A stretch of DNA of 64,000 nucleotides. Source: Gammaproteobacteria bacterium. Lineage in GTDB: Bacteria; Pseudomonadota; Gammaproteobacteria; JAABTG01. The stretch is from positions 109,289 through 173,288 of the forward strand of contig JAGNLM010000002.1 of the NCBI GenBank assembly GCA_017999615.1. The letters run 5' to 3'. This document shows positions 1 to 64,000 of the stretch, one piece after another (positions within the stretch are counted from its first letter, which is position 1; each line of letters opens with the position of its first letter). The notes below the pieces were generated by a model. It worked only from the letters and a program-made list of their open reading frames with translations. It had not been told where the DNA came from and searched no databases. A program made the translations under genes and the position numbers.

Positions 1-217
1 GTTAGAGGTGGTGGAAAAACCAGAATGTCCCCATTTTTCCCATCACCCCCGTGCCCTCGCCTGGCCCGGGTACCCGGGTCATGGGGGAGCGTTAGAGGTG
101 GTGGAAAAACCAGAATGTCCCCATTTTTCCCATCACCCCCGTGCCCTCGCCTGGCCCGGGTACCCGGGTCATGGGGGAGCGTTAGAGGTGGTGGAAAAAC
201 CAGAATGTCCCCATTTT
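1..217. repeat. Tandem array of a 90-bp REP/MITE-like unit (2.4 copies)
   Basis: Positions 1-90 and 91-180 are identical 90-bp units; a third copy stops after about 37 bases at 217. Each full unit has a central 14-base palindrome CCCGGGTACCCGGG (65-78 and 155-168). Flanking it are near-complementary arms: TTTTTCCCATCACC on one side and GGTGGTGGAAAAACCAGAA, ending in TGTCCCC, on the other. The array is probably cut by the window edge. The same element occurs at 28730-28830. Short palindromes ending in GTCCCC/GGGGAC resemble REP elements mobilised by Y1-type (RAYT) transposases, but no transposase gene is present here. Confidence 0.9.
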
Positions 218-1278
218 CCCGAAAGGCGCAGGAGTGCCGCCCCGTCCAGCAACCCCTCCCGGCCCACGGGCGAGTCGGGCTCGAGACCCGCGCCGCTGCA
301 GCTCTCGCCCCCGGGCAGGACCACCTCGCGATTGGTGAGGCGCAGGACCGAGCCGTCCGAGAGCCGGAGATCGGTCTGGGAGCTGCACTTACCGAACGTC
401 CGCTCGCCCACGAGGCGGGCGGCTCCGTGATGGCGCAGCACCCCGGCGAAGACCTCGCCGGCGCTGGCCGTGCCGGGTCCGACCCAGAGCACGACGGACC
501 CACCCCGGACCTTGGTGCCCCCGGGCGCCGCGTACACCTGGCGCCGCCCCCCCCGGTCCCGGGTCTCGCCGAGGGGCGTGCCCTCGGGCAGGAACAGTCC
601 CGCGCTGTCGAGCGCCTCGAAGAGGTCCCCCCCGGGGCAGTCGCGCAGGTCCAGGACCAGGGGACCCCGCCCACCGGGCAGTCCCTGCACCGCCAGCGCG
701 AGCAGGGTCCGGGTCTCCCGGGTGACGAACCCGCGCACCCGGATGACGGGGTGACCGACCTCCTCCGCCGACTCCACCGAGAGGGCCCGGTAGGGCTCCC
801 GGGGCACCGTCAGCTCGCGCACCACCCCCCCTTCGCCCGCGGCCAGGGCGAGGCGCACGGTGCTCCCCGGGGCCCCCGCGAGCCGTCCCGCCGCCTCGCG
901 GAGCGAAAGCGCCGCTACCGGTTTGCCGTCGATGGACGCGAGAGCGACGGGCGCGGTCACCCCCTGCCGAGCGAGTGCCCCCTCACCGTAGGGCGCGAGC
1001 ACGAGGCGCTCACCCCACCGGGCGAGCGCCGCCCCGACCCCGACCCCGGCGTCATCCGCCTGCTCCCGGGCGTAGTCCGCTGCAGGGAACCAGCGCGCGT
1101 GGGGGTCGATGCGCCGCAGCCCCTCGGCGAGGCCGGAGGCCACCAGGCCCTCGAGGGCCGCCCCATCGGGGGCGTGGAGCCCGTGGCGCACGAAGGCCTG
1201 GCGGATCTCGTCGAGGGGAGGCCCGCCGGCGAGACCGACCGCGGGCGCCAGCAGCAAGGCCGCAGCCCAGGCGCGCAA
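169..1278 (-). CDS. Exported S41-family (C-terminal processing) serine protease
   Basis: The 369-residue product starts at TTG four bases after the upstream stop and begins with a signal peptide (about residues 1-17). A short N-terminal helical part and a PDZ-like segment (about 80-165) precede the S41 fold. The nucleophile motif TASAGE places Ser272; the general base is Lys297 in FGKCSS. Their 25-residue spacing equals that of the Tsp/Prc dyad, so the enzyme looks active in the periplasm. It is the last gene of the operon running from 14601. The natural C-terminus is lost: the last ~15 residues (KWGHSGFSTTSNAPP) and the TGA are read out of the repeat array. Whether it processes a partner from this operon is inference. 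Confidence 0.85.
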   Translation of the reverse strand: MRAWAAALLLAPAVGLAGGPPLDEIRQAFVRHGLHAPDGAALEGLVASGLAEGLRRIDPHARWFPAADYAREQADDAGVGVGAALARWGERLVLAPYGEGALARQGVTAPVALASIDGKPVAALSLREAAGRLAGAPGSTVRLALAAGEGGVVRELTVPREPYRALSVESAEEVGHPVIRVRGFVTRETRTLLALAVQGLPGGRGPLVLDLRDCPGGDLFEALDSAGLFLPEGTPLGETRDRGGRRQVYAAPGGTKVRGGSVVLWVGPGTASAGEVFAGVLRHHGAARLVGERTFGKCSSQTDLRLSDGSVLRLTNREVVLPGGESCSGAGLEPDSPVGREGLLDGAALLRLSGKWGHSGFSTTSNAPP

Positions 1279-1282
1279 GGCC

Positions 1283-1828
1283 TCAGCTGCCGAGCTTCAG
1301 GTACATGTCGGTGAGCAGCCGGTACTCCTCCTCCAGCTGCCGGCGCTGGGCCTCGAGCTGGGAGCGGCGAACGTCCTGCGGGCCGCTGCCGTCGCCCTCG
1401 AGCGCGTCGGCGCTGCTCGCCTTGGCCGCCTGCTTCACCTTGCCCTCCAGCTCCCGCGTTTGCCGCTGCAGTTCCGTGATCTGGGTCTGCTCCGCGGCGT
1501 CATCGGCCTTGAGCGTCTTGACCTTGTCGGAGAGCTTGCGGGTCTCGGTCTGCAGGCGGGAGATCTTCTGCTGCTCGGCCTTCAGGCGGCGTTCGGACTC
1601 GCCCTTGCGGGTCTCGAGTCCCGTCTTCTCGTTCTCGATGTCGGTCCGCGCCGCCTTCAGGCTCTCCAGGCTGTCCTGGCGGGTGCGCACGCGATCCTCG
1701 TACTTCCCGCTCGCGAGCCCCCCCAGGCCGCCGAGGAACCCGCCCTCCCGCGGGTTGTCGGTGGCACAGCCACCGCCCAGGGCGGCGACGAGCACCCCGG
1801 CGGCCGCCAGGCGGACCCGCCGGCTCAT
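1283..1828 (-). CDS. Coiled-coil outer-membrane lipoprotein
   Basis: This is a 181-residue lipoprotein. A signal peptide ends in the lipobox LGGGC (Cys about residue 21); the following Ala predicts Lol sorting to the outer membrane. After a Gly-rich spacer (GGFLGGLGGLASG) nearly the whole mature chain (about 45-175) is heptad-rich Lys/Glu/Gln coiled coil. Its ATG overlaps the TGA of the glycine-zipper lipoprotein upstream (ATGA), so the two are translationally coupled. I do not recognise a named family. Position and composition suggest a structural partner of the preceding lipoprotein and SUMF1 protein. Confidence 0.75.
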   Translation of the reverse strand: MSRRVRLAAAGVLVAALGGGCATDNPREGGFLGGLGGLASGKYEDRVRTRQDSLESLKAARTDIENEKTGLETRKGESERRLKAEQQKISRLQTETRKLSDKVKTLKADDAAEQTQITELQRQTRELEGKVKQAAKASSADALEGDGSGPQDVRRSQLEAQRRQLEEEYRLLTDMYLKLGS

Positions 1829-2496
1829 ACGGAGAGCCTTTCGTCGATGCGCGCGAGCTGGGCGGAGCCGCGGTGCAGGTTGTCGATGTTCGTCTGCAGC
1901 TCCTTCACCTGTTTCTCGAGGGACTTCACGTACGGGTCGTCCCCGCCGCGCTGTCCCCGCTCCTCCTTGGCGACGGCCACCTTGATCTCGTGCTCTTTGC
2001 GCAGCCCCTCTTCCAGGTCGCGGCTCTTCTGCATCTTGGCCTGAACGGTGTTGCGCTGGGCCAGCAGCTGGTCCCGGGTCGCCTGGCCCGAGCGGTAGCG
2101 CGTGGCGAGCTGCTTGGACTGGGTGTCGAGGCTGCTGATTTGTCCCCGCAGCTTCTCGTTGTAGGCGACCGCCTCCTGGTTGAGCGCCTCGGCCTGGGCG
2201 ATCTCCGCCTCCAGGAAGTCCTCCTCCCGGGCGTAGTTGGCCTTGCGCTTCGCGATCTCGTTGCCCGCGAGGTAGCCGACCCCGGCACCCAGCGCCGCGC
2301 CGATGAGCGCGCCCTTCTTGTCGCCCGCGGCGGCCCCGATGAGGCCGCCCACCAGCGCGCCGAGGAGCGAGCCCTGGACCCGCGTCGCCGTCTGGTCGTC
2401 ACCGGACGACGAATCCGGGCGCTCGGTCCCGTTCGTTGCCACGCAGCCGCTCAGCAGGGCGGCCACCAGGACTGCGGAAACACTCCGGCTGATCAT
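1825..2496 (-). CDS. tagQ: Glycine-zipper lipoprotein, TagQ-like by position
   Basis: The start is ATG at 2496, preceded by CAGGAGCG; the frame is open further upstream but has no lipobox there. The 223-residue product has lipobox LLSGC (Cys about residue 18). A glycine-zipper segment follows (GALVGGLIGAAAGDKKGAL, about 45-85), able to insert in or pack against a membrane, and then a long coiled coil (about 90-215). It follows the SUMF1-like gene exactly where TagQ follows TagR in the Pseudomonas H1 type VI locus; TagQ is an outer-membrane lipoprotein there. I see no sequence-level proof of TagQ homology, so the symbol rests on context and lipoprotein character. Confidence 0.65.
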   Translation of the reverse strand: MISRSVSAVLVAALLSGCVATNGTERPDSSSGDDQTATRVQGSLLGALVGGLIGAAAGDKKGALIGAALGAGVGYLAGNEIAKRKANYAREEDFLEAEIAQAEALNQEAVAYNEKLRGQISSLDTQSKQLATRYRSGQATRDQLLAQRNTVQAKMQKSRDLEEGLRKEHEIKVAVAKEERGQRGGDDPYVKSLEKQVKELQTNIDNLHRGSAQLARIDERLSV

Positions 2497-2587
2497 CGAT
2501 TCGCTCCTGTTGCTTGCTCGAGCCGCGCTGCGGCTGCACGCGCTCTCTCGGCCTTTGACCATCGTTCGGAACGGGGTTCCCGCCGCA

Positions 2588-4252
2588 TCAATCGGCGAAG
2601 CCCTGGAAGGCCTGCTCGAAGTCGGCCCGCCAGCGCTCGGGCTCGACCCGCCGCTGCGCGTTGAAATCGCGCACGTGCGCGGCCAGCAGCTCCGTCGTCT
2701 TCGCCTCCCTCGGCAGTAGCGGTTTGGCCTGAAGGGCCTTGAGGGCCGCCTCGTAGTAGGCCTCACCGTAACCGCCAAGGGCCGCGACCTTCTCCCCGTA
2801 GGCCTGGAACTGCTGGTCTGCGGACACCTTGAGCTCGCGCATGGTCTTCTGGATGGCGTCCACCTGCTCCTGGTAGCGGGTCGACATCTGGGCGAGCTTG
2901 CGGGCGCTCTCCAGGCCCTCGCCCATCTTCGCCAGGCGGGTCAGGTGCGCGCTCAGGTTCACCCCGTTGCGGGCCGCGTCCTGGGCGACGCTGCGTGCCC
3001 CCTCCCGCTGGGCCACCTCGAGCTGCTGGCGGGCATTGTCCACGTAGTGCTGGAGCTGGGCCAGGGGCTCGGCCAGCTGCGGGTTCTGGGCGGCAAGCCG
3101 CTGCAGGATCGGGTCGGCAGTGCCGAGCTGGCTCGCCGCCTGGGCGACGGCGTTGTCGAGCGTGCGGCCCACCGGCATGCTGGAGCGCACCGATTTCTTG
3201 TAGTCGGCGTACTCCTGCTCCAGGGACCGGCGGACCTCCGAGCTCACCACCACGTTGGACCCGATGGCAAGCCGGGTCCCGGTGTTGAAGCTGCGCCGCT
3301 CCTCCATCGCCTTCGTGTCCGGGTTCCACGCCCAGGCGTCGAGCTCCGCGCGGTTGGAGGAGCGCACGTCCCGGTCCGGGGTCGACACGCTCGCCCCGCG
3401 CACCGGCACGCCCCCGGGCTTGCCCTGCCAGATCTCGGGCAGGAACACCCCGCTCACCACCTCCTGCACGTTGCCGTACAGGTCGTGCAGGCCGAGGGCG
3501 TTCGGTTTGCGCAGGCCGACGGGACGGACCTTGTGCTTGGCATTGCCGAGCGTCCACGCGTGCTCGTTCAGCTCGCCCGGCGCGAACGGCAGGCGCTGGT
3601 CGAAGGTGCCGGCGGCAAGGGCCGGCTGCCCGCCCCGTGCGGCGTACTCCCACTCCGCCTCGGTGGGCAGGCGCACGAACCCCGGGACACCCGCCACCCG
3701 CGGGATCCCCGCCACGCGCTCCGGGTGAGCGGGGTCGAAGAGCCACTGGTTGTAGCGGTGCAGGAACTCCTGCAGGGCCCGGTGGCCGACGTAGGCGAGG
3801 GGCATCTTCAGGGCCTCCTCCCGCTCCTGGCCCTGGAGGGATGGCAACTGGCGGTCCGCGGGGTCGCCCGAGAGCTCCGCCAGACGGTCGAGCCCCATCA
3901 CCGCCGCGAACTGTCCCTTGGTGAGCTCGTACTTGCCGAGGTAGGCGAGCCAGCGCTCACCCCCCTCGGCCGGGAACGAGCCACTCACCTGGGTGCGCTG
4001 CAGCCCTTCGAAGGGTCCACCGCCCGCGTCGCCCACCTGCACCACGCGGGCCGGGTCGGCCCAGAAGCCCTTGCCCGGCACCGCTACGGCCCGGAACACG
4101 GCCTCCGCGCCCCCCGGCATGGGCAACACCTGATCGCCCTCGAGCGGCTTCGGGTTCCAGGGGGTCTCCGCCGGCGCCCCCGCCGGGGCGCCGAGCGCCG
4201 GTGCACAGAGAAGGGAAAGGGCCAGCCAGGCGGCCCGGTTTCTATTCTTCAC
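2588..4252 (-). CDS. tagR: Periplasmic SUMF1/FGE-fold protein, TagR-like
   Basis: The GTG at 4252 overlaps the permease stop by 11 bases and has GGAGG eight bases upstream. The 554-residue product has a signal peptide (about 1-23). A formylglycine-generating-enzyme/SUMF1-like domain follows (about 60-330), with LPTEAEWEYA at 195-204 and the late GLHDLYGNVQEVV motif; the C-terminal part is helical coiled coil (about 335-480). The mature chain contains no cysteine, so the copper/Cys chemistry of true FGE is impossible and the fold must serve as a binding module. TagR of the P. aeruginosa threonine-phosphorylation pathway is a periplasmic protein of this fold, and the neighbours here are TagS- and TagT-like. 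Confidence 0.8.
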   Translation of the reverse strand: MKNRNRAAWLALSLLCAPALGAPAGAPAETPWNPKPLEGDQVLPMPGGAEAVFRAVAVPGKGFWADPARVVQVGDAGGGPFEGLQRTQVSGSFPAEGGERWLAYLGKYELTKGQFAAVMGLDRLAELSGDPADRQLPSLQGQEREEALKMPLAYVGHRALQEFLHRYNQWLFDPAHPERVAGIPRVAGVPGFVRLPTEAEWEYAARGGQPALAAGTFDQRLPFAPGELNEHAWTLGNAKHKVRPVGLRKPNALGLHDLYGNVQEVVSGVFLPEIWQGKPGGVPVRGASVSTPDRDVRSSNRAELDAWAWNPDTKAMEERRSFNTGTRLAIGSNVVVSSEVRRSLEQEYADYKKSVRSSMPVGRTLDNAVAQAASQLGTADPILQRLAAQNPQLAEPLAQLQHYVDNARQQLEVAQREGARSVAQDAARNGVNLSAHLTRLAKMGEGLESARKLAQMSTRYQEQVDAIQKTMRELKVSADQQFQAYGEKVAALGGYGEAYYEAALKALQAKPLLPREAKTTELLAAHVRDFNAQRRVEPERWRADFEQAFQGFAD

Positions 4253-6068
4253 GAATGGCCTCCGCAGGGTCGATCCGGGTCGCCTCCCAGGCCGCGAGCA
4301 CGGAGCTCGCCGCGGCCACCGCCAGCACCGCAGCCGCGGCGCCGTACAGGGTCCCGGCGGGCAGCGAGCAGATCCGCTGACCGAGGTCCAGGTCCGCGGC
4401 GAAGGCGTGGTTGATGAGGCTTGCGAGCACCCCATAGGCGGCGAGCGCGAGGACGAGGCCCATGGCGGCGAGCGCGCTGCCCTGGTAGACGGGGAAGAAG
4501 AAGACGTCGGGGCGCGTCAGTCCCACGAGGCGCAGGATCGCCAGGTCGCGGCGCTTGCGCTGCACCGCGGCGTAGAGGCTCGCCACCAGGACGGCCGCCC
4601 CACCGGCCACCCCGAGGCTCGCCACCAGCCAGAAGAGGCGCGCGAGCCCGCGGTCCAGGACCTGGATCCGGCGGATGTCGTCAACCCGGGCGGAGACCTC
4701 CACCCCTTCCGACCCCAGCCGCCGCACCAGCTCGGGGACGTCGTCGATGGCCCGGGCGTACAGCCGGAACCCGCGGTAGCCGCCGCGGGCCGCCGTGAAG
4801 CCCTCGCCGTCGAATGCGATGGGCCGTTGCAGGCCGGTGCGCAGCACGCCGAGGAGCTCCGCAGGCAGGTAGGCCCGGCCGGTGGCCGGCCCGGTTCCGG
4901 CGACCCGCACCGGGAAGCGCAGCTCCGCGACCCCGTGTGCGGCGAGCTCGAGTCCCGCGCCCCCCCCACCGGCGCTCTCCGGGGGCAGCCAGGCCTGGCG
5001 CAGACGGGCCCCGTCGCCGGTCGCCTCCAGCCCCCCCCAGGGCGGCGCGGGGACCCCGAGGCGGCCCGCCTGCTCCGGCGTGAGCGAGAGCCCCACCGCC
5101 GGGGCCGGCAGCCCCTGGAGTCCGAGCTCGCGGGTCTCCACCTCCGGGAGCAGGATAGCCCCCAGCCCCCGGAGCTTGCGCCGCAGGGCCTCCAGGGTGG
5201 ACGCGCCGACCGCGCCCCCGGGGGCCGTGAGCCGGTACGCCTGCCACCCGGCGGGCAGGTCCCAGCCGAAACGCCCACGCACGGCCGCGGCGTCGAGGTC
5301 CTCCACGAACCCGAGGCCGGTGTTGACCACGAGGCCCGAGCGGGCGACGGGGTCGAGCGCCGCCTCCAGCAGCACCAGGACGCCGTCGTAGGTGGGTGCC
5401 GGGCGCGGCACCTCGCCGGCCCAGCCGCGGGCCGCAATCGCCTGTCCCTCCTTGTAGGCCTCCACGTCGAGCACGAAACCGAGCGGGGCATAGACGCGCG
5501 GGAGCGTCCCGCCGCGGGGGTCGAGCACAGCGGCCACCCGCAGCGACGCCGCTCCTTGCTCGGCCACGCCGCCGCGCGTGCGGGTCGCCCGGACCTCGAG
5601 CCCATCGCCGGCACCGGCCCCGAGCTGGGCCGCCGCGGCGGCGGTCAGCACGGCCTCGCCCTCCCCGGGGATGACCCCCCCGTTCTCCAGCAGGAGCGGG
5701 TCGCCGGGTGCCGTAGGGATCAGGTCCAGGGTCTGCAGCTTGCCCGTGCGCGGGTGCAGGACGCCGAGGATGGACGACGCCGGCAGGATGGTCGGCAACA
5801 GGAAGCCGACCCCCCGCTCCGTCCCCAGGCGCTCGAGCCACTGCGGTGCGTACTCGCGGGTCTGAGTCGGGCGGACCTCCCGGTACACCGGGTCCTGCAC
5901 CAGGCGGTCGCGCAGGGTGGCCACCGTGCCGTGCTTGAGGCCCTGGAGGATGAGCAGCGGGGCCACCACCGCCGCCACGGCGATCACCAGGCAGAGGGTC
6001 AGGATCCACTCGTGGCGCAGGTCCGCCATCGCGAGCCCCGGGACCAGCCGGACGACGCGCGTGCTCAT
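4242..6068 (-). CDS. tagS: FtsX/MacB-type ABC transporter permease, TagS-like
   Basis: ATG at 6068 overlaps the ATPase stop (ATGA). The 608-residue product has one membrane segment near the N-terminus (about 20-42), a large periplasmic domain (about 45-475), and three membrane segments at the C-terminus with the FtsX-like VASLYAAVQRKRRDLAILRLVG stretch. This is the topology of type VII ABC (MacB/LolCE/FtsX) proteins, which transmit cytoplasmic ATP hydrolysis to periplasmic partners and need not move a substrate across the inner membrane. It sits between its ATPase and the TagR-like protein, as TagS does. Confidence 0.85.
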   Translation of the reverse strand: MSTRVVRLVPGLAMADLRHEWILTLCLVIAVAAVVAPLLILQGLKHGTVATLRDRLVQDPVYREVRPTQTREYAPQWLERLGTERGVGFLLPTILPASSILGVLHPRTGKLQTLDLIPTAPGDPLLLENGGVIPGEGEAVLTAAAAAQLGAGAGDGLEVRATRTRGGVAEQGAASLRVAAVLDPRGGTLPRVYAPLGFVLDVEAYKEGQAIAARGWAGEVPRPAPTYDGVLVLLEAALDPVARSGLVVNTGLGFVEDLDAAAVRGRFGWDLPAGWQAYRLTAPGGAVGASTLEALRRKLRGLGAILLPEVETRELGLQGLPAPAVGLSLTPEQAGRLGVPAPPWGGLEATGDGARLRQAWLPPESAGGGGAGLELAAHGVAELRFPVRVAGTGPATGRAYLPAELLGVLRTGLQRPIAFDGEGFTAARGGYRGFRLYARAIDDVPELVRRLGSEGVEVSARVDDIRRIQVLDRGLARLFWLVASLGVAGGAAVLVASLYAAVQRKRRDLAILRLVGLTRPDVFFFPVYQGSALAAMGLVLALAAYGVLASLINHAFAADLDLGQRICSLPAGTLYGAAAAVLAVAAASSVLAAWEATRIDPAEAIREE

Positions 6069-6829
6069 GCGGGCCCGCACACCGATTCGACCAGGCTCGG
6101 GGAGATGGCACCCAGGGTGCACCGGTAGGTACGGTCGGCGACGTCCCGCACCAGGTCCAGGTCGTGGGTGACCATCACGATGGCAGTCCCGAGCACCTGG
6201 GCGACCGACCGGAAGTCCGCCACCACCGCGCGGGCCCGGGACTTGTCCACCGCCGCGGTGGGCTCGTCCGCCAGCACCAGGGCGGGGCGGTGCAGCAGGG
6301 CGCGGAGCACGGCGACCCGCTGCCGCTCGCCTCCGGAGAGCCGGTGGGGGTGCCGGTCGAGGAGCCGGCCGATCCCCATGCGCTCCGCCGCGCCGGCGAT
6401 CGCGGCATCCTCCCGGTAGCGGCCGTTCATCTTCAGGGGCAGGGCGAGATTGCCCCGCACCGTGAGGAAGGGCAGGAGACCGCCAGTCTGCAGCACGTAG
6501 CCGAGCCGCTCCCGGCGCAACCGGGCGAGGCGGCCCTCGCGCCCCTGCTGCCAGAGCGCCATCACGTCGGTGACCTCGTTCCCGAGGCGGACGCGGAAGC
6601 TCTCCGCGGCGCTCGGGCGCAGCACCAGAGCGAGCATGTCGAGCAGCGTGCTCTTGCCCGAGCCGCTGTCCCCGACCAGGGCGACGAACTCCCCCGGATG
6701 CACCTCGAACCGGGGAACGCGCAGCCGGAAGCCCGTCCCGCCGTGCTCGCGCTCGCGCGTGAGCCCCCTCATCTCGACCAGGGGAGAACGGGCCTGCGCG
6801 TCGGGCGTGGCGCGCACCTCAAGGCGCAT
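6065..6829 (-). CDS. tagT: ABC transporter ATPase, TagT-like
   Basis: I place the start at ATG 6829, 11 bases inside the end of the upstream gene; a longer frame upstream has no signal. The 254-residue protein has a complete ABC core: Walker A GDSGSGKST (Lys59), signature LSGGERQR, and Walker B LVLADEPT followed by VTHD. It is of the LolD/MacB type that partners FtsX-like permeases, and its ATGA overlap with the permease gene marks them as one complex at the inner membrane. Confidence 0.9.
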   Translation of the reverse strand: MRLEVRATPDAQARSPLVEMRGLTREREHGGTGFRLRVPRFEVHPGEFVALVGDSGSGKSTLLDMLALVLRPSAAESFRVRLGNEVTDVMALWQQGREGRLARLRRERLGYVLQTGGLLPFLTVRGNLALPLKMNGRYREDAAIAGAAERMGIGRLLDRHPHRLSGGERQRVAVLRALLHRPALVLADEPTAAVDKSRARAVVADFRSVAQVLGTAIVMVTHDLDLVRDVADRTYRCTLGAISPSLVESVCGPA

Positions 6830-9800
6830 GGGCGGCGGGCAGTCGCTGGGGTGGGTCAAGCAGGAGGCGGCGCATTCCGGCGAGGACGGCCGCCGCGTCT
6901 GCCGGGGCGTTCGCCATGGCGCTGAAGACCTCGAGCGCGCGCAGGCGCTCCTCCTCCGTCGGCGCCGGCTGGCCCGCCTGGCGCTGCGCCATCGCCTGGT
7001 ACTTCTCGTCGAGGGTCGCACCGGGAAGCGAGGCGAGAGTCGCCGACATCTGGGACTCCAGCGTGCGGGACATCTCCTGCATCTGCGTGCGGACACCGTC
7101 CCGGGCACCGGGCTCGGGACCTGGAACCGCAACGACCACCGTGGTCATTCCCACGCTCACCAGTTCGCGGGTCTCGCCGTCGTAGAGCAGCACGCGCACG
7201 AGCCCGCTGTCGCGCGCCTCGTACCGGCGCGTCACCCGGGGCACCTCGGTACGCTGCACCTGCTCCGTGTCGCTGAACTCCCAGACGAACACCGGCCGCT
7301 TCGGCATCCTCAGGGGCGGAAGGCCGGCCTGAATGGCGACCTCGTCCCCTGCCAGGGTGAATACCACTATGGGCATGCGCAGCGCGAGGGGCGCCGCACC
7401 GATGGTGAGCGTGTAGTCGCCCCCCTTGGCGTCGTCTGCATTGGCGACCAGCACGTAGATGCCGTCCTTCGGACGCACCGTGACGGTCACGATGCGATTC
7501 TGGTCGCTGAACGTCGCCACCGGAGCAAGGGCGCTGTCCGCGCGGCGATCACCGGACAGGACGTGCACGCTGGCGCGTTTGTATCCGTCAAGCGGACCTT
7601 CAAGGCGCAGCGGCACGGACCGGGTCTTCCCGGCGGGGACCTGGACCTGCAGACCCCAGGCCTTGGCACGGTGCCCCGCCTTGAGGCTCATCGTCAGTTT
7701 CCCGGTCTCAGACTCGGACTCGCGCAGGAGCGCCCAGGCCGTCATCGCCTCCGCCGGCACCGAGCCGTTGTCGTTCGCTGGCATACCGCTGTCCGGGTGG
7801 AACAGCGTGTGCGCCACGAACTCGTGGAAGTGCGGGTTCAGCCCCTTGCGGTGGGCGCCCTGAAGGTACTCGGACAGGGGATAGAGCACGTCGTGGAGGT
7901 TCCACCAATCGGCGTTCGCCACGGACTCCCACATCGCCTTGAGCTGCTTGCCCGGGTCGCCGGAACGGCCCAAGAGGAAGTCGACGAAGTGCGCGGCCTG
8001 GTAGGCGTGCTCGTCGGCCGTCGCGGTGATGTCGGCGCTGAAGAACTTCGGTTTCACGGTGCGGCTCGGACGGGACTCCTTCCAGACCACGACGTCGCTG
8101 GCGTAGTCCGCCGTGGCGTCGCACCACCAGTCCGCGAACGTCATTCCTCCGATGTCCCAGTAGTACTCGTTCTGCACCGCGTGGAAGAGCTCGTGGGCGG
8201 CCACGCGGCGCAACAGACTGTGCCCCGTGCTGCTCGCCCCCACGTGGATCAGCCCCGAGGCCTTGTCACGGAAGTCCTGCTCACCAAGCGTATTCTCCAC
8301 CAGCACCTGGATGGGCGGCGCGGGCATCTTGAAGCCCGACTCCCGGTAGCGGGCATAGGCATGGTTCAGGTAGGCGCCGAGGTCGCGCAGGAACACCGGC
8401 AGCTTGGGGTCCGAGAGGTAGCTGGGCAGACCGCTGGGAAAGAGCCTGGCGAGGTTTCCGTCGCCCGTATAGATGACCTTGCTTGCCCAGGCCTCCGCCG
8501 TGTTCTCCTTCGGTGGCGTGAATAGCTCACGGTCGTACGCCACCTCGAAATCGCCCAGCGTGATGACACCGTAGCCGAGCGTCTTCATGAACCAACCGAA
8601 TGCGGTGAGGTGCCGGGTCTGAACGGTCACCACGCGCCGGGCGGCGTCGACGTGCGCCGGGAGAACGACCCACTGCCCGTAGTCCTCGTTCCACCAGGCC
8701 ACCTGCAGCGCGCTCGCGCCCGGGACCCCGGCCGGGATCGCAAGGTCCGCGTAGCTCAGCTCCAGGGTCACCGGCTGGCGAAATCGGCTCTGGCCGGTCA
8801 CCGCGACGTCGAGTGCCGCGACGGGCTTCAGCGCACCGTAGGGTGCCGGGGGCGGGTCGGCAACCCGCGAAATCACGATCTCCGCGGGCTTGCTCAGGCT
8901 ACCGGCAGGGAACTGGACGGCGAGGTTGCCGTGGCGGGCGGTCGCCGGCCCTGCCGTCGTGTCGAGCGCCTGACGTGCGAGGGGCTCCAGGCGAAGGGGT
9001 GCGCGGGCCTTCGGAGGCGCATCGTCCGGCGGCGCGCCGTCGACCACTGCAGGCCCGACCGCGACGGGTTGAGGCGCCGGCACCGCCGGCTCGGCGGCTG
9101 GCGGCGGCTGGACGGGTGGCGCGGGTGTCGCGGGTGTCGCGGCTGTCGCGGCTGTCGCGGCTGTCGCGGCTGGCGTGCGGGCGGCCGGGGCCCCGCCGGG
9201 TTGCCCGGCCGCGGGACCGGTGGCGCAGCGGGGCCGCTGCTCGGCCGAGGGCGCCAGCACGAAGACCATGTCCTGGTAGCGATCAGAAACGTAGAGCTGA
9301 CCGCTCGCGTCGACGGTCAGGTCGGTGACGTGCCGAAGGCGCGCCGGACCGCCCGCCCCGTCCTCGCCGCCGAACAGCAGCGGGCCGACCTGGACGAGGA
9401 AGCGCCCGGACGGGTCGTATTTGCGCACCACGCCGTCGTTGTCGCCCACGTAGAGATTGCCGTCCCCGTCGGCGGTGATCGATTCCGGGGTGAAGCCGTC
9501 CACGGTCTTCTCGGACAGGGGCACGGCCGTCACACCCACGACGGACCAGTCGCCCAGCGGCCCGCCGTCGGGGCCGTGCCGATGCACGCGCCCCTTGTCC
9601 CGGTCGATCCAGCTGATGAACCCGCGGGGGTCCACCGCGACCCGCCCCGGGATCGCCGGCCACGCCGCGAGGCGGCTGCCCTCGGGCGAGACACGCCTCA
9701 GGCCCTTGCGGTCGACGACGTACAGCGACCCGTCGGGAGCGAGATGGAGCTTGTCCGCGTCGAACAGCTCGTTCAGCTCGCCCGGGGGCCGGCCGTCGCC

Positions 9801-11204
9801 CCACACGCCGAGGAACTGCCCCTGCGGCGAGTAGTGCTTCACCCGTTTCTCGTCGAACACCCAGACGCTGCCGTCCCGCCCCACCGCAAGGTCCTGGGGC
9901 ATCGACAGGTGCTGCAGCTCGCGGCCGCGCTCGCCCCACTTGCGCACAAACCGCCCCTCGGCGTCGAAGACCTGCACCCGATGGGCGTGGGCATCGAGGA
10001 CGAAGAGATTTCCAGAAGAGTCGACACCGATGCCCTCGGCGTACTTGAGCTGCCCGTCTCCCTCGCCCGGCCCGCCCACCCGGCGGACCAGGCGATAGGG
10101 TGGCTCGCCGGCGCGCGCACCCTCCAGGATCTTGCGCACGACGGGCTCCCCTTCGCGCCCGGTGCTCCCGGCGCCGCCGGCGACGACCACGAGGTAAGTG
10201 CCGTCCGCGCGCGGCTCCTGGAACATGTGGAACATCAACCAGTAGGGCTCGCCGCCCTGGCTCGTGGTCAGCTCGTAACGGTTCGCCGCCTTGCCGCCGA
10301 TCGTCACGGCCGTCGGTCCCCGCAGCTCGGCCTTCAGGTCCTTGCCGATCTGTTTCACCATCTCGGGCTCCGGGACCGGTGCGACCGACAGCCCCAGAGT
10401 CACGGCGTTCTTCGCCTTGATGTCCCCGAGAAAGTACCCGGCGACCACCTGGCGGTCCGACTCGGGGATCGGCAGCCAGCCCGCCGGGAGGTCGACCTGG
10501 AGGTCCCCCAGGTAGCCCGTGCGGGGAGCGTCGGGCCCGGGCGCGGCCGGGGCGTCCAGTGCCGCGAGGGCGGCGGCGCACTCGGGGCTCGCCTCCCGGG
10601 CAGCGGGCGCCGCCGGAGCGGGTGCACGCCCAGCCGCCAGCGGCGGCGTTGGAGCCCCGGGCAGCCCGGGCGGCACCACCAGGGTGGCATTCCCGCCGAT
10701 TTCCAGGGACCGCCCGCCCGCGTCCACCAGGCGCGCGGAGGCACCGGGGGCCGTGCGCAGCAGCATGCCGGGGGTGACCGCCGCCCCGCTGTCGAGGGGT
10801 GCCCACTCCAGGTACTCGTGCTGGCGGAGCAGCTCGGCGAGCCGTCCCAGGGCCGGCGCCGTGGCGTCCCCGGCCTTGCGGGCCTCCTGCGCCCGCGCGG
10901 CCAACGCGTTGGCGTCGGCCCCGAGCAGGTCGACGCCCTTCGCCCGTTGGGCCATCAGGGCGTCCGTCAGGTCCCGGGGCAGTCGGCCCCAGCCCATCAG
11001 GGCCCGCACCGTCACCTTGCCCTCGCCCGCCAGGCCCAGCAGGCCCTGCGGGCCGGTGGCCCGCTCGACCCGTCCCTGCGTCGATTCCACGCGATAGGAC
11101 TCTTCGGCCCCCGCACCGGGTGCCCCCAGAAGCCAGGCGGCGGCGAAGGCTGCGGCCACCCGCAGCAGGGCGGAACGACGGGAACGGCGGTTTGGTTCGG
11201 TCAT
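6819..11204 (-). CDS. Giant exported FecR/NHL-propeller/HExxH metalloprotease-like protein
   Basis: The 1,461-residue product has a signal peptide with a twin-Arg-like n-region (SRRSALLRV). Domains in order: a FecR-like segment (about 140-190), a PsbP/DUF1795-like domain (about 225-365), NHL repeats forming a propeller (about 375-665), an Ala/Thr/Pro linker coded by 9-bp repeats, a beta domain with ZU5/GPI-like FPAGSLSKP features (about 740-860), and a zinc-peptidase-like domain with HELFH at 1004-1008. C-terminal beta domains follow. The downstream WWCDATADYASD aligns with the WxxEATAxW pattern of MXAN_6640-type peptidases but has Asp where the third ligand Glu is expected. It lies between the vWA gene and the ABC ATPase and overlaps the latter, so it belongs to the same operon. 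Confidence 0.75.
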   Translation of the reverse strand: MTEPNRRSRRSALLRVAAAFAAAWLLGAPGAGAEESYRVESTQGRVERATGPQGLLGLAGEGKVTVRALMGWGRLPRDLTDALMAQRAKGVDLLGADANALAARAQEARKAGDATAPALGRLAELLRQHEYLEWAPLDSGAAVTPGMLLRTAPGASARLVDAGGRSLEIGGNATLVVPPGLPGAPTPPLAAGRAPAPAAPAAREASPECAAALAALDAPAAPGPDAPRTGYLGDLQVDLPAGWLPIPESDRQVVAGYFLGDIKAKNAVTLGLSVAPVPEPEMVKQIGKDLKAELRGPTAVTIGGKAANRYELTTSQGGEPYWLMFHMFQEPRADGTYLVVVAGGAGSTGREGEPVVRKILEGARAGEPPYRLVRRVGGPGEGDGQLKYAEGIGVDSSGNLFVLDAHAHRVQVFDAEGRFVRKWGERGRELQHLSMPQDLAVGRDGSVWVFDEKRVKHYSPQGQFLGVWGDGRPPGELNELFDADKLHLAPDGSLYVVDRKGLRRVSPEGSRLAAWPAIPGRVAVDPRGFISWIDRDKGRVHRHGPDGGPLGDWSVVGVTAVPLSEKTVDGFTPESITADGDGNLYVGDNDGVVRKYDPSGRFLVQVGPLLFGGEDGAGGPARLRHVTDLTVDASGQLYVSDRYQDMVFVLAPSAEQRPRCATGPAAGQPGGAPAARTPAATAATAATAATPATPAPPVQPPPAAEPAVPAPQPVAVGPAVVDGAPPDDAPPKARAPLRLEPLARQALDTTAGPATARHGNLAVQFPAGSLSKPAEIVISRVADPPPAPYGALKPVAALDVAVTGQSRFRQPVTLELSYADLAIPAGVPGASALQVAWWNEDYGQWVVLPAHVDAARRVVTVQTRHLTAFGWFMKTLGYGVITLGDFEVAYDRELFTPPKENTAEAWASKVIYTGDGNLARLFPSGLPSYLSDPKLPVFLRDLGAYLNHAYARYRESGFKMPAPPIQVLVENTLGEQDFRDKASGLIHVGASSTGHSLLRRVAAHELFHAVQNEYYWDIGGMTFADWWCDATADYASDVVVWKESRPSRTVKPKFFSADITATADEHAYQAAHFVDFLLGRSGDPGKQLKAMWESVANADWWNLHDVLYPLSEYLQGAHRKGLNPHFHEFVAHTLFHPDSGMPANDNGSVPAEAMTAWALLRESESETGKLTMSLKAGHRAKAWGLQVQVPAGKTRSVPLRLEGPLDGYKRASVHVLSGDRRADSALAPVATFSDQNRIVTVTVRPKDGIYVLVANADDAKGGDYTLTIGAAPLALRMPIVVFTLAGDEVAIQAGLPPLRMPKRPVFVWEFSDTEQVQRTEVPRVTRRYEARDSGLVRVLLYDGETRELVSVGMTTVVVAVPGPEPGARDGVRTQMQEMSRTLESQMSATLASLPGATLDEKYQAMAQRQAGQPAPTEEERLRALEVFSAMANAPADAAAVLAGMRRLLLDPPQRLPAAHAP
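9123..9175. repeat. 9-bp tandem repeats coding an Ala/Thr linker
   Basis: About six copies of a 9-base unit (GGGTGTCGC / GGCTGTCGC on the plus strand) sit inside the giant metalloprotease gene. They encode the repeated AAT linker between the NHL propeller and the next beta domain. Because the unit is a multiple of three, copy changes would alter linker length without breaking the frame. Confidence 0.8.
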
Positions 11205-11278
11205 GGTGGCCCCGTGGCGGGTGCTGCCGCCGACGCGGCTCCCCGGGTCAGGGAACCGCGCCGGCGGTCACGAGTGAC

Positions 11279-13495
11279 TCAGGGCATGTAGTCGAGGTGC
11301 AGGGGGTAGACCTTCTCGCTCTCCGGGTCGCCCTCGGCGAGCCGCACCCAGGCGTCCACCTGCTCGTTGATGGTGCGGTACTGCTGCAGCTTGCCGAGCA
11401 GGTTCCACTCGAGCGCCGAGCGCTGCTCCGCGGTCATGCTGGCGTAGCGCTCGTCGTCCAGCGAGAGGACGTCGCTCTTGTAGGGCAGGCTCTGGATGAA
11501 CGCCGGCAGCAGCCCGGACTCGACCAGCTTCGCCGAGCGGCCGATGTCCTCGGGGCGCTTCAACGTCTGGCCCGAGACCGCCTGCAGGGCGTCGAAGAAC
11601 TGCATCTGCGTCACCTCGGCCCGCATGAAGGCCTGGACCACGTGGTCGAGGGCCTGCACCAGGCTGCTCAGCTGCTGGCGGGTGACCAGGACGCGCACCT
11701 CGAGCGAGCGGTCCGCGGGGTTCACCAGGTCGCGGTCGAGCGCCCAGGCGATGACGTCCTTCGGCGGCTCGGCGGCCTTGCCCACGTATTCCACGAGCGC
11801 CGCCTCCCAGAGCTGCTCGGTCCGGGCGCCGGACTCGCCGGCAGCTCCCTGGGCCGCCCCGGAGGCCTGGGCTGCGGGGGCCCCGGCGGCTGCGGCCGCT
11901 GCGGCGGGCTGCGTGAGGAGCTCCTCACCGGGCTTCGCCGCCACCGCCCGCGCGAGCCGGTCCAGCAGCGTCCCCGTGACGCTCTCGACCGCCTTCTGGA
12001 AGTCCTCCTGACGGAAGGCGTCCACCGGGACCAGCGCGGACTCGGTGCCGCCGCGGATCCGCGACAGGTGGGCGAACTGCTGCTCGGCCACCCCGTGGTC
12101 CTCGGCCGCGCGCTCGTCGCGCAGGTGGATGGCGAGCAGGTGCACCTGGGCGTCGTCGGCCTCCAGGCGCAGGTCCTTCTCGTCCTTGGAGGTGGTGTTC
12201 TGCGGGTGCCCCTTCGGGTGCGAGCTCGCGTCGCCCACCAGCACGACGAAGCGCAGCGCCCCCGGCTCCCAGGCCGAGCGCAGCGCCTGATCGACGCCGG
12301 CAAACATCTCCTCGGCGTAGTCGAGGCTGCCGACCGTGGTCGCCTTCACCTCGTTGTCCAGGAGCTTCACGAGCGCCGCGGCGTCGACCAGGGAGGGGGT
12401 GAAGTTGCGGGCGGTGTACTCGATGTTGGGCACCTTGGCCTGGGCGTCCCGGTAACCCACGAGCCCGAAGCGGACCCGGCCCTTGATCTCGGGGTTGTCG
12501 AGCCGCTTGACCATCGCCGAGACCGCCGAGCGGGTGGAGTCGATGTAGGGCTGGGTGCTGCGCGTAGTGTCCATCACGAACACCACGTCGAGCTTCAGGT
12601 CCTGCAGGGCGACGCCCTGCGCGGCGTCGCGGGCCGTGCCCGCCTGCTCCACGTACTCCGCGTTCTTCAGCGTGTCGGCGCCGCGCGCGCCCGGCACCGC
12701 TGCCGCCAACTGCAGGTAGCGTGCGTCGTCACCGTCGAGGGTCACGCTGTCGAAGCGCACGATCGGCAGGATGTAGAAGTTCCGCGTGATGTCGACGAAG
12801 CGCCGGGGCTCCACGCTGACCAGGTCCTCTGGCGCGTCCTTCGCCGCGACCTTCTGGTAGAGCGCGTCCGCCTGGGCGGCGCGGTCGCCGGCACCCACCA
12901 CCCGTTTCAAGGACGGCAGGTCGCGGAACATCAGCACGGGCTTGCGGCCGTCCTGCACCCCGCCCGGGTGCGTGTAGGAGACGAGCAGCGCCTGGCGCCA
13001 CTCGAGGACGTCGGCGGCCCGCATCCAGCCCTGGGGCCCGGTGCTCGAGGCACCCACCTGGTACCAGCCCTTCGGGTTGGCAGGGTCACTCACGTCCACC
13101 CCCTCGCGGGCGTACACGTAGAGCGGATGGAAGGCCTTCACGTTGGCCTGGGCGATACCGGCGGGGTTCTCCGCGCGCTCCTTGTAGAGGTTCGACAGGG
13201 GACGCGGCAGCACGCGCAGGGGGAGCTGGGTCCCCGCCTCGATGCAGGGACCCTTGCCCTCGCAGCGCACCGCCGGCTCGTCGGTCGCCGGCCCACCTTC
13301 GAGGGCATCGGCACCGGAGGCGGCGGCCTTCCCGGCCAGTGCGGCTCCCGCCGGACCCACTGCACCCGGAGGGGCCCCGGCGGCGGCAGGCGCCCCAGTG
13401 CCTTCGAGGGCGTCGGCAGCGCCGGCGGCCCAGGCGGCGGGGCAGGTCCCGGCAAGGGCCAGGGTGAGCGCGAGAGCGGTATTCAGGTGGCGCAT
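11279..13495 (-). CDS. Secreted vWA-domain protein resembling the periplasmic part of PpkA
   Basis: ATG 13495 is preceded by GAGGGGAATTGCC. The 738-residue product has a signal peptide (MRHLNTALALTLALAG...AWA) and an Ala/Gly-rich spacer. An SH3-like region follows (about 100-175) with LRVLPRPLSNLY, GWYQVGASS and GWMRAADVLEWRQ. The vWA domain (about 300-490) carries a MIDAS-type motif beginning Asp309 (VMDTTRSTQPYI). A helical C-terminal half (about 540-738) completes it. From memory, PpkA of the P. aeruginosa H1 type VI system has a periplasmic vWA region of similar layout after its kinase and membrane segment. Here there is no kinase or membrane segment. The vWA domain could bind the TagR-like protein or the giant propeller protein. 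The PpkA relation needs alignment. Confidence 0.75.
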   Translation of the reverse strand: MRHLNTALALTLALAGTCPAAWAAGAADALEGTGAPAAAGAPPGAVGPAGAALAGKAAASGADALEGGPATDEPAVRCEGKGPCIEAGTQLPLRVLPRPLSNLYKERAENPAGIAQANVKAFHPLYVYAREGVDVSDPANPKGWYQVGASSTGPQGWMRAADVLEWRQALLVSYTHPGGVQDGRKPVLMFRDLPSLKRVVGAGDRAAQADALYQKVAAKDAPEDLVSVEPRRFVDITRNFYILPIVRFDSVTLDGDDARYLQLAAAVPGARGADTLKNAEYVEQAGTARDAAQGVALQDLKLDVVFVMDTTRSTQPYIDSTRSAVSAMVKRLDNPEIKGRVRFGLVGYRDAQAKVPNIEYTARNFTPSLVDAAALVKLLDNEVKATTVGSLDYAEEMFAGVDQALRSAWEPGALRFVVLVGDASSHPKGHPQNTTSKDEKDLRLEADDAQVHLLAIHLRDERAAEDHGVAEQQFAHLSRIRGGTESALVPVDAFRQEDFQKAVESVTGTLLDRLARAVAAKPGEELLTQPAAAAAAAGAPAAQASGAAQGAAGESGARTEQLWEAALVEYVGKAAEPPKDVIAWALDRDLVNPADRSLEVRVLVTRQQLSSLVQALDHVVQAFMRAEVTQMQFFDALQAVSGQTLKRPEDIGRSAKLVESGLLPAFIQSLPYKSDVLSLDDERYASMTAEQRSALEWNLLGKLQQYRTINEQVDAWVRLAEGDPESEKVYPLHLDYMP

Positions 13496-13530
13496 GGCAA
13501 TTCCCCTCGGGATGGTACGGCAGGCACCGG

Positions 13531-14601
13531 TCACGGCGCGGGGGGCACGTCGATGCCCCGGGTCTTGAGATAGGCCTCGAGCTTCTTCACGCGGGCGGCG
13601 ACCTGGGGGTCGGGGTGCAGGGCCTGGCTCTGACGGTAGGCCTGCAGGGCACCCGGATAGTCACCCGCGCCTTGCAGCCCTTCCCCGTCACGCTGCAGGC
13701 GGGTGGCCTGCTCCCGACTGGCGCCATCCCCGGGGGCGGGGGCAGCGGAGCCGGCCGTGGCCGCGGCAGCCGTCGTTGCGGCCGGGGCCGCTGCGGCGGG
13801 CGCAGTGGCGGCAGGCACGGCCTCGGGCGTCGGGGCCACCGCGGCCTCGGCCGCCGGCGGCGCCTCCCCTCGCGCCCCCTCGAGCTCCTTCAGGTCCGCC
13901 TCCGCCACCCGACTCCGGAAGTCATCCTGGCCCTTCATCGCGTCCAGGAAGCGTTTGTACCAGACCTTCGCGTCCGCCGTGCGGCCCACGTTCTTCAGGG
14001 CCTGGGCGTACGAGAAGCCATACTCCTCCAGGACCTCCGGGGCGACCTCCGGTCCGGCGAAGAGCTCGCCATACAACTCCACGGCCTTCGGCCAGTCCTT
14101 CATCTCCTCGTAGATGAAGACCAGCCGGCGCTTGATCAAGGGCACCCCCTCGGAATCGGGGTAGCGCGCCAGGAAACGCTCGAGCAGTGCCCGCGCCTCC
14201 GGGTACTTCGGCGCATCGTAGGCCTGCAGGTAGAGATTGGACATCCTCCAGTAGGACTCCTGGGCCTGCTCGGTCTCCGGACACTTCTCCATGACCTCGA
14301 GGTAGAGCCGCTCGATGGTGGTCAGGTCGTAGGTGTCGGCCTGGCGGATCTGCTCGAAGAGCGACTTCGCCAGCGCGTTCGGGTCCTGGGGCGCCGGCGC
14401 CTCGCCTGCGGCCTGTGCCGCGCCTCCGGGCACCGGTGCGGGGGCCGTCGCGGGCGCAGCCACCGGGCCGGCCGCGGCGGGCGGGACCGCCGCCGGGTCC
14501 GCCGGCGCGGCGGGCTCGGCCAGGGGCTCCACCCCGAGCGCTGGCCCCACGGCAAGCAAGCCGAGGAGCGTCAAGGTGAACCGGTTGCAGACTTCTTTCA
14601 T
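13531..14601 (-). CDS. Secreted TPR protein, first gene of operon A
   Basis: ATG 14601 has GGGAG seven bases upstream. The 356-residue product has a signal peptide (about 1-23), a Pro/Ala-rich linker (about 24-80), TPR-like helices (about 85-235; ESYWRMSNLYLQA, RRLVFIYEEMKDWPKAVELY, EEYGFSYAQALKNVGR), and a second Ala/Pro linker. It ends in a C-terminal module (about 310-356) containing GDYPGALQAYRQS and VAARVKKLEAYLKT. That last module closely matches the end of the 2,020-residue protein at 21508-27570, tying the two operons together. A periplasmic scaffold role is likely; the partner is unknown. Confidence 0.75.
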   Translation of the reverse strand: MKEVCNRFTLTLLGLLAVGPALGVEPLAEPAAPADPAAVPPAAAGPVAAPATAPAPVPGGAAQAAGEAPAPQDPNALAKSLFEQIRQADTYDLTTIERLYLEVMEKCPETEQAQESYWRMSNLYLQAYDAPKYPEARALLERFLARYPDSEGVPLIKRRLVFIYEEMKDWPKAVELYGELFAGPEVAPEVLEEYGFSYAQALKNVGRTADAKVWYKRFLDAMKGQDDFRSRVAEADLKELEGARGEAPPAAEAAVAPTPEAVPAATAPAAAAPAATTAAAATAGSAAPAPGDGASREQATRLQRDGEGLQGAGDYPGALQAYRQSQALHPDPQVAARVKKLEAYLKTRGIDVPPAP

Positions 14602-14846
14602 CGGAGTCTCCCTTCTCAGCAGGCCCGGCGCGACGCACGCCCTGGGCCCCGGATTCAGCGGCCCACGCCGCGCCGCCTTGAGCACCAGAGTCACCCCGAG
14701 GCCGGTGCAGGGCATCACCCGCAAAGAGAGGCGATGATGGCGCCCTTCACCCCTGCCGCCAACAGGGGCGAGCGGAGTTAGCATGGACACCGGGCGGTCG
14801 GTGTCGCCCCGACCTGCAGGTAGGGCACGACGGTGAGGGCAGGCAG
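14602..14846. promoter_or_regulatory. Divergent intergenic region between operon A and the PH/propeller gene
   Basis: This is 245 bases between divergent starts, the only gap large enough to hold the operon A promoter. A TTAGCAT stretch at about 14777-14783 could be a -10 for the plus-strand gene, but I find no convincing -35. I see no long inverted repeat or coding potential beyond a 17-codon frame at about 14783 without support. Confidence 0.35.
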
Positions 14847-17435
14847 ATGACGGAGTGGTGGCGCAGGGTGCTGCTCGCTGCGGCGGTCGCGACCGGGGCC
14901 TGGCTCTGGTTCCTCGCGGACCTGGCACCGCTGGTGAGGCTGGAGGCGGTGGACTTCGCGAAACGCCAGGAGCGTCACGGGGGGACGGCCGGGGCGCTGG
15001 TGGAGGAATCCCGCCGCATGCGGGCCCTGACGCCGGAGTCCTTCGTCCAGGAGCTCACCCGGAACCGGACCCTCGAGGTGACGGGACCGGCCTGGAGTGC
15101 CTTCTTCCCCACCGTGCTGGACGCCTCGGCCCGGGGGACCGTGCCCCCCGAGTGGCGGGACCGGGCGCTGGAGCACGAACGCGGGCGCGGTCACGGGCCG
15201 GTGAGTCTCTTCTTCCGCCTGGACGAGTCCCCCCTGGACGAGCTCTCGGGGCGCACGAAGCCCTCCGAGGAGAGGTTCCTCACCCTCGCGGGCGAGGCAC
15301 CGCCGCGCTTCCTCGCCGCCTGGCCCCGCTCCCTGTCCGACGACGACTTCCAGCTCGGCCGTGGCCTGAGCGGTTACGACGCGCCCGCCGAGATGGTGTT
15401 CCGGCTCCGCCCCTGGGTGCCCTGGGTGCTGGCCGCCGGCCTCGCCCTCTACGTCCTCCTGCCCTGGCCCCGGCGCCCGCCCGGCGCCATCGTCTTCTCC
15501 CGTTGGCGGGTCGTGCTGGGCGACCTGGTGGGCATCCTCCTGTTCGGGATGTTCTTCTCCCTGCCGTTCTTCATCGTCGGCGGGTCCGTCCAGGCGCTGC
15601 GCGATACCTGGGGCTTCCCCCTGGTGCTCTGGCCCCTGGCGGCGCTCGGGCTGCTCGCCCTCTGGTTCGGGGCCCGCTACTCGGCCTACGCCATCGAGGT
15701 CCTCCCGGGCGGACTCCGGGTGTCCGGCATCGGCCCGGCCCTGGAACTCCCGTTCACCGAGGTCCGGTCCTTCCGGCCGGCGACCCTGCGCGCGCCCCGC
15801 TGGCTCGTACGCGCCCTGTGGGTGGCGGCGCTCTTCGGCAAGGGCCGCGGGGCCGGCCAGGCCCTGATCCTGGGCAGCTCCGAGACCGGCGGACTCGCCC
15901 TGGAACTGCGCGACGGCCGCCGGGTTTTCCTGTGGGCCACCGATGCGATGGGCAACCTGGCGATGCGCGGGTTCGAGCGCGTGATCGAAGGGCTGCGGGC
16001 TGCGGGCGTGCGCGAGCTCGACGAGCCCATCGAGCGACGGGCCATGCTCCCGCCGGATGTCGAGGGGCCGGGGGTGCGCGGCACCCCGGCGTTCGGGCTG
16101 ACGCTCATGGTCCTGGCGCCGGGACTCCTCGCCGCCGCCATCGGGGCCTGGCTCTCCCGCACCGAGCCGGCACCGGCCGTCCCCGTCGGGCAGGGCGCGG
16201 CGAGCGGTGAACGCGAGGCCGCCCCCGGGGCGGCGACCCCGGCCGGGGCACCGGGGGATGCAGGTCTCCTCCACCGCACCCCCACTCCCGCCCTCCCCGG
16301 CCGAGCCCTCGGGCCCGGCGACATCGCCTGGGAGGTCGTGCGCGAGGTCCCCGACGCCGCCGTCACGCGGGGCACGGCCCTCCTGACCCGCCCCGGCGGC
16401 GGGGTCCTGGTCGCGGGGGAGGTCGGGTTCCTGGACCTGAACGCGACCGACGTCTACGCCCTGGCCCTCGGCCCCGCCGGCGAGACCGCGTGGGAGACAC
16501 GCCGGGAGCAGCCCTGGGAGGACGCCTGCGCGGCGGTGGCGGCACTGCCCGGAGGCGGATACCTGCTGGCGGGGGACGCCAAGGTGGACGACCGGCTCGC
16601 CAGCGACCTGGACCTGGTCGCCCTCGAGGAAGGGGGCACCGAGCGCTGGCGCCGGCGCCGGGGACAGGAAGGGCGCTACGAGCGAGCCGCCGGGTTGGCG
16701 GCGGCAGACGACGGTTACCTAGTGGTCGGCTCGACCGAGCGCGGGGTCGACGTCGCCCTCTCGCCGGCCGGCGAGCTGGTGCCCCGTGTCCGGGCGCCCG
16801 CGGGGGCCGCGTATCTCGTGAAGCTGGACGGCGAAGGCCGCCCGCTGCGCGAGGAGTCGCTGCCCGGGGCCGGGACTGCGGGACTCCAGGCCATCGCGGC
16901 CACCGGCGAGGGCGGGTTCGTCGCCGCCGGCTGGACCGAGCGTCGCGACGAGGACTTCATCGACGCCTACCTGGTCGGCCTGGACCGGGAGGGCCGGGTG
17001 ACCTGGGAGCGGTCCTTCGGAGGGCCGGGGACCCAGAAGGCCGCGGCCCTGACCGTACTGGCGAACGGCGACCTCGCCCTCACCGGCCGGGCGTCCGTCT
17101 CCGGGCGGCGCGCCCCGGCGCTGTGGCTCACGCGCACCGATGCCCGGGGGGAACCCCGCTGGACGCGGACCTGGGACACCGGGGAGCTCGAGGGCGTCGC
17201 CGTGATGGCGGACGCGGGCGACGGCCTGCGGGTGGTGGGGCGGGGACGGGCCCAGGGCGGCAGGGACTTCCTGTACCTGTTGCGCACGGACGGGGCAGGC
17301 CAGGTGCGCGAAGAGGCCCACTACGCCCCGGGCGACGCCGGCCTGACCCCCTACGCCGCCCTCGCGCTGCCCGACGGCGGGCTCCTCGTCACCGGGCAGC
17401 GGGGCACCGCTCTCTTCGCCCTGAAGATGCGGTGA
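14847..17435 (+). CDS. Membrane protein with PH-like domain and C-terminal beta-propeller
   Basis: This 862-residue protein has no family I can name. An N-terminal membrane segment (about 8-28) precedes a soluble part (about 30-185). Three hydrophobic segments lie between about 190 and 280. A bacterial PH-like domain follows (about 280-400; AIEVLPGGLRVSG, LPFTEVRSFRP, LELRDGRRVFLWATD), then another membrane segment (about 410-430). The rest (about 460-862) is a series of beta-propeller-like blades with the recurring pattern GGGxLVAGxxxxxDxYxLxLxxxG. Topology suggests a cytoplasmic PH-like face and a periplasmic propeller, so it could carry a signal across the inner membrane. It diverges from operon A and converges on operon B. 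Confidence 0.7.
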   Translation: MTEWWRRVLLAAAVATGAWLWFLADLAPLVRLEAVDFAKRQERHGGTAGALVEESRRMRALTPESFVQELTRNRTLEVTGPAWSAFFPTVLDASARGTVPPEWRDRALEHERGRGHGPVSLFFRLDESPLDELSGRTKPSEERFLTLAGEAPPRFLAAWPRSLSDDDFQLGRGLSGYDAPAEMVFRLRPWVPWVLAAGLALYVLLPWPRRPPGAIVFSRWRVVLGDLVGILLFGMFFSLPFFIVGGSVQALRDTWGFPLVLWPLAALGLLALWFGARYSAYAIEVLPGGLRVSGIGPALELPFTEVRSFRPATLRAPRWLVRALWVAALFGKGRGAGQALILGSSETGGLALELRDGRRVFLWATDAMGNLAMRGFERVIEGLRAAGVRELDEPIERRAMLPPDVEGPGVRGTPAFGLTLMVLAPGLLAAAIGAWLSRTEPAPAVPVGQGAASGEREAAPGAATPAGAPGDAGLLHRTPTPALPGRALGPGDIAWEVVREVPDAAVTRGTALLTRPGGGVLVAGEVGFLDLNATDVYALALGPAGETAWETRREQPWEDACAAVAALPGGGYLLAGDAKVDDRLASDLDLVALEEGGTERWRRRRGQEGRYERAAGLAAADDGYLVVGSTERGVDVALSPAGELVPRVRAPAGAAYLVKLDGEGRPLREESLPGAGTAGLQAIAATGEGGFVAAGWTERRDEDFIDAYLVGLDREGRVTWERSFGGPGTQKAAALTVLANGDLALTGRASVSGRRAPALWLTRTDARGEPRWTRTWDTGELEGVAVMADAGDGLRVVGRGRAQGGRDFLYLLRTDGAGQVREEAHYAPGDAGLTPYAALALPDGGLLVTGQRGTALFALKMR

Positions 17436-17441
17436 CCGCCC

Positions 17442-17465
17442 GCGGGGCCCCCGCAGGGCCCCCGC
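17442..17465. terminator. GC-rich hairpin between convergent genes
   Basis: GCGGGGCCC (17442-17450) can pair with GGGCCCCCGC (17456-17465) with one bulge and a five-base loop. It lies in the 51-base gap between the plus-strand propeller gene and the minus-strand Thr-rich gene. No T-tract follows on either strand, so intrinsic termination is uncertain. Confidence 0.3.
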
Positions 17466-17486
17466 AAGGCCCCGCCCGCCCTGCAG

Positions 17487-20400
17487 CTACTTCCGTTGCA
17501 GGATGGGCGGGAGCTGCACCGGCGCCTCGATCTGGGGGCGGTTGGTGCAGTACCAGTCCTTCTGGCTGTGCTTGGCGGTCACGAAGGAGCCGCCGCCCTT
17601 GCCCTGACCGAGCTTCAGCGTCTTCGCGAGCGCCTCGGCCAGCGTGACCGGCTTGCCCTTGGAGTCCTTCTGGGGGTGCTTGGCGAGCCAGGCGGCCTGC
17701 TCCTGGAGCGCCTTGCGGATGTCGGCGAAGGTCGTCCCGGGCGGGAGCACCAGGCGCCCGGACTTGAGGTCCCGAACCACGCTGATGATCCCTTCCGCCG
17801 CGGCCTGCTGCTGGCCGACCTCGTCGAGGTCCACGCCGGTGATGAGCACCGTCGCGTCGATCTCCACCGAGGCGGAGCCGCCGGTGCCGAGCCCGAGGGT
17901 GGCGGCCAGCTTGCCGCCCAGCCTGATCTTGGTCCACGAGAGCTCAGCGTCGACGGCCGCCTTGCCGCCCGCCCCGTAGCTCACCTCCGCCTGTCCCCTG
18001 GCGGTCGCCTTGAGTCCGAGCGCCGAGAGCGATGCCTCGGCCTCGACCTCCGCCTTGCCGCCCACGAAGACCTCGGCCTCCGCCGAGACGGCCACCTTCT
18101 CGGTGCTGATGACGCCCTCGACCTGCCCCTTCGCCTCGGCCCCCACCTTGGCCGTGGCGGTGACCTTCCCCGCCGCCTTACCGCCGCCCAGGTCCCTCTC
18201 GGCCGAGCCGGTCGTCGTGATCTTGATGATGTTCGCCTCGGCCGAGGCCTCGGCCTTGCCCTTCAACCCGTCGTTGTCTGCAGTGACCTCCCAGCTGCCC
18301 TTGGCCCCCGTCTGGCCGACCTGGACCTTGTGCTCACCCTCGAGCTCGACGCCTCCCACGGTGGTGGCGCCCGAGGTGGACGACGCCGCCTTCTCGTCGT
18401 CCTTGGGCTCGAAGAGATCACCACCCGCGATCTTGATGCTGCCCTTGACCGGGCTGTCCTCGCCCTTCTTTTCCTCGCCCTGGCCCTCGCCCTTCTTGCC
18501 GCTGAGGTCCTTCTCGTAGCCCCACTCCTTGCTGCGCCCCGAGGAGAGCGGCCCGCTGGTCGTGGTGTCCGTGGTGGTGGTCTTGGCGCCCTTGCCGTCG
18601 GTCTCGGTGGTGGTCTCGGTCTGGGTGGTGGTGGTCCCCCACTTGCCGGTGGTCTTCTTGGTCTCGTCGGTAAAGGTCCGCCCCGGGCCTTCCTCCCCGT
18701 CCTTGCCGGTGCGGGTGGTCCCGATGGTGGTCGACTTCGTGTCGGTGACGGTGCCGTCGGTGCCGACCTCGGTACTCTCGGTCTTGGTGTGGGTCCGGCC
18801 CGTCTGGCTGCCGTCCTTCCCGGTCTCGGTGCGGGACGTGCCCTCCGTGGTGGTCGTCTTCGAGGAGCCCGGCGTGTTGGTGAGCCACCCCTTCTTCTCT
18901 GGGGTCGTCTCGTGCTCGGTACCCTTGGTGGTGGTAACGGTCACCTTCTTGCCGTCCCCGCCGGCACCAACGTTGCCGCCGCTGCCGCCGTCGTCGTCCC
19001 CGCCGGCAGGCTTCGTCCCCGAACCACCGGGGCCCCCGTCCACCCCTCCGCCCGGCTTCTGCGCAGTCCCGTCCGCACGCCCGCCGGCACCGGGCTTCGC
19101 CTTCCCCTCGCCGGTGTAGCTGCTGGTGGTCTGGGTGGCCTGGCGAGTCGACCCGTCCGCCCCCACGTGGCTCTTGGTGGTGGTCTCCTCGCTGGTCTTA
19201 CCGCCCCCGGGGGTCTTGTCGCGGGTGGTGGTCCTGTCGGTCCTGTCCACCGACCCGTCGCGGCCGACGGTGGTGCTCGAGAAGCTGTCGGTGCGCTTGT
19301 CGCCCTCGGTGGTCTGGGTCTTCACCCAGCTCGCGTTGGCAGCGCTGCCGGAACTGGTCGAGGTGACGGCCTCCGGCTTCTTCGGCGCCCGCGGCCCGGT
19401 CCCGACCGCCTCGTCGTCGCGCGGCGGCGCCGGAGACAGACCGGCCTTCGCGCGCTCCGCGTCGTTCTCGGCCCTGGCCTTCTCGTTCTCCTTCTCCACC
19501 AGCGCGTTGCGGTCCCGGATCCGGTCCGCCGTGCCCGTCGGGTCGGGCGCCTGGTCGGGCTTGCGCTCCGTCGTCTTCGCCACCTCCTCGCGGATCGCGC
19601 GCACCTTCTGCCCCATGGGCACGGCGGCTTCCTTGGAGTTCTGGAGCTGCTGGTCGGCCTTGCCCAACCACTTCTGGACGTCACTCTTCTGCTGCTCGGG
19701 GCTCGCACCGAGGGCGGTGATCCCGGTCTCGAACTCGTCCTGGTAGTTGCGCAGCTTGTCGGCCTCGTGTGCTACCGGGGAGTCCTGCCCGGTCGCCTCC
19801 GCCGACTTGCTGACGCTCTTGCCCGCGGTCTTGAGCGCCATGTCCCGGGCGAGCTGCTGGGCCGCGTCGCCGCCGGGGTCCTTGCCCTTCTTGAGGTCGC
19901 CCGCGGCGTGGATGAATTTCTTCTCGTTGTCGAGGACGAAGCCCTCGGGGTCGCGCACCGACTCGTCGCTCTTCACCCCGGTCGCCTTCTTGCCTCCCGG
20001 CGTGGAGAAGGCGTCGTGGTAGTCCTTGCGTTTCTCGAGTTGCTCCGGCGTCGGCGGCGCCCACAGCGTGGTGTCGGTACTCTTGTCGATCCAGATCCCG
20101 AGCTCGGGGTCGTAGGTGACGTTCTCCTCGCCGTGCGCCTTCTTCCACTCGGCGGCGATCTTGTCGGCGATCTCGGGCGTCTTGGCGCTGATATCCACGT
20201 CCGCCCGCACCTCCTTGGGGGCGCTGCCGGAGATGTCGATGCTGCCCTTGCCGTACTTCGCTTCCAGCGCCGCCAGTTCCCCCGCGCGGGGATCCTTCTC
20301 CTTGTACTTCAACTGGATTTTCGACTTCTCCTCCTTGTAGCCGTCCAGGGTGGCCTGGTAGTCGGGGTGGGAGGTGTCGATCGAGCCGTCGGGCTTCACC

Positions 20401-20642
20401 AGCTTGGGGTTGGCCCGCACCTGGGCGTGGTACTTCTCCTTCAGCTTCTCGAGCTCGGCCTGCTGCTGCAGCCGGAGCTTCTCGATCAGGGACGGGGTGC
20501 CCTTTCCGGGTGGCTTCTCCTGCGCGGCGGCCGGAAGGGCCAATGCCCCGGCGAGCACCCAGGCGAGCGCCACGCAGAGAAGCCACCGGGCGCGGCCGGC
20601 CCGCGCCCGGGAGACAGGGGGCATCGGGGCAACGCGGTTCAC
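17487..20642 (-). CDS. Exported Thr-rich repeat protein with amphipathic beta C-terminus
   Basis: GTG 20642 overlaps the upstream TGA (GTGA) and follows GAGGG by seven bases; a downstream ATG at 20624 is an alternative. The 1,051-residue product has a signal peptide ending near PAAAQE. The first ~420 residues are charged, Lys/Glu-rich helical sequence. Residues about 420-690 are Thr/Gly/Asp-rich imperfect repeats of about 12-20 residues (TETGKDGSQTGRTHTKTEST; TTTTQTETTTETDGKGAKTT), as in extended surface stalks. About 730-930 alternate Ala/Lys/Val/Glu in short amphipathic strands (GKAEASAEANI; AKGQVEGVISTEKVAVSAEAEV). A short helical C-terminus has one Cys. No enzymatic motif is seen and no named family is recognised. 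Confidence 0.7.
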   Translation of the reverse strand: MNRVAPMPPVSRARAGRARWLLCVALAWVLAGALALPAAAQEKPPGKGTPSLIEKLRLQQQAELEKLKEKYHAQVRANPKLVKPDGSIDTSHPDYQATLDGYKEEKSKIQLKYKEKDPRAGELAALEAKYGKGSIDISGSAPKEVRADVDISAKTPEIADKIAAEWKKAHGEENVTYDPELGIWIDKSTDTTLWAPPTPEQLEKRKDYHDAFSTPGGKKATGVKSDESVRDPEGFVLDNEKKFIHAAGDLKKGKDPGGDAAQQLARDMALKTAGKSVSKSAEATGQDSPVAHEADKLRNYQDEFETGITALGASPEQQKSDVQKWLGKADQQLQNSKEAAVPMGQKVRAIREEVAKTTERKPDQAPDPTGTADRIRDRNALVEKENEKARAENDAERAKAGLSPAPPRDDEAVGTGPRAPKKPEAVTSTSSGSAANASWVKTQTTEGDKRTDSFSSTTVGRDGSVDRTDRTTTRDKTPGGGKTSEETTTKSHVGADGSTRQATQTTSSYTGEGKAKPGAGGRADGTAQKPGGGVDGGPGGSGTKPAGGDDDGGSGGNVGAGGDGKKVTVTTTKGTEHETTPEKKGWLTNTPGSSKTTTTEGTSRTETGKDGSQTGRTHTKTESTEVGTDGTVTDTKSTTIGTTRTGKDGEEGPGRTFTDETKKTTGKWGTTTTQTETTTETDGKGAKTTTTDTTTSGPLSSGRSKEWGYEKDLSGKKGEGQGEEKKGEDSPVKGSIKIAGGDLFEPKDDEKAASSTSGATTVGGVELEGEHKVQVGQTGAKGSWEVTADNDGLKGKAEASAEANIIKITTTGSAERDLGGGKAAGKVTATAKVGAEAKGQVEGVISTEKVAVSAEAEVFVGGKAEVEAEASLSALGLKATARGQAEVSYGAGGKAAVDAELSWTKIRLGGKLAATLGLGTGGSASVEIDATVLITGVDLDEVGQQQAAAEGIISVVRDLKSGRLVLPPGTTFADIRKALQEQAAWLAKHPQKDSKGKPVTLAEALAKTLKLGQGKGGGSFVTAKHSQKDWYCTNRPQIEAPVQLPPILQRK

Positions 20643-21511
20643 GGCGCGGCCCTCTTCGAAAGGGCCTCGGCGGCCTCGCGAAGCTTGGGGTCGGCCTTCG
20701 GGTCCGCCAGCACCGCGCGCAACTCCCGCTCGGCCTCCTTCGGCTGCCTCAGCTTCAGGTACGCCTCGGCCAGGTAGACCGGCAGGCGCGGGTTCGTGCT
20801 CCCGGCGGCCCGGGCCTTCAGATAGAGGTCCCGGGCCTTTTCGGTCTCGCCCCGATCGTCGCGCACCGTGGCCAACAGGAAGAGCACCGCGGGGTCCTCG
20901 GGAGCCGCCTGCACGGCCTGCTCCAGCAGGGGCACCGCCTCGTCGCCCCGCTTCTGCCCGAGCAGGAGCACGGCCAGCCGCTGACGGGCCATGACGTGGG
21001 CGGGGTCGGCCTCCGCGGCCCGGCGCAGGTGCCGCTCCGCCTCGACGACCTTGCCGGCAGCCAGGAAGAGCCGCCCCAGGTTGTACCAGGCCTCGGCCCG
21101 CGCCGGGTCGATGCGGACCGCGGTCTGGAACATCGTCATCGCCTGGTCCACCTGCCCGCGCTGCAGGGCGAGGACACCCAGGTTGTTGTAGGTCTCGGCG
21201 AACAGGGGGTCCGCCTCCAGGGCCTGGTCGTAGTAACGGCCCGCCTCTTCCGCCCGGCCCTGCGCGAGGGCCAGGTTGCCGAGCAGGTTGGCGGCGTCCC
21301 GGTTGCGGGGGTCGGCCTTCAGGATCCCCTCGAGGACCCGCTGCCCGTCCGCGACCCGGCCCTCGTGCAAGGCCTGCTCGGCCTGCCTGAAGCGCTCGTC
21401 CACACCCGCCTCCCCGGCCGCCAGGGCCGGCAAGCCCGCCAGAGCCAACAGCGGCCCCGCCACGAGGGCGGCCCGCACCCGACGCCCGAAACCCTGCCGT
21501 GTCACGCTCAT
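20639..21511 (-). CDS. Periplasmic TPR-repeat protein
   Basis: The 290-residue product starts at ATG 21511, overlapping the upstream TGA. A signal peptide (about 1-31) is followed by consecutive TPR motifs through about residue 285 (for example AAGRYYDQALEADPLFAETYNNLGVLALQRG). It sits between the two giant exported proteins of operon B with overlaps at both ends (ATGA and GTGA), so fixed co-expression is likely. TPR arrays bind peptides; the likely clients are its operon neighbours. Confidence 0.85.
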   Translation of the reverse strand: MSVTRQGFGRRVRAALVAGPLLALAGLPALAAGEAGVDERFRQAEQALHEGRVADGQRVLEGILKADPRNRDAANLLGNLALAQGRAEEAGRYYDQALEADPLFAETYNNLGVLALQRGQVDQAMTMFQTAVRIDPARAEAWYNLGRLFLAAGKVVEAERHLRRAAEADPAHVMARQRLAVLLLGQKRGDEAVPLLEQAVQAAPEDPAVLFLLATVRDDRGETEKARDLYLKARAAGSTNPRLPVYLAEAYLKLRQPKEAERELRAVLADPKADPKLREAAEALSKRAAP

Positions 21512-24500
21512 CGCGCTTTCTCCTGTCCACCCGCGCGCTTCGGCGCGGGAGCGGGCACCCCGCCCGCGTCGACCCGCAGGTAGCTCTCCAGCTTCTTCAC
21601 CCGGTCCCGGACCTGGGGGTTCGGGGCGAGGTTCAGGCTCTCCCGGTACTTCACCAGGGCGCCGGCGTAGTCGCCGGAGGCCTGACGGCGCCGCGCGTCG
21701 TCGCGCAGCCGCTGCGCCAGGTCCCCGGGCGGCAGCGCGAGCCGCGAGAGCAGCGCGCTCGGCGCCTTGAAGAGGTCCACCTCGAGTTCCGGGCGGTTCA
21801 CCGGCCAGAGCAGGCCCTGGTCGGCCACGAGGTTGGCCTGGCGCTTCTCGGCCTCCGTGGGCTGCGTGGTGCGGCGGACGTCGACCGTCAACACCCGCAC
21901 CACTCCGCGCTGATTGGCCACCAGCACCTCGATCGTCTGGGGGCCAAAGCGCAGGGGCAGCTCCACCCGCCCCCCATTGCCCACCAGGGTCGCCTTGCGC
22001 CAGGGACCCCCGGCGGTGCGGGCCCCCACGAGGGCCAGGTCCGCCGGCCCCGCGACCTCCACCGGGACGCTGGAGCCGCTCACCTCCGCCCCCGGTGCGG
22101 GGGATACGATGCGCGCCTCGGGCGCCGCGGCGATCACCTTCAAGGCCAGCTTCTCGCTCGCCACGTTGCCGCTCGCGTCGGTCACCCGCAGGTCGACCCG
22201 GTGGTCCCCCGGCTGGAGCAGCAGGTCGGCGGTCACGCGGCCGGTCGCGGGCGGGAGCTTCTGCCAGAGACCGCCGTCGACGGACACCGCCGGCATCACG
22301 GGCCCCGCGTCGTCACCCACCTCAAGCTCGAGGGTCACGAGAGGGTCCTTCAGCTCTTCCCCGGCCTTCGGCCTGGCGACCTTCAGGGTGGGCGGGGTGT
22401 TGTCCCCCGCCACCTGCATGAAGAACACCGCCTCGTTGTTGGCCCGGTCGAGGTCTTTCAGGGCGTCGTCCGGGTCGGCGACCACGGTCAGGGTGTTCTG
22501 CCCGCCCCGGGCCTGCCAGGGGATGCGCACCAGGACGCTGCCGTGCAGCGGCACCGCCCCGGCCGGAACCCTCGCGATCTCCTCGCGCGCCCCGCCGCCC
22601 TGGCTGCGGAAGAGCGCCACCTCGGCCGTCCCCGGGGACACCGACCCGAGGTTGCGCAGGGCGACCTCGACCGCGACCTCGTCACCCGCCTTGGGCTCGG
22701 CCGGGGCGTGGACCTTGAGGTCGGAGGACGACACGCTCAGGTCGGGGGCGACGCTGGTGACGCCGCCGATGGCCGCCACCGACTTGCGGGCCTCGTCCTC
22801 GGACTTCGCCACCGTCCACATCGGGGTCGCGGTCAGGCGGAACTTGAAACGGAAATCGCTGTTCACCACGTAGTGCCCGCCCCGCAGGTGCTTGGAGCGG
22901 ATCCCGACGCGGTTGTCGCCCGGAAGCCCCGAGTCGTCGAAGCGCAGCGCAGACGGCGGGATGCGGAAGGTGTAGTTGCCTTCCGGGATGACGTCGCGCA
23001 GGCGCCCCACCACCACCCCGTTCACCAGCACGTCGGCGTCGTGCTGCTTGTACTCGCTGCGCCCGTACGGGAGCGAGAAGCCCATCTCCAGCCAGGCCTC
23101 CACCAGGTTGGTCGCGCGCCAGCGCTCGCCCTCGCGGTAGGCCGAGTACTCGAAGATCCCGTCCGCGCCCACGTCCGCGTGCGCGAAGTCGACCTCGCCG
23201 TCGGCGTCGCTGTCGTCGCCGACCCACTCCACGTCGCCGACCCGCTGGGTCCAGCGGTCGAGCCGCCCATCCCCATCCAGGTCCTCGCCGCCCTGGCGCC
23301 TGCCCCAGTCCACCGTGGCCGCGTCCAGGCGCTCCGCCTCGCGGGCCCGGCGCACCAGCTCCGCCTCGCCGCTCCGGGCCGCCGCATCCGCCGGGTCCCG
23401 CCCGGGGAAGAGCCAGACCTCCCGGGCGCTCTCGCCGGCTCCCAGCTTGAACTCGTAGGCGTGCTCGAAGGCGCGGTCCAGGCCGCGCGCCACGAGCCGG
23501 GTCGAGACTCCCGTGAAGCCCTCGTAGAACCGCGGGGTTACGGTGAAGTCCATCGACCCGCGCTCGGGGAGCAGGCCGTGGCGCACCGTGGGCGAAAGGG
23601 TGACCGCGTGGGGGTCGGCGGCCGTCACCGCCAGGTCGGTGACCGCGTCGCCCAGGTTCTGCAGCCGGAACACCCGCCCCGGCCCGACCCTGGCCGGACC
23701 CACGTCCTGCCAAGCCAGCTCCACGTGGGGCAGCTGCACGTGCACCGCGACCTCGGCCTCGTCGGAGAGGCCCTCGGTGGAGACGATGCGGATCGGCACG
23801 ACGTGGTCCGCCGTGTCCACGTCCTGGGCGCTGATCCCCAGCATGAACTCCCGCACCTCCCCGGGACCGAGGGTAAAGGGGCGGTCCTCCGAGCCGTCGC
23901 CCACGAAGCCGACCAGCATCAGCGGGTCGTGGGGCTTGCCGCACTCGAGCCGCACGCTGAGGGGCGCGTCGCCGTTGTTGCGCACGCTCACCCCCACGCG
24001 CTGGTCGTAATCGCGGCGGATGTTGGCGCCGTAGCGGGACTTGCCGAAGGCGAGGCCCTTGACCCGGGTGACCGTGCGCACGGGTCCGGGCTCCTTGCCC
24101 CCGAGGGGCTGGAACTCGTGGGGTACACCGGCCTCGAGCCCGGTCAGCGCGACGGTGCGTGCGCGCCCGCTCTCGCCGACTACCTCGGTCCAGGGCTCGG
24201 TCCCGGCCTTGCGGAACCGGACCCGGGTCTCCCCGAAGCCGAAGGAGCTCCAGGCGACCCGGACGTCTTCCCCGGAGAGCACGGCCCCGTCAGGGGGCGA
24301 GAGCCCGAAGTACTCCGAGAGCTGGAAGTTACGCGTCAGCTCGGCCTTCGCCCCGGCCGCGTCGAAGGCGGTGACCTTGATCTCGTGGGGCCCCGGACCC
24401 AGACGCGCCCAGGGCACGTCGGCCTGGTAGGGGGCCGTGTAGTCGGTGCCCGCCGGCGTCCCGTCCACGCGGAACTCCACCCGGCTCACCGGACGGCCGC

Positions 24501-27500
24501 TGTAGCTGATGGCGATGACGCTGGCCTCCGCCGGCCTGTCGAGCACCTGTCCCTCGCCGGGGGCGTTCAGGAAGAGCGCGATCCCCTCCCGATCCCGGGC
24601 CCCGGTGGCCTGGACCCAGAAGGCCTGGCGCGAGCGCTGGCCCTCGCTGCCGGTGCAGCGCGCCTCGACGCGGTAGAGGCCCTGGCGCGGGAACCGCGCC
24701 TGGGCGGGCTTCTCACCGTCCAGGCGCACCACGGCCTTCGCCTCGCCCCCCAGGTCGACCTCGCAGGAGGCCGGCGCCGCGGCGTATTCGAGCGGGGTGC
24801 GCTGGAAGGCCACCGTCTGGGGGCTCGCGGCGTTGGCGGCAGCCCCGACCGCGGCGGCCTGGATCGCCCGGCCGCGGGTGTCGGCCATCACGAAGTGGGG
24901 CTGGTCGGACTTGCCGTTCTCGCCCCACTCGGAGAGCTCCACCCGCAGCCGGGTGGGGCCCTGGACCTCGACCGGGCGCGACCAGCGGGCCGGCGCGTGC
25001 ACACCCTGCTCGAACAGCATCGCCCCGGTGCGGTCGTCGTAGACCCGGACGTGAACCTCCATCGGGCCGGCCACCGAGAGGGTCACGGTGCCGGCCGCCG
25101 GCATGTCGAAGAGGAAGCGGTCCCGGTCCCCGATATGGTCGATGGTGTAGGCCTGGGCCTCGCCGTCCGCGAGCCGGCGCGCCGGGTCCGCGGCGAGCGG
25201 CCAGCGCTCGGCCGGCTCGGCGCGCTCCAGGCCCACGGTGAGCTCGTAGGGCTCCGGGGAGGACCCGTTCTCGCCCCACTCCCCGACCATCACGTAGTAG
25301 CGGCCGGCGTTGACCTGGGGGCGCAGCTCGGCCGGCTTGCCGGCGTGGGCGCCGACCTCCTGGAGGAGCGCCCGGGAGGCGTCGAAGACCCGCAGGTGCG
25401 TCTCCTGCCCGGATTGCGCCTTGACCCGCAGGTGGCCGGGGAAGTCCACGTCGACGGCGAAGACGTCCCGGTCGCCCAGGGGCAGGTAGGTGCCCCGCAC
25501 GGTCTCGCCCGGCAGCAGCGGCACCGCGCTGTCGAAGCGGTCGTTGCGCTGGGCCGCGTCGAGCTCGTCGGCCGGCTCGAACCAGGCCCGCAGGCCGTAG
25601 GCCGAGGCCGAGGCGGCGTTGTTGCCCCACTCCCGGATCGCCACGTACAGGGTCTCGGGGCCCTCGACGCTCCGGCCGAGCGCGTTGGGTTTCTCGGCGG
25701 GTGCCCCCTGCTCCACCAGCAACGCCCCGGTCCGGTCGAAGACCTGGACGTGGCGCTCCAGGTGCCCGTCGCTCTCCAGCCGCAGGGTCCCCGCGCTCGG
25801 CAGAGCCACCGTGTAGAGGTCCACGTCGCCCCGCGGGAGCAGGGTCGCGCCGACCGCGCCCCCCAGGGGCAGGGTGCGGGCCGAGGCCATCTTGCCGGGT
25901 GCGGGAGCCGGGTCGTCGACGCCGTCGTCCGGCAGGAAGTCGGCCCGCAGCCGGTAGGGGATGAGGGAGGCACTGTTCTCGCCCCACTCCCCGATCTCGA
26001 CGAAGTACGTACCGGCGGGCACGTCGGCGGAGAAATCGAGCGGCTTGTCGCTGTGTGCCCCCTGTTCGACCAGGAGCGCGCCGTCGCCGTTGCGCAGGCG
26101 GGCGTGGCGCTCGAAGGGGACCGGGCGGTCGCGCACCCGCACCTGGCCGGGCCGGGGCAGGTCCAGGCGGTACACGTCGCGGTCCCCCACGGGCCAGACG
26201 AGCCCCGAGAGCTCTTCGCCGAGGCGGGCCGGCACCGCCGCGTCCACGGTGTCGTTCGGCTCCCGCGGGTCCACGGCTTCCTCCCGGGACACGGTGAGGG
26301 TCAGGGTCTTCTCGGGGTCGGAGGCGTTGTCGCCCCACTGAGAGAGCTCGACGTAGAAGGTCCCGGCACCGACCCAGCGCTCCATGCGGTTCTCCTGTGC
26401 GGCGTGGGCACCGTGCTCCTGCAGGAGCTTGCCCTCGCCGTCGCGCAGGCGCAGGTGGGTCGCGAGCGGGCCCTCCGGGGCCACCGTGACCGCGAGGCGG
26501 CTGGGGTGGGAGAGACGGAAACGGAAGAAGTCGTGGTCGCCGTTTCGCGCCACCGTGAGGGTGACCGGTGCGCCGGGACGGACCTCCTGGGCCGTGGCCA
26601 GGGCGTCGTTGGGCTCGACCTCACGCTGGGGCTCGACGGGGTTCAGGGCGACCCGCAGCGGCCCGGCCCCCTCGCCGAGGCTCCCGGGAACGGTGGCCCC
26701 TTCGTACCCCGGAGCTTCGACCCGAACCGTGACCGGGCGCCGGGAGACGGCGACACGGTCGTCGGCCCCCACGAGGTTCGCCTGGCCCACGCGCAGGGCG
26801 TCGAAGCGGGCGAGACCGTCCGCGCCGGTGCGGCCCTCCGCCACCAGGCCGGTGGAAAGGGTCTCGGCCACCCGCACCGTGGCCCCCGCCAGGGCCTTGC
26901 CGGTCACCGCGTCGGCGGCGGCGACCTCGAGCCGTGCGGGCGTCGCCTCCGGGGCGAGCCGCAGCTCCAGGGGGGCGTCCTGGCGCACCTCGACCTGCCG
27001 CGTGACGGCCACGAAGCCGGGGGCCTCGGCCAGGAGCTCGTAGCGCCCGGGCGCGAGGGCCGCGAGCTCGAAGGTGCCCTCCCAATCCGACACGGCCGTC
27101 GAGGGTCCGGCGACCGCGGCCCGCACCTGCAGCGGACGCAGGGAGACGGTGACGCCGGCGAGCGGGCGGTCGAGCCCCTCGGCCAGCACCCGTCCGCCCC
27201 AGTAGACCCGGGCGACGGGGGCGAGCTGGACTTCCAGCGCCGTCCGCGGCCCCGGCGGCACCTCCACCGTCCGGGTCACCGCCTCGAACCGGGGGTGGCG
27301 CACACTCAGGTCATGCCGCCCGGCCGGAAGCCCGTCCACGGTCGCCACACCCGCCGCATCGGTCGACGCGCGGCGCCCGCCCAGGCTGAAGTACGCGTGG
27401 GCGACCGGCGTCGGCTTGCCGTCCTCCCCGACCGTCACCAGCCGCACCGCCAGCGGTCCCGGGGCGAGGGGCTCGGCGCCGCCGACGGGGGCGGAGACCG

Positions 27501-27570
27501 CGGCCAGAGAGAGCGCAAGGCAGAGCGCGCGCGTGGCGGCGCTGCGGGAGCGGTGACGGGCGGACGGCAT
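21508..27570 (-). CDS. 2,020-residue exported multidomain protein (CarbopepD-reg, PPC-like x5, Ig-like, CARDB)
   Basis: ATG 27570 follows GAGGGG. After a signal peptide (about 1-31), residues about 38-330 hold three carboxypeptidase-regulatory-like beta domains with GLPAGRHDLSV and LAPGRYELLAEAPGF. Residues about 335-960 hold five PPC-like domains of roughly 120 residues. Each has a DxDxFxF/Y strand, an LLVEQGAHxxKP strand and a closing (E/Q)WG(E/D/N)N motif. Ig-like and CARDB-like domains follow, including an internal DxDGDGxxD-type acidic stretch (LDGDGRLDR). The C-terminus is a TPR-like module (GDYAGALVKYRES...RVKKLESYLR) shared with the operon A TPR protein. It is likely a surface or periplasmic binding protein. 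No protease domain accompanies the PPC-like repeats. Confidence 0.8.
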   Translation of the reverse strand: MPSARHRSRSAATRALCLALSLAAVSAPVGGAEPLAPGPLAVRLVTVGEDGKPTPVAHAYFSLGGRRASTDAAGVATVDGLPAGRHDLSVRHPRFEAVTRTVEVPPGPRTALEVQLAPVARVYWGGRVLAEGLDRPLAGVTVSLRPLQVRAAVAGPSTAVSDWEGTFELAALAPGRYELLAEAPGFVAVTRQVEVRQDAPLELRLAPEATPARLEVAAADAVTGKALAGATVRVAETLSTGLVAEGRTGADGLARFDALRVGQANLVGADDRVAVSRRPVTVRVEAPGYEGATVPGSLGEGAGPLRVALNPVEPQREVEPNDALATAQEVRPGAPVTLTVARNGDHDFFRFRLSHPSRLAVTVAPEGPLATHLRLRDGEGKLLQEHGAHAAQENRMERWVGAGTFYVELSQWGDNASDPEKTLTLTVSREEAVDPREPNDTVDAAVPARLGEELSGLVWPVGDRDVYRLDLPRPGQVRVRDRPVPFERHARLRNGDGALLVEQGAHSDKPLDFSADVPAGTYFVEIGEWGENSASLIPYRLRADFLPDDGVDDPAPAPGKMASARTLPLGGAVGATLLPRGDVDLYTVALPSAGTLRLESDGHLERHVQVFDRTGALLVEQGAPAEKPNALGRSVEGPETLYVAIREWGNNAASASAYGLRAWFEPADELDAAQRNDRFDSAVPLLPGETVRGTYLPLGDRDVFAVDVDFPGHLRVKAQSGQETHLRVFDASRALLQEVGAHAGKPAELRPQVNAGRYYVMVGEWGENGSSPEPYELTVGLERAEPAERWPLAADPARRLADGEAQAYTIDHIGDRDRFLFDMPAAGTVTLSVAGPMEVHVRVYDDRTGAMLFEQGVHAPARWSRPVEVQGPTRLRVELSEWGENGKSDQPHFVMADTRGRAIQAAAVGAAANAASPQTVAFQRTPLEYAAAPASCEVDLGGEAKAVVRLDGEKPAQARFPRQGLYRVEARCTGSEGQRSRQAFWVQATGARDREGIALFLNAPGEGQVLDRPAEASVIAISYSGRPVSRVEFRVDGTPAGTDYTAPYQADVPWARLGPGPHEIKVTAFDAAGAKAELTRNFQLSEYFGLSPPDGAVLSGEDVRVAWSSFGFGETRVRFRKAGTEPWTEVVGESGRARTVALTGLEAGVPHEFQPLGGKEPGPVRTVTRVKGLAFGKSRYGANIRRDYDQRVGVSVRNNGDAPLSVRLECGKPHDPLMLVGFVGDGSEDRPFTLGPGEVREFMLGISAQDVDTADHVVPIRIVSTEGLSDEAEVAVHVQLPHVELAWQDVGPARVGPGRVFRLQNLGDAVTDLAVTAADPHAVTLSPTVRHGLLPERGSMDFTVTPRFYEGFTGVSTRLVARGLDRAFEHAYEFKLGAGESAREVWLFPGRDPADAAARSGEAELVRRAREAERLDAATVDWGRRQGGEDLDGDGRLDRWTQRVGDVEWVGDDSDADGEVDFAHADVGADGIFEYSAYREGERWRATNLVEAWLEMGFSLPYGRSEYKQHDADVLVNGVVVGRLRDVIPEGNYTFRIPPSALRFDDSGLPGDNRVGIRSKHLRGGHYVVNSDFRFKFRLTATPMWTVAKSEDEARKSVAAIGGVTSVAPDLSVSSSDLKVHAPAEPKAGDEVAVEVALRNLGSVSPGTAEVALFRSQGGGAREEIARVPAGAVPLHGSVLVRIPWQARGGQNTLTVVADPDDALKDLDRANNEAVFFMQVAGDNTPPTLKVARPKAGEELKDPLVTLELEVGDDAGPVMPAVSVDGGLWQKLPPATGRVTADLLLQPGDHRVDLRVTDASGNVASEKLALKVIAAAPEARIVSPAPGAEVSGSSVPVEVAGPADLALVGARTAGGPWRKATLVGNGGRVELPLRFGPQTIEVLVANQRGVVRVLTVDVRRTTQPTEAEKRQANLVADQGLLWPVNRPELEVDLFKAPSALLSRLALPPGDLAQRLRDDARRRQASGDYAGALVKYRESLNLAPNPQVRDRVKKLESYLRVDAGGVPAPAPKRAGGQEKAR

Positions 27571-27756
27571 GGCTCAATCCCCTCGCAGGCAGGCCGCGCG
27601 ACCGGCGGCCGACGGTGGCGTATCTGCGGTTCTCGGCGCCCCGGGGCGCCCCTTGAGCCGCTTCAGTCCCGCGCCGCAAAGGCCGAAACTGTGACGGGTC
27701 GGCGCCGGCCCAGACTGGCGCCGCCTCGCCCGTTCGCCGCAACCTCCGGAGACCCC
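27571..27756. promoter_or_regulatory. Divergent intergenic region upstream of operon B and the TolB-like gene
   Basis: These 186 bases separate divergent starts and must contain the operon B promoter. Both ribosome binding sites are clear (GAGGGG for the minus-strand gene, GGAG for the plus-strand GTG). I cannot identify convincing -35/-10 hexamers or an operator palindrome. Confidence 0.35.
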
Positions 27757-28803
27757 GTGGCCCATTCTATCGTTGCCCCCCTGCTCCTCGCCCTCACCAC
27801 CCTGATGGCCGTCGCCCCCGGCGCCGCCACTGCCGGCGCCGCCACTGCCGATGACCGCGCCAGCTCCCGGCGCGAGCGGGTCGCCTTCGAGCGGGAGGGC
27901 CAGGTCTGGCTGCTCGACGCCGGCGCCCCCGAGCGGCCCGTCGCCCGGGGCGGCTGCCCGGCCCTGTCCCCCGACGGGACGCGCCTCGCCTTCTGCCGCG
28001 TCTCGGGGCGGGTCCCCGACGGTGGGCCCGACACGGTGGTGACCCGGCCGCTCGCGCAGGGGCCCGAGCGAGTCTGGGTGGGTGAGGAGACACCGGGGGT
28101 GGTGGGGGACCTCGCGTGGAGCCCCGACGACGAGCGGCTCGCCTTCCTGTTTCACCTGGCCTCGGGGGGCAACGAGGTCCGGCTCCTGGATCCCGCCGGC
28201 GGGCGTGCCGTCCCGGTGCCCCTGGAGCGCGGTCGGGACCCCGCCTCCCTCTGGGGCCTCGCCTGGGCCCCCGACGGCCGCTCGCTGGTCGCTCACGACA
28301 TGAGCCAGCTCCTGCGCTTCACCCTCGACGGGCACGTGCTGGAGCGCATCCCCCTGCCCGAGCTGACCGGCGCCCGGATCGAGGGCGTGACGAGCAGCGA
28401 CCGCTACGTGCCCTCGCCCCGGGACGGGACCCTCTACGCCTACACCGGCTCGGTGCCCGGCACGGCCCGGTTCGAAGCGGTGATGCACGAGCCGAACACC
28501 GCCCTGTTCCTGCACGACCGCTTCCTCGGGCGGGGCAAGAACCTGCGTCTCACCGGCAAGGAGGTGACCGCCTTCGACCCCGTGTGGTCGGCCGACGGGG
28601 AATACCTCTATTTCACCGGCTATCGCGACACCCAGGCCCGCGAGCCCTACCCGTTCCGGATCCTGCGCGTGCACCGCACCGGCCGCGGCCTACGCGAGAT
28701 CGCGCGGGGAGAGCGACCGAGCGTAGCCCGGGGACATTCTGGCTTTTCCATCACCACCGTGCCCTCGCCTCGCCCGGGTACCCGGGTGACGGGAGAGCGT
28801 TAG
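27757..28803 (+). CDS. Exported TolB-like (PD40) beta-propeller protein
   Basis: GTG 27757 has CGGAG five bases upstream; the frame stays open far upstream but only antisense to the giant gene. The 348-residue product has a signal peptide (about 1-27) and PD40/TolB-type blades: GGCPALSPDGTRLAFCR, VVGDLAWSPDDERLAFLF, LWGLAWAPDGRSLVAHD, FDPVWSADGEYLYFTGYR. Unlike TolB it lacks an N-terminal D1 domain. The last ~24 residues, from GHSGFSITTVPSPRPGTRV to the TAG at 28801, are read from the repeat element at 28730-28830, so the original C-terminus has been overwritten. Confidence 0.75.
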   Translation: MAHSIVAPLLLALTTLMAVAPGAATAGAATADDRASSRRERVAFEREGQVWLLDAGAPERPVARGGCPALSPDGTRLAFCRVSGRVPDGGPDTVVTRPLAQGPERVWVGEETPGVVGDLAWSPDDERLAFLFHLASGGNEVRLLDPAGGRAVPVPLERGRDPASLWGLAWAPDGRSLVAHDMSQLLRFTLDGHVLERIPLPELTGARIEGVTSSDRYVPSPRDGTLYAYTGSVPGTARFEAVMHEPNTALFLHDRFLGRGKNLRLTGKEVTAFDPVWSADGEYLYFTGYRDTQAREPYPFRILRVHRTGRGLREIARGERPSVARGHSGFSITTVPSPRPGTRVTGER

Positions 28804-28830
28804 AGGTGGTGGAAAAACCAGAATGTCCCC
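28730..28830. repeat. Full copy of the REP/MITE-like element with 25-bp inverted arms
   Basis: The left arm (28730-28754) starts GGGGACATTCTGGCTTTTCC; its complement is the right arm (28806-28830), GTGGTGGAAAAACCAGAATG followed by TCCCC, matching at 23 of 25 positions. The centre holds CCCGGGTACCCGGG (28773-28786). The interior and right arm match the 90-bp units at 1-217 closely. The right arm ends nine bases before the actP stop codon. Confidence 0.9.
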
Positions 28831-28838
28831 ATTTCCCT

Positions 28839-30386
28839 CTACTCCGCTCCCACCCCCAGGTAGGTCCGCAGCTTCTCGCTTTCATACTGCGCGGCCGCGG
28901 AGGGCTCACGCCGCAGGAGCGAGACCAGCACGCCCACCGCGAAGGCCGCCGTCATGGAGATGATGGCAGGGTTCTTCAGGGCGAAGAGGGCCTGGGGGTG
29001 CTTCAACAGGTCGACCCACACCGTCGGGCTGATGACGATGAGCCCCACCGCGAGGACGGTCCCGGTGACGATGCTCGCGACCGCTCCCGCCGTGGTGAAC
29101 CCCTTCCACATGATGGAGAGCAGCAGCGCCGGGAAGTTGGCGCTGGCGGCCACCGCGAAGGCGAGGCCGACCATGAAGGCCACGTTCTGCCCCTTGAAGG
29201 CGATGCCGAGCACGATGGCCAGCACGCCGAGGAGCAGCGTCGCGACCTTCGCCACGCGCACCTCCTCCGCCTCGGAGGACCGCCCGTCGCGGAACACGTT
29301 GACGTAGAGGTCGTGGGACAGGGTGGAGGCGCCCGCCAGCGTGAGGCCCGCCACCACCGCCAGGATCGTGGCGAAGGCCACCGCGGCGATGAAGCCGAGG
29401 AAGACCGTGCCCCCGATCGCCTCGGCGAGCAGCGGCGCCGCCATGTTGCCGCCCTTGTCGATGCTGGAGATGGCCTCCTGCCCCACCACCGTCATGGCGC
29501 CGAAGCCGATGATGAAGGTGAGGATGTAGAAGTAGCCGATAAACCCGGTGGCGTAGAAGACGCTCTTGCGAGCCTCCTTGGCGTCGGGGACCGTGTAGAA
29601 GCGCATCAGGATGTGCGGAAGGCCCGCCGTCCCGAACATGAGCGCAAGCCCGAGGGAGATCGCGTCCCAGGGGTTCGCCACCAGCCCGCCCGGGGCGAGC
29701 ACCTTGTCGCCGTAGCGCACGGCGGAGGCGTCGAACAGCGCGACCGGGTCGAAGCCGTAGCGCGAGAGCGTCAGCACCACCAGCACGGTCGCCCCGCCGA
29801 GGAGCAGCCCCGCCTTGATGATCTGCACCCAGGTCGTGGCAAGCATGCCCCCGAACAGCACGTAGGCGATCATGACCCCGCCAACCACGACGACCGCGAG
29901 CTCGTAGGGCAGGCCGAACATCAGCTTGATCAGGTTGCCGGCGCCCACCATCTGGGCGATCAGGTAGAAGGCGACCGTCGTCAGCGCCCCCACCGAGGCC
30001 GCGATCCGGATGGGCTTCTGCCGCAGGCGGTAGGCCACCACGTCCGCGAAGGTGTACTTGCCCAGGTTGCGCAGCGGCTCGGCGATCAGGAACAGGATGA
30101 TCGGCCACCCCACCAGGAACCCGATGGAATAGATGAGACCGTCGTAGCCCTTGAGGGACACCAGGCCCGCGATGCCGAGGAAGGAGGCCGCGCTCATGTA
30201 GTCGCCGGCGAGGGCGAGGCCGTTCTGGAAGCCGGAGATGCTGCGCCCCGCCGCGTAGTACTCGCGTGCGGTGCGCGTGCGCTTCGCGGCCCACCAGGTG
30301 ATCCAGAGGGTGACCGCGACGAAGACGAAGAAGAACGCGATCGAGATCGCGTTGGGCTCACCGACTGTCGTCTGGAACTTTTCCAT
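28839..30386 (-). CDS. actP: Cation/acetate symporter ActP
   Basis: This 515-residue sodium:solute symporter family protein has about 13 hydrophobic segments. It carries family hallmarks such as [20 protein letters not shown] near the N-terminus, [14 protein letters not shown], and [20 protein letters not shown] in the middle. It imports acetate and other short monocarboxylates across the inner membrane. ATG 30386 lies three bases after the yjcH stop with GAGGAC upstream, so the pair is one operon. Length and partner gene match E. coli ActP/YjcH. Confidence 0.95.
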
Positions 30387-30389
30387 GGC

Positions 30390-30695
30390 TCAGTCCTCGA
30401 GCTGGCTCTTCAACGAGGCGACCGCCGCGTCGTAGCGGCCGTTCGCCCACCACACGTAGAGGCCCGTGAGGACCCAAGCGAACAGGATGACCCCGACTCC
30501 GACCGGGATGCCCACGGTCAGGTGCTCGCCGATGCGTGCCGCGAGCGAGCCCTTCGCGAAGGCCAGCACGAGGACGAACCCGAAATAGACGAGGAGGATC
30601 GCCGCGGTGAGGGTCAGTGACACCATCCAGCGCTGGCGGACCAGCGCATGAAGCTCGGACGAGCCGAGCACCTCGGAAACGGAGCGGTTGCGCAT
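30390..30695 (-). CDS. yjcH: DUF485 inner-membrane protein YjcH
   Basis: ATG 30695 follows GGGGAGG at ideal spacing; an upstream in-frame ATG at 30761 lacks a site. The 101-residue product has two membrane helices (about 27-50 and 60-85) joined by a short loop, the DUF485 pattern. Such proteins are co-transcribed with ActP-type symporters and thought to assist them, though the mechanism is not established. Confidence 0.9.
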   Translation of the reverse strand: MRNRSVSEVLGSSELHALVRQRWMVSLTLTAAILLVYFGFVLVLAFAKGSLAARIGEHLTVGIPVGVGVILFAWVLTGLYVWWANGRYDAAVASLKSQLED

Positions 30696-30762
30696 CTCGG
30701 ACCTCCCCTGACAGGTTGTGGAAAGACCTGCACCGACAGGATTGATTGATATTAGGTGCATC

Positions 30763-30776
30763 CCGGAAAATTCCGG
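30763..30776. promoter_or_regulatory. Short inverted repeat upstream of yjcH-actP
   Basis: CCGGAA and TTCCGG are separated by two bases. The site lies in an unusually AT-rich part of the 187-base intergenic region, about 70 bases upstream of the yjcH start. TAATAT on the minus strand (about 30749-30754) may be a -10. It could be an operator for acetate-responsive control; this is inference. Confidence 0.35.
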
Positions 30777-30882
30777 TATAGGGCATAAGGGATAGGAGCG
30801 CCAGACCCGGCCCTGGAGGCCGGACAGGGACGGGGCCGCTGATCCCCGGTGCTCGAGGCCGGGCGTGGCGGGCCCGCGGCGG

Positions 30883-32829
30883 CTAGACCCGGCCGTAGAG
30901 CCCGAAGTCGAGCGCGACCTTGGTCTGGAGCTTGCGCGCCTGACGGAAGGCCTCCTTGAGGATCCGGCGGTCCAGCTCGTTCAGGCGCTCCGGGTCGATG
31001 CGGTTTCCCGCGTCCCCGGCGCCGTCGAGCTCCAGGTGCTGGCGGCGCAGGCGCAGCAGCTGGATGAAGGAGAAGGCCTGGCACCAGGCCTCTACCTCGT
31101 CGGCGGGGAGCCGCCCCGCGCCCGCCGCCGCGCGCAGGCGCTCGACGGTGCTGGTCGGGGTGAGCGCCGCGGCGAGGGAGTAGATGCGCGCCGCGTCCAC
31201 GAACGGCGTGGCCCCGTTCATCTTCAGGTTGATGGTGTTCGGGTGGCTTCCGCCGGCCGCCACCACGAAGTCGCGGACCACGCCGAGCGGCGGGCGGTTC
31301 TCGAGCGCGTTCGCCGCGAGGTAGTGCAGGAAACGCGGGTTGGCGGCCACCGTGGGGCCGAGCCAGTCGCGCAGCTCCCGCGCGAGCGAGGCATCGCCGT
31401 AGGCGCTGCGGAAATCGAAGAAGATCGCCGCGTGCAGGATGTCCTCGGCGCTCCCGCGGTACACCCACTCGGCGAACTGGCGGCGCCACTCCGGCAGGCT
31501 GAGGCACCAGCGGGGATTGCCCGCCATCACCCCACCCTTGCAGAGGGGGAACCCACAGCGGTCGAGCTCCCCGTTGATGCGCTCGGCGAGGGGCAGGACC
31601 CGCCCGCGGATCTCCTCCGTGTCCCCGCCCGCCGGAACCTCGAAGATGATGCCGTTGTCCTGGTCGGTCGCGAGCGTCTGCTCGAAGCGGCCCTCGCTGC
31701 CGAGGGCGAGCCAGCACCAGCGCAGGCCGGCGAGGGCATCGCCGGCGCCGGAGAGCTCGATGACCCGCTCGGTGAGACGGTCGTTCAGGGTGGAGACCAG
31801 GCGGGTCAGGGGATCGGGCGCCAGCCCCTGGGCCAGCATGGTGCGCGCCAAGCGCCGCACGGCCCGGGCGGCGTGCCGCAGGTCCTCGAAGCTCCCGGCG
31901 CGCCGTAAGGACTCGGCGACCTCCTTGACGCCCACCTGCTGGAGCGAGAAGAGGTCCTTCTCCGAGACCACCCCCAGCAGCCGACCCGGTGCCACGACCA
32001 GCACGTGGCGGATGCCGTGCCGGGCCATGGCGAGCGCCGCTTCGTGGGCGGCCGCCTCGGGCGGCAGGCTGACGACGGCCGTGCTCATCACCGCGCCGAT
32101 GGGCGCGTCCAGGTCGCCGCCCTCGGCATTGACCCGCAGCAGGTCCCGCAGGGTAAAGATCCCGGCCGGCACGCCCTCCGGCGTGACCACCACCATGGCC
32201 CCGATGCCCTCCGCGTGCATGCGCCGGAGCGCCTCGCGCAGCGGGAGCTCCGGGCCACAGGCGACTGGCTCCCGGCGCAGGACGTCCCCCAGCCGGCTGC
32301 CGAGGGACCGCCCGGCCATCCCGGTCTCCTCCTGGCGGGCCTGCACGACGCGCTGGGACTGCTCGAGGAGCGCGGCGAGGCGCCGGGTGCAGAAGTCCTG
32401 GAAGACGGGGCTCAGCTCGAGGAGCGTCTGGAAATCGGCGGCGGGTAACAGGTAGCAGGTGGTCTCGGCGAGCGCGCGGTAGGTGAACAGGACCGGGCGC
32501 GCGGTGAGCAGCGCCGCCAGCGGGAAACAGCTCCCTTCGCCGAGGGGGATGCTGTCCGCGCCGCCGGGTCCTCCCCCGACGGGGGGCTCGGCCACCACCT
32601 CGCCGCCGCCCACCAACTGGAGCCACTCGGGCGGTCCCCGGCCGGAGTCGAGCACGACCTCCCCCGCCGCGTAACGGACCCAGGACAGCCGCTCCACCAC
32701 GAACTCCAGGTGGTCCGGGTCCATGCGGTCGAAGGGGGCGTGGCCGCGCAGGAACTCTTGCACCGCGGCGGCGTGGGCGCTCGGCAGCGGGGTCGGCCCG
32801 GTGGGTGAAGCGGAGGGGGTCATGGCCAT
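30883..32829 (-). CDS. cNMP-binding-like/CBS/DUF294 nucleotidyltransferase-type signal protein
   Basis: The start is ATG 32829 or the ATG two codons on; both have weak sites. The 648-residue cytoplasmic protein has a cyclic-nucleotide-binding-like fold (about 20-150) and two CBS motifs (about 170-285; [21 protein letters not shown] and [21 protein letters not shown]). DUF294 nucleotidyltransferase domain residues follow (about 330-475; [19 protein letters not shown]) and then DUF294_C. This architecture recurs beside actP-DUF485 genes in Proteobacteria and probably senses adenylates or acetate status. The phosphate-binding cassette of the first domain is degenerate (no FGE motif), so cAMP binding is doubtful. 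Confidence 0.85.
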
Positions 32830-32931
32830 TTTCAGGATAGCACCGCCGCTCCGCGCCGGCGGCCCACGCCTGCGGTCCCCCCAGCCGGCGGTTCGGCTAC
32901 CATAGGGGCGGGCCGACAGGGGGGAATCGCC

Positions 32932-33426
32932 GTGGAGAATCCGGTCGTGGGCGTGGTGATGGGCAGCGAGAGCGACTGGGGGGTGATGCAGCCGGCCACC
33001 CGCATGCTCGAGGAATTCGGGGTGGCCTGGGAGGCCCGGGTGATCTCCGCGCACCGCTCGCCGGACGTGGCCTTCGCCTACGCGGAGCAGGCGGCCGGCC
33101 GAGGCCTGCGCTGCATCATCGCGGGGGCCGGCGGCGCCGCACACCTGCCCGGGGTGCTGGCCGCCAAGACGACCCTGCCCGTGCTCGGCGTCCCGGTTCC
33201 CTCGCGCCACCTGCAGGGCCTCGACTCGCTCCTCTCCATCGTGCAGATGCCGAAGGGCATCCCGGTGGCGACCTTCGCCCTCGGGGAGGCGGGCGCTGCC
33301 AACGCGGCCCTCTTCGCCGTCGCGATGCTGGCCGTCACCGACCCCGCCCTCGCCGAGCGGCTGGGCGAGTACCGCGCAGGGCTCGCCCGGGCCGTCGAGG
33401 CCGCGCGGGTGCCGCCGCCCTCGTGA
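32932..33426 (+). CDS. purE: N5-carboxyaminoimidazole ribonucleotide mutase PurE (class I)
   Basis: GTG 32932 follows a GGGGGGA site by six bases. The 164-residue protein carries GSESDW near the N-terminus, ISAHRSPD with the catalytic His, and the conserved [14 protein letters not shown] loop. It moves the carboxylate of N5-CAIR to C4 to give CAIR in purine synthesis, working with PurK, whose GTG overlaps its stop (GTGA). A 102-base divergent gap upstream must hold the promoter. Confidence 0.95.
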
Positions 33427-34589
33427 TTGCCCCCGGCGCCACCCTGGGGATGGTGGGCGGCGGGCAGCTCGGCCGCCTGTTCACCCTCGCGGCGCAGAGC
33501 ATGGGGTACCGGGTCACGGTGCTCGACCCCGGAGCCGAGAGTCCCGCGGGGAACGTCGCCGACGGACACGTGCGCGCCGGGTACCTCGACCCCGAGGGGC
33601 TGCGTCAGCTGGCGCGGCTCTGCGCCGCGGCAACCGCCGAGTTCGAGAAGGTCCCCGCCGAGGCCCTGCGCCGGCTCGGCGAGCGCTGCCAGGTCGCCCC
33701 GACGGTGGCGAGCGTCGAGGTGCTCCAGGACCGGATGCGCCAGCGGGAGTTCCTCGCCCGGCACGGCGTCGCCACCGTGCCCTGCACCGTCGTGCGGGGC
33801 CCCCAGGACCTCGCCGGCGCCGGCGGAGACCTCTACCCCGCGGTCATGAAGCTCAGCCGCTTCGGCTACGAAGGCAAGGACCAGTACCGGGTCTCGGGCC
33901 CCGACGAGGCGGCCTACGCCCTGGCCGCGATGGGCTGCGAGCCCTGCGTGCTGGAGCATCAGGTGCCGCTCGCCCGCGAGGTCTCGGTGGTGGTGGCGCG
34001 GGGCGCGGACGCACAGGTGGCCACTTTTCCGGTGGCCGAGAACGAGCACCGCCACTGCGTCCTGGAGCTCACCACGGTGCCCGCCCGGATCCCCCCCGAG
34101 CTGGCACGCGACGCCGTGGCGGTGGCCACGGCGGTGGCCGAGGCCCTCGAGTACCGGGGGGTGCTCTGCGTCGAGCTCTTCGTGCTGGAGGACGGCCGCC
34201 TGTTGGTGAGCGACGTCTCCCCCCGCCCGCACAACAGCGGGCACTACACCCTCGACGCCTGCCTCACCTCCCAGTTCGAGCAGCAGGTCCGCGCCCTCTG
34301 CGGGCTGCCCCTCGGCGACACCCGCCTGCACGCACCCGCGGTGATGGTGAACCTGCTGGGCGACCTGTGGCGCCGCGGCGAGCCGGACTGGGGCGCGGTG
34401 CTCGCCCACCCGCGCGTCAAGCTGCACCTGTACGGCAAGCGCGAGGCGCGTCCCGGGCGCAAGATGGGCCACCTGACCGTGCTCGGGGACAGCGTGGAGG
34501 GGGCGCGGGCCGAGGCGCTGGAGATCCGGGCCCGACTGCGCGAGCGTGCCCGTCTGGGGGCCGGTGCCGGAGACCCCTCGGGGGCCTGA
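33423..34589 (+). CDS. purK: N5-carboxyaminoimidazole ribonucleotide synthetase PurK (ATP-grasp)
   Basis: The 388-residue product is translationally coupled to purE. It has [11 protein letters not shown] at the N-terminus, the ATP-grasp domain (about 90-290), and the [10 protein letters not shown] and [10 protein letters not shown]-terminal motifs. It makes N5-CAIR from AIR, ATP and bicarbonate. Several usually conserved positions differ: the common GGYDGKGQ loop reads FGYEGKDQ, and the metal-binding NE before the APRPHNSGH motif reads SD. The enzyme may be divergent but functional, since a metal-ligand Asp can replace Glu. Confidence 0.9.
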
Positions 34590-34625
34590 CCTGACCCGCG
34601 GCCTGCGCGCGCCGGGCGACCCGGC

Positions 34626-34653
34626 GGCGCTCGCCGCCCCGCCTGCGAGCGCC
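34626..34653. terminator. Bidirectional hairpin between purK and the GGDEF-EAL gene
   Basis: GGCGCTCGC (34626-34634) pairs perfectly with GCGAGCGCC (34645-34653) around a ten-base loop. It ends three bases before the stop codon of the convergent gene. No T-run is present; the 9-bp all-matched stem still suggests a shared terminator. Confidence 0.5.
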
Positions 34654-34655
34654 CC

Positions 34656-36938
34656 TCAGGCCAGGCGCCGGCCGATGAGCCAGGCCGCCTGCTCGGCGGG
34701 GACGGGGCGGGAGAACAGGTACCCCTGCCCGTACGGGCAGCCCAGCTCGCGCAGCGCGGCGGCCTCCCGGTCGGTCTCCACCCCTTCCGCGACGGTCGTC
34801 ATCTCCAGGGAGCGGGCGAGGCTCAGGATGGCACGGACGATCCCGGAGCTCCCCGCCGCACCGTCCAGGTCCCTCACGAACGACCGGTCCACCTTCAGCA
34901 CCTGGAACGGGAAGCGATGGAGGTGGCCGAGGGAGGAGTAGCCGGTGCCGAAGTCGTCGAGCGAGAGCGCCACCCCGAGGGCCCTGAGAGCCGAGAGCTT
35001 CTCGGCGGCCACGTCCGCGTTCTCCATCAGCGCCGTCTCGGTGAGCTCGAGCTTGAGCCGCTCCGGCTCGACACCGTGGCGGGCGAGCGCATCCGCGACC
35101 ACCTCCACCAGGTCGGGCTGGGAGAGCTGGCGCGGGGAGAGATTGACGCTCACCGACAGGTCGCAGGCCTCGGCGCGCCCTCCCCGCCACTCGGCCAGCT
35201 GGCGCAGGGACTCCTCCAGGACCCAGCGGCCGATGGGGACGATGAGGCCGGTGTCCTCGGCGAGGGGGATGAAGTCGGCGGGCGACACCAGGCCGCGCAC
35301 GGGGTGCATCCAGCGCACCAGGGCCTCGAAACCCACCAGGCGGCCTGCAGCGAGGTCCACGATGGGCTGGTAGTACACGCGCAGCTGCTTCTCACGCAGC
35401 GCGCGCCGCAGGTCACCCTCCAGGGTCAGCAGCTCCCGGGCACGCCCGTGGAGCTCGGAGCGGAACAGCGCGTGCCCCGCGCGGCCCCGGGCCTTGGCCT
35501 GGTACATCGCGATGTCGGCGTCGCGCAGGAGGTCGACCGCGCTGGCGTAGCGGCCCTCGTTCATGACCACCCCGATGCTCGCCGTCACGTGGACCTCGCG
35601 CCCCGCGACCAGCATCGGGTCCGAGAGACTGGAGTGCACGCGCTCGGCCACGCAGATGGCGTCGTCGGCGTGCTTCAGCCCCCCCACCAGCAGGACGAAC
35701 TCGTCCCCCCCCAGGCGCGCCACCGTGTCGCTCGGGCGCACGCAGGACTGCAGGCGGTGGGAGGTCTCCTGCAGCAACTCGTCGCCGATGGGGTGCCCGA
35801 AACTGTCGTTCACCAGCTTGAAACGGTCGAGGTCGATGAAAAGGACCGCGATGCGCTGCGTCGCGTCACGGGCCGCCTGGAGCAGCGCCCGGTCCAGGCG
35901 GTCCAGGAACAGCGCCCGGTTCGGCAGCCCCGTCAGCGCGTCGTGGAAGGCGTCGAACTGCAGCCGCTCCTCGGCCAGGCGCCGCTCGGTGACGTCGGTC
36001 AGCGAGCCCGCCATGCGGTACGCCATCCCTGCGGCGTTGCGCACTGCGAGCCCGCGCGCCAGCATCCAGCGGTACGCGCCGTCCTTCGTGCGGATGCGGA
36101 ACTCGCACTCGAAGTGCGCCGAGTCCCCCGCGAGGTGGGAGGCCAGGGTGGCCACGACCTGCCCGTGCTCGTCGGGGTGCACCCGGTCGAGCCACTCCTC
36201 GGGCGAGTCGCCGACGTCCTCCTCGGCGTAGCCCAGCATCGCCTTCCAGCGCGGGGAGAAGTAGGTCCGGCGGCCCAGCAGGTCCCAGTCCCACAGCCCG
36301 TCGTTGGAGCCCTCGGCGGCGAGCGCGTAGCGCTCCTCGCTCGCCCGCAGCCGCTCCTCGGCGAGCCGGCGGGCCGTGACGTCCTCGACGAACCCCTCGT
36401 AGTAGAGGAGTCGCCCCGCGGCGTCGCGCACGGCCCGGACGCTCTCGGAGACCCAGATCCGCGCACCGTCCCTGCGGCGCACCTCGGACTCGCAGTCCGT
36501 CACGCCACCCCGGCGCTCCACGTGCTCCAGGATCTCCCGGCGTCGGCCGGGGTCTACGTAGAAATGCTCGGGTGCCTGCGCGAGGCCGGCCTCGAGGTCG
36601 GCGGGCGAGTCGTACGCGTAGATCCGGGCCAGGGCAGGGTTAGCGGCGAGGTAACGGCCCTCAGGGGTGGTCTGGAAGATCCCCCAGGTGGCGTTCTCGA
36701 AGATGGACTGGTACCGGGCCTCGGCGGCGACCGCCCGGGCGGTGAGCGAGACCTCGACGGGCGGCGCGGCGGTGCCGATTCCCGGCAGGACGTCGGCCAG
36801 GACGGCGGGGGGCACGGCAGGCCCCGGCCGGGCCGTCCTCGCGCGCGCCGCGGGCCTGCCGCCGGCGGCGTCGGTGGCCCTCGCCCGGTTCGTCGCCTGG
36901 CGCGGCTGTGCACCGGGCGGTCGCGAGGTGGATGTCAT
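34656..36938 (-). CDS. PAS-PAS-GGDEF-EAL c-di-GMP signalling protein
   Basis: The start is uncertain: ATG 36938 gives 760 residues, GTG 36989 gives 777; neither has a good site. Two PAS/PAC units (about 75-190 and 195-315; SIFENATWGIFQTTPEGR and SNDGLWDWDLLGRRTYFSPRW) precede a GGDEF domain with an intact GGDEF motif at 410-414. The EAL domain has an intact EAL at 538-540 plus DDFGTG and AEGVET. Both catalytic sites look complete, so it may make and/or degrade c-di-GMP under PAS control. No membrane segment is seen, so it is probably cytoplasmic. Confidence 0.9.
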   Translation of the reverse strand: MTSTSRPPGAQPRQATNRARATDAAGGRPAARARTARPGPAVPPAVLADVLPGIGTAAPPVEVSLTARAVAAEARYQSIFENATWGIFQTTPEGRYLAANPALARIYAYDSPADLEAGLAQAPEHFYVDPGRRREILEHVERRGGVTDCESEVRRRDGARIWVSESVRAVRDAAGRLLYYEGFVEDVTARRLAEERLRASEERYALAAEGSNDGLWDWDLLGRRTYFSPRWKAMLGYAEEDVGDSPEEWLDRVHPDEHGQVVATLASHLAGDSAHFECEFRIRTKDGAYRWMLARGLAVRNAAGMAYRMAGSLTDVTERRLAEERLQFDAFHDALTGLPNRALFLDRLDRALLQAARDATQRIAVLFIDLDRFKLVNDSFGHPIGDELLQETSHRLQSCVRPSDTVARLGGDEFVLLVGGLKHADDAICVAERVHSSLSDPMLVAGREVHVTASIGVVMNEGRYASAVDLLRDADIAMYQAKARGRAGHALFRSELHGRARELLTLEGDLRRALREKQLRVYYQPIVDLAAGRLVGFEALVRWMHPVRGLVSPADFIPLAEDTGLIVPIGRWVLEESLRQLAEWRGGRAEACDLSVSVNLSPRQLSQPDLVEVVADALARHGVEPERLKLELTETALMENADVAAEKLSALRALGVALSLDDFGTGYSSLGHLHRFPFQVLKVDRSFVRDLDGAAGSSGIVRAILSLARSLEMTTVAEGVETDREAAALRELGCPYGQGYLFSRPVPAEQAAWLIGRRLA

Positions 36939-37030
36939 GCCATGTACGGAGCCGTGGCGCCGGAAGAACGCCACCGCTCCTATCGGCACCCCCCGCGAAG
37001 ACCTTGAGCCGCGGCGGCGGTGCGCCGCCG

Positions 37031-38581
37031 CTAACGCCCCCGGAAGATCGAGCCCAGCACCCCGCGCAGGATCTGGCGGCCGATCTCCCGGCCCACGCTG
37101 GTCCCGACGCTGCGCACCACGCTCTTGGCCAGGGCCTCGCCGACCCCCTGGCGCCCGCTCCTGCGCCCCGCGGACGACCCGCCCAGCACGCTGCCGAGGA
37201 CACCCCCGAGGACACCGCCCGAGGAGGCCTCGACCGGGGCCTGCTCACGGCCCGCGCCTGCCTTTGCGCCGCGCGAGGTGGCCTCCTCGATCAGGCCGGC
37301 CTCGGCGCTCGCCTGGAGCCTCTCGTAGGCGCTCTCGCGGTCGACCGTACGCTCGTAGAGCCCCACGACGGGGCTCGTGTCGATGAGCCGTTTGCGCGCC
37401 TCGGGCGCGATCGGCCCGATCCGGGCGGCCGGCGGGATGACGAGGGCCCGCTCGACCACGGTCGGGCTGCCCCTGGCGTCGAGCGTCGAGACGAGGGCCT
37501 CACCCACCGCGAGCTCGGTGATGGCGGAGGCGGTGTCGAAGGACTTGTTCGGCCGGAAGGTCTCGGCGGCCGCCCGCACCGATTTCTGGTCGCGCGGCGT
37601 GAAGGCGCGCAGCGCGTGCTGCACGCGGTTGCCGAGCTGCCCCAGGACCTCGTCGGGGATGTCGAGCGGGCTCTGGGTGACAAAGTACACCCCGACGCCC
37701 TTGGACCGGATGAGCCGCACCACCTGCTCGATCTTGTCCACCAGCGCCTTCGGGGCGTCGTCGAAGAGCAGGTGCGCCTCGTCGAAGAAGAACACCAGCT
37801 TGGGGCGGTCCAGGTCCCCCACCTCGGGCAGGTCCTCGAAGAGCTCCGAGAGTAGCCAGAGGAGGAAGGTACTGTAGAGCCGGGGGCTGTGCAGCAGCCG
37901 GTCGGAGGCGAGCACACTCACGTAGCCCTGGCCGCGGTGGTCCACCCGCATCAGGTCGCGGAGATCGAGGGCCGGCTCGCCGAAGAAGCGCTCGGCGCCC
38001 TGCTGCTCGAGTACCAGCAACTGGCGCTGGATGGCCCCGACGCTCGTCGCGCTCACGTTCCCGTACTTGCCGCGCAGACTCGCCGCGTTGTCCGCGACGA
38101 ACCCCAGGATCGCCCGCAGGTCCTTCAGGTCGAGCAGCAGCAGCCCCTGGTCGTCGGCGACCCGGAACGCCACGTTGAGCACACCTTCCTGGGTGTCGTT
38201 GAGCTCCAGGAGGCGCGAGAGGAGCAGCGGCCCCATCTCCGAGACCGTCGTGCGCACGGGGTGCCCCTGCTCGCCGAAGAGGTCCCAGAAGATGACCGGC
38301 ACCCCCGCCGGCGTGTAGTCGGTCAGGCCGAGGGCCTTGACCCGCTCCTGGACCTTGGCGCTCTGGCCGCCAGGCTCGCTGAGCCCCGCGAGATCACCCT
38401 TCACGTCGGCGAGGAACACCGGAACGCCCTGGCGCGAGAAGCCCTCGGTCAAGACCTGCAGGGTCACGGTCTTGCCCGTGCCGGTGGCGCCGGCCACGAG
38501 CCCGTGCCGGTTCGCGAGGCGCGGCAGCAGGTAGACGGGCACGCTGCCCTTGCCGATCAGGATCCCGGGGTCCGCAGTCAT
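37031..38581 (-). CDS. yjgR: HerA-like ATPase of the DUF853 family (YjgR)
   Basis: ATG 38581 follows GGGAGGAGCG. The 516-residue protein opens with an [20 protein letters not shown] segment typical of the family, then Walker A GATGTGKT (about 31-38) and Walker [13 protein letters not shown]. Its length matches E. coli YjgR. It is a cytoplasmic DNA-translocase-like ATPase of unproven role. The C-terminal ~80 residues are Gly/Ala-rich with a helical end. Confidence 0.9.
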
Positions 38582-38669
38582 CGCTCCTCCCTCGACGTTC
38601 GCGCCGACCGCTTATTATGAGCCCGGATCGGGACGGACTGACCAGCGCGACGCCGCGCTGGCACGCGCC

Positions 38670-39977
38670 CTAACGCAGCTGACGCGCGAGGGCCTCGCTG
38701 GTGCGCGCGAGGCGGTCCACCAGGGTCTGCTGGAACGCCCGGCCGATGCGCAGCTGACAGGGCAGGGAAGCCCACTCGGCGACGGCGCCGCTCACCTTGA
38801 GGCACACCGCGCCGGTGCGGGCGACGACGCTGGCGCTGCGCGCGGAGCGGGCCAGGTAGCCCATCTCCCCGAAGCAGTCCCCGCTCTCCAGTTTGCCGAT
38901 GGCCTTGCCGTCCTTGGTCACGTCGGCCTCGCCGGAGACGAGCACGTAGAAGGCGTACTCCCTCCCCCCTTCCTCCACGATGGTCTCCCCGGGGCGGTAG
39001 GTACCCCAGGTGCCGGCCCGCAGGACCTCCTTCACCTCGGATTCCGAGAAGTCCCGGAAGAACCGCAGGCCCACCAGCGCCTTCAGCTGCTGCTCCGGGG
39101 TCGGGGGGGCCACCGCCTCGCCCGCGGAGGAGAACACCGCCTCGAGCGCGTCCGCCATCTCCCGCCCCGAGGCGAAGCGCCGCGCGGGGTCCTTTTCGAG
39201 CGCCTTGCCCACCAGGTCCGGGAGCGCTGCCGGCAAGTCCGGGCGCAGCATCTCGAGGCGCGGCGGGGCCTCGTAGAGCACCTTGTAGAGCAGGGTGCTC
39301 AGACTCCCGGCGGAGAACGGCGGGCGCCCGGCGAGGAGCTCGTAGAGGACGACGCCGAGCGAATAGAGGTCCGAGCGGGGGGTGGCAGGCTCGCCGCGGG
39401 CCTGTTCCGGGGACAGGTAGCGGGGCGAGCCGTAAGTCCCGATCGCCTGGGTCGTGCTCATGTGGGCACGCAGGGCGATCCCGAAATCACCGATCTTGAC
39501 GTTGCCCTCCGGGCTGAGGAGCAGGTTGGCCGGCTTGATGTCCCGGTGGGTCACGCCCCGCTGGTGGGCGTAGTCGAGGGCCCGGGCCGCCTGCGCCACG
39601 AGGCGCACGACCCGCTCCACGGGCAGGCGCTCGTTGGGGTCGCAGTGCCGGCGCAGGGTGGCGCCGCCGGGGACGTACTCCATGACGAGGTAGGGCTGGT
39701 CGTCGATCTCGCCCGCCTCGTAGACGTGCAGGATGTTCGGGTGGTCCAGGGCCCCGGCGGAACGGGCCTCGTTCTGGAAGAGCTTGCGCGCCTCCCGGCG
39801 GTCGGCGCCGACGGTCTGCGCCACGCGGTACACCTTCACGGCGACCCGCCGGTCGATGAGGGGGTCGTGGGCGACGTAGACCACGCCGGTCGCCCCCTGG
39901 CCCGCCTGTTCCACCACCCGGTACTTCCCCAGCTCGAGGGGCAGGTCGGTCATCTTGCGCTCGTCGACGCCAGCCAT
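38670..39977 (-). CDS. Ser/Thr protein kinase with C-terminal cyclic-nucleotide-binding domain
   Basis: ATG 39977 has GAGGGGAACTTCG upstream; ATG 39995 with AGGAG is a close alternative. The 435-residue product has a complete Hanks kinase domain (about 17-275): ATP Lys48, catalytic Asp146 in HRDIKPAN, DFG Asp164, and SPRYLSPEQ as P+1. A cyclic-nucleotide-binding domain follows (about 295-415) with PGETIVEEGG and a largely intact phosphate-binding cassette (FGEMGYLARSARSASV). There is no membrane segment. A class III cyclase lies at 43953, two genes away, so cAMP control of this kinase is plausible. It might also be the missing kinase for the kinase-less PpkA-like protein; that is speculation. 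Confidence 0.9.
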   Translation of the reverse strand: MAGVDERKMTDLPLELGKYRVVEQAGQGATGVVYVAHDPLIDRRVAVKVYRVAQTVGADRREARKLFQNEARSAGALDHPNILHVYEAGEIDDQPYLVMEYVPGGATLRRHCDPNERLPVERVVRLVAQAARALDYAHQRGVTHRDIKPANLLLSPEGNVKIGDFGIALRAHMSTTQAIGTYGSPRYLSPEQARGEPATPRSDLYSLGVVLYELLAGRPPFSAGSLSTLLYKVLYEAPPRLEMLRPDLPAALPDLVGKALEKDPARRFASGREMADALEAVFSSAGEAVAPPTPEQQLKALVGLRFFRDFSESEVKEVLRAGTWGTYRPGETIVEEGGREYAFYVLVSGEADVTKDGKAIGKLESGDCFGEMGYLARSARSASVVARTGAVCLKVSGAVAEWASLPCQLRIGRAFQQTLVDRLARTSEALARQLR

Positions 39978-40040
39978 CGAAGTTCCCCTCGTCATCTCCG
40001 TCACTCCTGTCCCCCGGCCCCCACCGCCGCCCCCGGAGCC

Positions 40041-43000
40041 CTAGCTCGAGAGCCTCAGGGTGACTTCCTCGGGCGACGGCACGTCCCCGGCGGCACCGGC
40101 CAGGGGCACCGTCTGCTCGAAGATACCCGTCTGGTCGAAGACGCTGTACAGCTCCAGCGCCCGCGGCTCGCCGAGCCAGTAGCCCTGGGCATAGTCGACC
40201 CCGATGACCTTCAACCGCTCGACGACCTCGGGCGAGTGCACGTGCTCGGCGACCGTCTGTTTGCCCATCGCGTGGGCGACCTCGTGGATGGATTTGACCA
40301 CGGCGAAGTCCTGCGGGCTCTGGCCGAGGTCGTGCACGAACAGACCGTCGATCTTCACGAAGTCGACCGGCAGGCCCTTCAGGTAGGCGAACGAGGCGTG
40401 GCCCGCGCCGAAGTCGTCCAGCGAGAACCGGCAGCCCAGGTCGCTCAGCGACCGCATGAACTGCTGCGCGTTGGAGAGCCCCGCCACCGCGGCCGTCTCG
40501 GTCACCTCGAAGACGAGCTTTCCGGGCGGCACCCGGGACTGCATCAGCTCGTCCATGACGAACGCCGCCAGCCCCTCGTCGGCCAGGGAGCGGGGCGAGA
40601 GGTTCACGGCACAGCCCCCGAGCCGCTCGAGCTCCGGCCCCCGCTCGGACATCCAGCGCAGGGTCTCCCGGATCACCAGGCGGTCGAGGGCGGCCGCCTG
40701 CTCGTACTGCTCCGCGGCGGCCACTAGCTCGGCGGCGGGGATCAGGTTTCCCGCGGCGTCCTTCAGGCCGAGCAGCACCTCGAGATAGGGCAGGCGCCCC
40801 GCGTCGGCCCCGAGGGGCACGATCGGCTGGCAACGCAGGGACGCACGCCCCTGCTGGATGCTCTGGCTCACCCGCGCGAGTGCGGCGCGCACCTCCTGGC
40901 GCCGGCGCACCCCCTGGTCCCCGAGCCCGAAGACCCGCACCCGGTCCTGCCCGGCGTCCTTTGCGGCCTGGCAGGCCGACTGCGCGGCCTGGAGGAGGTC
41001 GCGGGCGTGCAGGCCGTCGCTGCCGAGGCCCACGACGCCGACGCTGGCGGTGAGCGAGAGCTTCGCACCCTCCCAGTCGACCCGCAGGGCCTGCACGGCG
41101 ACGCGGCAGGACTCGGCGACGGCCTCTGCCGCCTCCACCCCGGCCTGGGGCAGCAGCACGGCGAAGATGTCGCTCGCGAGCCGCCCCACTGTGGCCGAGG
41201 TGGGCACCGCGGCCGCGATCGCAGGCCCCACGGCGGCCAGGTACGCCGCCCCCGCGGCGGGCCCCTGGACGTCCAGCAGGATCCGGAAGCGGTCCAGGTC
41301 GAGATAGCACAGGGTGTAGGGCACCTCGCGCAGCGCCGCGTCGCGCGACGCGGCCTCCAGGGCGTACTCGAAGGCGAGCGGGCTGAGCACCCCCGTGGAG
41401 GGGTCGCGCCGGGCCTGGTCCTCCAGACCCCGGTGGACCCGCTCCATGACCCCGTCGAGGGCCCGGTCGACCAGCGGGTCAGCGGGCTCGAGCAGCGCCC
41501 GCGCCGTACCGCGGCGCAGCTGCATGGCCACCTCCTGCAGGCTCAGGGTGGCCACCTTCTCGCCCCGCCGGTTGACGAACACGAACGCGCCCTGGTCCTC
41601 GCCCACCCAGACCAGCTCGACGCGCTCGGCGCGCGCCGTGCCCGCGCCGAGCTCCAACCGGTCCCCGACCCGCAGCCGCTGGGCCCGGCGGACCCATTCG
41701 GCAAGCTCGGGGGTCGGCGTACGCGCGGATTCGCCCGCACCGCGCCGGGAGCGCAGCACCGCCTGCTGTCCCTCGTTCACCCGCACCACCTGCTCCACCC
41801 GGGCGCGGTAGCGGGCGCGCTGCTCCTCCACGATCGAGTCGAGTGCCCGGGCCGCGTCCGCGAAGACCCCCACGTCCCGGTCGAAGTCCCGGGCGACGTG
41901 GTCCAGGAGCGGGTCGACCCGGGCCCACACCGGCCCCTCCCCGTCGGGGGAGTCGCTCTCGGGGTCGAGCTCGCCGATGCGGTTGACCAGCCGCCGCGCC
42001 GGGTGCGCGGGGTCCTGCAGAAAACCCTCGTCGAGCAGCGCCAGCTTGTGCAGCGGCGCGGCGAGGCGCCCCACCCGGCGCTTGGAGGCCCCGTAGAGCA
42101 GCACGTCTTCCAGCACGGAGCGCAGGAGCCCCGCCACCAGGTCGAAGGCCGCCTCCTGGTCCGGGGCGAGCCTGAGGCCCGGTGACCCCGGGTGCTCGCG
42201 GGCGAGCCGCTCCAGGACCCGCCCCCGCACCCCGTTCTCGCCCGCCGCCTCGGCGAGCTCCAGGCCCTCGGCCTGCAGGGCCGAGAGGGCCTCGATGACC
42301 TCGCCCGGTTCGGGCTGCGCGGCCTGCGACCCCACCTCGTCCTCTCCCTGCGATGCCCCGGGCAGGGCGTCGGCACCCGGGCGGGCCCCGCTGGGCTCGC
42401 CGAGGGCCCGGGACCAGCGGGCCAACGCCAGCAGGGACTGCACCCCTCGCGCGACCCGCTCCCCGCCCGGCGCGGCCCGCCGGCCCTCGGCCGGGGGGGC
42501 CACCCCGAGGGCCACCGAGGGCTCCGGGTCGGGCTCCGGGGAGGGCGCGGCCCGCGCGGGCCGCGGGTCCCCGCCCGCCGCCGGGGCCGGCACCGGACCC
42601 GCCCCGGGGTGCGGCAACCGCTCCCGTTCGAGGAAACGGGCCAGGTCGGCGAGCACGTCGGCCTCTCGCGGTCTGCGCGGCTCGCTCACCGGGTGGCGGA
42701 CGATGACCTGCGGCGCGGGCGCTGCGGGCTCGACGCCCTGCCACGCGAGCAGGGCGTTCGCGCGCGCGTACAGGTCCGTGAGGCCCGGCAGGAGGCCGCG
42801 CTCGAACGCGCGGTAGACCACGTGCATCGCCTGCCGGTCGATCCCCAGACCGGCGACGCCGGAGCGGAAGGCCTCGGCGAAGACCGAGGGGCCGACGGGG
42901 CAGGCCGAGACGTCCGTGGGCAGGCCGCTCAGCGCGGCGAGCCGGCGCTGCAGCTCACCCAGCGGGCCCGCCAGGCGCTCCTCGACGCGGGTCGCAATCT

Positions 43001-43727
43001 CGGAGGTGGCGAGCATGTCCTCGAAATCGGTCGGGTCGATGAGCGACAGCTCGCCCGTCGCCTGGGGCCCGCCCCCCGCGCCGCACGACCCGGCCTCCTC
43101 GACCATCACGTCGATCTCGGCCAGGACCCCCCGGGCGAAGGCGCCCCGGATGCCCTCCGCGGAGGCCTTCAGCACGCCCTTCGCGTCGAAGTAGCGGCCC
43201 TGGCTGATGAAGCTGGTACTCCTGCTGGCCGCGGCCACCAGGTCCTGGTCGATGTCGCGGAAGAAGGGCGCCAGGAGCCCCGCCAGGGCGCTGGAGACCG
43301 TCTCGCGCAGGCCGGCGAGCGCGACCCTCCGGGCCCCCTCAGACACCCCCGGCGCGCCGCGCCGCCCCGATTCGGAGCGGCTGTCGCGGGCCGCGCGGGC
43401 GTGGCGGCGGAGCGCCGCGAGGACCTGGGGGTCGGGCGGGACGAAGGAGACCCCGACGCCCTGCTCGATGACCCGGGCGACGGTCCCGCTCACCCGGTAG
43501 GGCCGGGAGGCACCCTCCCCGGTCAACTCGAGCTCGACGGTGAGGCTGGCGTCCCGGGGCAGCGGTCGGCCCGCCGGGAACAGACGCGCGGCGTCCTCCG
43601 GGGCCAGGGCGAGGAACAACCCCCCCTCGCAGAAGTCGCGCACCGTGCAGGGGCAGGGTGCGTGGGTGCCCAGGTGCATCCGTGCGCCCAGATGGATCGG
43701 AATGCGGGTGTGTGCGCGCTTGTCCAA
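40041..43727 (-). CDS. PilZ-DUF1631-GGDEF-EAL protein with degenerate GGDEF
   Basis: I choose TTG 43727, which begins a typical PilZ sequence (DKRAHTRIPIHLG) after GGAGGG; the frame is open to TTG 43778. The 1,228-residue product has PilZ (about 1-105), a long DUF1631 helical region (about 130-780) with an Ala/Pro linker near 370-470, a GGDEF-like domain (about 800-960) and an EAL domain (about 975-1210). The GGDEF motif reads ASDIF, so cyclase activity is unlikely. EAL reads EVL but keeps NLSPRS, FEVTET, DDFGAG and VKIDG residues, so c-di-GMP binding or hydrolysis is possible. Confidence 0.85.
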   Translation of the reverse strand: MDKRAHTRIPIHLGARMHLGTHAPCPCTVRDFCEGGLFLALAPEDAARLFPAGRPLPRDASLTVELELTGEGASRPYRVSGTVARVIEQGVGVSFVPPDPQVLAALRRHARAARDSRSESGRRGAPGVSEGARRVALAGLRETVSSALAGLLAPFFRDIDQDLVAAASRSTSFISQGRYFDAKGVLKASAEGIRGAFARGVLAEIDVMVEEAGSCGAGGGPQATGELSLIDPTDFEDMLATSEIATRVEERLAGPLGELQRRLAALSGLPTDVSACPVGPSVFAEAFRSGVAGLGIDRQAMHVVYRAFERGLLPGLTDLYARANALLAWQGVEPAAPAPQVIVRHPVSEPRRPREADVLADLARFLERERLPHPGAGPVPAPAAGGDPRPARAAPSPEPDPEPSVALGVAPPAEGRRAAPGGERVARGVQSLLALARWSRALGEPSGARPGADALPGASQGEDEVGSQAAQPEPGEVIEALSALQAEGLELAEAAGENGVRGRVLERLAREHPGSPGLRLAPDQEAAFDLVAGLLRSVLEDVLLYGASKRRVGRLAAPLHKLALLDEGFLQDPAHPARRLVNRIGELDPESDSPDGEGPVWARVDPLLDHVARDFDRDVGVFADAARALDSIVEEQRARYRARVEQVVRVNEGQQAVLRSRRGAGESARTPTPELAEWVRRAQRLRVGDRLELGAGTARAERVELVWVGEDQGAFVFVNRRGEKVATLSLQEVAMQLRRGTARALLEPADPLVDRALDGVMERVHRGLEDQARRDPSTGVLSPLAFEYALEAASRDAALREVPYTLCYLDLDRFRILLDVQGPAAGAAYLAAVGPAIAAAVPTSATVGRLASDIFAVLLPQAGVEAAEAVAESCRVAVQALRVDWEGAKLSLTASVGVVGLGSDGLHARDLLQAAQSACQAAKDAGQDRVRVFGLGDQGVRRRQEVRAALARVSQSIQQGRASLRCQPIVPLGADAGRLPYLEVLLGLKDAAGNLIPAAELVAAAEQYEQAAALDRLVIRETLRWMSERGPELERLGGCAVNLSPRSLADEGLAAFVMDELMQSRVPPGKLVFEVTETAAVAGLSNAQQFMRSLSDLGCRFSLDDFGAGHASFAYLKGLPVDFVKIDGLFVHDLGQSPQDFAVVKSIHEVAHAMGKQTVAEHVHSPEVVERLKVIGVDYAQGYWLGEPRALELYSVFDQTGIFEQTVPLAGAAGDVPSPEEVTLRLSS

Positions 43728-43793
43728 GTCGGTCCGCCCTCCCTCTCGTGGCGGGACAATCCTGCAGCTGTGTGGCAACCCCCAATAGCGGCG

Positions 43794-43808
43794 GGCACGG
43801 AACGTGCC
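43794..43808. promoter_or_regulatory. Inverted repeat in the cyclase / DUF1631 divergent region
   Basis: GGCACG and CGTGCC are perfectly complementary around GAA. The site is in the 225-base gap between the PilZ-DUF1631 gene (minus) and the cyclase (plus). TATCCT at about 43893-43898 could be a -10 for the cyclase. An operator shared by both signalling genes is possible. Confidence 0.35.
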
Positions 43809-43952
43809 TTTAAGCTGCGGGCGCTTCGGGATTTGCGTGCCGGGCCGCTAAGGGAGTCGCGCCCCTGCGGTGCCGCGTGGGCCAGGGGGCGCTATCCTTG
43901 CGCGCCCGACTCGCGCGCCCGACCCCCGCCCCGAGAGCAGCCGGCCGACCCC

Positions 43953-45485
43953 TTGACCACCGCGACCCGCACCGTCCTCTTCACCGACGTCGCCGACTAC
44001 ACGGCGCAGGTCTCCGGCACCGATCGCGAGGGCCTGCGGCGCCTGCTCGAGCAGCACGAGGCGATGGTCGGTCCCCTCGTGGCGCGCTACCACGGACGCA
44101 TCGCCAAGAACATCGGAGACTCGTTCCTCTGCGTCTTCGGGGCGGCGACCGACGCCCTGCGTGCCGCCTCCGAGATCCTGGAGGCGAGCGGCAGCGAGGG
44201 CTACCCGCGCGTGCGCATCGCGCTCAACACCGGGGACGTGGAGGAGATCGACGACGACGCCTTCGGCGCCACGGTCAACCTGGCCGCCCGGATCCTGGGC
44301 GCGACCCCGGCCGGCGAGTGCTGGTTCGGCCTCGGCACCCGGGTCTGCATGAACGAGGCGGAGGTCGCCTGGGAAGAGGCCGGCCGGTTCCGCCTGAAGG
44401 GCATCCCCGGCGAGGAGCCCTGCTACCGGGTGGTCCCGCCCGAGCGCGCCTGGCTACCGCTGCCGGTGGCCTCCGCGGCCCGTGCCGGACGGCTGGTGCG
44501 GGTGCGGCCCGACGACCGGCCCGAGTCGGTCGCCGCCAACGCCGTGATCCTGCTGGAGGGCTTCGTTCCCGGCTCCTCCTACCTCGCCGAGGCCGTCGCC
44601 AGCCTGCCCGTGCTGGAACCCTCGTCGTTCTATCTGGCAGCCTGGCGGCTCTCCCCGAGCGACCGCCAGGGGTGGACCCACGCGGGGCGCGGCCTCGTCG
44701 TGGGCACGCCGGGGGCGATCGACAGTGCCGTGCGCGAGGTCGAGCTCGAGACGAGGGCCACCCCGCGCCTGGAGGACTCCTCGACGATGTTCCTGGACCT
44801 GCGTCGGCGGGTCGACCTGCAGCTCCTCGTGTGCGGTCTCGGCCTGCCCGCCGTCCCCGTCGCCGAGGTCGTCTCCGGGTACACGTTCGACCTGCTGGCG
44901 GACGGCAGCTGGGTCACCCGCTCGGACCACGCGGTGCTGCGGGTGGACGTCCGGGACACCGGGGTGGCCGTGCGTGCGCTCGCCGTGGGGGTCTCCGCCG
45001 ACGGCAGGCTGCTCGCCTCCGGGGAGGAAGTGGTGCTGCGCGACGGGTCGGTCATCCGCGGCCCGGCGGGCGAGGTCACCTTTCGAGCGACGGAGGGCGG
45101 CTACGCGGGCGTGCTGCTCGCCGACACCCAGCAGTGGCTCGGGCTCCTGGAGGGGCAGACGGCCGAGGTCGGCCGCAAGCCGAGCCCACCGGGGCTCGCC
45201 TTCCCCAACCGCGACAGCCCCGAGAACCTGCGCTGGCTCTCCGGCCCGAGGGCGGCCCGCGCCCAGGCGAGCCAGTTCACCCTCGACCGCTACCTGAGTG
45301 GACGCCGCCAGGCGGCCGTCCAGCTCTCCGGGAACACCATCCGGCTGGTCCCGCTCCACCCCGAGTGCCCGACCTACGTCCTGCGGCGCGACGGCCTGCA
45401 CCTCGTCGAGGAGCCGGTCCAGGTCTGCGTGGGCGACATGGTCGTCGCGGGCACCACCGTCATCGGGCTGCGGGCACCGGAATAG
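43953..45485 (+). CDS. Class III adenylate/guanylate cyclase with FHA-like C-terminal region
   Basis: I place the start at TTG 43953; the ribosome site is weak and the frame is open further upstream. In the 510-residue product, the cyclase homology domain (about 5-165) keeps metal Asp12 (LFTDVADY) and Asp56 (KNIGDSFL), Lys52, Asn109 and Arg113 (VNLAAR), so it should be active. A middle region (about 175-290) is unassigned. The C-terminus (about 300-510) is beta-rich with two FHA-like stretches (GSWVTRSDHAVLRVDV; YLSGRRQAAVQLSGNTI), which would bind phosphothreonine if truly FHA. Its 3' end overlaps the convergent MFS gene by 26 bases. Confidence 0.85.
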   Translation: MTTATRTVLFTDVADYTAQVSGTDREGLRRLLEQHEAMVGPLVARYHGRIAKNIGDSFLCVFGAATDALRAASEILEASGSEGYPRVRIALNTGDVEEIDDDAFGATVNLAARILGATPAGECWFGLGTRVCMNEAEVAWEEAGRFRLKGIPGEEPCYRVVPPERAWLPLPVASAARAGRLVRVRPDDRPESVAANAVILLEGFVPGSSYLAEAVASLPVLEPSSFYLAAWRLSPSDRQGWTHAGRGLVVGTPGAIDSAVREVELETRATPRLEDSSTMFLDLRRRVDLQLLVCGLGLPAVPVAEVVSGYTFDLLADGSWVTRSDHAVLRVDVRDTGVAVRALAVGVSADGRLLASGEEVVLRDGSVIRGPAGEVTFRATEGGYAGVLLADTQQWLGLLEGQTAEVGRKPSPPGLAFPNRDSPENLRWLSGPRAARAQASQFTLDRYLSGRRQAAVQLSGNTIRLVPLHPECPTYVLRRDGLHLVEEPVQVCVGDMVVAGTTVIGLRAPE

Positions 45486-46656
45486 GCGCAGGCTCCTCGA
45501 GCCAGCGCGCCACGATCCCGAAGCTCGCCGCGGCCATGACTGCGGCCCCGAGGAACACCACCTCCGGCCCGAAGGGGTCCCAGGCGTAGCCCGCGAGCAG
45601 GGCCCCGAGCGCACCGCCAGCACCGAAGCTCGTGCTGCTGTAGAGCGCCTGGCCGCGCCCGTGGTGGCGGCCCGCGAAGAAACGGTGCACGAACTGCACC
45701 GCCACCGCGTGGAACACGCCGAACGAGGCGGCGTGCAGGACCTGGGCGGCCACCAGGACCCCCACCCGCTCCGGCCAGAGCCCGATGAGCAGCCAGCGCA
45801 CCGCGGTGAGCGCGAGCGCGGCCAGGAACATCGGGCGCAGGCGGAAGCGCGCGAGCAGCCGGTGCATGACGACGAAGAGCAGCACCTCCGCGGTGACGCC
45901 GATCGCCCAGAGCTCGCCGATGCCGGCACGGCTGTAGCCGTGCGCCTCGAGATGGATCGAGAAGAACGCGTAGTAGGGGCCGTGGCTCATCTGGGCCAGG
46001 AAACAGGCCGTCAGCAGGGCGATGACGGGACGCCGGCGCAGCACCCGGCCGATGGGCTCGTGGGTGAGCGGGAGGTGGCCCAGCGTGCGCTCGGGGACCA
46101 GCAGGGTGCTGACCCAGATCCCGCCCATCAGGACGAGCACGACGGCGGGCAGGATGCCTGCGCCGTGGCGGTCCAGCACCCCGCCCAGTCCGGCCACGGA
46201 CAGGACGAAGCCGACCGACCCCCAGACGCGGATGTGGGTGTAGCGGTGCACGCCTTCGCGCAGGTGGCTGAAGGTGATGGCCTCGAGCTGCGGCAGCACG
46301 GCGTTCCAGAAGAAGCTGAACACCGTCAGCACGAGGGCGAGCCAGGCGTAGCCGGATCCGAGGAAGACCCCAGCGAAACTGAGCGCGGCCAGCGCCGAGG
46401 CCAGCCGCACGACCGCCATGGGCTCCCCGCGGCGCTCGGCGACCCAGCCCCAGACGTTCGGCGCGACCACCTTGGTCCCGGTGAGGATGGCCGTCAGCTC
46501 GCCGATCGCCCCGGGGCCGTAGCCGAGCGAGGCCAGGTACAGCCCCCAGTAGGGGACGAGGGCGCCCAGGCTCGCGAAGTAGACGAGGTAGAAGCTGGAG
46601 AGGCGCCAGTAGGGGACGCCGGGGACGGCATCGGGGTGCGAGCTGGTCGGGGACAC
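45460..46656 (-). CDS. MFS transporter of the 3-phenylpropionate permease (HcaT)-like family
   Basis: The 398-residue product has about 12 membrane helices and opens with the family-typical YWRLSSFYLVYFASLGALVP. It also carries PNVWGWVAERRGEP in loop 2-3, VRVWGS-like RVWGSVGFVLS, and SSTSFGAGGALGALLAG near the end. GTG 46656 lacks a clear ribosome site. The substrate is unknown; aromatic acids are typical of HcaT but the family is broad. Confidence 0.85.
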   Translation of the reverse strand: MSPTSSHPDAVPGVPYWRLSSFYLVYFASLGALVPYWGLYLASLGYGPGAIGELTAILTGTKVVAPNVWGWVAERRGEPMAVVRLASALAALSFAGVFLGSGYAWLALVLTVFSFFWNAVLPQLEAITFSHLREGVHRYTHIRVWGSVGFVLSVAGLGGVLDRHGAGILPAVVLVLMGGIWVSTLLVPERTLGHLPLTHEPIGRVLRRRPVIALLTACFLAQMSHGPYYAFFSIHLEAHGYSRAGIGELWAIGVTAEVLLFVVMHRLLARFRLRPMFLAALALTAVRWLLIGLWPERVGVLVAAQVLHAASFGVFHAVAVQFVHRFFAGRHHGRGQALYSSTSFGAGGALGALLAGYAWDPFGPEVVFLGAAVMAAASFGIVARWLEEPAPIPVPAAR

Positions 46657-46789
46657 GGGCGGGAGCGCGCTCGCTTCGAGACTTTACCGGTGGAAGAATA
46701 CCCCGGCCCAAGTATACGCAGACACCGCCGCCCGGCCACGCCGGCGGCGCCTGAGCGGCGACGCCCCCCTCACCGCGGACTGACTGGCC

Positions 46790-48274
46790 ATGTCCACCGC
46801 AATCCTCTGGCTGCACGGCGACCTGCGCCTGGCGGACAACCCCGCCCTCGCGAAGGCGCTGGCCGCGCACGACCGCGTGCTCCCCGTCTTCTTCGCCCCC
46901 CCGGGGGAAGCCGTCCCCTGGGCCCCGGGGGCGGCGAGCCGCTGGTGGCTGCACCACAGCCTGACCGCGCTCGACAAGGCGCTCCGGGGGCTCGGGTCGC
47001 GCCTCCTCGTGCGCCGGGGACCGGTCGCCCAAGGCCTGCCGGAGCTCGCCCGGGAGACCGGCGCCCAGGCCGTCTACTGGAACCGGCGCTACGAGCCCGG
47101 GCAGCTCGCCACGGAGCGCGCCGTCGAGGGCGCGCTCGCCGGCGCGGGTGTTGCCTGGGAGAGCACCCAGGGGTCCCTGCTGGTGGAGCCTGCCGCGCTG
47201 CGCACGGCGGCCGGCGACCCGTACCGGGTGTTCACCCCCTTCTGGCGCGCCGCCCAGAAGGTCCTGCGCCCGGAGCCGCCCCTGCCGGCGCCGCAGGCCC
47301 TGCCGCCCGTCTCCGGGACCGTCGTCTCGGACGGGGTCCCGGCCCTCGAGCTGCTGCCGCGCGAGCCCTGGGACGCGGGGCTCGCCGCCGCCTGGCGGCC
47401 CGGCGAGGCCGGCGCCCTCGCCCGCCTGGAGGCCTTCCTCGAAGGCCCCGTCACCCGCTACAAGGACAGGCGTGACTACCCGCCCGAGCCGGCCACCTCC
47501 CGCCTCTCGCCGCACCTGCACTTCGGGGAGGTGAGCCCCCGCCAGGTCGCCTGGGCCCTGCGCACAGGGGGCGAGCCGCCCCCGGCCCCGGCCGGGCTCG
47601 GCAGGGAGACACCCGGCCCCTGGTCCGGCAGCGAGACCGGCGCCGAGGCGTTCCTGCGCCAGCTCGGCTGGCGGGAGTTCGCGCACCACGTCCTCTACCA
47701 CTTTCCCCACACCACCGACGCCCCCCTCGACCGCCGCTTCGAGACCTTTCCGTGGCGGCGCGGCTACGACCGCCTCCTCGCAGCCTGGCAGCGGGGGCAG
47801 ACCGGGGTCCCACTCATCGACGCGGGGATGCGGGAGCTCTGGACCACCGGCTGGATGCACAACCGCGTGCGCATGGTGGTCGCCTCGTTCCTCGCGAAGA
47901 ACCTGCGCATCCCCTGGCTCGAGGGGGCCCGCTGGTTCTGGGACACGCTGGTCGACGCGGATCTCGCCAACAACACCCTCGGCTGGCAGTGGGCCTCGGG
48001 GAGCGGGGCCGACGCCGCACCCTACTTCCGCGTCTTCAACCCCGTGCTCCAGGGCGAGCGCTTCGACCCCTCGGGGGCCTACGTCCGGCGCTGGCTGCCC
48101 GAGCTCGCGCGGCTGCCGGACCGCTGGCTGCACCAACCCTGGGAGGCCCCGCCCGCAGTGCGGACCGGGGCGGGCGTGCGTCTGGGCGAGGACTACCCCC
48201 TCCCCGCCGTGGACCTCCGGGAGAGCCGCGAGGAGGCCCTCGCGGCCTACCGGGCGGTGACCGACGCCCGGTAG
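46790..48274 (+). CDS. phrB: Deoxyribodipyrimidine photolyase
   Basis: The 494-residue flavoprotein repairs cyclobutane pyrimidine dimers with blue light. It has an N-terminal antenna-binding fold (about 1-130) and the FAD domain. Visible hallmarks are LGWREFAHHVLYHFP, TGWMHNRVRMVVASFLAKNL, and ADLANNTLGWQWASGSGADAAPYFRVFNP with the FAD Asn/Asp residues and tryptophans. Length and motifs fit class I photolyases. A 133-base divergent gap separates it from the MFS gene. Confidence 0.95.
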   Translation: MSTAILWLHGDLRLADNPALAKALAAHDRVLPVFFAPPGEAVPWAPGAASRWWLHHSLTALDKALRGLGSRLLVRRGPVAQGLPELARETGAQAVYWNRRYEPGQLATERAVEGALAGAGVAWESTQGSLLVEPAALRTAAGDPYRVFTPFWRAAQKVLRPEPPLPAPQALPPVSGTVVSDGVPALELLPREPWDAGLAAAWRPGEAGALARLEAFLEGPVTRYKDRRDYPPEPATSRLSPHLHFGEVSPRQVAWALRTGGEPPPAPAGLGRETPGPWSGSETGAEAFLRQLGWREFAHHVLYHFPHTTDAPLDRRFETFPWRRGYDRLLAAWQRGQTGVPLIDAGMRELWTTGWMHNRVRMVVASFLAKNLRIPWLEGARWFWDTLVDADLANNTLGWQWASGSGADAAPYFRVFNPVLQGERFDPSGAYVRRWLPELARLPDRWLHQPWEAPPAVRTGAGVRLGEDYPLPAVDLRESREEALAAYRAVTDAR

Positions 48275-48301
48275 CGGGGACAGCGGGGACGCCTCCCCGG
48301 G

Positions 48302-49108
48302 CTACTCGCCGCCCAGCCCGGCCTTTTGCAGCAGCGCGGCGGCGAACTTCGCCGGGATGGCGTAGGTGATGCCACTCGGCTCCTTCAGCAGGTTCTCCTT
48401 GCTCTCCTTCACGAACACCTTGTTGATGACGCCGATGACGACGCCGGTGTCGGGGTGGTAGAGGGGGCTGCCACTGTTGCCGGGGTAGGCGGTGGCGTCG
48501 AGCTGAAAGACCTCGTAGGGCGCGGTGAGGCGCTGGACCATCTTGGGGTCCAGCGTCCGGGCGCTGAGCTGCGGGGTGGCGATCGGCGTGACCGCCGAGA
48601 CGATGCCCTGGTGCGTCACCGGGCGCATCCCCAGCACGATGCCGAGGGGGAAGCCGGTGAAGGCGTAGCGCTCGCCCTCGCGCACGCGATCGGAGTCGCC
48701 GAGCCGCAGGGTGGGCAGCGCCGTGCCCTTGAAGGAGAGCAGCGCCAGGTCGTGCTCGGGGTCGGTCGCGATGACGGTCGCCTCCCGCACCCCCTCGCGC
48801 TCGCCGGCGCCGGTCAGCACCGCGAGAAACTCCTTGCGCTCCCGGTCGATGGAAGGCGGGATGACGTGGGCGTTGGTCACGGCGTAGCGCCCGTTCCCCA
48901 CCACGAAGCCGGTGCCGTTGAACTGACCTGCGGGCCGGCGGGTCAGCTGGACCGTCCCGATCCCGAGGATGCTCGGCTTGACCCGGGCGACGGTCTCCGG
49001 AAGCCCCGCCCACGCCGGCAGGGCCAGGACGAGGAGGAAGAGGACCGGTACGAGGGCCCGCGGCGTGCGGCCGGCGGCCCCGCCCGGTCGCCCGCTAGCG
49101 CCGCTCAC
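48302..49108 (-). CDS. Exported trypsin-like (HtrA-type, no PDZ) serine protease
   Basis: The 268-residue product has a signal peptide (hydrophobic core LVPVLFLLVLALPAWA) and a chymotrypsin fold with His in TNAHV, Asp in DLALL and Ser in GNSGSP. The triad is complete. There is no PDZ domain, so the chain is about half the length of DegP. GTG 49108 overlaps the stop of the ribbon-helix-helix gene (GTGA), so they are coupled. It is expected in the periplasm. Confidence 0.9.
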   Translation of the reverse strand: MSGASGRPGGAAGRTPRALVPVLFLLVLALPAWAGLPETVARVKPSILGIGTVQLTRRPAGQFNGTGFVVGNGRYAVTNAHVIPPSIDRERKEFLAVLTGAGEREGVREATVIATDPEHDLALLSFKGTALPTLRLGDSDRVREGERYAFTGFPLGIVLGMRPVTHQGIVSAVTPIATPQLSARTLDPKMVQRLTAPYEVFQLDATAYPGNSGSPLYHPDTGVVIGVINKVFVKESKENLLKEPSGITYAIPAKFAAALLQKAGLGGE

Positions 49109-49320
49109 CCCGCCAGGTGGCGCTTGATGACGTCGATGTCCACCACCCGGTCGTCCAGGCGCTCGGGGCGCTCGAGGGCGAGCTGGATCTCCTTCAACGA
49201 CTCCAGGTAACGCTCGACAGCCTCGCGGACGAGGTCGGAGCGGGCCCGCCCCAGCTCGTTCGCCGTGCGGTCGAGTTCCGCGATCAGCTCGTCCGGAATA
49301 CGTGCAGTGATGTACGGCAT
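49105..49320 (-). CDS. Ribbon-helix-helix (CopG-type) DNA-binding protein
   Basis: ATG 49320 with GGGGG five bases upstream is preferred over TTG 49332. The 71-residue protein has the RHH pattern: N-terminal strand YITARIPDELIAELD, helix A, helix B RARSDLVREAVERYLES, and an extended C-terminal tail (DDRVVDIDVIKRHLAG). Such proteins act as antitoxins or autoregulators, but the gene it overlaps encodes a protease, not a recognisable toxin. Confidence 0.8.
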   Translation of the reverse strand: MPYITARIPDELIAELDRTANELGRARSDLVREAVERYLESLKEIQLALERPERLDDRVVDIDVIKRHLAG

Positions 49321-49344
49321 TGCGACCCCCAACCCACTTCGAGC

Positions 49345-50532
49345 TCAGGGCTTGCGCCCGAGCTGCCCGCCCGCCGGCGGGCGCTGCGATCCCTTCGCCT
49401 CCCGGCCCCCGGACGCCCCGGGGGCGGCCCGGCCCTCAAGCTCCCAGAGGACCTTCACGATCCGTTCCGCGGCGCGGCCGTCCCACAGCTCCGGACGCCG
49501 CCCCGCCCTGCCCTGTCCGTCGATCACCCGGTTGGCCTCGGCCAGGATCCGCTCCGGGTTCTGACCCGCGAGGACGTTGGTGCCCTCGGTCACCGTGATG
49601 GGACGCTCGGTGTTCTCCCGGGCGGTGACGCAGGGCACGCCGAGCGCGGTGGTCTCCTCCTGGATCCCGCCCGAGTCGGTCACCACCACACGAGCATTGT
49701 CCATGCACTTTAGAAAGTCCAGGTAACCCAGCGGATCCACTAGCTTCAGGTCCCGGAAACCCCGCAGCGTCCGGTCCAGCCGGAACTCCGCGAGCTTCGC
49801 CCGGGTGCGGGGATGGATGGGGAACACCACCGGCATGCGCGCCGAGAGCGCCCCCAGGACCTCGAGCAGCCCGGCAAGGGTGTCCCGGTCGTCCACGTTC
49901 GAGGGGCGGTGCAGCGTCACCAACACGTAGTTCCGCGGGCTGAGGCCGAGCTCCTCGAGGACCTGACTGCGGCTCGCCTTCTCCCGGTGCTTCAGGAGCG
50001 AGTCGATCATCACGTTCCCGACGAAGAAGACCCGCTCCTCCGGGATCCCCTCGCGGCGCAGGTTCTCCAGCGCCGAGCGCTCGGTGGTGAAGAGGTAGTC
50101 CGCGATCTGGTCGGTCAGGACCCGGTTGACCTCCTCGGGCATGGTCCGGTCGTAGGAGCGCAGCCCCGCCTCGACGTGCACGAGCTTCACGTTCATCTTC
50201 ACCGCGACGAGGCCGCAGGCGATGGTCGAGTTGACGTCACCGACCACCAGCACCAGGTCGGGCTTGATCGTCTGCATCTCCCGCTCGAAGGCGATCATGA
50301 CCTTGCCGGTCTGCTCGCCGTGGCCCCCGGACCCGACGCCGAGGTAGACGTCCGGCTTCGGCAGACCCAGGTGGTCGAAGAAGAGCTGGGACATCTTGTG
50401 GTCGTAGTGCTGCCCGGTGTGCAGCACCAGGGGCTCGATGCCCGGCTGGGCGCGCATGGCGTCCCAGAGCGGCGCGACCTTCATGAAGTTCGGACGCGCG
50501 CCGACGACGTTGATGATCTTGAGGGTGGACAT
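49345..50532 (-). CDS. wecB: UDP-N-acetylglucosamine 2-epimerase (non-hydrolysing)
   Basis: ATG 50532 starts MSTLKIINVVGARPNFMK; a GTG three codons upstream is possible. The 395-residue product carries GARPNFMKVAPL, HTGQHYDHKMS, HVEAGLRSYDRTMPEE, VTLHRPSNVD, and TDSGGIQEETTALGVP near the UDP site. It interconverts UDP-GlcNAc and UDP-ManNAc for polysaccharide assembly. It is divergent from rfbB. The last ~35 residues are a Gly/Arg-rich tail not usual in the family. Confidence 0.95.
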   Translation of the reverse strand: MSTLKIINVVGARPNFMKVAPLWDAMRAQPGIEPLVLHTGQHYDHKMSQLFFDHLGLPKPDVYLGVGSGGHGEQTGKVMIAFEREMQTIKPDLVLVVGDVNSTIACGLVAVKMNVKLVHVEAGLRSYDRTMPEEVNRVLTDQIADYLFTTERSALENLRREGIPEERVFFVGNVMIDSLLKHREKASRSQVLEELGLSPRNYVLVTLHRPSNVDDRDTLAGLLEVLGALSARMPVVFPIHPRTRAKLAEFRLDRTLRGFRDLKLVDPLGYLDFLKCMDNARVVVTDSGGIQEETTALGVPCVTARENTERPITVTEGTNVLAGQNPERILAEANRVIDGQGRAGRRPELWDGRAAERIVKVLWELEGRAAPGASGGREAKGSQRPPAGGQLGRKP

Positions 50533-50665
50533 GGGCTGCACTCGGGAGTGGTGTCCCCGGCCCCGGGGCTGGCGGGGCTCTGGCCAGGACAGCGGCGGGT
50601 CCGGCCGCTTCTAAAGCGGGTCTTCGGGGGGGCCGCTATCGGCGGCGAGGCGCAAAGCGACCGCA

Positions 50666-50694
50666 TTGTACACGAGCCGGCGCGCCGGTAGTGT
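50666..50694 (+). promoter_or_regulatory. Candidate sigma70 promoter for rfbBAC
   Basis: TTGTAC (50666-50671), a 17-base spacer and TAGTGT (50689-50694) lie about 60 bases upstream of the rfbB start. Both hexamers match consensus at only three of six positions, and the spacer is GC-rich. It is the best candidate I can find in the 225-base divergent gap with wecB. Confidence 0.3.
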
Positions 50695-50757
50695 GGTGGG
50701 GAGGACACGCCGGCCGGAGCGGCGGCCGGCCGCGACCCCGTCCCGCAAGGAGTGGAT

Positions 50758-51825
50758 ATGACACCCGAGGGCTTCACCCTGCTCGTCACCGGCGGCGCCG
50801 GTTTCATCGGCTCCGAGGTCGTGCGCCAGCTCCTCGCCGAGACCGACTGGACGGTGGTCAACGTCGACAAGCTCACCTACGCCGGCAACCTGGAGTCGCT
50901 CGAGGTCGTCGCGGGCCACCCGCGCTACCGGTTCGAGCAGGTGGACATCTGCGAGGCGCCCGCGGTGCGCGGACTCTTCGAGCGCCATCGCCCGGGCGCG
51001 GTGATGCACCTCGCGGCCGAGAGCCACGTGGACCGGTCGATCGACGGCCCGGCGGAGTTCGTGCAGACCAACGTGTGGGGCACCTACACCCTGCTGCAGG
51101 AGGCCCTGCGCCACTGGCGGACGCTCCCGGCGGAGCGGCGCGCCGCCTTCCGCTTCCACCACGTCTCCACCGACGAGGTCTACGGCTCGCTCGGGCCGAC
51201 CGGCCGGTTCACCGAGGAGACCCCCTACGCCCCCAATTCCCCCTACTCCGCGAGCAAGGCGTCGTCGGACCACCTGGTGCGGGCGTGGTTCCACACCTAC
51301 GGGCTGCCGGTGGTCACCAGCAACTGCTCCAACAACTACGGCCCGTTCCAGTTCCCCGAGAAGCTGATCCCACTGGTCACGCTGAACGCGCTGGAGGGCA
51401 AGCCCCTGCCCGTCTACGGCAAGGGCGACAACGTGCGCGACTGGCTCTACGTGGGCGACCACGCGCGCGCCCTGCGCAGCGTCCTGACGGCCGGCACCCC
51501 GGGCGAGACCTACAACGTGGGCGGCAACAACGAGCGGACCAACCTGGAGGTCGTGCGGCAGATCTGCGCGGTCCTCGACGAGCTCCTGCCCGACTCCCCC
51601 CACCGCCCCCACGAGCGGCTGGTCACGTTCGTCACCGACCGGCCGGGGCACGACCAGCGCTATGCCATCGACGCGTCGAAGATCGCGCGCGAGCTGGGCT
51701 GGACGCCTGCGGAATCGTTCGAGTCCGGCCTGCGCAAGACCGTGCGGTGGTACCTGGAGAACCCGCGGTGGTGGCGGCGCGTGCAGGACGGAAGCTATCA
51801 GCGCGAGCGGCTCGGCCTCCTGTAG
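50758..51825 (+). CDS. rfbB: dTDP-glucose 4,6-dehydratase
   Basis: ATG 50758 follows AAGGAG by five bases. The 355-residue SDR enzyme has the Rossmann motif [20 protein letters not shown], catalytic STDEVYG (Thr/Asp/Glu) and YSASK (Tyr/Lys). It converts dTDP-glucose to dTDP-4-keto-6-deoxyglucose. The first gene of rfbB-rfbA-rfbC; intergenic gaps of 25 and 1 bases indicate one operon that probably continues through 56094. Confidence 0.97.
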
Positions 51826-51850
51826 CGGCAATCGAAACCGAGGGCACACG

Positions 51851-52726
51851 ATGAAGGGCATCATCCTCGCCGGCGGCAGCGGCACGCGGCTCTATCCCCT
51901 GACCCAGGTCGTCAGCAAGCAGCTGCTCCCGGTCTACGACAAGCCGATGGTCTACTACCCCCTGTCCACGCTGATGCTGGCGGGGATCCGGGAGATCCTC
52001 GTCATCTCGACGCCCCAGGACCTGCCGCGCTTCCGGGAGCTGCTGGGCAGCGGCGCCCGGTGGGGGCTCGACCTCACCTACGCCGAGCAGCCCCGCCCCG
52101 GGGGCCTCGCCGAGGCCTTCCTCATCGGCGCGCCCTTCATCGGTCGGGACACCGTCTCGCTGGTGCTGGGCGACAACATCTTCTACGGCCACCGCATGGC
52201 GACCCTCCTGCAGCAGGCAGCCGCGGACCCCGGGGGGGCGACCGTGTTCGGCTACTACGTCCGGGACCCCGAGCGCTACGGCGTCGTCGCCTTCGACGCG
52301 AGCGGGCGCCCGAGTCAGATCGTGGAGAAACCGCGCGTGGCGCCGTCCAACATCGCGGTCACCGGCCTCTACTTCTACGACAACGAGGTCGTGGAGATCG
52401 CGCGCGGTCTCGCGCCCTCGCCCCGGGGCGAGCTCGAGATCACCGACGTCAACGCCCACTACCTGTCCCGCGGCCGCCTGCGGGTGGAGATGCTCGGCCG
52501 CGGCACGGCCTGGCTCGACACCGGCACCCACGAGTCGCTGCTCAAGGCAGGCCAGTTCGTGCAGCTGCTGGAGGAGCGCCAGGGCCTGAAGGTCGCCTGC
52601 CCCGAGGAGATCGCCTGGCGCATGGGCTACATCGACGACGCACAGCTCGAGGCCCTCGCCGCCCCGCTCGCGAAGAGCGGCTACGGCGACTACCTTCTGG
52701 AGACGCTGCGCCGCGGGGGTCTGTAG
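51851..52726 (+). CDS. rfbA: Glucose-1-phosphate thymidylyltransferase
   Basis: The 291-residue protein has the nucleotidyltransferase signature [44 protein letters not shown] and [14 protein letters not shown]. It makes dTDP-glucose from glucose-1-phosphate and dTTP, feeding RfbB. Its length and motifs match RmlA throughout. Confidence 0.97.
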
Positions 52727-52727
52727 G

Positions 52728-53291
52728 ATGAAGGTCGAACACACCGCGCTGCCCGGCGTGCTGATCCTGGAGCCGAAGGTCTTCGGTGACGCGCGCGGCT
52801 TCTTCATGGAGACCTGGAACCGCAGCCGCTACGCCGAGGCGGGCCTGCCCGGGGATTTCGTGCAGGACAACGTGTCGTACTCCCGGCACGGGGTGCTGCG
52901 CGGCCTGCACTATCAGCACCCCCGCGCCCAGGGCAAGCTCGTCCACGTCCTCGAGGGCGAGGTGTTCGATGTGGCGGTCGACGTGCGCGTGGGCTCGCCC
53001 ACCTTCGGGCGCTGGGTCGGGGCGGCGCTATCGGCGCAGAACCGGCGCCAGCTCTGGATCCCCCCGGGCTTCGCCCACGGCTTCTGCGTCACCGGCGAGA
53101 CCGCCCTCTTCTGCTACAAGTGCACGGAGCTCTACGCCCCCGAGCACGAGGGCTCCATCTTCTGGAACGACCCCGCGATCGGCATCGCCTGGCCGCTCGA
53201 GCACCCCACGCTCTCGGCGAAGGACGCCACCGCGCCGCCCCTGGCCGCGGTGAGCCCTGCCCGCCTGCCGACCCTGACGGGAGACCGCTGA
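52728..53291 (+). CDS. rfbC: dTDP-4-dehydrorhamnose 3,5-epimerase
   Basis: ATG starts one base after the rfbA stop. The 187-residue cupin has DARGFFMETW, QDNVSYSRHGVLRGLHYQ with the catalytic His, and PPGFAHGFCV. It epimerises dTDP-4-keto-6-deoxyglucose. rfbD, needed to finish dTDP-L-rhamnose, is not in the window, so it is either elsewhere or the keto sugar goes to another product. Confidence 0.97.
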   Translation: MKVEHTALPGVLILEPKVFGDARGFFMETWNRSRYAEAGLPGDFVQDNVSYSRHGVLRGLHYQHPRAQGKLVHVLEGEVFDVAVDVRVGSPTFGRWVGAALSAQNRRQLWIPPGFAHGFCVTGETALFCYKCTELYAPEHEGSIFWNDPAIGIAWPLEHPTLSAKDATAPPLAAVSPARLPTLTGDR

Positions 53292-53293
53292 CC

Positions 53294-54865
53294 GTGCTGC
53301 TGCACCACTTCATCCGGGACCAGGCCACGCGGCGCCCCGAGGCCGCCGCCCTGCGCCAGAGGCAGGAGACGATCTCCTACGGGGAACTGCAGACGAGGGT
53401 CGAGGCCTTCGCCGCCGGCCTGCTCGCCCGCGGCCTCGGCCCGTCCGAGCGCGTGGCGGTCTACCTCCCCAAGCGCGCCGAGACGGTGGTGGCGCTCTTC
53501 GGCGCCGCGGCGGCCGGCGGCGTCCTGGTGCCCGTCAACCCGCTGCTCAAACCGGCCCAGGTCGCCTACATCCTGAAGGACTGCAACGTCCGGGTGCTGG
53601 TCACCTCCGGCGACCGCCTGACCCTCCTCGCCGACGACCTGCGCGAGTGCCACGATCTGCACACGGTCGCGCTCGTGGACGGCGCTCCCGCGGGGCCCCT
53701 CGCGCACCTGCAAGTCCTCCCCTGGGAGGGCCTCGCGCGGGGCGAGCCGGGCACGCGGCCCCACCGGCGGATCGACATGGACATGGTGTCGATCCTCTAC
53801 ACCTCCGGCAGCACCGGGCGCCCGAAGGGCGTGGTGCTCTCCCACCGCAACATGGTCGCCGGGGCCCGCAGCGTCGCCGAGTACCTGGAGAACGTCCCCG
53901 AGGACCGGCTGCTCGCCGTGCTCCCCTTCAGCTTCGACTACGGCTTCAGCCAGCTCACCACTGCCTTTTCCGTAGGCGCGAGCGTGTCCCTCATGGACTA
54001 CCTGCTCCCGCGCGACGTGGTGAAGGCGGTGGCGCGCGACCGCATCACCGGGCTCGCAGCGGTGCCGCCCCTCTGGGTGCAGCTCGCCCCGCTCGACTGG
54101 CCCGCCGAGGCGGTGGAGAGCCTGCGCTACCTCACCAACTCGGGCGGCGCGATGCCGACCCAGGTCACCGCGCGCCTGCGCCGGTCCCTGCCCCGCACGC
54201 GGGTGTTCCTGATGTACGGTCTGACCGAGGCCTTCCGCTCCACCTACCTCCCCCCCGAGGAGCTCGACCGGCGCCCCGAGTCCATGGGGCGCGCCATCCC
54301 CAACGCCGAGATCCTCGTGGTGCGCGAGGACGGCTCCCCCTGCGCCCCCGGGGAGCCGGGCGAGCTGGTGCACCGCGGCTCGCTGGTGGCCATGGGGTAC
54401 TGGAACGACCCCGAGCGCACCGCCGAGCGCTTCAAGCCCGCACCGGGCCGGCCCCCCGAGGTGCCACTCACCGAGATGGCGGTCTGGTCGGGCGACACGG
54501 TGCGAACGGACGAGGACGGCTTCCTCTATTTCGTCGGGCGGCGGGACGAGATGATCAAGACCTCCGGCTATCGCGTGAGCCCCACCGAGGTCGAGGAGGT
54601 CCTCTACGGGAGCGGACTCGTCGCCGAGGCGGCGGCGCTCGGCCTGCCGCACCCGACGCTCGGCCAGGGGATCGTCGCCGTGGTCAAGCCGCGCGACCCC
54701 GCCTTCGACCCGGAGGCCCTGCTCGCGGCCTGCAAGCGCGAGCTGCCGAACTTCATGGTCCCGCTGCAGGTCGTGACCCTGGACACCCTGCCCCGCAACC
54801 CCAACGGCAAGGTGGACCGTCGGGCCCTCGTGGAGGGCCTGCGCAGCCTGTGGGAGGAGAGATGA
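53294..54865 (+). CDS. AMP-forming acyl-CoA ligase, exosortase A-locus type
   Basis: GTG 53294 lies two bases after the rfbC stop. The 523-residue ANL-family enzyme has the P-loop YTSGSTGRPKG, MYGLTEAFRSTYL, GDTVRTDEDGFLYFVGR and the C-terminal catalytic Lys in NPNGKVDRR. Pairing with a PLP-dependent decarboxylase in an exopolysaccharide locus is characteristic of exosortase A (XrtA)-associated clusters (the ligase_PEP_1 family). It would activate an acyl or amino acid for transfer to a carrier; the substrate is unknown. Confidence 0.85.
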   Translation: MLLHHFIRDQATRRPEAAALRQRQETISYGELQTRVEAFAAGLLARGLGPSERVAVYLPKRAETVVALFGAAAAGGVLVPVNPLLKPAQVAYILKDCNVRVLVTSGDRLTLLADDLRECHDLHTVALVDGAPAGPLAHLQVLPWEGLARGEPGTRPHRRIDMDMVSILYTSGSTGRPKGVVLSHRNMVAGARSVAEYLENVPEDRLLAVLPFSFDYGFSQLTTAFSVGASVSLMDYLLPRDVVKAVARDRITGLAAVPPLWVQLAPLDWPAEAVESLRYLTNSGGAMPTQVTARLRRSLPRTRVFLMYGLTEAFRSTYLPPEELDRRPESMGRAIPNAEILVVREDGSPCAPGEPGELVHRGSLVAMGYWNDPERTAERFKPAPGRPPEVPLTEMAVWSGDTVRTDEDGFLYFVGRRDEMIKTSGYRVSPTEVEEVLYGSGLVAEAAALGLPHPTLGQGIVAVVKPRDPAFDPEALLAACKRELPNFMVPLQVVTLDTLPRNPNGKVDRRALVEGLRSLWEER

Positions 54866-56094
54866 GCGAGCGCCCCACCCACGCCCCCCTCGGGCACTTT
54901 CCGGTGGTCGACGACTGCCTGGTGATCGGCGGCGTGCCGCTGCCGCTCCTCGCCCGGCGCGTCGGCCAGACTCCCTTCTACGCCTATGACCGCCGGCTGC
55001 TGAGCGCGCGCGTGCGCCTGCTGCGCGACCTGCTGCCCGGGGAGGTGAGCCTGCACTACGCGGTCAAGGCGAACCCCATGCCGGCGGTGGTCCAGCACCT
55101 GGCCCGCGCCGTGGACGGGCTGGACGTGGCCTCGCTCGGCGAGCTGCGCACCGCGCTGGACACCGGGATGAGCCCCGAGGACATCAGCTTCGCCGGTCCC
55201 GGCAAGAGCGACCAGGAGCTCGCCGCGGCCGTCGCCTCGGGGATCACCATCAATCTCGAGAGCGAGGGCGAGATGGAGCGCGCCGCCCGCATCGGCGCCG
55301 GCTTCGGGGTGCGCCCCCGGGTGGCGGTGCGCGTCAACCCGGACTTCGAGCTGAAGTCCTCGGGGATGAAGATGGGCGGCGGCCCGAAGGCCTTCGGGGT
55401 GGACGCGGAGCGGGTGCCCGCGATGCTGGACCGGATGCGGTCGCTCGCGGTGGACTTCCAGGGCTTCCACGTCTTCTCCGGCTCCCAGAACCTGCGCCCC
55501 GAGGCCATCGTCGAGGCCCAGACCCGCACCTTCGAGCTCGTCCTGCGCCTCGCGGCGCACGCGCCGGGCCCGGTGCGCCTGCTCAACATCGGCGGCGGCT
55601 TCGGCATCCCCTACTTCCCCGGCGACCGCCCGCTCGACCTGGGCCCGGTGGCCGAGAACCTGCGGGCGCGCCTGCCGGAGGTGCTCTCGCGCCTGCCCCA
55701 CGCGGAGGTGGTGATCGAGCTCGGGCGCTACCTCGTGGGCGAGGCCGGCGTGTACGTGTGCGAGGTCCTGGACCGCAAGGTCTCCCGGGGTCAGCTCTAC
55801 CTGGTCACCAACGGCGGGTTGCACCACCACCTGGCCGCCTCCGGCAACTTCGGCCAGGTGATCCGCAAGAACTACCCCGTCGCCGTGGGCACCCGGATGC
55901 ACGGCGGCGAGCGCGAGGTCGCGACCGTCGTCGGCCCCCTCTGCACCCCGCTGGACGTCCTGGCCGAGAAGACGGAGATGGCCCGGGCGGAGGTCGGCGA
56001 CCTCGTCGTCGTCTTCCAGTCCGGCGCCTACGGCCTCAGCGCGAGTCCCCAGGCGTTTCTCGGCCACCCGGCGGCGGTGGAGGTTCTGGTGTGA
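54862..56094 (+). CDS. PLP-dependent decarboxylase, exosortase A-locus type
   Basis: ATG overlaps the ligase stop (ATGA) behind GGGAGGAGAG. The 410-residue fold-type III enzyme has PLP Lys69 in HYAVKANPM, the LDVASLGEL strand, GFHVFSGSQNL (where lysine decarboxylases have HxGS), NIGGGFGIPYF and the ELGRYLVGEAG and SGAYG motifs. It resembles diaminopimelate decarboxylase but fits the exosortase A-associated subfamily by neighbour. The amino acid substrate is unknown. Confidence 0.85.
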   Translation: MSERPTHAPLGHFPVVDDCLVIGGVPLPLLARRVGQTPFYAYDRRLLSARVRLLRDLLPGEVSLHYAVKANPMPAVVQHLARAVDGLDVASLGELRTALDTGMSPEDISFAGPGKSDQELAAAVASGITINLESEGEMERAARIGAGFGVRPRVAVRVNPDFELKSSGMKMGGGPKAFGVDAERVPAMLDRMRSLAVDFQGFHVFSGSQNLRPEAIVEAQTRTFELVLRLAAHAPGPVRLLNIGGGFGIPYFPGDRPLDLGPVAENLRARLPEVLSRLPHAEVVIELGRYLVGEAGVYVCEVLDRKVSRGQLYLVTNGGLHHHLAASGNFGQVIRKNYPVAVGTRMHGGEREVATVVGPLCTPLDVLAEKTEMARAEVGDLVVVFQSGAYGLSASPQAFLGHPAAVEVLV

Positions 56095-56149
56095 GGAAAC
56101 GGGCCCGTTCCCGGCCTCGGTGGCCCCTTCGCAGACACCCCACCTAGGT

Positions 56150-56221
56150 CAAACTGCTTAATTTATTGTTTTCAGTAAATATCTTGTATTACCCACCATT
56201 GGCGCAGGGGTTTCTCTGCGC
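56150..56221. promoter_or_regulatory. AT-rich promoter region with inverted repeat upstream of the LuxR gene
   Basis: Positions about 56150-56195 are strikingly AT-rich (TTAATTTATTGTTTTCAGTA and onwards) for this genome. TTTATT (56162-56167) and TGTATT (56185-56190) at 17-base spacing are weak -35/-10 candidates. Just downstream, GCGCAG (56202-56207) and CTGCGC (56216-56221) form an inverted repeat with an eight-base gap, a possible operator or, less likely, a hairpin ending the upstream operon. Confidence 0.5.
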
Positions 56222-56304
56222 TAGGCTTACGCAACATTCGTATCGCCGGACGGGCGGCCCCTGCAGCCGGCACAAGGGCGCAGGGGGAAGAAAATAAGAA
56301 CCGG

Positions 56305-57474
56305 ATGGGGGGAAACGTGCCTCAGGGGCGCGACGAGGTCTTGCTGCTTCTGCAGTGCCTGTGCGACGCGGCGCTGGACGACGTCATCTGGGGACGGTTC
56401 CTCGAGGCGCTGTGCCGGAGCACCGGCAGCGTCGAGGCCGACCTCTTCGTCGTCGACCCGCTCGCGAACCGCTACACCAGCTGCATCGTCTGCGACCTGG
56501 AGCGCGGCTGGATCGGCCAGTGCGACCCCGAGCCCGGTGAGGAGCCGGTCTGGACGCAGGTCGAGACCGTGCCGGCGACCGGGACGGACGTCCCCCTGCC
56601 GCCTCCCCTTCTCGAGCCGAACGCCTGCCCCATCGGGGTCTCCGTGGCGCTCGGCTCGGCGTCCCCCGATCCCCGCCTGTCGGTCACCGAGCTGTGGCAG
56701 TACGACGACCGGCAGGCCTTCCTCGCCCTTCGCCGGCGGACCGACGGGACGTTCCGGGGCGGCGAGGAGCAGAGCCTGGAGGCGGTCCTGCCGTTCCTGC
56801 GCCGGGCCTTCCTCGTCGCCTACCGGCTGGAGAGCGGCGAGCGCCGCAACGCGATGCTCCTGCGCGCGGTGGAGCACGGGACCACGGGCGTGGTGCTGCT
56901 CGAGGCGCGTGGCCAGATCGTGTACACGAACGGCGCCGCACGGGAGATCCTGACCCAGGGGGACGGCCTCTTGCGCAACGGCTCGCGCCTGCGAGCCCTG
57001 CGCGATTCCGACGACGAAGCGCTCCAGGCCCTCCTCCGCAGCGCCATCGGGCCGGCCCCGGGCCCCCAGCGCGCGAGCGGGGGGGTCATCTCCGTGCCCC
57101 GCCCGTCGGGCAAGACGCCCTATTCGGTGGTCGCCGTGCCCGTACACCTGCGGCCGGCCGTCCTGCGCCGCGACGAGGCCGTCGCTACCGTGTTCATCTC
57201 CGACCCGATGACGCTCTGCGAGGTCAACGGCCCCCACATCCGCCAGCTCTACCACCTGACCCCGCGGGAGGTCAGGCTCGCGGTCCTGCTCGCGGGCGGC
57301 ACCACCGTGGCCGATGCCGCCCGGGCCCTCGGCATCGCCGAGAAGACCGCGCGCATCCACCTCCAGGGGCTGTTCCGCAAGACCGGCACCCGGCGCCAGG
57401 TGGACCTGGTCCGCCTGCTCCTCGCCAGTCCCGGGCCGGCCCGGACGACGGACGCCGGGGCGGCGAGAGGCTGA
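56305..57474 (+). CDS. LuxR-family transcriptional regulator with PAS-like sensor
   Basis: ATG 56305 is 14 bases after its nearest site; GTG 56317 with GGGGGGAAAC upstream is an equally good start. The 389-residue protein has an N-terminal region (about 10-180) of unknown fold, a PAS-like segment (about 190-300; GTTGVVLLEARGQIVYTNGAA), and a C-terminal LuxR HTH (about 318-372; LTPREVRLAVLLAGG, then ALGIAEKTARIHLQGLFRKT). No phosphoreceiver or autoinducer-binding domain is recognisable. It lies next to the exopolysaccharide operon and may control it. Confidence 0.88.
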   Translation: MGGNVPQGRDEVLLLLQCLCDAALDDVIWGRFLEALCRSTGSVEADLFVVDPLANRYTSCIVCDLERGWIGQCDPEPGEEPVWTQVETVPATGTDVPLPPPLLEPNACPIGVSVALGSASPDPRLSVTELWQYDDRQAFLALRRRTDGTFRGGEEQSLEAVLPFLRRAFLVAYRLESGERRNAMLLRAVEHGTTGVVLLEARGQIVYTNGAAREILTQGDGLLRNGSRLRALRDSDDEALQALLRSAIGPAPGPQRASGGVISVPRPSGKTPYSVVAVPVHLRPAVLRRDEAVATVFISDPMTLCEVNGPHIRQLYHLTPREVRLAVLLAGGTTVADAARALGIAEKTARIHLQGLFRKTGTRRQVDLVRLLLASPGPARTTDAGAARG

Positions 57475-57512
57475 CGGGACCCCGACCGCCGCCCGCGCGG
57501 GGTCACCCGTCA
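57472..57512. terminator. Bidirectional hairpin bounded by two stop codons
   Basis: TGACGGGACCCC (57472-57483) pairs with GGGGTCACCCGTCA (57499-57512) as a 12-bp stem with a two-base bulge and a 15-base loop. The outermost bases are the stop codons of the convergent LuxR and tesA genes. No T-tract follows. Confidence 0.5.
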
Positions 57513-58286
57513 GGGGGCGGTGGCCGGCTGCGCGGAGAGGGGCGCCACCGGCATCCCGGACCTCTCGAGCACGGGCACCAGCCGGGGCCAGACGTTCTCC
57601 AGCAGGCGCGGCTGGGCCTCGGCGCGAGGGTGGATGCCGTCCTCCAGCATGAGCTCGGGGTCCCCCCCCACCCCTTCGAGCAGGAAGGGCACCAGGGGCA
57701 CGCCTTCGCGCTCCGCGAGCTCCTCGAAGACCCGGCGGAACCGCTCGCCGTACACCGGCCCGTAATTGGGGGGCAACCGGATGCCCACCAGGAGGACCCG
57801 GGCCCCCGCGGCGCGGGCCTCCCGGACCATGCTCTCGAGGTTGCGCCCGGTCTCCTCGACGGCGATGCCGCGCAGCCCGTCGTTGCCCCCCAGTTCGATC
57901 AGGACGAGCGCCGGACGGTGGCGCTCCAGCGCCGCCCCCAGCCGGGCGCGCCCCCCCCGCGTGGTGTCCCCGCTGATGCTGGCGTTGACGACGCGATGGG
58001 GCCAGCCCTCACGCGCGAGCCGGGCCTGCAGCAGGGCGACCCAGCCCTGGCGGGTGTCCATGCCGTAGGCCGCGCTCAGACTGTCGCCGAGGACGAGGAC
58101 GACCGGCGCGGGGCCGGCGGACCCGGGCTGGGCAAGACCCAGCAGGAGGGTCAGGAGGAGCCAGCGCGGCCCGACGGACCCCTGCGGGCCCGGGGACCCA
58201 CGCAGCCAAGCGGAACCAAACAGCCCCGCGGAACCACGCAGCCAAGCGGAACCGCGGGACTGGCGACCGTCACCCGACACTTTCAT
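57510..58286 (-). CDS. tesA: GDSL-type acyl-CoA thioesterase I / lysophospholipase (TesA)
   Basis: The start at ATG 58286 gives 258 residues. The mature enzyme has GDSL block I with Ser69 (LVLGDSLSAAYG), the block III GGNDGLRG and the block V DGIHP Asp/His. A hydrophobic signal core (WLLLTLLLGLAQPGSA) sends it to the periplasm. The n-region is about 40 residues, unusually long, because it is built from an 18-bp tandem repeat (residues 12-29). It is divergent from ybbA-ybbP, as in E. coli. Confidence 0.9.
   Translation of the reverse strand: MKVSGDGRQSRGSAWLRGSAGLFGSAWLRGSPGPQGSVGPRWLLLTLLLGLAQPGSAGPAPVVLVLGDSLSAAYGMDTRQGWVALLQARLAREGWPHRVVNASISGDTTRGGRARLGAALERHRPALVLIELGGNDGLRGIAVEETGRNLESMVREARAAGARVLLVGIRLPPNYGPVYGERFRRVFEELAEREGVPLVPFLLEGVGGDPELMLEDGIHPRAEAQPRLLENVWPRLVPVLERSGMPVAPLSAQPATAP
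58200..58253. repeat. 18-bp tandem repeat in the tesA leader
   Basis: Three 18-base units: ACGCAGCCAAGCGGAACC at 58200-58217, a variant at 58218-58235, and an exact copy of the first at 58236-58253. On the minus strand they encode GSAWLR, GSAGLF, GSAWLR. A partial unit may continue on each side. Confidence 0.9.
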
Positions 58287-58356
58287 GACGGCGCAGGGTA
58301 GCCTCTCCCGCGGGGTTGTGGAACCTTGGGCGCCGCCGGGATTCCAAGAGGGCACC

Positions 58357-59082
58357 ATGGAACGTCCTTCCGAACCACCGATCCTCCGCGCCGAGGGCCT
58401 CGGCAAGCGCGTCACGAGCCCCGAAGGGACGCTCGAGATCCTGGCCGGGGCCGAGCTGTCGGTGGCCGCCGGCGAGTCCCTGGCGGTCGTCGGGGAATCC
58501 GGCTCTGGCAAGTCGACCCTGCTCTCGCTCCTCGCCGGCCTGGACCTCCCCACCGCCGGGCGTGTCTGGCTCGACGGCACCGACCTCACCACCCTGGACG
58601 AGGACGGGCGTGCCCGCCTGCGCGGCCGGCTGGTGGGCTTCGTGTTCCAGTCCTTCCAGCTCGTCCCGAGCCTCACGGCCCTGGAGAACGTGATGCTGCC
58701 GCTCGAGCTCGCGGGCCGGGACGACCCGCGCCCCGCCGCGCTCGAGAGCCTCGCCCGGGTGGGCCTCGCCGCGCGGGTCCGCCACTACCCGAGCCAGCTC
58801 TCGGGTGGCGAGCAGCAGCGGGTCGCCCTGGCCCGGGCGTTTTCCACCCGCCCGCGTCTGCTCTTCGCCGACGAGCCCACCGGCAACCTGGACCGCCGCA
58901 CCGGGGAGCGCGTGAGCGAGCTGCTGTTCCGCCTGAACGAGGAGCACGCGACGACCCTGGTCCTGGTCACCCACGACCCGGGGCTCGCCGGGCACTGCGG
59001 GCGCACCCTGCGCCTCGAGGGCGGAAGGCTGCACGCCGAGCCGGGCTGGCCCCCGGGGGCCGCCGCGCGGCCGGGGGTCTGA
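58357..59082 (+). CDS. ybbA: ABC transporter ATPase YbbA
   Basis: ATG 58357 follows GAGGG; the frame is open to 58285 with no site. The 241-residue ATPase has Walker A GESGSGKST (Lys52), LSGGEQQR and LLFADEPTGNLD, the LolD/YbbA type. With the adjacent FtsX-like YbbP it forms a type VII ABC complex. Gene order with divergent tesA matches E. coli. Confidence 0.93.
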   Translation: MERPSEPPILRAEGLGKRVTSPEGTLEILAGAELSVAAGESLAVVGESGSGKSTLLSLLAGLDLPTAGRVWLDGTDLTTLDEDGRARLRGRLVGFVFQSFQLVPSLTALENVMLPLELAGRDDPRPAALESLARVGLAARVRHYPSQLSGGEQQRVALARAFSTRPRLLFADEPTGNLDRRTGERVSELLFRLNEEHATTLVLVTHDPGLAGHCGRTLRLEGGRLHAEPGWPPGAAARPGV

Positions 59083-59087
59083 GGCCG

Positions 59088-61583
59088 GTGGCCACGGCGG
59101 GCCCCACCCTCGCCTGGCGCTGGCTGCGCCGGGAATGGCGCGGCGGCGAGCTGCCCCTGCTCGCCCTCGCCGTGACCCTCGCGGTGGCGAGCGTGTCCGC
59201 CGTCGGGTTCTTCGCCGACCGCGTGCACCGGGCAATGAGCCTGCGGGCGACCGAGCTCCTCGCCGCCGACGTAGTCCTGGTGTCCCCCGCGGCGATCCCC
59301 GAGGAGCGGCGAAGCGCCGCGCGGGAACGGGGCCTGGCCATCGCCGAGACACTGACCTTCCCGAGCATGGTCTCCACCGGGGACCGGCTGCAGCTCGCCG
59401 AGGTGAAGGCCGTCGGCCCCGGGTACCCCCTGCGGGGCGAACTGCGGGTCGCGCCCGCCCCGTTCGCGCCGGACACCCCGCGTGCCGCCGGCCCGGAGCC
59501 CGGCACCGTCTGGGTGGACGCCCGGCTCGCGACCGCCCTCGGCGTGGGTCCCGGGGACCGGCTCCAGATCGGGGCGGTCGAGCGGCCCGTCGCGGCCATC
59601 CTCTCCTACGAGCCGGACCGCCCCGGCGACCTCTTCACCCTGGGCCCGCGCCTGATGATGCACCGGGATGACGTGCCCGCCACCGCCCTGGTGCAGCCGG
59701 GCAGCCGGGTGACGCACCGGCTCCTGGTCGCGGGCTCCGAGGCGGGCATCGCGAGCTTCCGTGGGGCCCTCGCGGGGCGCCTCACCCGGGGCGAGAGCCT
59801 GCAGGGCGTGCGTGACACCCGCCCGGAGCTGCGCGTGGCGCTGGACCGCGCCGAGCGCTTCCTCGGGCTCGCCGCGCTCGTGAGCGCCCTGCTCGCCGGG
59901 GTCGCGGTCGCGCTCGCCGCCCGGCGCTACGCCGAGCGCCACCTGGACACCGCGGCCATCCTGCGCTGCCTCGGCGCCACCCAGGCCCGGGTGACGGGGC
60001 TCTTCGCCACCCAGCTCCTGCTGGTCGGAGTCATCGCCGCGACCGCAGGCGTCGCCATCGGCTACCTCGCCCAGGCCGGTCTCGCCGCGCTGCTGGCCGA
60101 GGCCTATCCCGGCCCGTTGCCGCTGCCCTCGCCCTACCCCGCCCTGGCCGGCGCCGCCACCGGGCTGGTCACCCTCGCCGGCTTCGCGCTGCCCCCGCTG
60201 CTGCGCCTGCGCGAGGTGCCGCCCCTGCGTGTGCTCCGGCGCGACCTCGCCCCGCTCCCCGCCCGGGCGCGCGCGGTCTACGGCTCGGCCCTCCTCACCC
60301 TCGGCGCCCTGGTGCTCTGGCAGGCGGCGGACGCGAGGCTCGCCGCCTACGCCCTCGCGGCCGCCGGGGCCACCGTCGTGGTCCTGGTGGCGGCGGCGTA
60401 CGCCCTGGTGACCGCGCTCCGGCCCCTGCGCGGACGGGTCGGCGTCTCCTGGCGCTTCGGGCTCGCGCGCATCGCACGCCGCCCGGGTCAGAGCGTGGTG
60501 CAGGTCGCGGCGTTCGGACTTGGCCTGATGGTCCTCCTGCTCCTCACCCTCGTGCGGGGCGAGCTGATCGAGGGGTGGCGGGACCGCCTGCCCCCGGACA
60601 CCCCCAACTACTTCCTCATCAACGTCCAGCCCGACGAGGTCGCCGGGGTGCGCGCGTTCCTCTCCGGCCACGGCATCGCCGAGCCCGCCCTCTACCCCAT
60701 GGTCCGGGGGCGGCTCGCCGCCGTCGACGGACGGCCCGTGTCGGCCGAGGACTACGAGGGGGCCCGGGCCAAGCGGCTGGTGGAGCGCGAGTTCAACCTC
60801 TCCGGCGCGAGCCGGCCCCAGGACGACAACCGGATCGTCGCGGGGAGCTGGTGGGAGCCGGGGGAAACGACGCGCCCGCAGTTCTCGGTCGAGGAGGGGC
60901 TCGCCGCCACCCTGGGGATCACGCTCGGCTCGCGGCTCCGGTTCCAGGTCGCGGGGCAGGATATCGAGGCCCCGGTCACCAGCCTACGCACCGTGCAGTG
61001 GGACTCCTTCCGCGTGAACTTCTTCGTGGTCGCCCCGCCGGGGGTGCTGGACGGCTTCCCGGCCACCTACGTGACGAGCTTCCACCTCCCGCCCGAGCGG
61101 CCCGAGGTCCTCTCGGAGCTGGTGCGCGCCTTCCCGAGCGTCACCGTGCTCGACGTGGAGGCCATCCTCTCGCGCGTGCGCCACATCCTGGAGCGGGCGG
61201 CACTGGCGGTGCAGTACGTCTTCCTCTTCGCGCTCCTCGCCGGGGTCACGGTGCTCGCGGCCGCCGTCCAGTCGACGCTCGACGAGCGCCGCTTCGAGTC
61301 CGCGGTGCTGCGCACCCTCGGCGCCGACCGCCGGCGCCTCCTCGCCGGGCTGCTCGCAGAGTTCGCGACCCTCGGCGCCCTCGCGGGCCTGCTGGCATCG
61401 GCCGCGGCAGCGGTCACCGGCGTCGTCCTGGCCCGCGCCGTCTTCGACCTGGACTACGTCCCCGGTCCCGGCGTGTGGTTTTCCGGCGTGGGCGCGGGCG
61501 TCGTCGGGGTCGCCCTGGCGGGCTATCTGGGCACCCGGCGGGTCCTGTCCCACCCGCCGGTGGAGAGCCTGCGGGCGGGTTAG
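59088..61583 (+). CDS. ybbP: FtsX-family ABC permease YbbP
   Basis: GTG 59088 is five bases after the ybbA stop. The 831-residue protein has an N-terminal membrane helix (about 21-43), a periplasmic domain, two blocks of three to four helices (about 255-400, with further helices near 400-490), a second periplasmic domain (about 490-690) and three C-terminal helices. The duplicated FtsX layout and length match YbbP. It is an inner-membrane partner of YbbA; the substrate is unproven. Confidence 0.92.
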   Translation: MATAGPTLAWRWLRREWRGGELPLLALAVTLAVASVSAVGFFADRVHRAMSLRATELLAADVVLVSPAAIPEERRSAARERGLAIAETLTFPSMVSTGDRLQLAEVKAVGPGYPLRGELRVAPAPFAPDTPRAAGPEPGTVWVDARLATALGVGPGDRLQIGAVERPVAAILSYEPDRPGDLFTLGPRLMMHRDDVPATALVQPGSRVTHRLLVAGSEAGIASFRGALAGRLTRGESLQGVRDTRPELRVALDRAERFLGLAALVSALLAGVAVALAARRYAERHLDTAAILRCLGATQARVTGLFATQLLLVGVIAATAGVAIGYLAQAGLAALLAEAYPGPLPLPSPYPALAGAATGLVTLAGFALPPLLRLREVPPLRVLRRDLAPLPARARAVYGSALLTLGALVLWQAADARLAAYALAAAGATVVVLVAAAYALVTALRPLRGRVGVSWRFGLARIARRPGQSVVQVAAFGLGLMVLLLLTLVRGELIEGWRDRLPPDTPNYFLINVQPDEVAGVRAFLSGHGIAEPALYPMVRGRLAAVDGRPVSAEDYEGARAKRLVEREFNLSGASRPQDDNRIVAGSWWEPGETTRPQFSVEEGLAATLGITLGSRLRFQVAGQDIEAPVTSLRTVQWDSFRVNFFVVAPPGVLDGFPATYVTSFHLPPERPEVLSELVRAFPSVTVLDVEAILSRVRHILERAALAVQYVFLFALLAGVTVLAAAVQSTLDERRFESAVLRTLGADRRRLLAGLLAEFATLGALAGLLASAAAAVTGVVLARAVFDLDYVPGPGVWFSGVGAGVVGVALAGYLGTRRVLSHPPVESLRAG

Positions 61584-61637
61584 AGCGGGGCAATCAGCAC
61601 GCCAGGGTGCGGGGGACGGGCGAGCCCCGCCTGCCCC

Positions 61638-62147
61638 TCAGCGGGTCGGGCGCAGCATGTCGAAGTTCAACTGCTGCTGGGCGTCCTCCATCTGGAACTG
61701 CTGGAGCTGGCGCAGGCTGGCCCCCGGCGGCAGTCCGATGGCTTGCTCCCGCTGGCGCAGGCGCAGCACGTCGGCCTGCTGACGCTGTTGCAGTCGCTGC
61801 AGGTCCCAGGCCTCCTGCTCGAAGCGCTGGGGCAGCATCGGGGCCGGGGGGGCCACGGGGGGGCCCGGCTCCGCCACCGGCGGCGCTGGCCGGTCGGTCC
61901 AGCCGGGGCGGAGCTGGGGCCGGCTCTCCAGCCACTCCTGGTGGTAGCGTTCCTGGAGGGACTGCGCCCTCTCGAGGTCCTCGCGGCTCAGCCGGCTGCG
62001 GTAGCGGTCCTGGTCGAGGCGCAGGCGCGCCTCCGCGCCGGGGTCCGGCGCCGGCAGCTGCTCGGGTCCTGGACCCTGGGCCCGCGCAACGGCCACCCAG
62101 AGGGCGGCGGCTACCGCCAGCCCCCCCAGGGCGTGACCGCCGCTCAC
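61638..62147 (-). CDS. Small secreted Gln/Arg-rich coiled-coil protein
   Basis: GTG 62147 overlaps the permease stop (GTGA) with GGAGG four bases upstream. The 169-residue product has a signal peptide (GGLAVAAALWVAVARAQ), a charged helix (about 35-75), a Pro-rich linker (about 85-110), and a Gln/Leu/Arg coiled coil (about 112-165; LQRLQQRQQADVLRLRQRE). No family recognised. Coupling to the AI-2E-type permease suggests a joint role. Confidence 0.7.
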   Translation of the reverse strand: MSGGHALGGLAVAAALWVAVARAQGPGPEQLPAPDPGAEARLRLDQDRYRSRLSREDLERAQSLQERYHQEWLESRPQLRPGWTDRPAPPVAEPGPPVAPPAPMLPQRFEQEAWDLQRLQQRQQADVLRLRQREQAIGLPPGASLRQLQQFQMEDAQQQLNFDMLRPTR

Positions 62148-63232
62148 GGGACCTCCGCCGGCACGGCGGAGACCTGGGCCCGGTAGCGTTCCAGGAGCAC
62201 CAGCAGCAGCGCGATCAGCAGCGGGCCGAGCACCAGCCCGAACAGCCCGAAGGCGAGCAGCCCTCCCAGGGCGCCCATCATCATGAGCGGCAGCGGCAGC
62301 CCCGTGCGCCCGCTCATCAGCATCGGCCGCAGCACGTTGTCGACGCCACCCACCACCACGACGCTCCATACGGCGAGGATCACCCCCTGGGTCGTCTCCC
62401 CGGTCAGCAGCAGGTAGGCGACCGCTGGGACCCAGACGAGGGCGGTGCCCACCACCGGGATGAAGGCGCTCACGATGGTCAGCGCCCCGAAGAGGACGGG
62501 CGACGGCAGCCCGGTGAACCAGAAGGCGGCGCCGGCAAGGATGCCCTGAACGGCGGCCGTGACCACCACCCCGACCGCCACCGCGGACACCATCCCGGCG
62601 ACGGTCTCGCGCAGGGTCTCGCGCGTCCCTTCGCCCACGCGCACACCGGACCAGAACATGCGCTCGGCGGCGGGGCCGTCGCGGTAGACGAAGAACAGGA
62701 CCACCAGCACCAGGAACCACTGGAAGAGGAACCCGAAGAGGTTGGCCGCAGTGGAGGTGAGCCCCCCCAGCAGCAGGCCGACCACCGCGCGCGCCGCGGC
62801 GAGCGATCGCTCCCGCAGGTCGATCCCGGCCGCCGCAGCCATCTCGCTCAGGCGCTCCACCCAGTCCCGGACGGTGGGGTGGGCCAGCACCGCGTCGACG
62901 CGGGGGAGCTTCCCCTCGGCGGTGGCCGAGCGCAGGAACTGCTCGGCCTGCAGCAACTCCTGCAGGAGCAGCGCCACGAGCGCGACGACCGGCACCACGA
63001 TGATGGCGAAGACGGCGAGCGTCATCACCGCCGAGGCGAGCCCGTCCCGCCCCCGCAGGAGCCCGCGCAGACGCAGGTAGACGGGGTAGGTGACGATCGC
63101 GAGCACCGTGGCCCAACCGATGGCCGGCAGGAACGGCTCGAGGACCCGGAAGAGCAGGTAGAGCGCCCCGGCGAGGGCCGCGAAGGCCGTCAGCGTCACC
63201 ATGAGCCTGCGATCGATCAGCCTGCGGTACAT
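62144..63232 (-). CDS. AI-2E / PerM-family permease
   Basis: The 362-residue protein starts at ATG 63232 after GGGAGGGGGCCG. It has about eight hydrophobic segments with a soluble stretch between the third and fourth (about 90-150). The family motif region PSPVLFGALTIVSAFIPVVGTALVWVP and the C-terminal VVGGVDNVLRPMLMSGRTG are present. Members export varied solutes or act as Na+/H+ antiporters; the substrate here is unknown. Confidence 0.9.
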   Translation of the reverse strand: MYRRLIDRRLMVTLTAFAALAGALYLLFRVLEPFLPAIGWATVLAIVTYPVYLRLRGLLRGRDGLASAVMTLAVFAIIVVPVVALVALLLQELLQAEQFLRSATAEGKLPRVDAVLAHPTVRDWVERLSEMAAAAGIDLRERSLAAARAVVGLLLGGLTSTAANLFGFLFQWFLVLVVLFFVYRDGPAAERMFWSGVRVGEGTRETLRETVAGMVSAVAVGVVVTAAVQGILAGAAFWFTGLPSPVLFGALTIVSAFIPVVGTALVWVPAVAYLLLTGETTQGVILAVWSVVVVGGVDNVLRPMLMSGRTGLPLPLMMMGALGGLLAFGLFGLVLGPLLIALLLVLLERYRAQVSAVPAEVP

Positions 63233-63312
63233 CGGCCCCCTCCCGCGGCTGGCGGCCGCTTGTGGTCATCGACCGAGAGGTGCTGGGGGGAGCGCGCCCC
63301 CGCCCGCCCCTC

Positions 63313-64000
63313 TCACCTCACCTCGAGCTCCCGGTGCAGGTCGAGAACGGTCGCCTCGCGCCCCTCGTGGGTGCGCGTGAGCCGGTATTCCCCCCGGTAG
63401 ACGCCGGGGGGCCAGGCGCCGCCCCTCAGTGGCTTGCCGGCGAAGCTGAACCAGCGTGCCTTGTTGCCGGGAACGCTCGCGCGCTTGTCCGCCAGCACCG
63501 AGCCGTCGGGCGCGAGCAGCCGAAGCTGTTCCCGGTCGCCGCGCTGGGCCCCGAAGACCTCGACCCAGAACACCAGCGCCCCGGCGTCCCGAGGCAGGAC
63601 CGCCCCGGCATAGCGCCCCTCCTGGGCCGTGCGCGCGTCGGGCTTGTCCGGGGAGAAACCGGCCACGAGCAGGCCCGTCTCCCGGTACCCGAGGGCCTCC
63701 AGGGCCGCAGGGGCCCAGAGGGGCGACTCGCCCAGCCGGCAGCCCGCGGCCTCGCCGAGGCCGACGAACGGGTCCACGGGCCGGCCCTCGTGGCGCACCG
63801 CGAACTCCAGGTGCGGGAACTCGGTGTTCCCGGACAGCCCGATGAGGCCGAGGCGCTGCCCCTTGCGCACGATGTCCCCCGGCTTGACCGCCACGCTACC
63901 CCGGAGCAGGTGGCTGTACTGGGTCTCCCACCCCCTTTCGTGGGTCACGGCCACCGAGTTGCCGGCGCCCCGGCCCTTGACCGTCTCCGGCCCCGCCTCG
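63313..64000 (-). CDS. M23/LytM peptidase-like protein (5' part outside the window)
   Basis: Open from the window edge, so the N-terminus is missing. The visible part starts inside a LytM domain (GNSVAVTHERGWETQYSHL, then VKPGDIVRKGQRLGLIGLSGN). The usual second zinc motif HLHF reads HLEF, replacing a ligand-flanking His. A beta domain of about 110 residues follows. With one key His missing it may be a binding or activator LytM protein like EnvC/NlpD rather than an endopeptidase. Confidence 0.75.
   Translation of the reverse strand, partial: EAGPETVKGRGAGNSVAVTHERGWETQYSHLLRGSVAVKPGDIVRKGQRLGLIGLSGNTEFPHLEFAVRHEGRPVDPFVGLGEAAGCRLGESPLWAPAALEALGYRETGLLVAGFSPDKPDARTAQEGRYAGAVLPRDAGALVFWVEVFGAQRGDREQLRLLAPDGSVLADKRASVPGNKARWFSFAGKPLRGGAWPPGVYRGEYRLTRTHEGREATVLDLHRELEVR

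Follow-up and report, generated by a model that had tools for sequence, protein, structure and literature searches.

A kinase-free relative of the PpkA-TagTSRQ envelope module, accompanied by an S41 peptidase and TVRAL-domain proteins

In the type VI secretion system (T6SS), a role of TagQRST in sensing envelope damage has been published (PMC6657622). The 64,000-nucleotide stretch of gammaproteobacterial DNA analyzed here (the window) carries an operon that resembles the envelope half of this pathway. The first-pass annotation proposed that the locus had dropped the kinase and membrane segment of PpkA and may signal without phosphorylation. Did this locus lose a kinase, or does it belong to a kinase-free family with a function of its own?

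Gene content of the operon and its surroundings

The vWA, ABC, FtsX, SUMF1 and lipoprotein genes are all on the minus strand, in this order, with short gaps or overlaps. The run starts with a secreted TPR protein (13531-14601, minus strand, TPR families), which shares 35% identity (E 2.5e-27) with a 1670-aa protein of genome G933 that is TVRAL-tagged. It is followed by a secreted SH3-like/vWA protein of 739 aa (11279-13495, minus strand, PF00092 E 3.9e-7), a homologue of the periplasmic half of PpkA. Its predicted structure shows a vWA fold, with matches just to general vWA/integrin structures, no kinase was matched using Pfam, and a transmembrane partner gene is absent from the operon. The next gene codes for a secreted 1461-aa NHL protein (6819-11204, minus strand, NHL E 3.8e-14, TVRAL E 7e-29) with an N-terminal TVRAL domain (residues ~46-134), an NHL beta-propeller and a metallopeptidase-like region (HELFH at residue 1004), the latter matching an MXAN_6640-like model below its curated cut-off. 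The TagT-like ABC ATPase (6065-6829, minus strand, PF00005 E 2.5e-27) has intact Walker A (GDSGSGKS), signature (LSGGER) and Walker B (LVLADE) motifs. The adjoining TagS-like FtsX permease (4242-6068, minus strand, PF02687 E 1.4e-9) has a periplasmic insertion of ~190 residues, evident from alignment, and its predicted structure (mean pLDDT 83) best matches LolC/LolE, with further matches to LolCDE, MacB and FtsEX. A TagR-like SUMF1-fold protein with a helical C-terminal extension (2588-4252, minus strand, PF03781 E 5.9e-19) has a sole cysteine, at residue 15 inside the signal peptide, and the FGE active-site cysteines are absent.

Two lipoproteins and a peptidase complete the operon. The first is a TagQ-like glycine-zipper lipoprotein with the lipobox LSGC (1825-2496, minus strand, PF13488 E 1.3e-9). 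The second, LP2 (1283-1828, minus strand), is a coiled-coil protein 34-41% identical to the same-position gene in related loci, with a non-canonical lipobox (LGGGC) where its relatives have LAGC or LGGC. The S41 peptidase is of the C-terminal-processing type (169-1278, minus strand, PF03572 E 4.8e-30). It has the Ser/Lys dyad of these enzymes, the Ser (TASAGE) and Lys (RTFGK) being kept across the window's subfamily, and it scores below the cut-offs of the named Ctp families. A 90-bp tandem repeat of 2.4 exact copies (window 1-218 region; L026:5290-5506) abuts the S41 gene at its 3' end, overlaps it there and encodes its final residues. TssR-vWA, GldK/GldJ and LolCE identities were considered for window proteins and dropped, all matches being sub-threshold. 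No RNA family and no tRNA was found within the window.

Coordinates and Pfam matches thus agree with the first-pass annotation on the five genes, their strand and their order, on a SUMF1-fold protein free of cysteines outside its signal peptide and on the added TPR and protease genes. Two points need amendment. The vWA and ABC genes are not adjacent, as the NHL gene intervenes. The proposed unit (1825-14601) is real but too short, since the S41 and LP2 genes lie outside it and yet belong to it. The two proteases proposed are the S41 peptidase and the NHL protein with its HELFH motif and sub-threshold match.

The divergent neighbor of the operon encodes an 862-aa protein with an N-terminal hydrophobic segment (14847-17435, plus strand, no Pfam match), whose membership is uncertain. 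It was compared with a 439-aa neighbor gene in genome G911 as a possible counterpart, which was rejected as the similarity was insignificant. Two large genes of the wider cluster come next. One is a 1347-aa frame of uncertain start (17487-20600, minus strand, open frame reaching 21530), 32% identical over 560 aligned columns (E 2e-53) to a gene that follows the operon in G930. The other encodes a secreted 2020-aa repeat protein (21508-27570, minus strand; CarboxypepD_reg, Big_7, PPC and CARDB in Pfam) with a TPR-like C-terminal end, 53% identical over 1973 columns to a gene that follows the operon in G911. A sodium:solute symporter gene and a CBS-DUF294 gene are neighbors of the cluster in the window (28839-33210) and again in G911 (L187:3-4532), which reflects either co-transfer or coincidence.

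The host genome (2.47 Mb, 99% complete) contains no VipB/TssC, no SrfB and no kinase-bearing PpkA relative, and the 56 relatives include seven more vWA carriers in which VipB/TssC was likewise not found. The window proteins scanned include no Tss, VgrG, PppA or Fha. The absence of T6SS genes nearby, as first annotated, therefore holds for the proteins scanned and extends to VipB in the whole genome; the description of the vWA protein as lacking the PpkA kinase and membrane segment was also correct. The sole other vWA relative in this genome is on contig C16 (L017), in a second, kinase-less module of the SEL-vWA-ABC-FtsX trio class.

Relationship to PpkA-TagTSRQ and direction of the kinase change

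We used a profile of the vWA relatives against 119 genomes from the genus of a Pseudomonas carrier, and 49 genomes matched, with open frames nearly all of ~665-720 aa or ~970-1290 aa. Six long-frame loci (L156-L161) were examined with their surroundings. In all six proteins a kinase precedes the SH3-like/vWA region; ABC, FtsX and SUMF1 genes come after them, and in four loci a glycine-zipper lipoprotein comes next after SUMF1. The order and the domains of PpkA-TagT-TagS-TagR-TagQ have been established in P. aeruginosa, and we regard the six loci as this set. Another route to PpkA, via TagF loci, was set aside, as the kinases it yielded had neither vWA nor Tag genes in their vicinity. The window vWA protein aligned with the C-terminal region of PpkA over ~620 aa (28% identity, E about 1e-64), the ABC ATPase with TagT (43-47%, E 1e-40 to 1e-52) and the SUMF1 protein with TagR over ~530 aa (25-28%, E 2e-24 to 2e-29). 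The FtsX permease aligned with TagS at 36-38% identity (E about 1e-22) in ~210-residue blocks, as its insertion breaks the alignment. These four resemblances, already suspected in the first-pass annotation, are therefore upheld. For the lipoprotein, the position fits TagQ but the sequence match to the TagQ-position gene of Pseudomonas is weak (E 7e-5 to 8e-4). Overall, we regard the homology to PpkA/Tag and the existence of a kinase-free subfamily as nearly certain. Compared with the H1-type T6SS locus of Pseudomonas, gene order is shared, but the window vWA protein lacks the kinase/transmembrane half and the T6SS is absent. In addition, the window has the FtsX insertion, the second lipoprotein, S41, the TVRAL proteins and an NHL gene between vWA and ABC.

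The missing kinase is not unusual. Across 80 loci of the genome collection, the vWA protein was mostly ~650 aa, no kinase fused to it was detected, and most loci continued with ABC, FtsX, SUMF1 and lipoprotein genes. Such kinase-less loci are common and mostly found beside SrfABC: SrfB was present in the genome of 26 of the 39 carriers surveyed, VipB was absent in 18 of 31 tested, and in Gilliamella the locus is directly preceded by SrfB and a Virul_Fac (SrfC-type) gene. Indeed, TagQRST-like cores lacking kinase and T6SS had been described before. Campbell et al. (2013, PMC3608642) described srfABC together with tagQRST and genes resembling ppkA in host-associated Deltaproteobacteria, in most cases with no T6SS, and T6SS control genes adjoin srfABC in Xenorhabdus (Sun et al., 2019, PMC6950479). 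These Srf-associated operons share with the window the kinase-less series from vWA to two lipoproteins, often without T6SS, but they have SrfB and lack S41 and TVRAL, and their vWA gene is often preceded by one for a SEL-like transmembrane protein. The trios (G003, G004, G013, G019, G032 and contig C16 of the host) have homologous vWA, ABC and FtsX genes, and their carriers also lack VipB and SrfB. Unlike the window operon, they have a SEL-like transmembrane protein and lack SUMF1, lipoproteins, S41 and TVRAL.

Two side observations concern the SEL-like proteins. In Srf-type loci, they have a long N-terminal part of no assigned family where PpkA has its kinase (L049:8888-9910; SEL-matching genes in L032-L106). 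A gene of Lamprocystis purpurea (L137:12738-14390) encodes a kinase whose C-terminal fusion partner is SEL-like, with vWA missing; it shares its contig with a TagF gene, and this fusion is a possible intermediate toward the PpkA architecture.

We then placed 57 vWA proteins in a tree. The window's subfamily, the trios and the kinase-fused PpkA each fell on one side of a branch with an SH-aLRT support of 100, while the Srf-associated forms, which lie outside the window's clade, needed at most two changes. Kinase-fused PpkA formed a single clade and every other branch was kinase-less, so that one gain by fusion is simpler than several losses. Hence, the view that the window locus dropped its kinase was not borne out and probably has the direction wrong, judging from an unrooted tree in which PpkA was sampled from one genus and has a long branch.

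A subfamily marked by S41 and the TVRAL domain

The window belongs to a subfamily with the unit vWA-ABC-FtsX-SUMF1-lipoprotein-lipoprotein-S41, in which FtsX has ~610 aa, the ~190-residue insertion being absent from other forms. More than ten further genomes share this gene order, at identities of 32-60%, which is more than chance. A SUMF1 relative 55-60% identical to that of the window was carried by 15 of 150 sampled genomes of one order, presumably Desulfovibrionales as read from the name of a Desulfomicrobiaceae MAG. The ten loci of this order that we examined have the full gene set, with vWA, FtsX and SUMF1 51-60% identical to the window. A gammaproteobacterial MAG (L029) has the set at ~50% identity, S41 being absent from its usual position, and L190 (from the window's phylum) and L191 are two members that diverge further. 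In L029, two vWA genes lie in tandem ahead of ABC-FtsX (L029:7138-11965). The genes of the subfamily are intact and spread over two phyla. As this distribution is patchy, horizontal transfer between Desulfovibrionales and the window's genus is likely; in the vWA tree, the window is not nested inside Desulfovibrionales.

Among 13 other subfamily loci, 12 encode S41, and it was seen in none of those scanned outside the subfamily. No SEL/transmembrane partner and no kinase was found in the subfamily operons. SrfB was found in none of 19 subfamily genomes, using the model that did detect it in other carriers, and VipB was found in five of them, always on another contig than the operon.

The second mark is a domain of ~90 residues with the consensus LTVRALRAWGxLP, for which Pfam gave no match. 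Named TVRAL here, it recurs from the N-terminus of the NHL protein in several large proteins of the cluster. It was detected in all 17 core genomes of the subfamily and in none of 36 others (20 from the order sampled above that lack the operon, six genomes near the window that carry trio or Srf-type loci, six more with Srf-type loci and four divergent subfamily members). As read from coordinates, only two copies on long contigs are more than 33 kb away from the operon. The domain sits at a protein end, either after the signal peptide or C-terminally, and in three genomes (G911, G921, G933) it is fused to the C-terminus of S41. The window S41 itself has no TVRAL, which counts against the mechanism proposed below. 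The domain was not detectable in the divergent carriers G377, G535, G1027 and G1048; as these four have the operon, it is not essential to the ancestral function. We give even odds that TVRAL proteins are clients of this machine, and S41 is somewhat less credibly their processing enzyme. Together, S41 as a constant component of the unit and the recurring TVRAL domain, both overlooked in the first-pass annotation, set the subfamily apart. Our limited search of the open-access literature found neither the S41-containing subfamily nor its TVRAL companions, and the subfamily appears to be new.

A possible machine for tagged surface proteins

From the observed genes, we propose an ABC-powered, phosphorylation-free envelope machine that would act with S41 on TVRAL-tagged clients, a mechanism to which we assign a probability of roughly 45%. 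By gene content, the TagT-like ATPase is paired with the TagS/LolC-like permease and its large periplasmic part, and ATP would drive movement of the FtsX periplasmic domain by analogy with LolCDE, MacB and FtsEX, which share an ABC ATPase and, as modeled, the permease fold with the window but differ in their partners. The moving FtsX may gate a complex of the vWA, SUMF1 and lipoprotein components, which in turn could recruit large secreted proteins via their terminal TVRAL domain. S41 would then trim these proteins or control their quality during export or surface assembly. Since the ATPase is the only cytoplasmic component, no phosphorelay would be needed, from which we infer signaling without phosphorylation. 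The absence of S41 from its usual place in L029 counts against this mechanism, as do the four divergent carriers in which TVRAL was not detectable and the homologous T6SS module, which senses damage rather than handling clients. A tentative extension is that TVRAL serves as a dockerin-like address tag and that the vWA-ABC-FtsX-SUMF1-lipoprotein-S41 set is a distinct kinase-free machine recruiting and processing tagged surface proteins, with TagQRST-PpkA of the T6SS as a derived relative that acquired its kinase by fusion.

The main rival is an envelope-damage sensor. Here the lipoproteins and SUMF1 would sense outer-membrane disturbance and relay it via vWA and FtsX/ABC, with periplasmic S41 proteolysis, not phosphorylation, as the output. 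Homology and gene order shared with TagQRST speak for such a sensor, and S41 is a neighboring effector-like enzyme, but it leaves the TVRAL-tagged large secreted proteins of all 17 core carriers unexplained, and we consider it possible though rather unlikely. A Lol-like machine, in which ABC/FtsX would release or insert the two operon lipoproteins with the other proteins as their partners, is improbable. The FtsX model does match LolC/LolE best and two lipoproteins are at hand, but the permease scores only 29.5 bits against an NCBIfam LolCE cut-off of 362.45, its insertion is large, there is one permease gene instead of two, and vWA, SUMF1 and S41 would have no explanation.

It is very unlikely that a separate kinase works with the vWA complex. 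The candidate in the window is a Ser/Thr kinase with a cNMP-binding domain (38670-40004), and the Lamprocystis fusion shows that the parts can be separate, but this gene is outside the operon, ~24 kb from its first gene, and no kinase gene was found beside the subfamily operons examined. The kinase gene adjoins one for a DUF1631-PilZ-GGDEF-EAL protein, the pair spanning 38670-43778. Finally, although PpkA/TagTSRQ homology and the present lack of a T6SS would fit a remnant left after loss of a T6SS and deletion of the kinase from PpkA, such decay is hardly credible given a conserved clade of intact genes in two phyla, the single kinase-fused clade, and VipB that is absent from 14 of 19 subfamily genomes and never on the operon's contig in the other five.

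To our knowledge, it is not understood how envelope damage leads, via TagQRST, to T6SS firing. The conserved kinase-free relative described here shows the envelope half to be capable of working by itself, and its subfamily offers a system for studying the ABC/FtsX/vWA/SUMF1 core without phosphorylation or a secretion machine. If TVRAL is an address tag, it would provide a novel means of sorting large secreted proteins, and the candidate clients can be read directly from its presence.

Follow-up and report, generated by a model that had tools for sequence, protein, structure and literature searches.

A secreted-type protein with five tandem PPC domains and a rare tryptophan loop motif in a conserved gammaproteobacterial envelope gene cluster

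A single reading frame on the minus strand (21508 to 27570) of the window (i.e., the whole stretch of 64,000 nucleotides analyzed here; GC content, 0.73) encodes a protein of 2,020 residues, here called PPC5, that carries five tandem PPC domains and belongs to a conserved envelope gene cluster kept as far as Sedimenticola. The window comes from a gammaproteobacterial genome of 2.47 Mb. The repeats, each with an EWGxN-type motif, are a rare subtype of PPC, a domain common in secreted proteins of bacteria. The cluster belongs to a known type of envelope module, of which it is an undescribed variant. PPC5 is probably the ligand-binding arm of an envelope-sensing complex. The fuller reading that we prefer, in which a secreted modular envelope protein with an old, fixed five-PPC array has its ligand face coupled to an FtsX-ABC module, is a tentative one, with a little less than an even chance of being correct.

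PPC5 has a signal peptide-like N terminus and, at residues ~40 to 300, CarboxypepD_reg, PEGA, and SpaA-like domains that stand ahead of the five repeats. After the repeats come a Big_7 domain, a central region (residues ~1155 to 1591) with DxDxDG-type loops, CARDB and Ig-like domains, and a C-terminal TPR-like tail. The protein and its parts are as follows.

21508..27570, minus strand: PPC5 protein, 2020 aa; five PPC repeats, multidomain (Pfam, open reading frame, and ortholog comparison)
26275..26619, minus strand: PPC repeat 1; SQWGDN; EPND present
25921..26274, minus strand: PPC repeat 2; GEWGEN; EPND present; structure predicted
25564..25920, minus strand: PPC repeat 3; REWGNN; EPND absent
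25213..25563, minus strand: PPC repeat 4; GEWGEN; RND present
24844..25212, minus strand: PPC repeat 5; SEWGEN; EPND absent
22798..24108, minus strand: PPC5 central region; more conserved part of the protein, 63 to 68% to distant orthologs; no confident fold

The five homologous repeats occupy residues 318 to 432, 433 to 550, 551 to 669, 670 to 786, and 787 to 909 (window positions 24844 to 26619). Their motifs, which a sequence-only reading had already listed, were confirmed to start at residues 410, 527, 646, 763, and 880, respectively; each repeat carries [EQ]WGxN, and a scan of the whole protein found no further xxWGxN elsewhere. Local alignments of all ten repeat pairs scored 121 to 229, versus shuffle means of 27 to 29 (300 shuffles; z, 18.0 to 38.5). 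These z values, together with the columns conserved in 20 of 20 repeats from four orthologs (see below), rule out a chance likeness. Of the strand LLVEQGAHxxKP, which the same reading described as shared, the part common to all five repeats is ExG; LLVEQGAH is exact in repeat 2 only, and repeat 3 has LLVEQGAP. The AF2 model of the central region had a mean pLDDT of 61.0 and a pTM of 0.39.

The five repeats are PPC domains with the PPC/CBD beta-sandwich fold, as the description "PPC-like" had correctly implied. Whole PPC5 scored 28.9 bits against the Pfam PPC family (PF04151; cutoff, 25.9), with the best stretch at residues 463 to 526 in repeat 2; no single stretch exceeded the cutoff alone. 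Because the repeats are divergent, a six-frame PF04151 search of the window's own genome missed them, and its sole match was a single-PPC protein (L001). A profile built from 20 repeats matched the binding domains of the collagenases ColG and ColH (5iku, 4.4e-6; 3jqw, 5.2e-5). The fold evidence (i.e., AF2 model and PDB matches) covers repeat 2 only: the model, with a mean pLDDT of 89.4, had a Foldseek TM score of 0.80 to 3jqw and a VIA-align Z score of 14.8 to the same structure (rmsd, 1.8 over 107 residues), and the top folds from the two programs were 3jqw, 5iku, 2o8o, 1nqd, and other PPC/CBD chains. A new fold was rejected, since the closest structures were clostridial collagen-binding PPC domains. 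The PPC5 repeats are like ColG s3a/s3b and ColH s3 in fold, in GDxD, and, for repeats 1 and 2, in EPND, and the tandem use of PPC domains in 5iku (s3as3b) is like the PPC5 array. Unlike ColG and ColH, PPC5 has five fixed copies, has lost EPND from repeats 3 and 5, and has a conserved ExG and EWGxN at putative collagen-contact positions. Pfam revealed no peptidase domain within PPC5, another difference from the collagenases; the protein does lack a protease, as had been claimed, although an S41 peptidase gene lies in its cluster.

The five-fold array as such is not unusual. PPC domains had been supposed to occur ordinarily singly or in pairs, which is wrong: PPC matches were found in 38 of the 150 genomes of a phylum sample, with 10 (G395), 10 (G452), 11 (G467), and 15 (G498) matches in single frames, and a separate search found 7 in a frame of G303. 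The motif, in contrast, is mostly unusual. In 30 PPC loci, 92 strand-like segments were counted, and [WYF]GxN came after none of them; the pattern used for this count takes any strand-like segment in the frame, whether or not it belongs to a certified PPC domain. WGxN was likewise absent from all 16 other PPC rows aligned (15 of the 16 search matches outside the window genome, with L019 dropped for its short match, plus L001); E[YF]GxN occupied the same loop in two (L014 and L018), and L017 has EYYNN. The frames of L014, L017, and L018 also carry HExxH, as in metalloproteases. Given the 92 segments, the lack of W in the 16 rows, and E[YF]GxN in two of them, the W form is a rare subtype of a variable loop. 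The alternative outcome envisaged earlier, that a profile of the repeats simply recovers common PPC domains carrying the same motif, applies only weakly: the W motif itself was found in 0 of 16 rows and its E[YF]GxN form in 2 of 16.

The motifs appear to fall on positions that contact the ligand in a collagen-binding domain. PMC6168687 describes collagenase PPC domains as binding collagen, and PMC4356367 names Tyr970, Tyr994, and Tyr996 of ColG s3b as collagen contacts, the mutation of which is reported there to lower collagenous-peptide binding greatly. In VIA-align, residue 3 of repeat 2 matched number 900 in the 5iku chain, which anchored the numbering of the HMMER alignment; number 970 was then a tyrosine, as expected. 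In this alignment, Tyr970 corresponds to the x of ExG (Q70 of repeat 2), and Tyr994 and Tyr996 correspond to G94 and W96, the last pair lying in an ungapped extension 3 residues beyond the HMMER alignment. The match of motifs to tyrosines comes from sequence alignment and may be one residue off, and repeat 2 has an aromatic residue at one of the three positions. The ColH alignment (E value, 0.069; not significant) pairs W with F and has a gap after W. With ExG and EWG thus placed on the collagen-contact tyrosine positions of ColG, W, E, and G would lie on the ligand-contact face of the predicted PPC fold, which would support a binding face without pointing to collagen as what is bound. The placement of the motifs at contact positions makes binding by the PPC5 repeats more plausible; the proposed new binding repeat is a rare subtype, with a fold that is not new.

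The main rival to a ligand-binding reading is that EWGxN and ExG are structural, with W packing on the beta-sandwich and E and N capping the last hairpin, so that the array would serve as a stiff spacer or scaffold and have no ligand of its own. The motif does lie in the loop that joins the last two model strands (87 to 95 and 104 to 114), E[YF]GxN occurs in that loop in two of the 16 other rows, PPC arrays are present in other large proteins, and all repeats retain the motif, even those without EPND. However, the family features are present in ordinary PPC domains that lack the motif (0 of 92 segments), so the motif is not required for folding, and its positions coincide with the ligand contacts of collagen-binding domains. 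We consider the structural explanation rather unlikely, while regarding it as the strongest competitor.

A role of the W motif in calcium binding, which had been suggested for the array, is unlikely. In EPND/GDxD, which we take to be the calcium site of PPC domains, the GDxD aspartates are present in 20 of 20 repeats, and EPN is present in repeats 1 and 2 only. Since EPND is kept in repeats 1 and 2 only while the W motif persists where EPND is gone, calcium binding via EWGxN was rejected.

The array is old. A scan of a one-genome-per-species collection with repeat patterns revealed three loci, in a sister species (an uncultured Ectothiorhodospiraceae bacterium), the MAG CSMAG_1671, and Sedimenticola sp. 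BM503, whose PPC5 orthologs match at 91%, 48%, and 51% over the protein, respectively; the scan took exact matches to two degenerate peptide patterns derived from the window and the sister, which distant orthologs can escape. Every ortholog found has five repeats (20 repeats in four proteins, the window protein included). Seven columns are invariant in all 20: both aspartates of GDxD, the E and G of ExG, and the W, G, and N of WGxN. In a tree, each repeat clustered with its counterparts at the same position (R1 with R1, for example), which took 4 changes, the minimum possible; therefore, the array was complete before the four lineages split. This bears on the explanation that the repeats are plain PPC domains sharing the motif merely through recent duplication. 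Their PPC homology (Pfam) would suit it, but self-BLASTN of the window at 1e-6 gave no DNA match between repeats, and repeats that are 30 to 41% identical to repeat 2 nevertheless cluster by position across species. Recent tandem duplication is thus contradicted by both the tree and the BLASTN result, and we regard this explanation as very improbable.

The central region was matched in 2 of 369 class genomes (own genome and one distant partial match) and in 3 of 349 phylum genomes, both samples being draws from, not the whole of, these groups. The repeat array had no match in plasmids or phages, the plasmid match of whole PPC5 was limited to residues 70 to 302 (the carboxypeptidase-regulatory part; in Priestia), and the central region had no relative in viral contigs; on these grounds, mobile cargo was rejected. 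The distant orthologs (L008, 1425 to 7679; L009, 8480 to 14794) have an additional Cys-rich insert, CREWGxNCxKPAADxxC..., among their N-terminal domains; it holds an EWGxN of its own and is absent from the window protein.

The genes that accompany PPC5 in the window are as follows.

20639..21511, minus strand: TPRb, secreted-type TPR protein; conserved neighbor of PPC5
17487..20639 (start approximate), minus strand: CTNRP protein, Thr-rich with a DWYCTNRP tail; no Pfam family; conserved neighbor of PPC5
13531..14604 (start approximate), minus strand: TPRa, TPR protein; tail like the PPC5 tail
11279..13534, minus strand: vWA protein, 751 aa; signal peptide-like start; no kinase domain
6065..6830 (start approximate), minus strand: ABC ATPase (Pfam ABC_tran); TagT-like by position
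4242..6122, minus strand: FtsX-type permease (Pfam FtsX); TagS-like by position
2588..4252 (start approximate), minus strand: SUMF1/FGE-like protein (Pfam FGE-sulfatase); TagR-like by position
1825..2508 (start approximate), minus strand: glycine-zipper lipoprotein (Rick_17kDa_Anti match); TagQ-like
1283..1828, minus strand: coiled-coil lipoprotein
169..1278, minus strand: S41 peptidase (C-terminal processing type)

The Sedimenticola cluster runs TPRa-TPRb-CTNRP-PPC5-vWA-ABC-FtsX-SUMF1-glycine zipper-coiled coil-S41. CSMAG_1671 and the sister species have many of the same genes, in each case spread over two contigs, to the extent that these contigs cover the locus. This conservation bears on the alternative that PPC5 acts as a surface adhesin or matrix protein for collagen-like or glycan ligands and lies beside an envelope module by accident. 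Its make-up of CarboxypepD_reg, PPC, Ig, and CARDB modules is that of many surface proteins, and the collagen binding reported for collagenase PPC domains (PMC6168687) would fit. However, the whole cluster is co-conserved, the C-terminal tail of PPC5 resembles that of TPRa, and no sorting or anchor signal was noticed in PPC5, and we consider this alternative improbable.

A functional tie between PPC5 and the CTNRP protein, which was matched in 1 of 298 class genomes (own), is hinted at by a distant homolog of the central region (L108, in G608) that joins this region and DWYCTNRP, the CTNRP tail motif, in one frame. Both L108 and L109 (G058) are large Ig- or CARDB-like proteins sharing the central region. 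Two further genes lie within the cluster. At 6819 to 11204 (minus strand), a 1,461-aa protein with NHL repeats has a weak match to an MXAN_6640-type HExxH metalloprotease (35.7 bits; cutoff, 140); in the window and the sister species its gene separates vWA from ABC, whereas Sedimenticola lacks it at that place. On the opposite strand (14847 to 17435, plus), an 862-aa protein with no Pfam or NCBIfam match shows, by eye, membrane segments and then a beta-propeller-like part.

The core of the cluster resembles the TagQRST/vWA module seen beside SrfABC and type VI secretion (T6SS) genes, neither of which was found here. With the TagQRST/PpkA system of the H1-T6SS of Pseudomonas aeruginosa it shares an ABC ATPase, an FtsX permease, a SUMF1-like protein (as we take TagR to be), a 17-kDa-antigen/glycine-zipper lipoprotein, and a vWA protein in one locus. 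Unlike that system, it has extra S41, CTNRP, TPR, and PPC5 genes, its vWA protein has no Pfam kinase match (the kinase gene at 38670 to 40004 lies outside the cluster), and TssK (PF05936) was not found in its genome in a search with a positive control in Escherichia coli. A role as a T6SS regulator was rejected given the TssK result, and, with neither a vWA kinase nor TssK, the comparison with TagQRST offers no known output for this cluster. PMC3608642 likens TagQ to a 17-kDa-type antigen and describes a neighborhood of srfB, srfC, tagQ, ppkA, and tagR/S/T in oral, host-associated Deltaproteobacteria; the SrfABC-Tag link itself is thus already known. PMC6657622 assigns an envelope-sensor role to TagQ-TagR and an ABC-transporter role to TagS-TagT, both acting on the T6SS.

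vWA homologs were found in 26 of 369 class genomes. In 10 regions from these genomes, own second copy included (two contigs ended near the module), vWA, ABC, and FtsX were contiguous in all 10, adjacent SrfB and SrfC were present in 2, and SUMF1 was detected in 2. The second vWA-ABC-FtsX module of the own genome (L083, G000:C16) has no PPC5, CTNRP, or SrfB/SrfC detected nearby. The window had no match to SrfB or SrfC; SrfB was not found in the own genome in a search whose control gave no match either. The SrfABC locus of Enterobacter sp. 638 plasmid pENTE01 reads SrfA-SrfB-SrfC-hypothetical-vWA-ABC-FtsX-SUMF1, then two small genes; it shares with the window cluster the order vWA-ABC-FtsX-SUMF1 and the two small genes that follow, but no PPC5 or CTNRP match was found in the pENTE01 stretch. 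An Azospirillum brasilense plasmid (L110) carries vWA-ABC-FtsX-SUMF1-glycine zipper-coiled coil-S41, seven genes in the order of Sedimenticola, but no PPC5, CTNRP, or TPR homolog was detected within 30 kb. On a Thiodictyon plasmid, FtsX and SUMF1 genes lie near VgrG and PAAR genes. We recognized no paper in the open-license literature on the PPC5 cluster or on a PPC-FtsX-vWA association.

Under the preferred reading, each PPC domain would present an aromatic-acidic patch, since W, E, and G are predicted to lie on the face that contacts ligand in collagen-binding PPC domains. The array might then bind with avidity, either to a ligand that is repetitive or polymeric or to a protein partner. Its binding state could be coupled by the vWA/SUMF1/lipoprotein set to the FtsX-ABC pair; as has been proposed for TagQRST, this pair would transmit a signal or a mechanical stroke from one side of the inner membrane to the other. 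The CTNRP and TPR proteins may be dedicated partners of PPC5. More speculatively, the cluster may be a third kind of envelope-sensing machine built on vWA/SUMF1/FtsX-ABC, alongside those of T6SS and SrfABC, with PPC5 as its receptor arm and these dedicated partners; we give this possibility about one chance in three. The cluster links three subjects usually treated apart (PPC domains, the TagQRST signaling module, and SrfABC loci). Should the vWA-SUMF1-FtsX-ABC core prove to be a general envelope sensor whose partners can be exchanged, the PPC5 cluster would allow ligand arm and output to be tested outside T6SS and SrfABC. The PPC motif, at positions matching known ligand contacts, is a simple test point.

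PADLOC detected no defense system, its matches being ABC-ATPase-type ones and one weak coiled-coil match. A repeat of ~90 bases is in tandem at window positions 1 to 220 (130 bases, 99%, shift of 90) and occurs again at 28744 to 28837 (93%); it is imperfectly palindromic at 28730 to 28830 and extends into the ends of reading frames.
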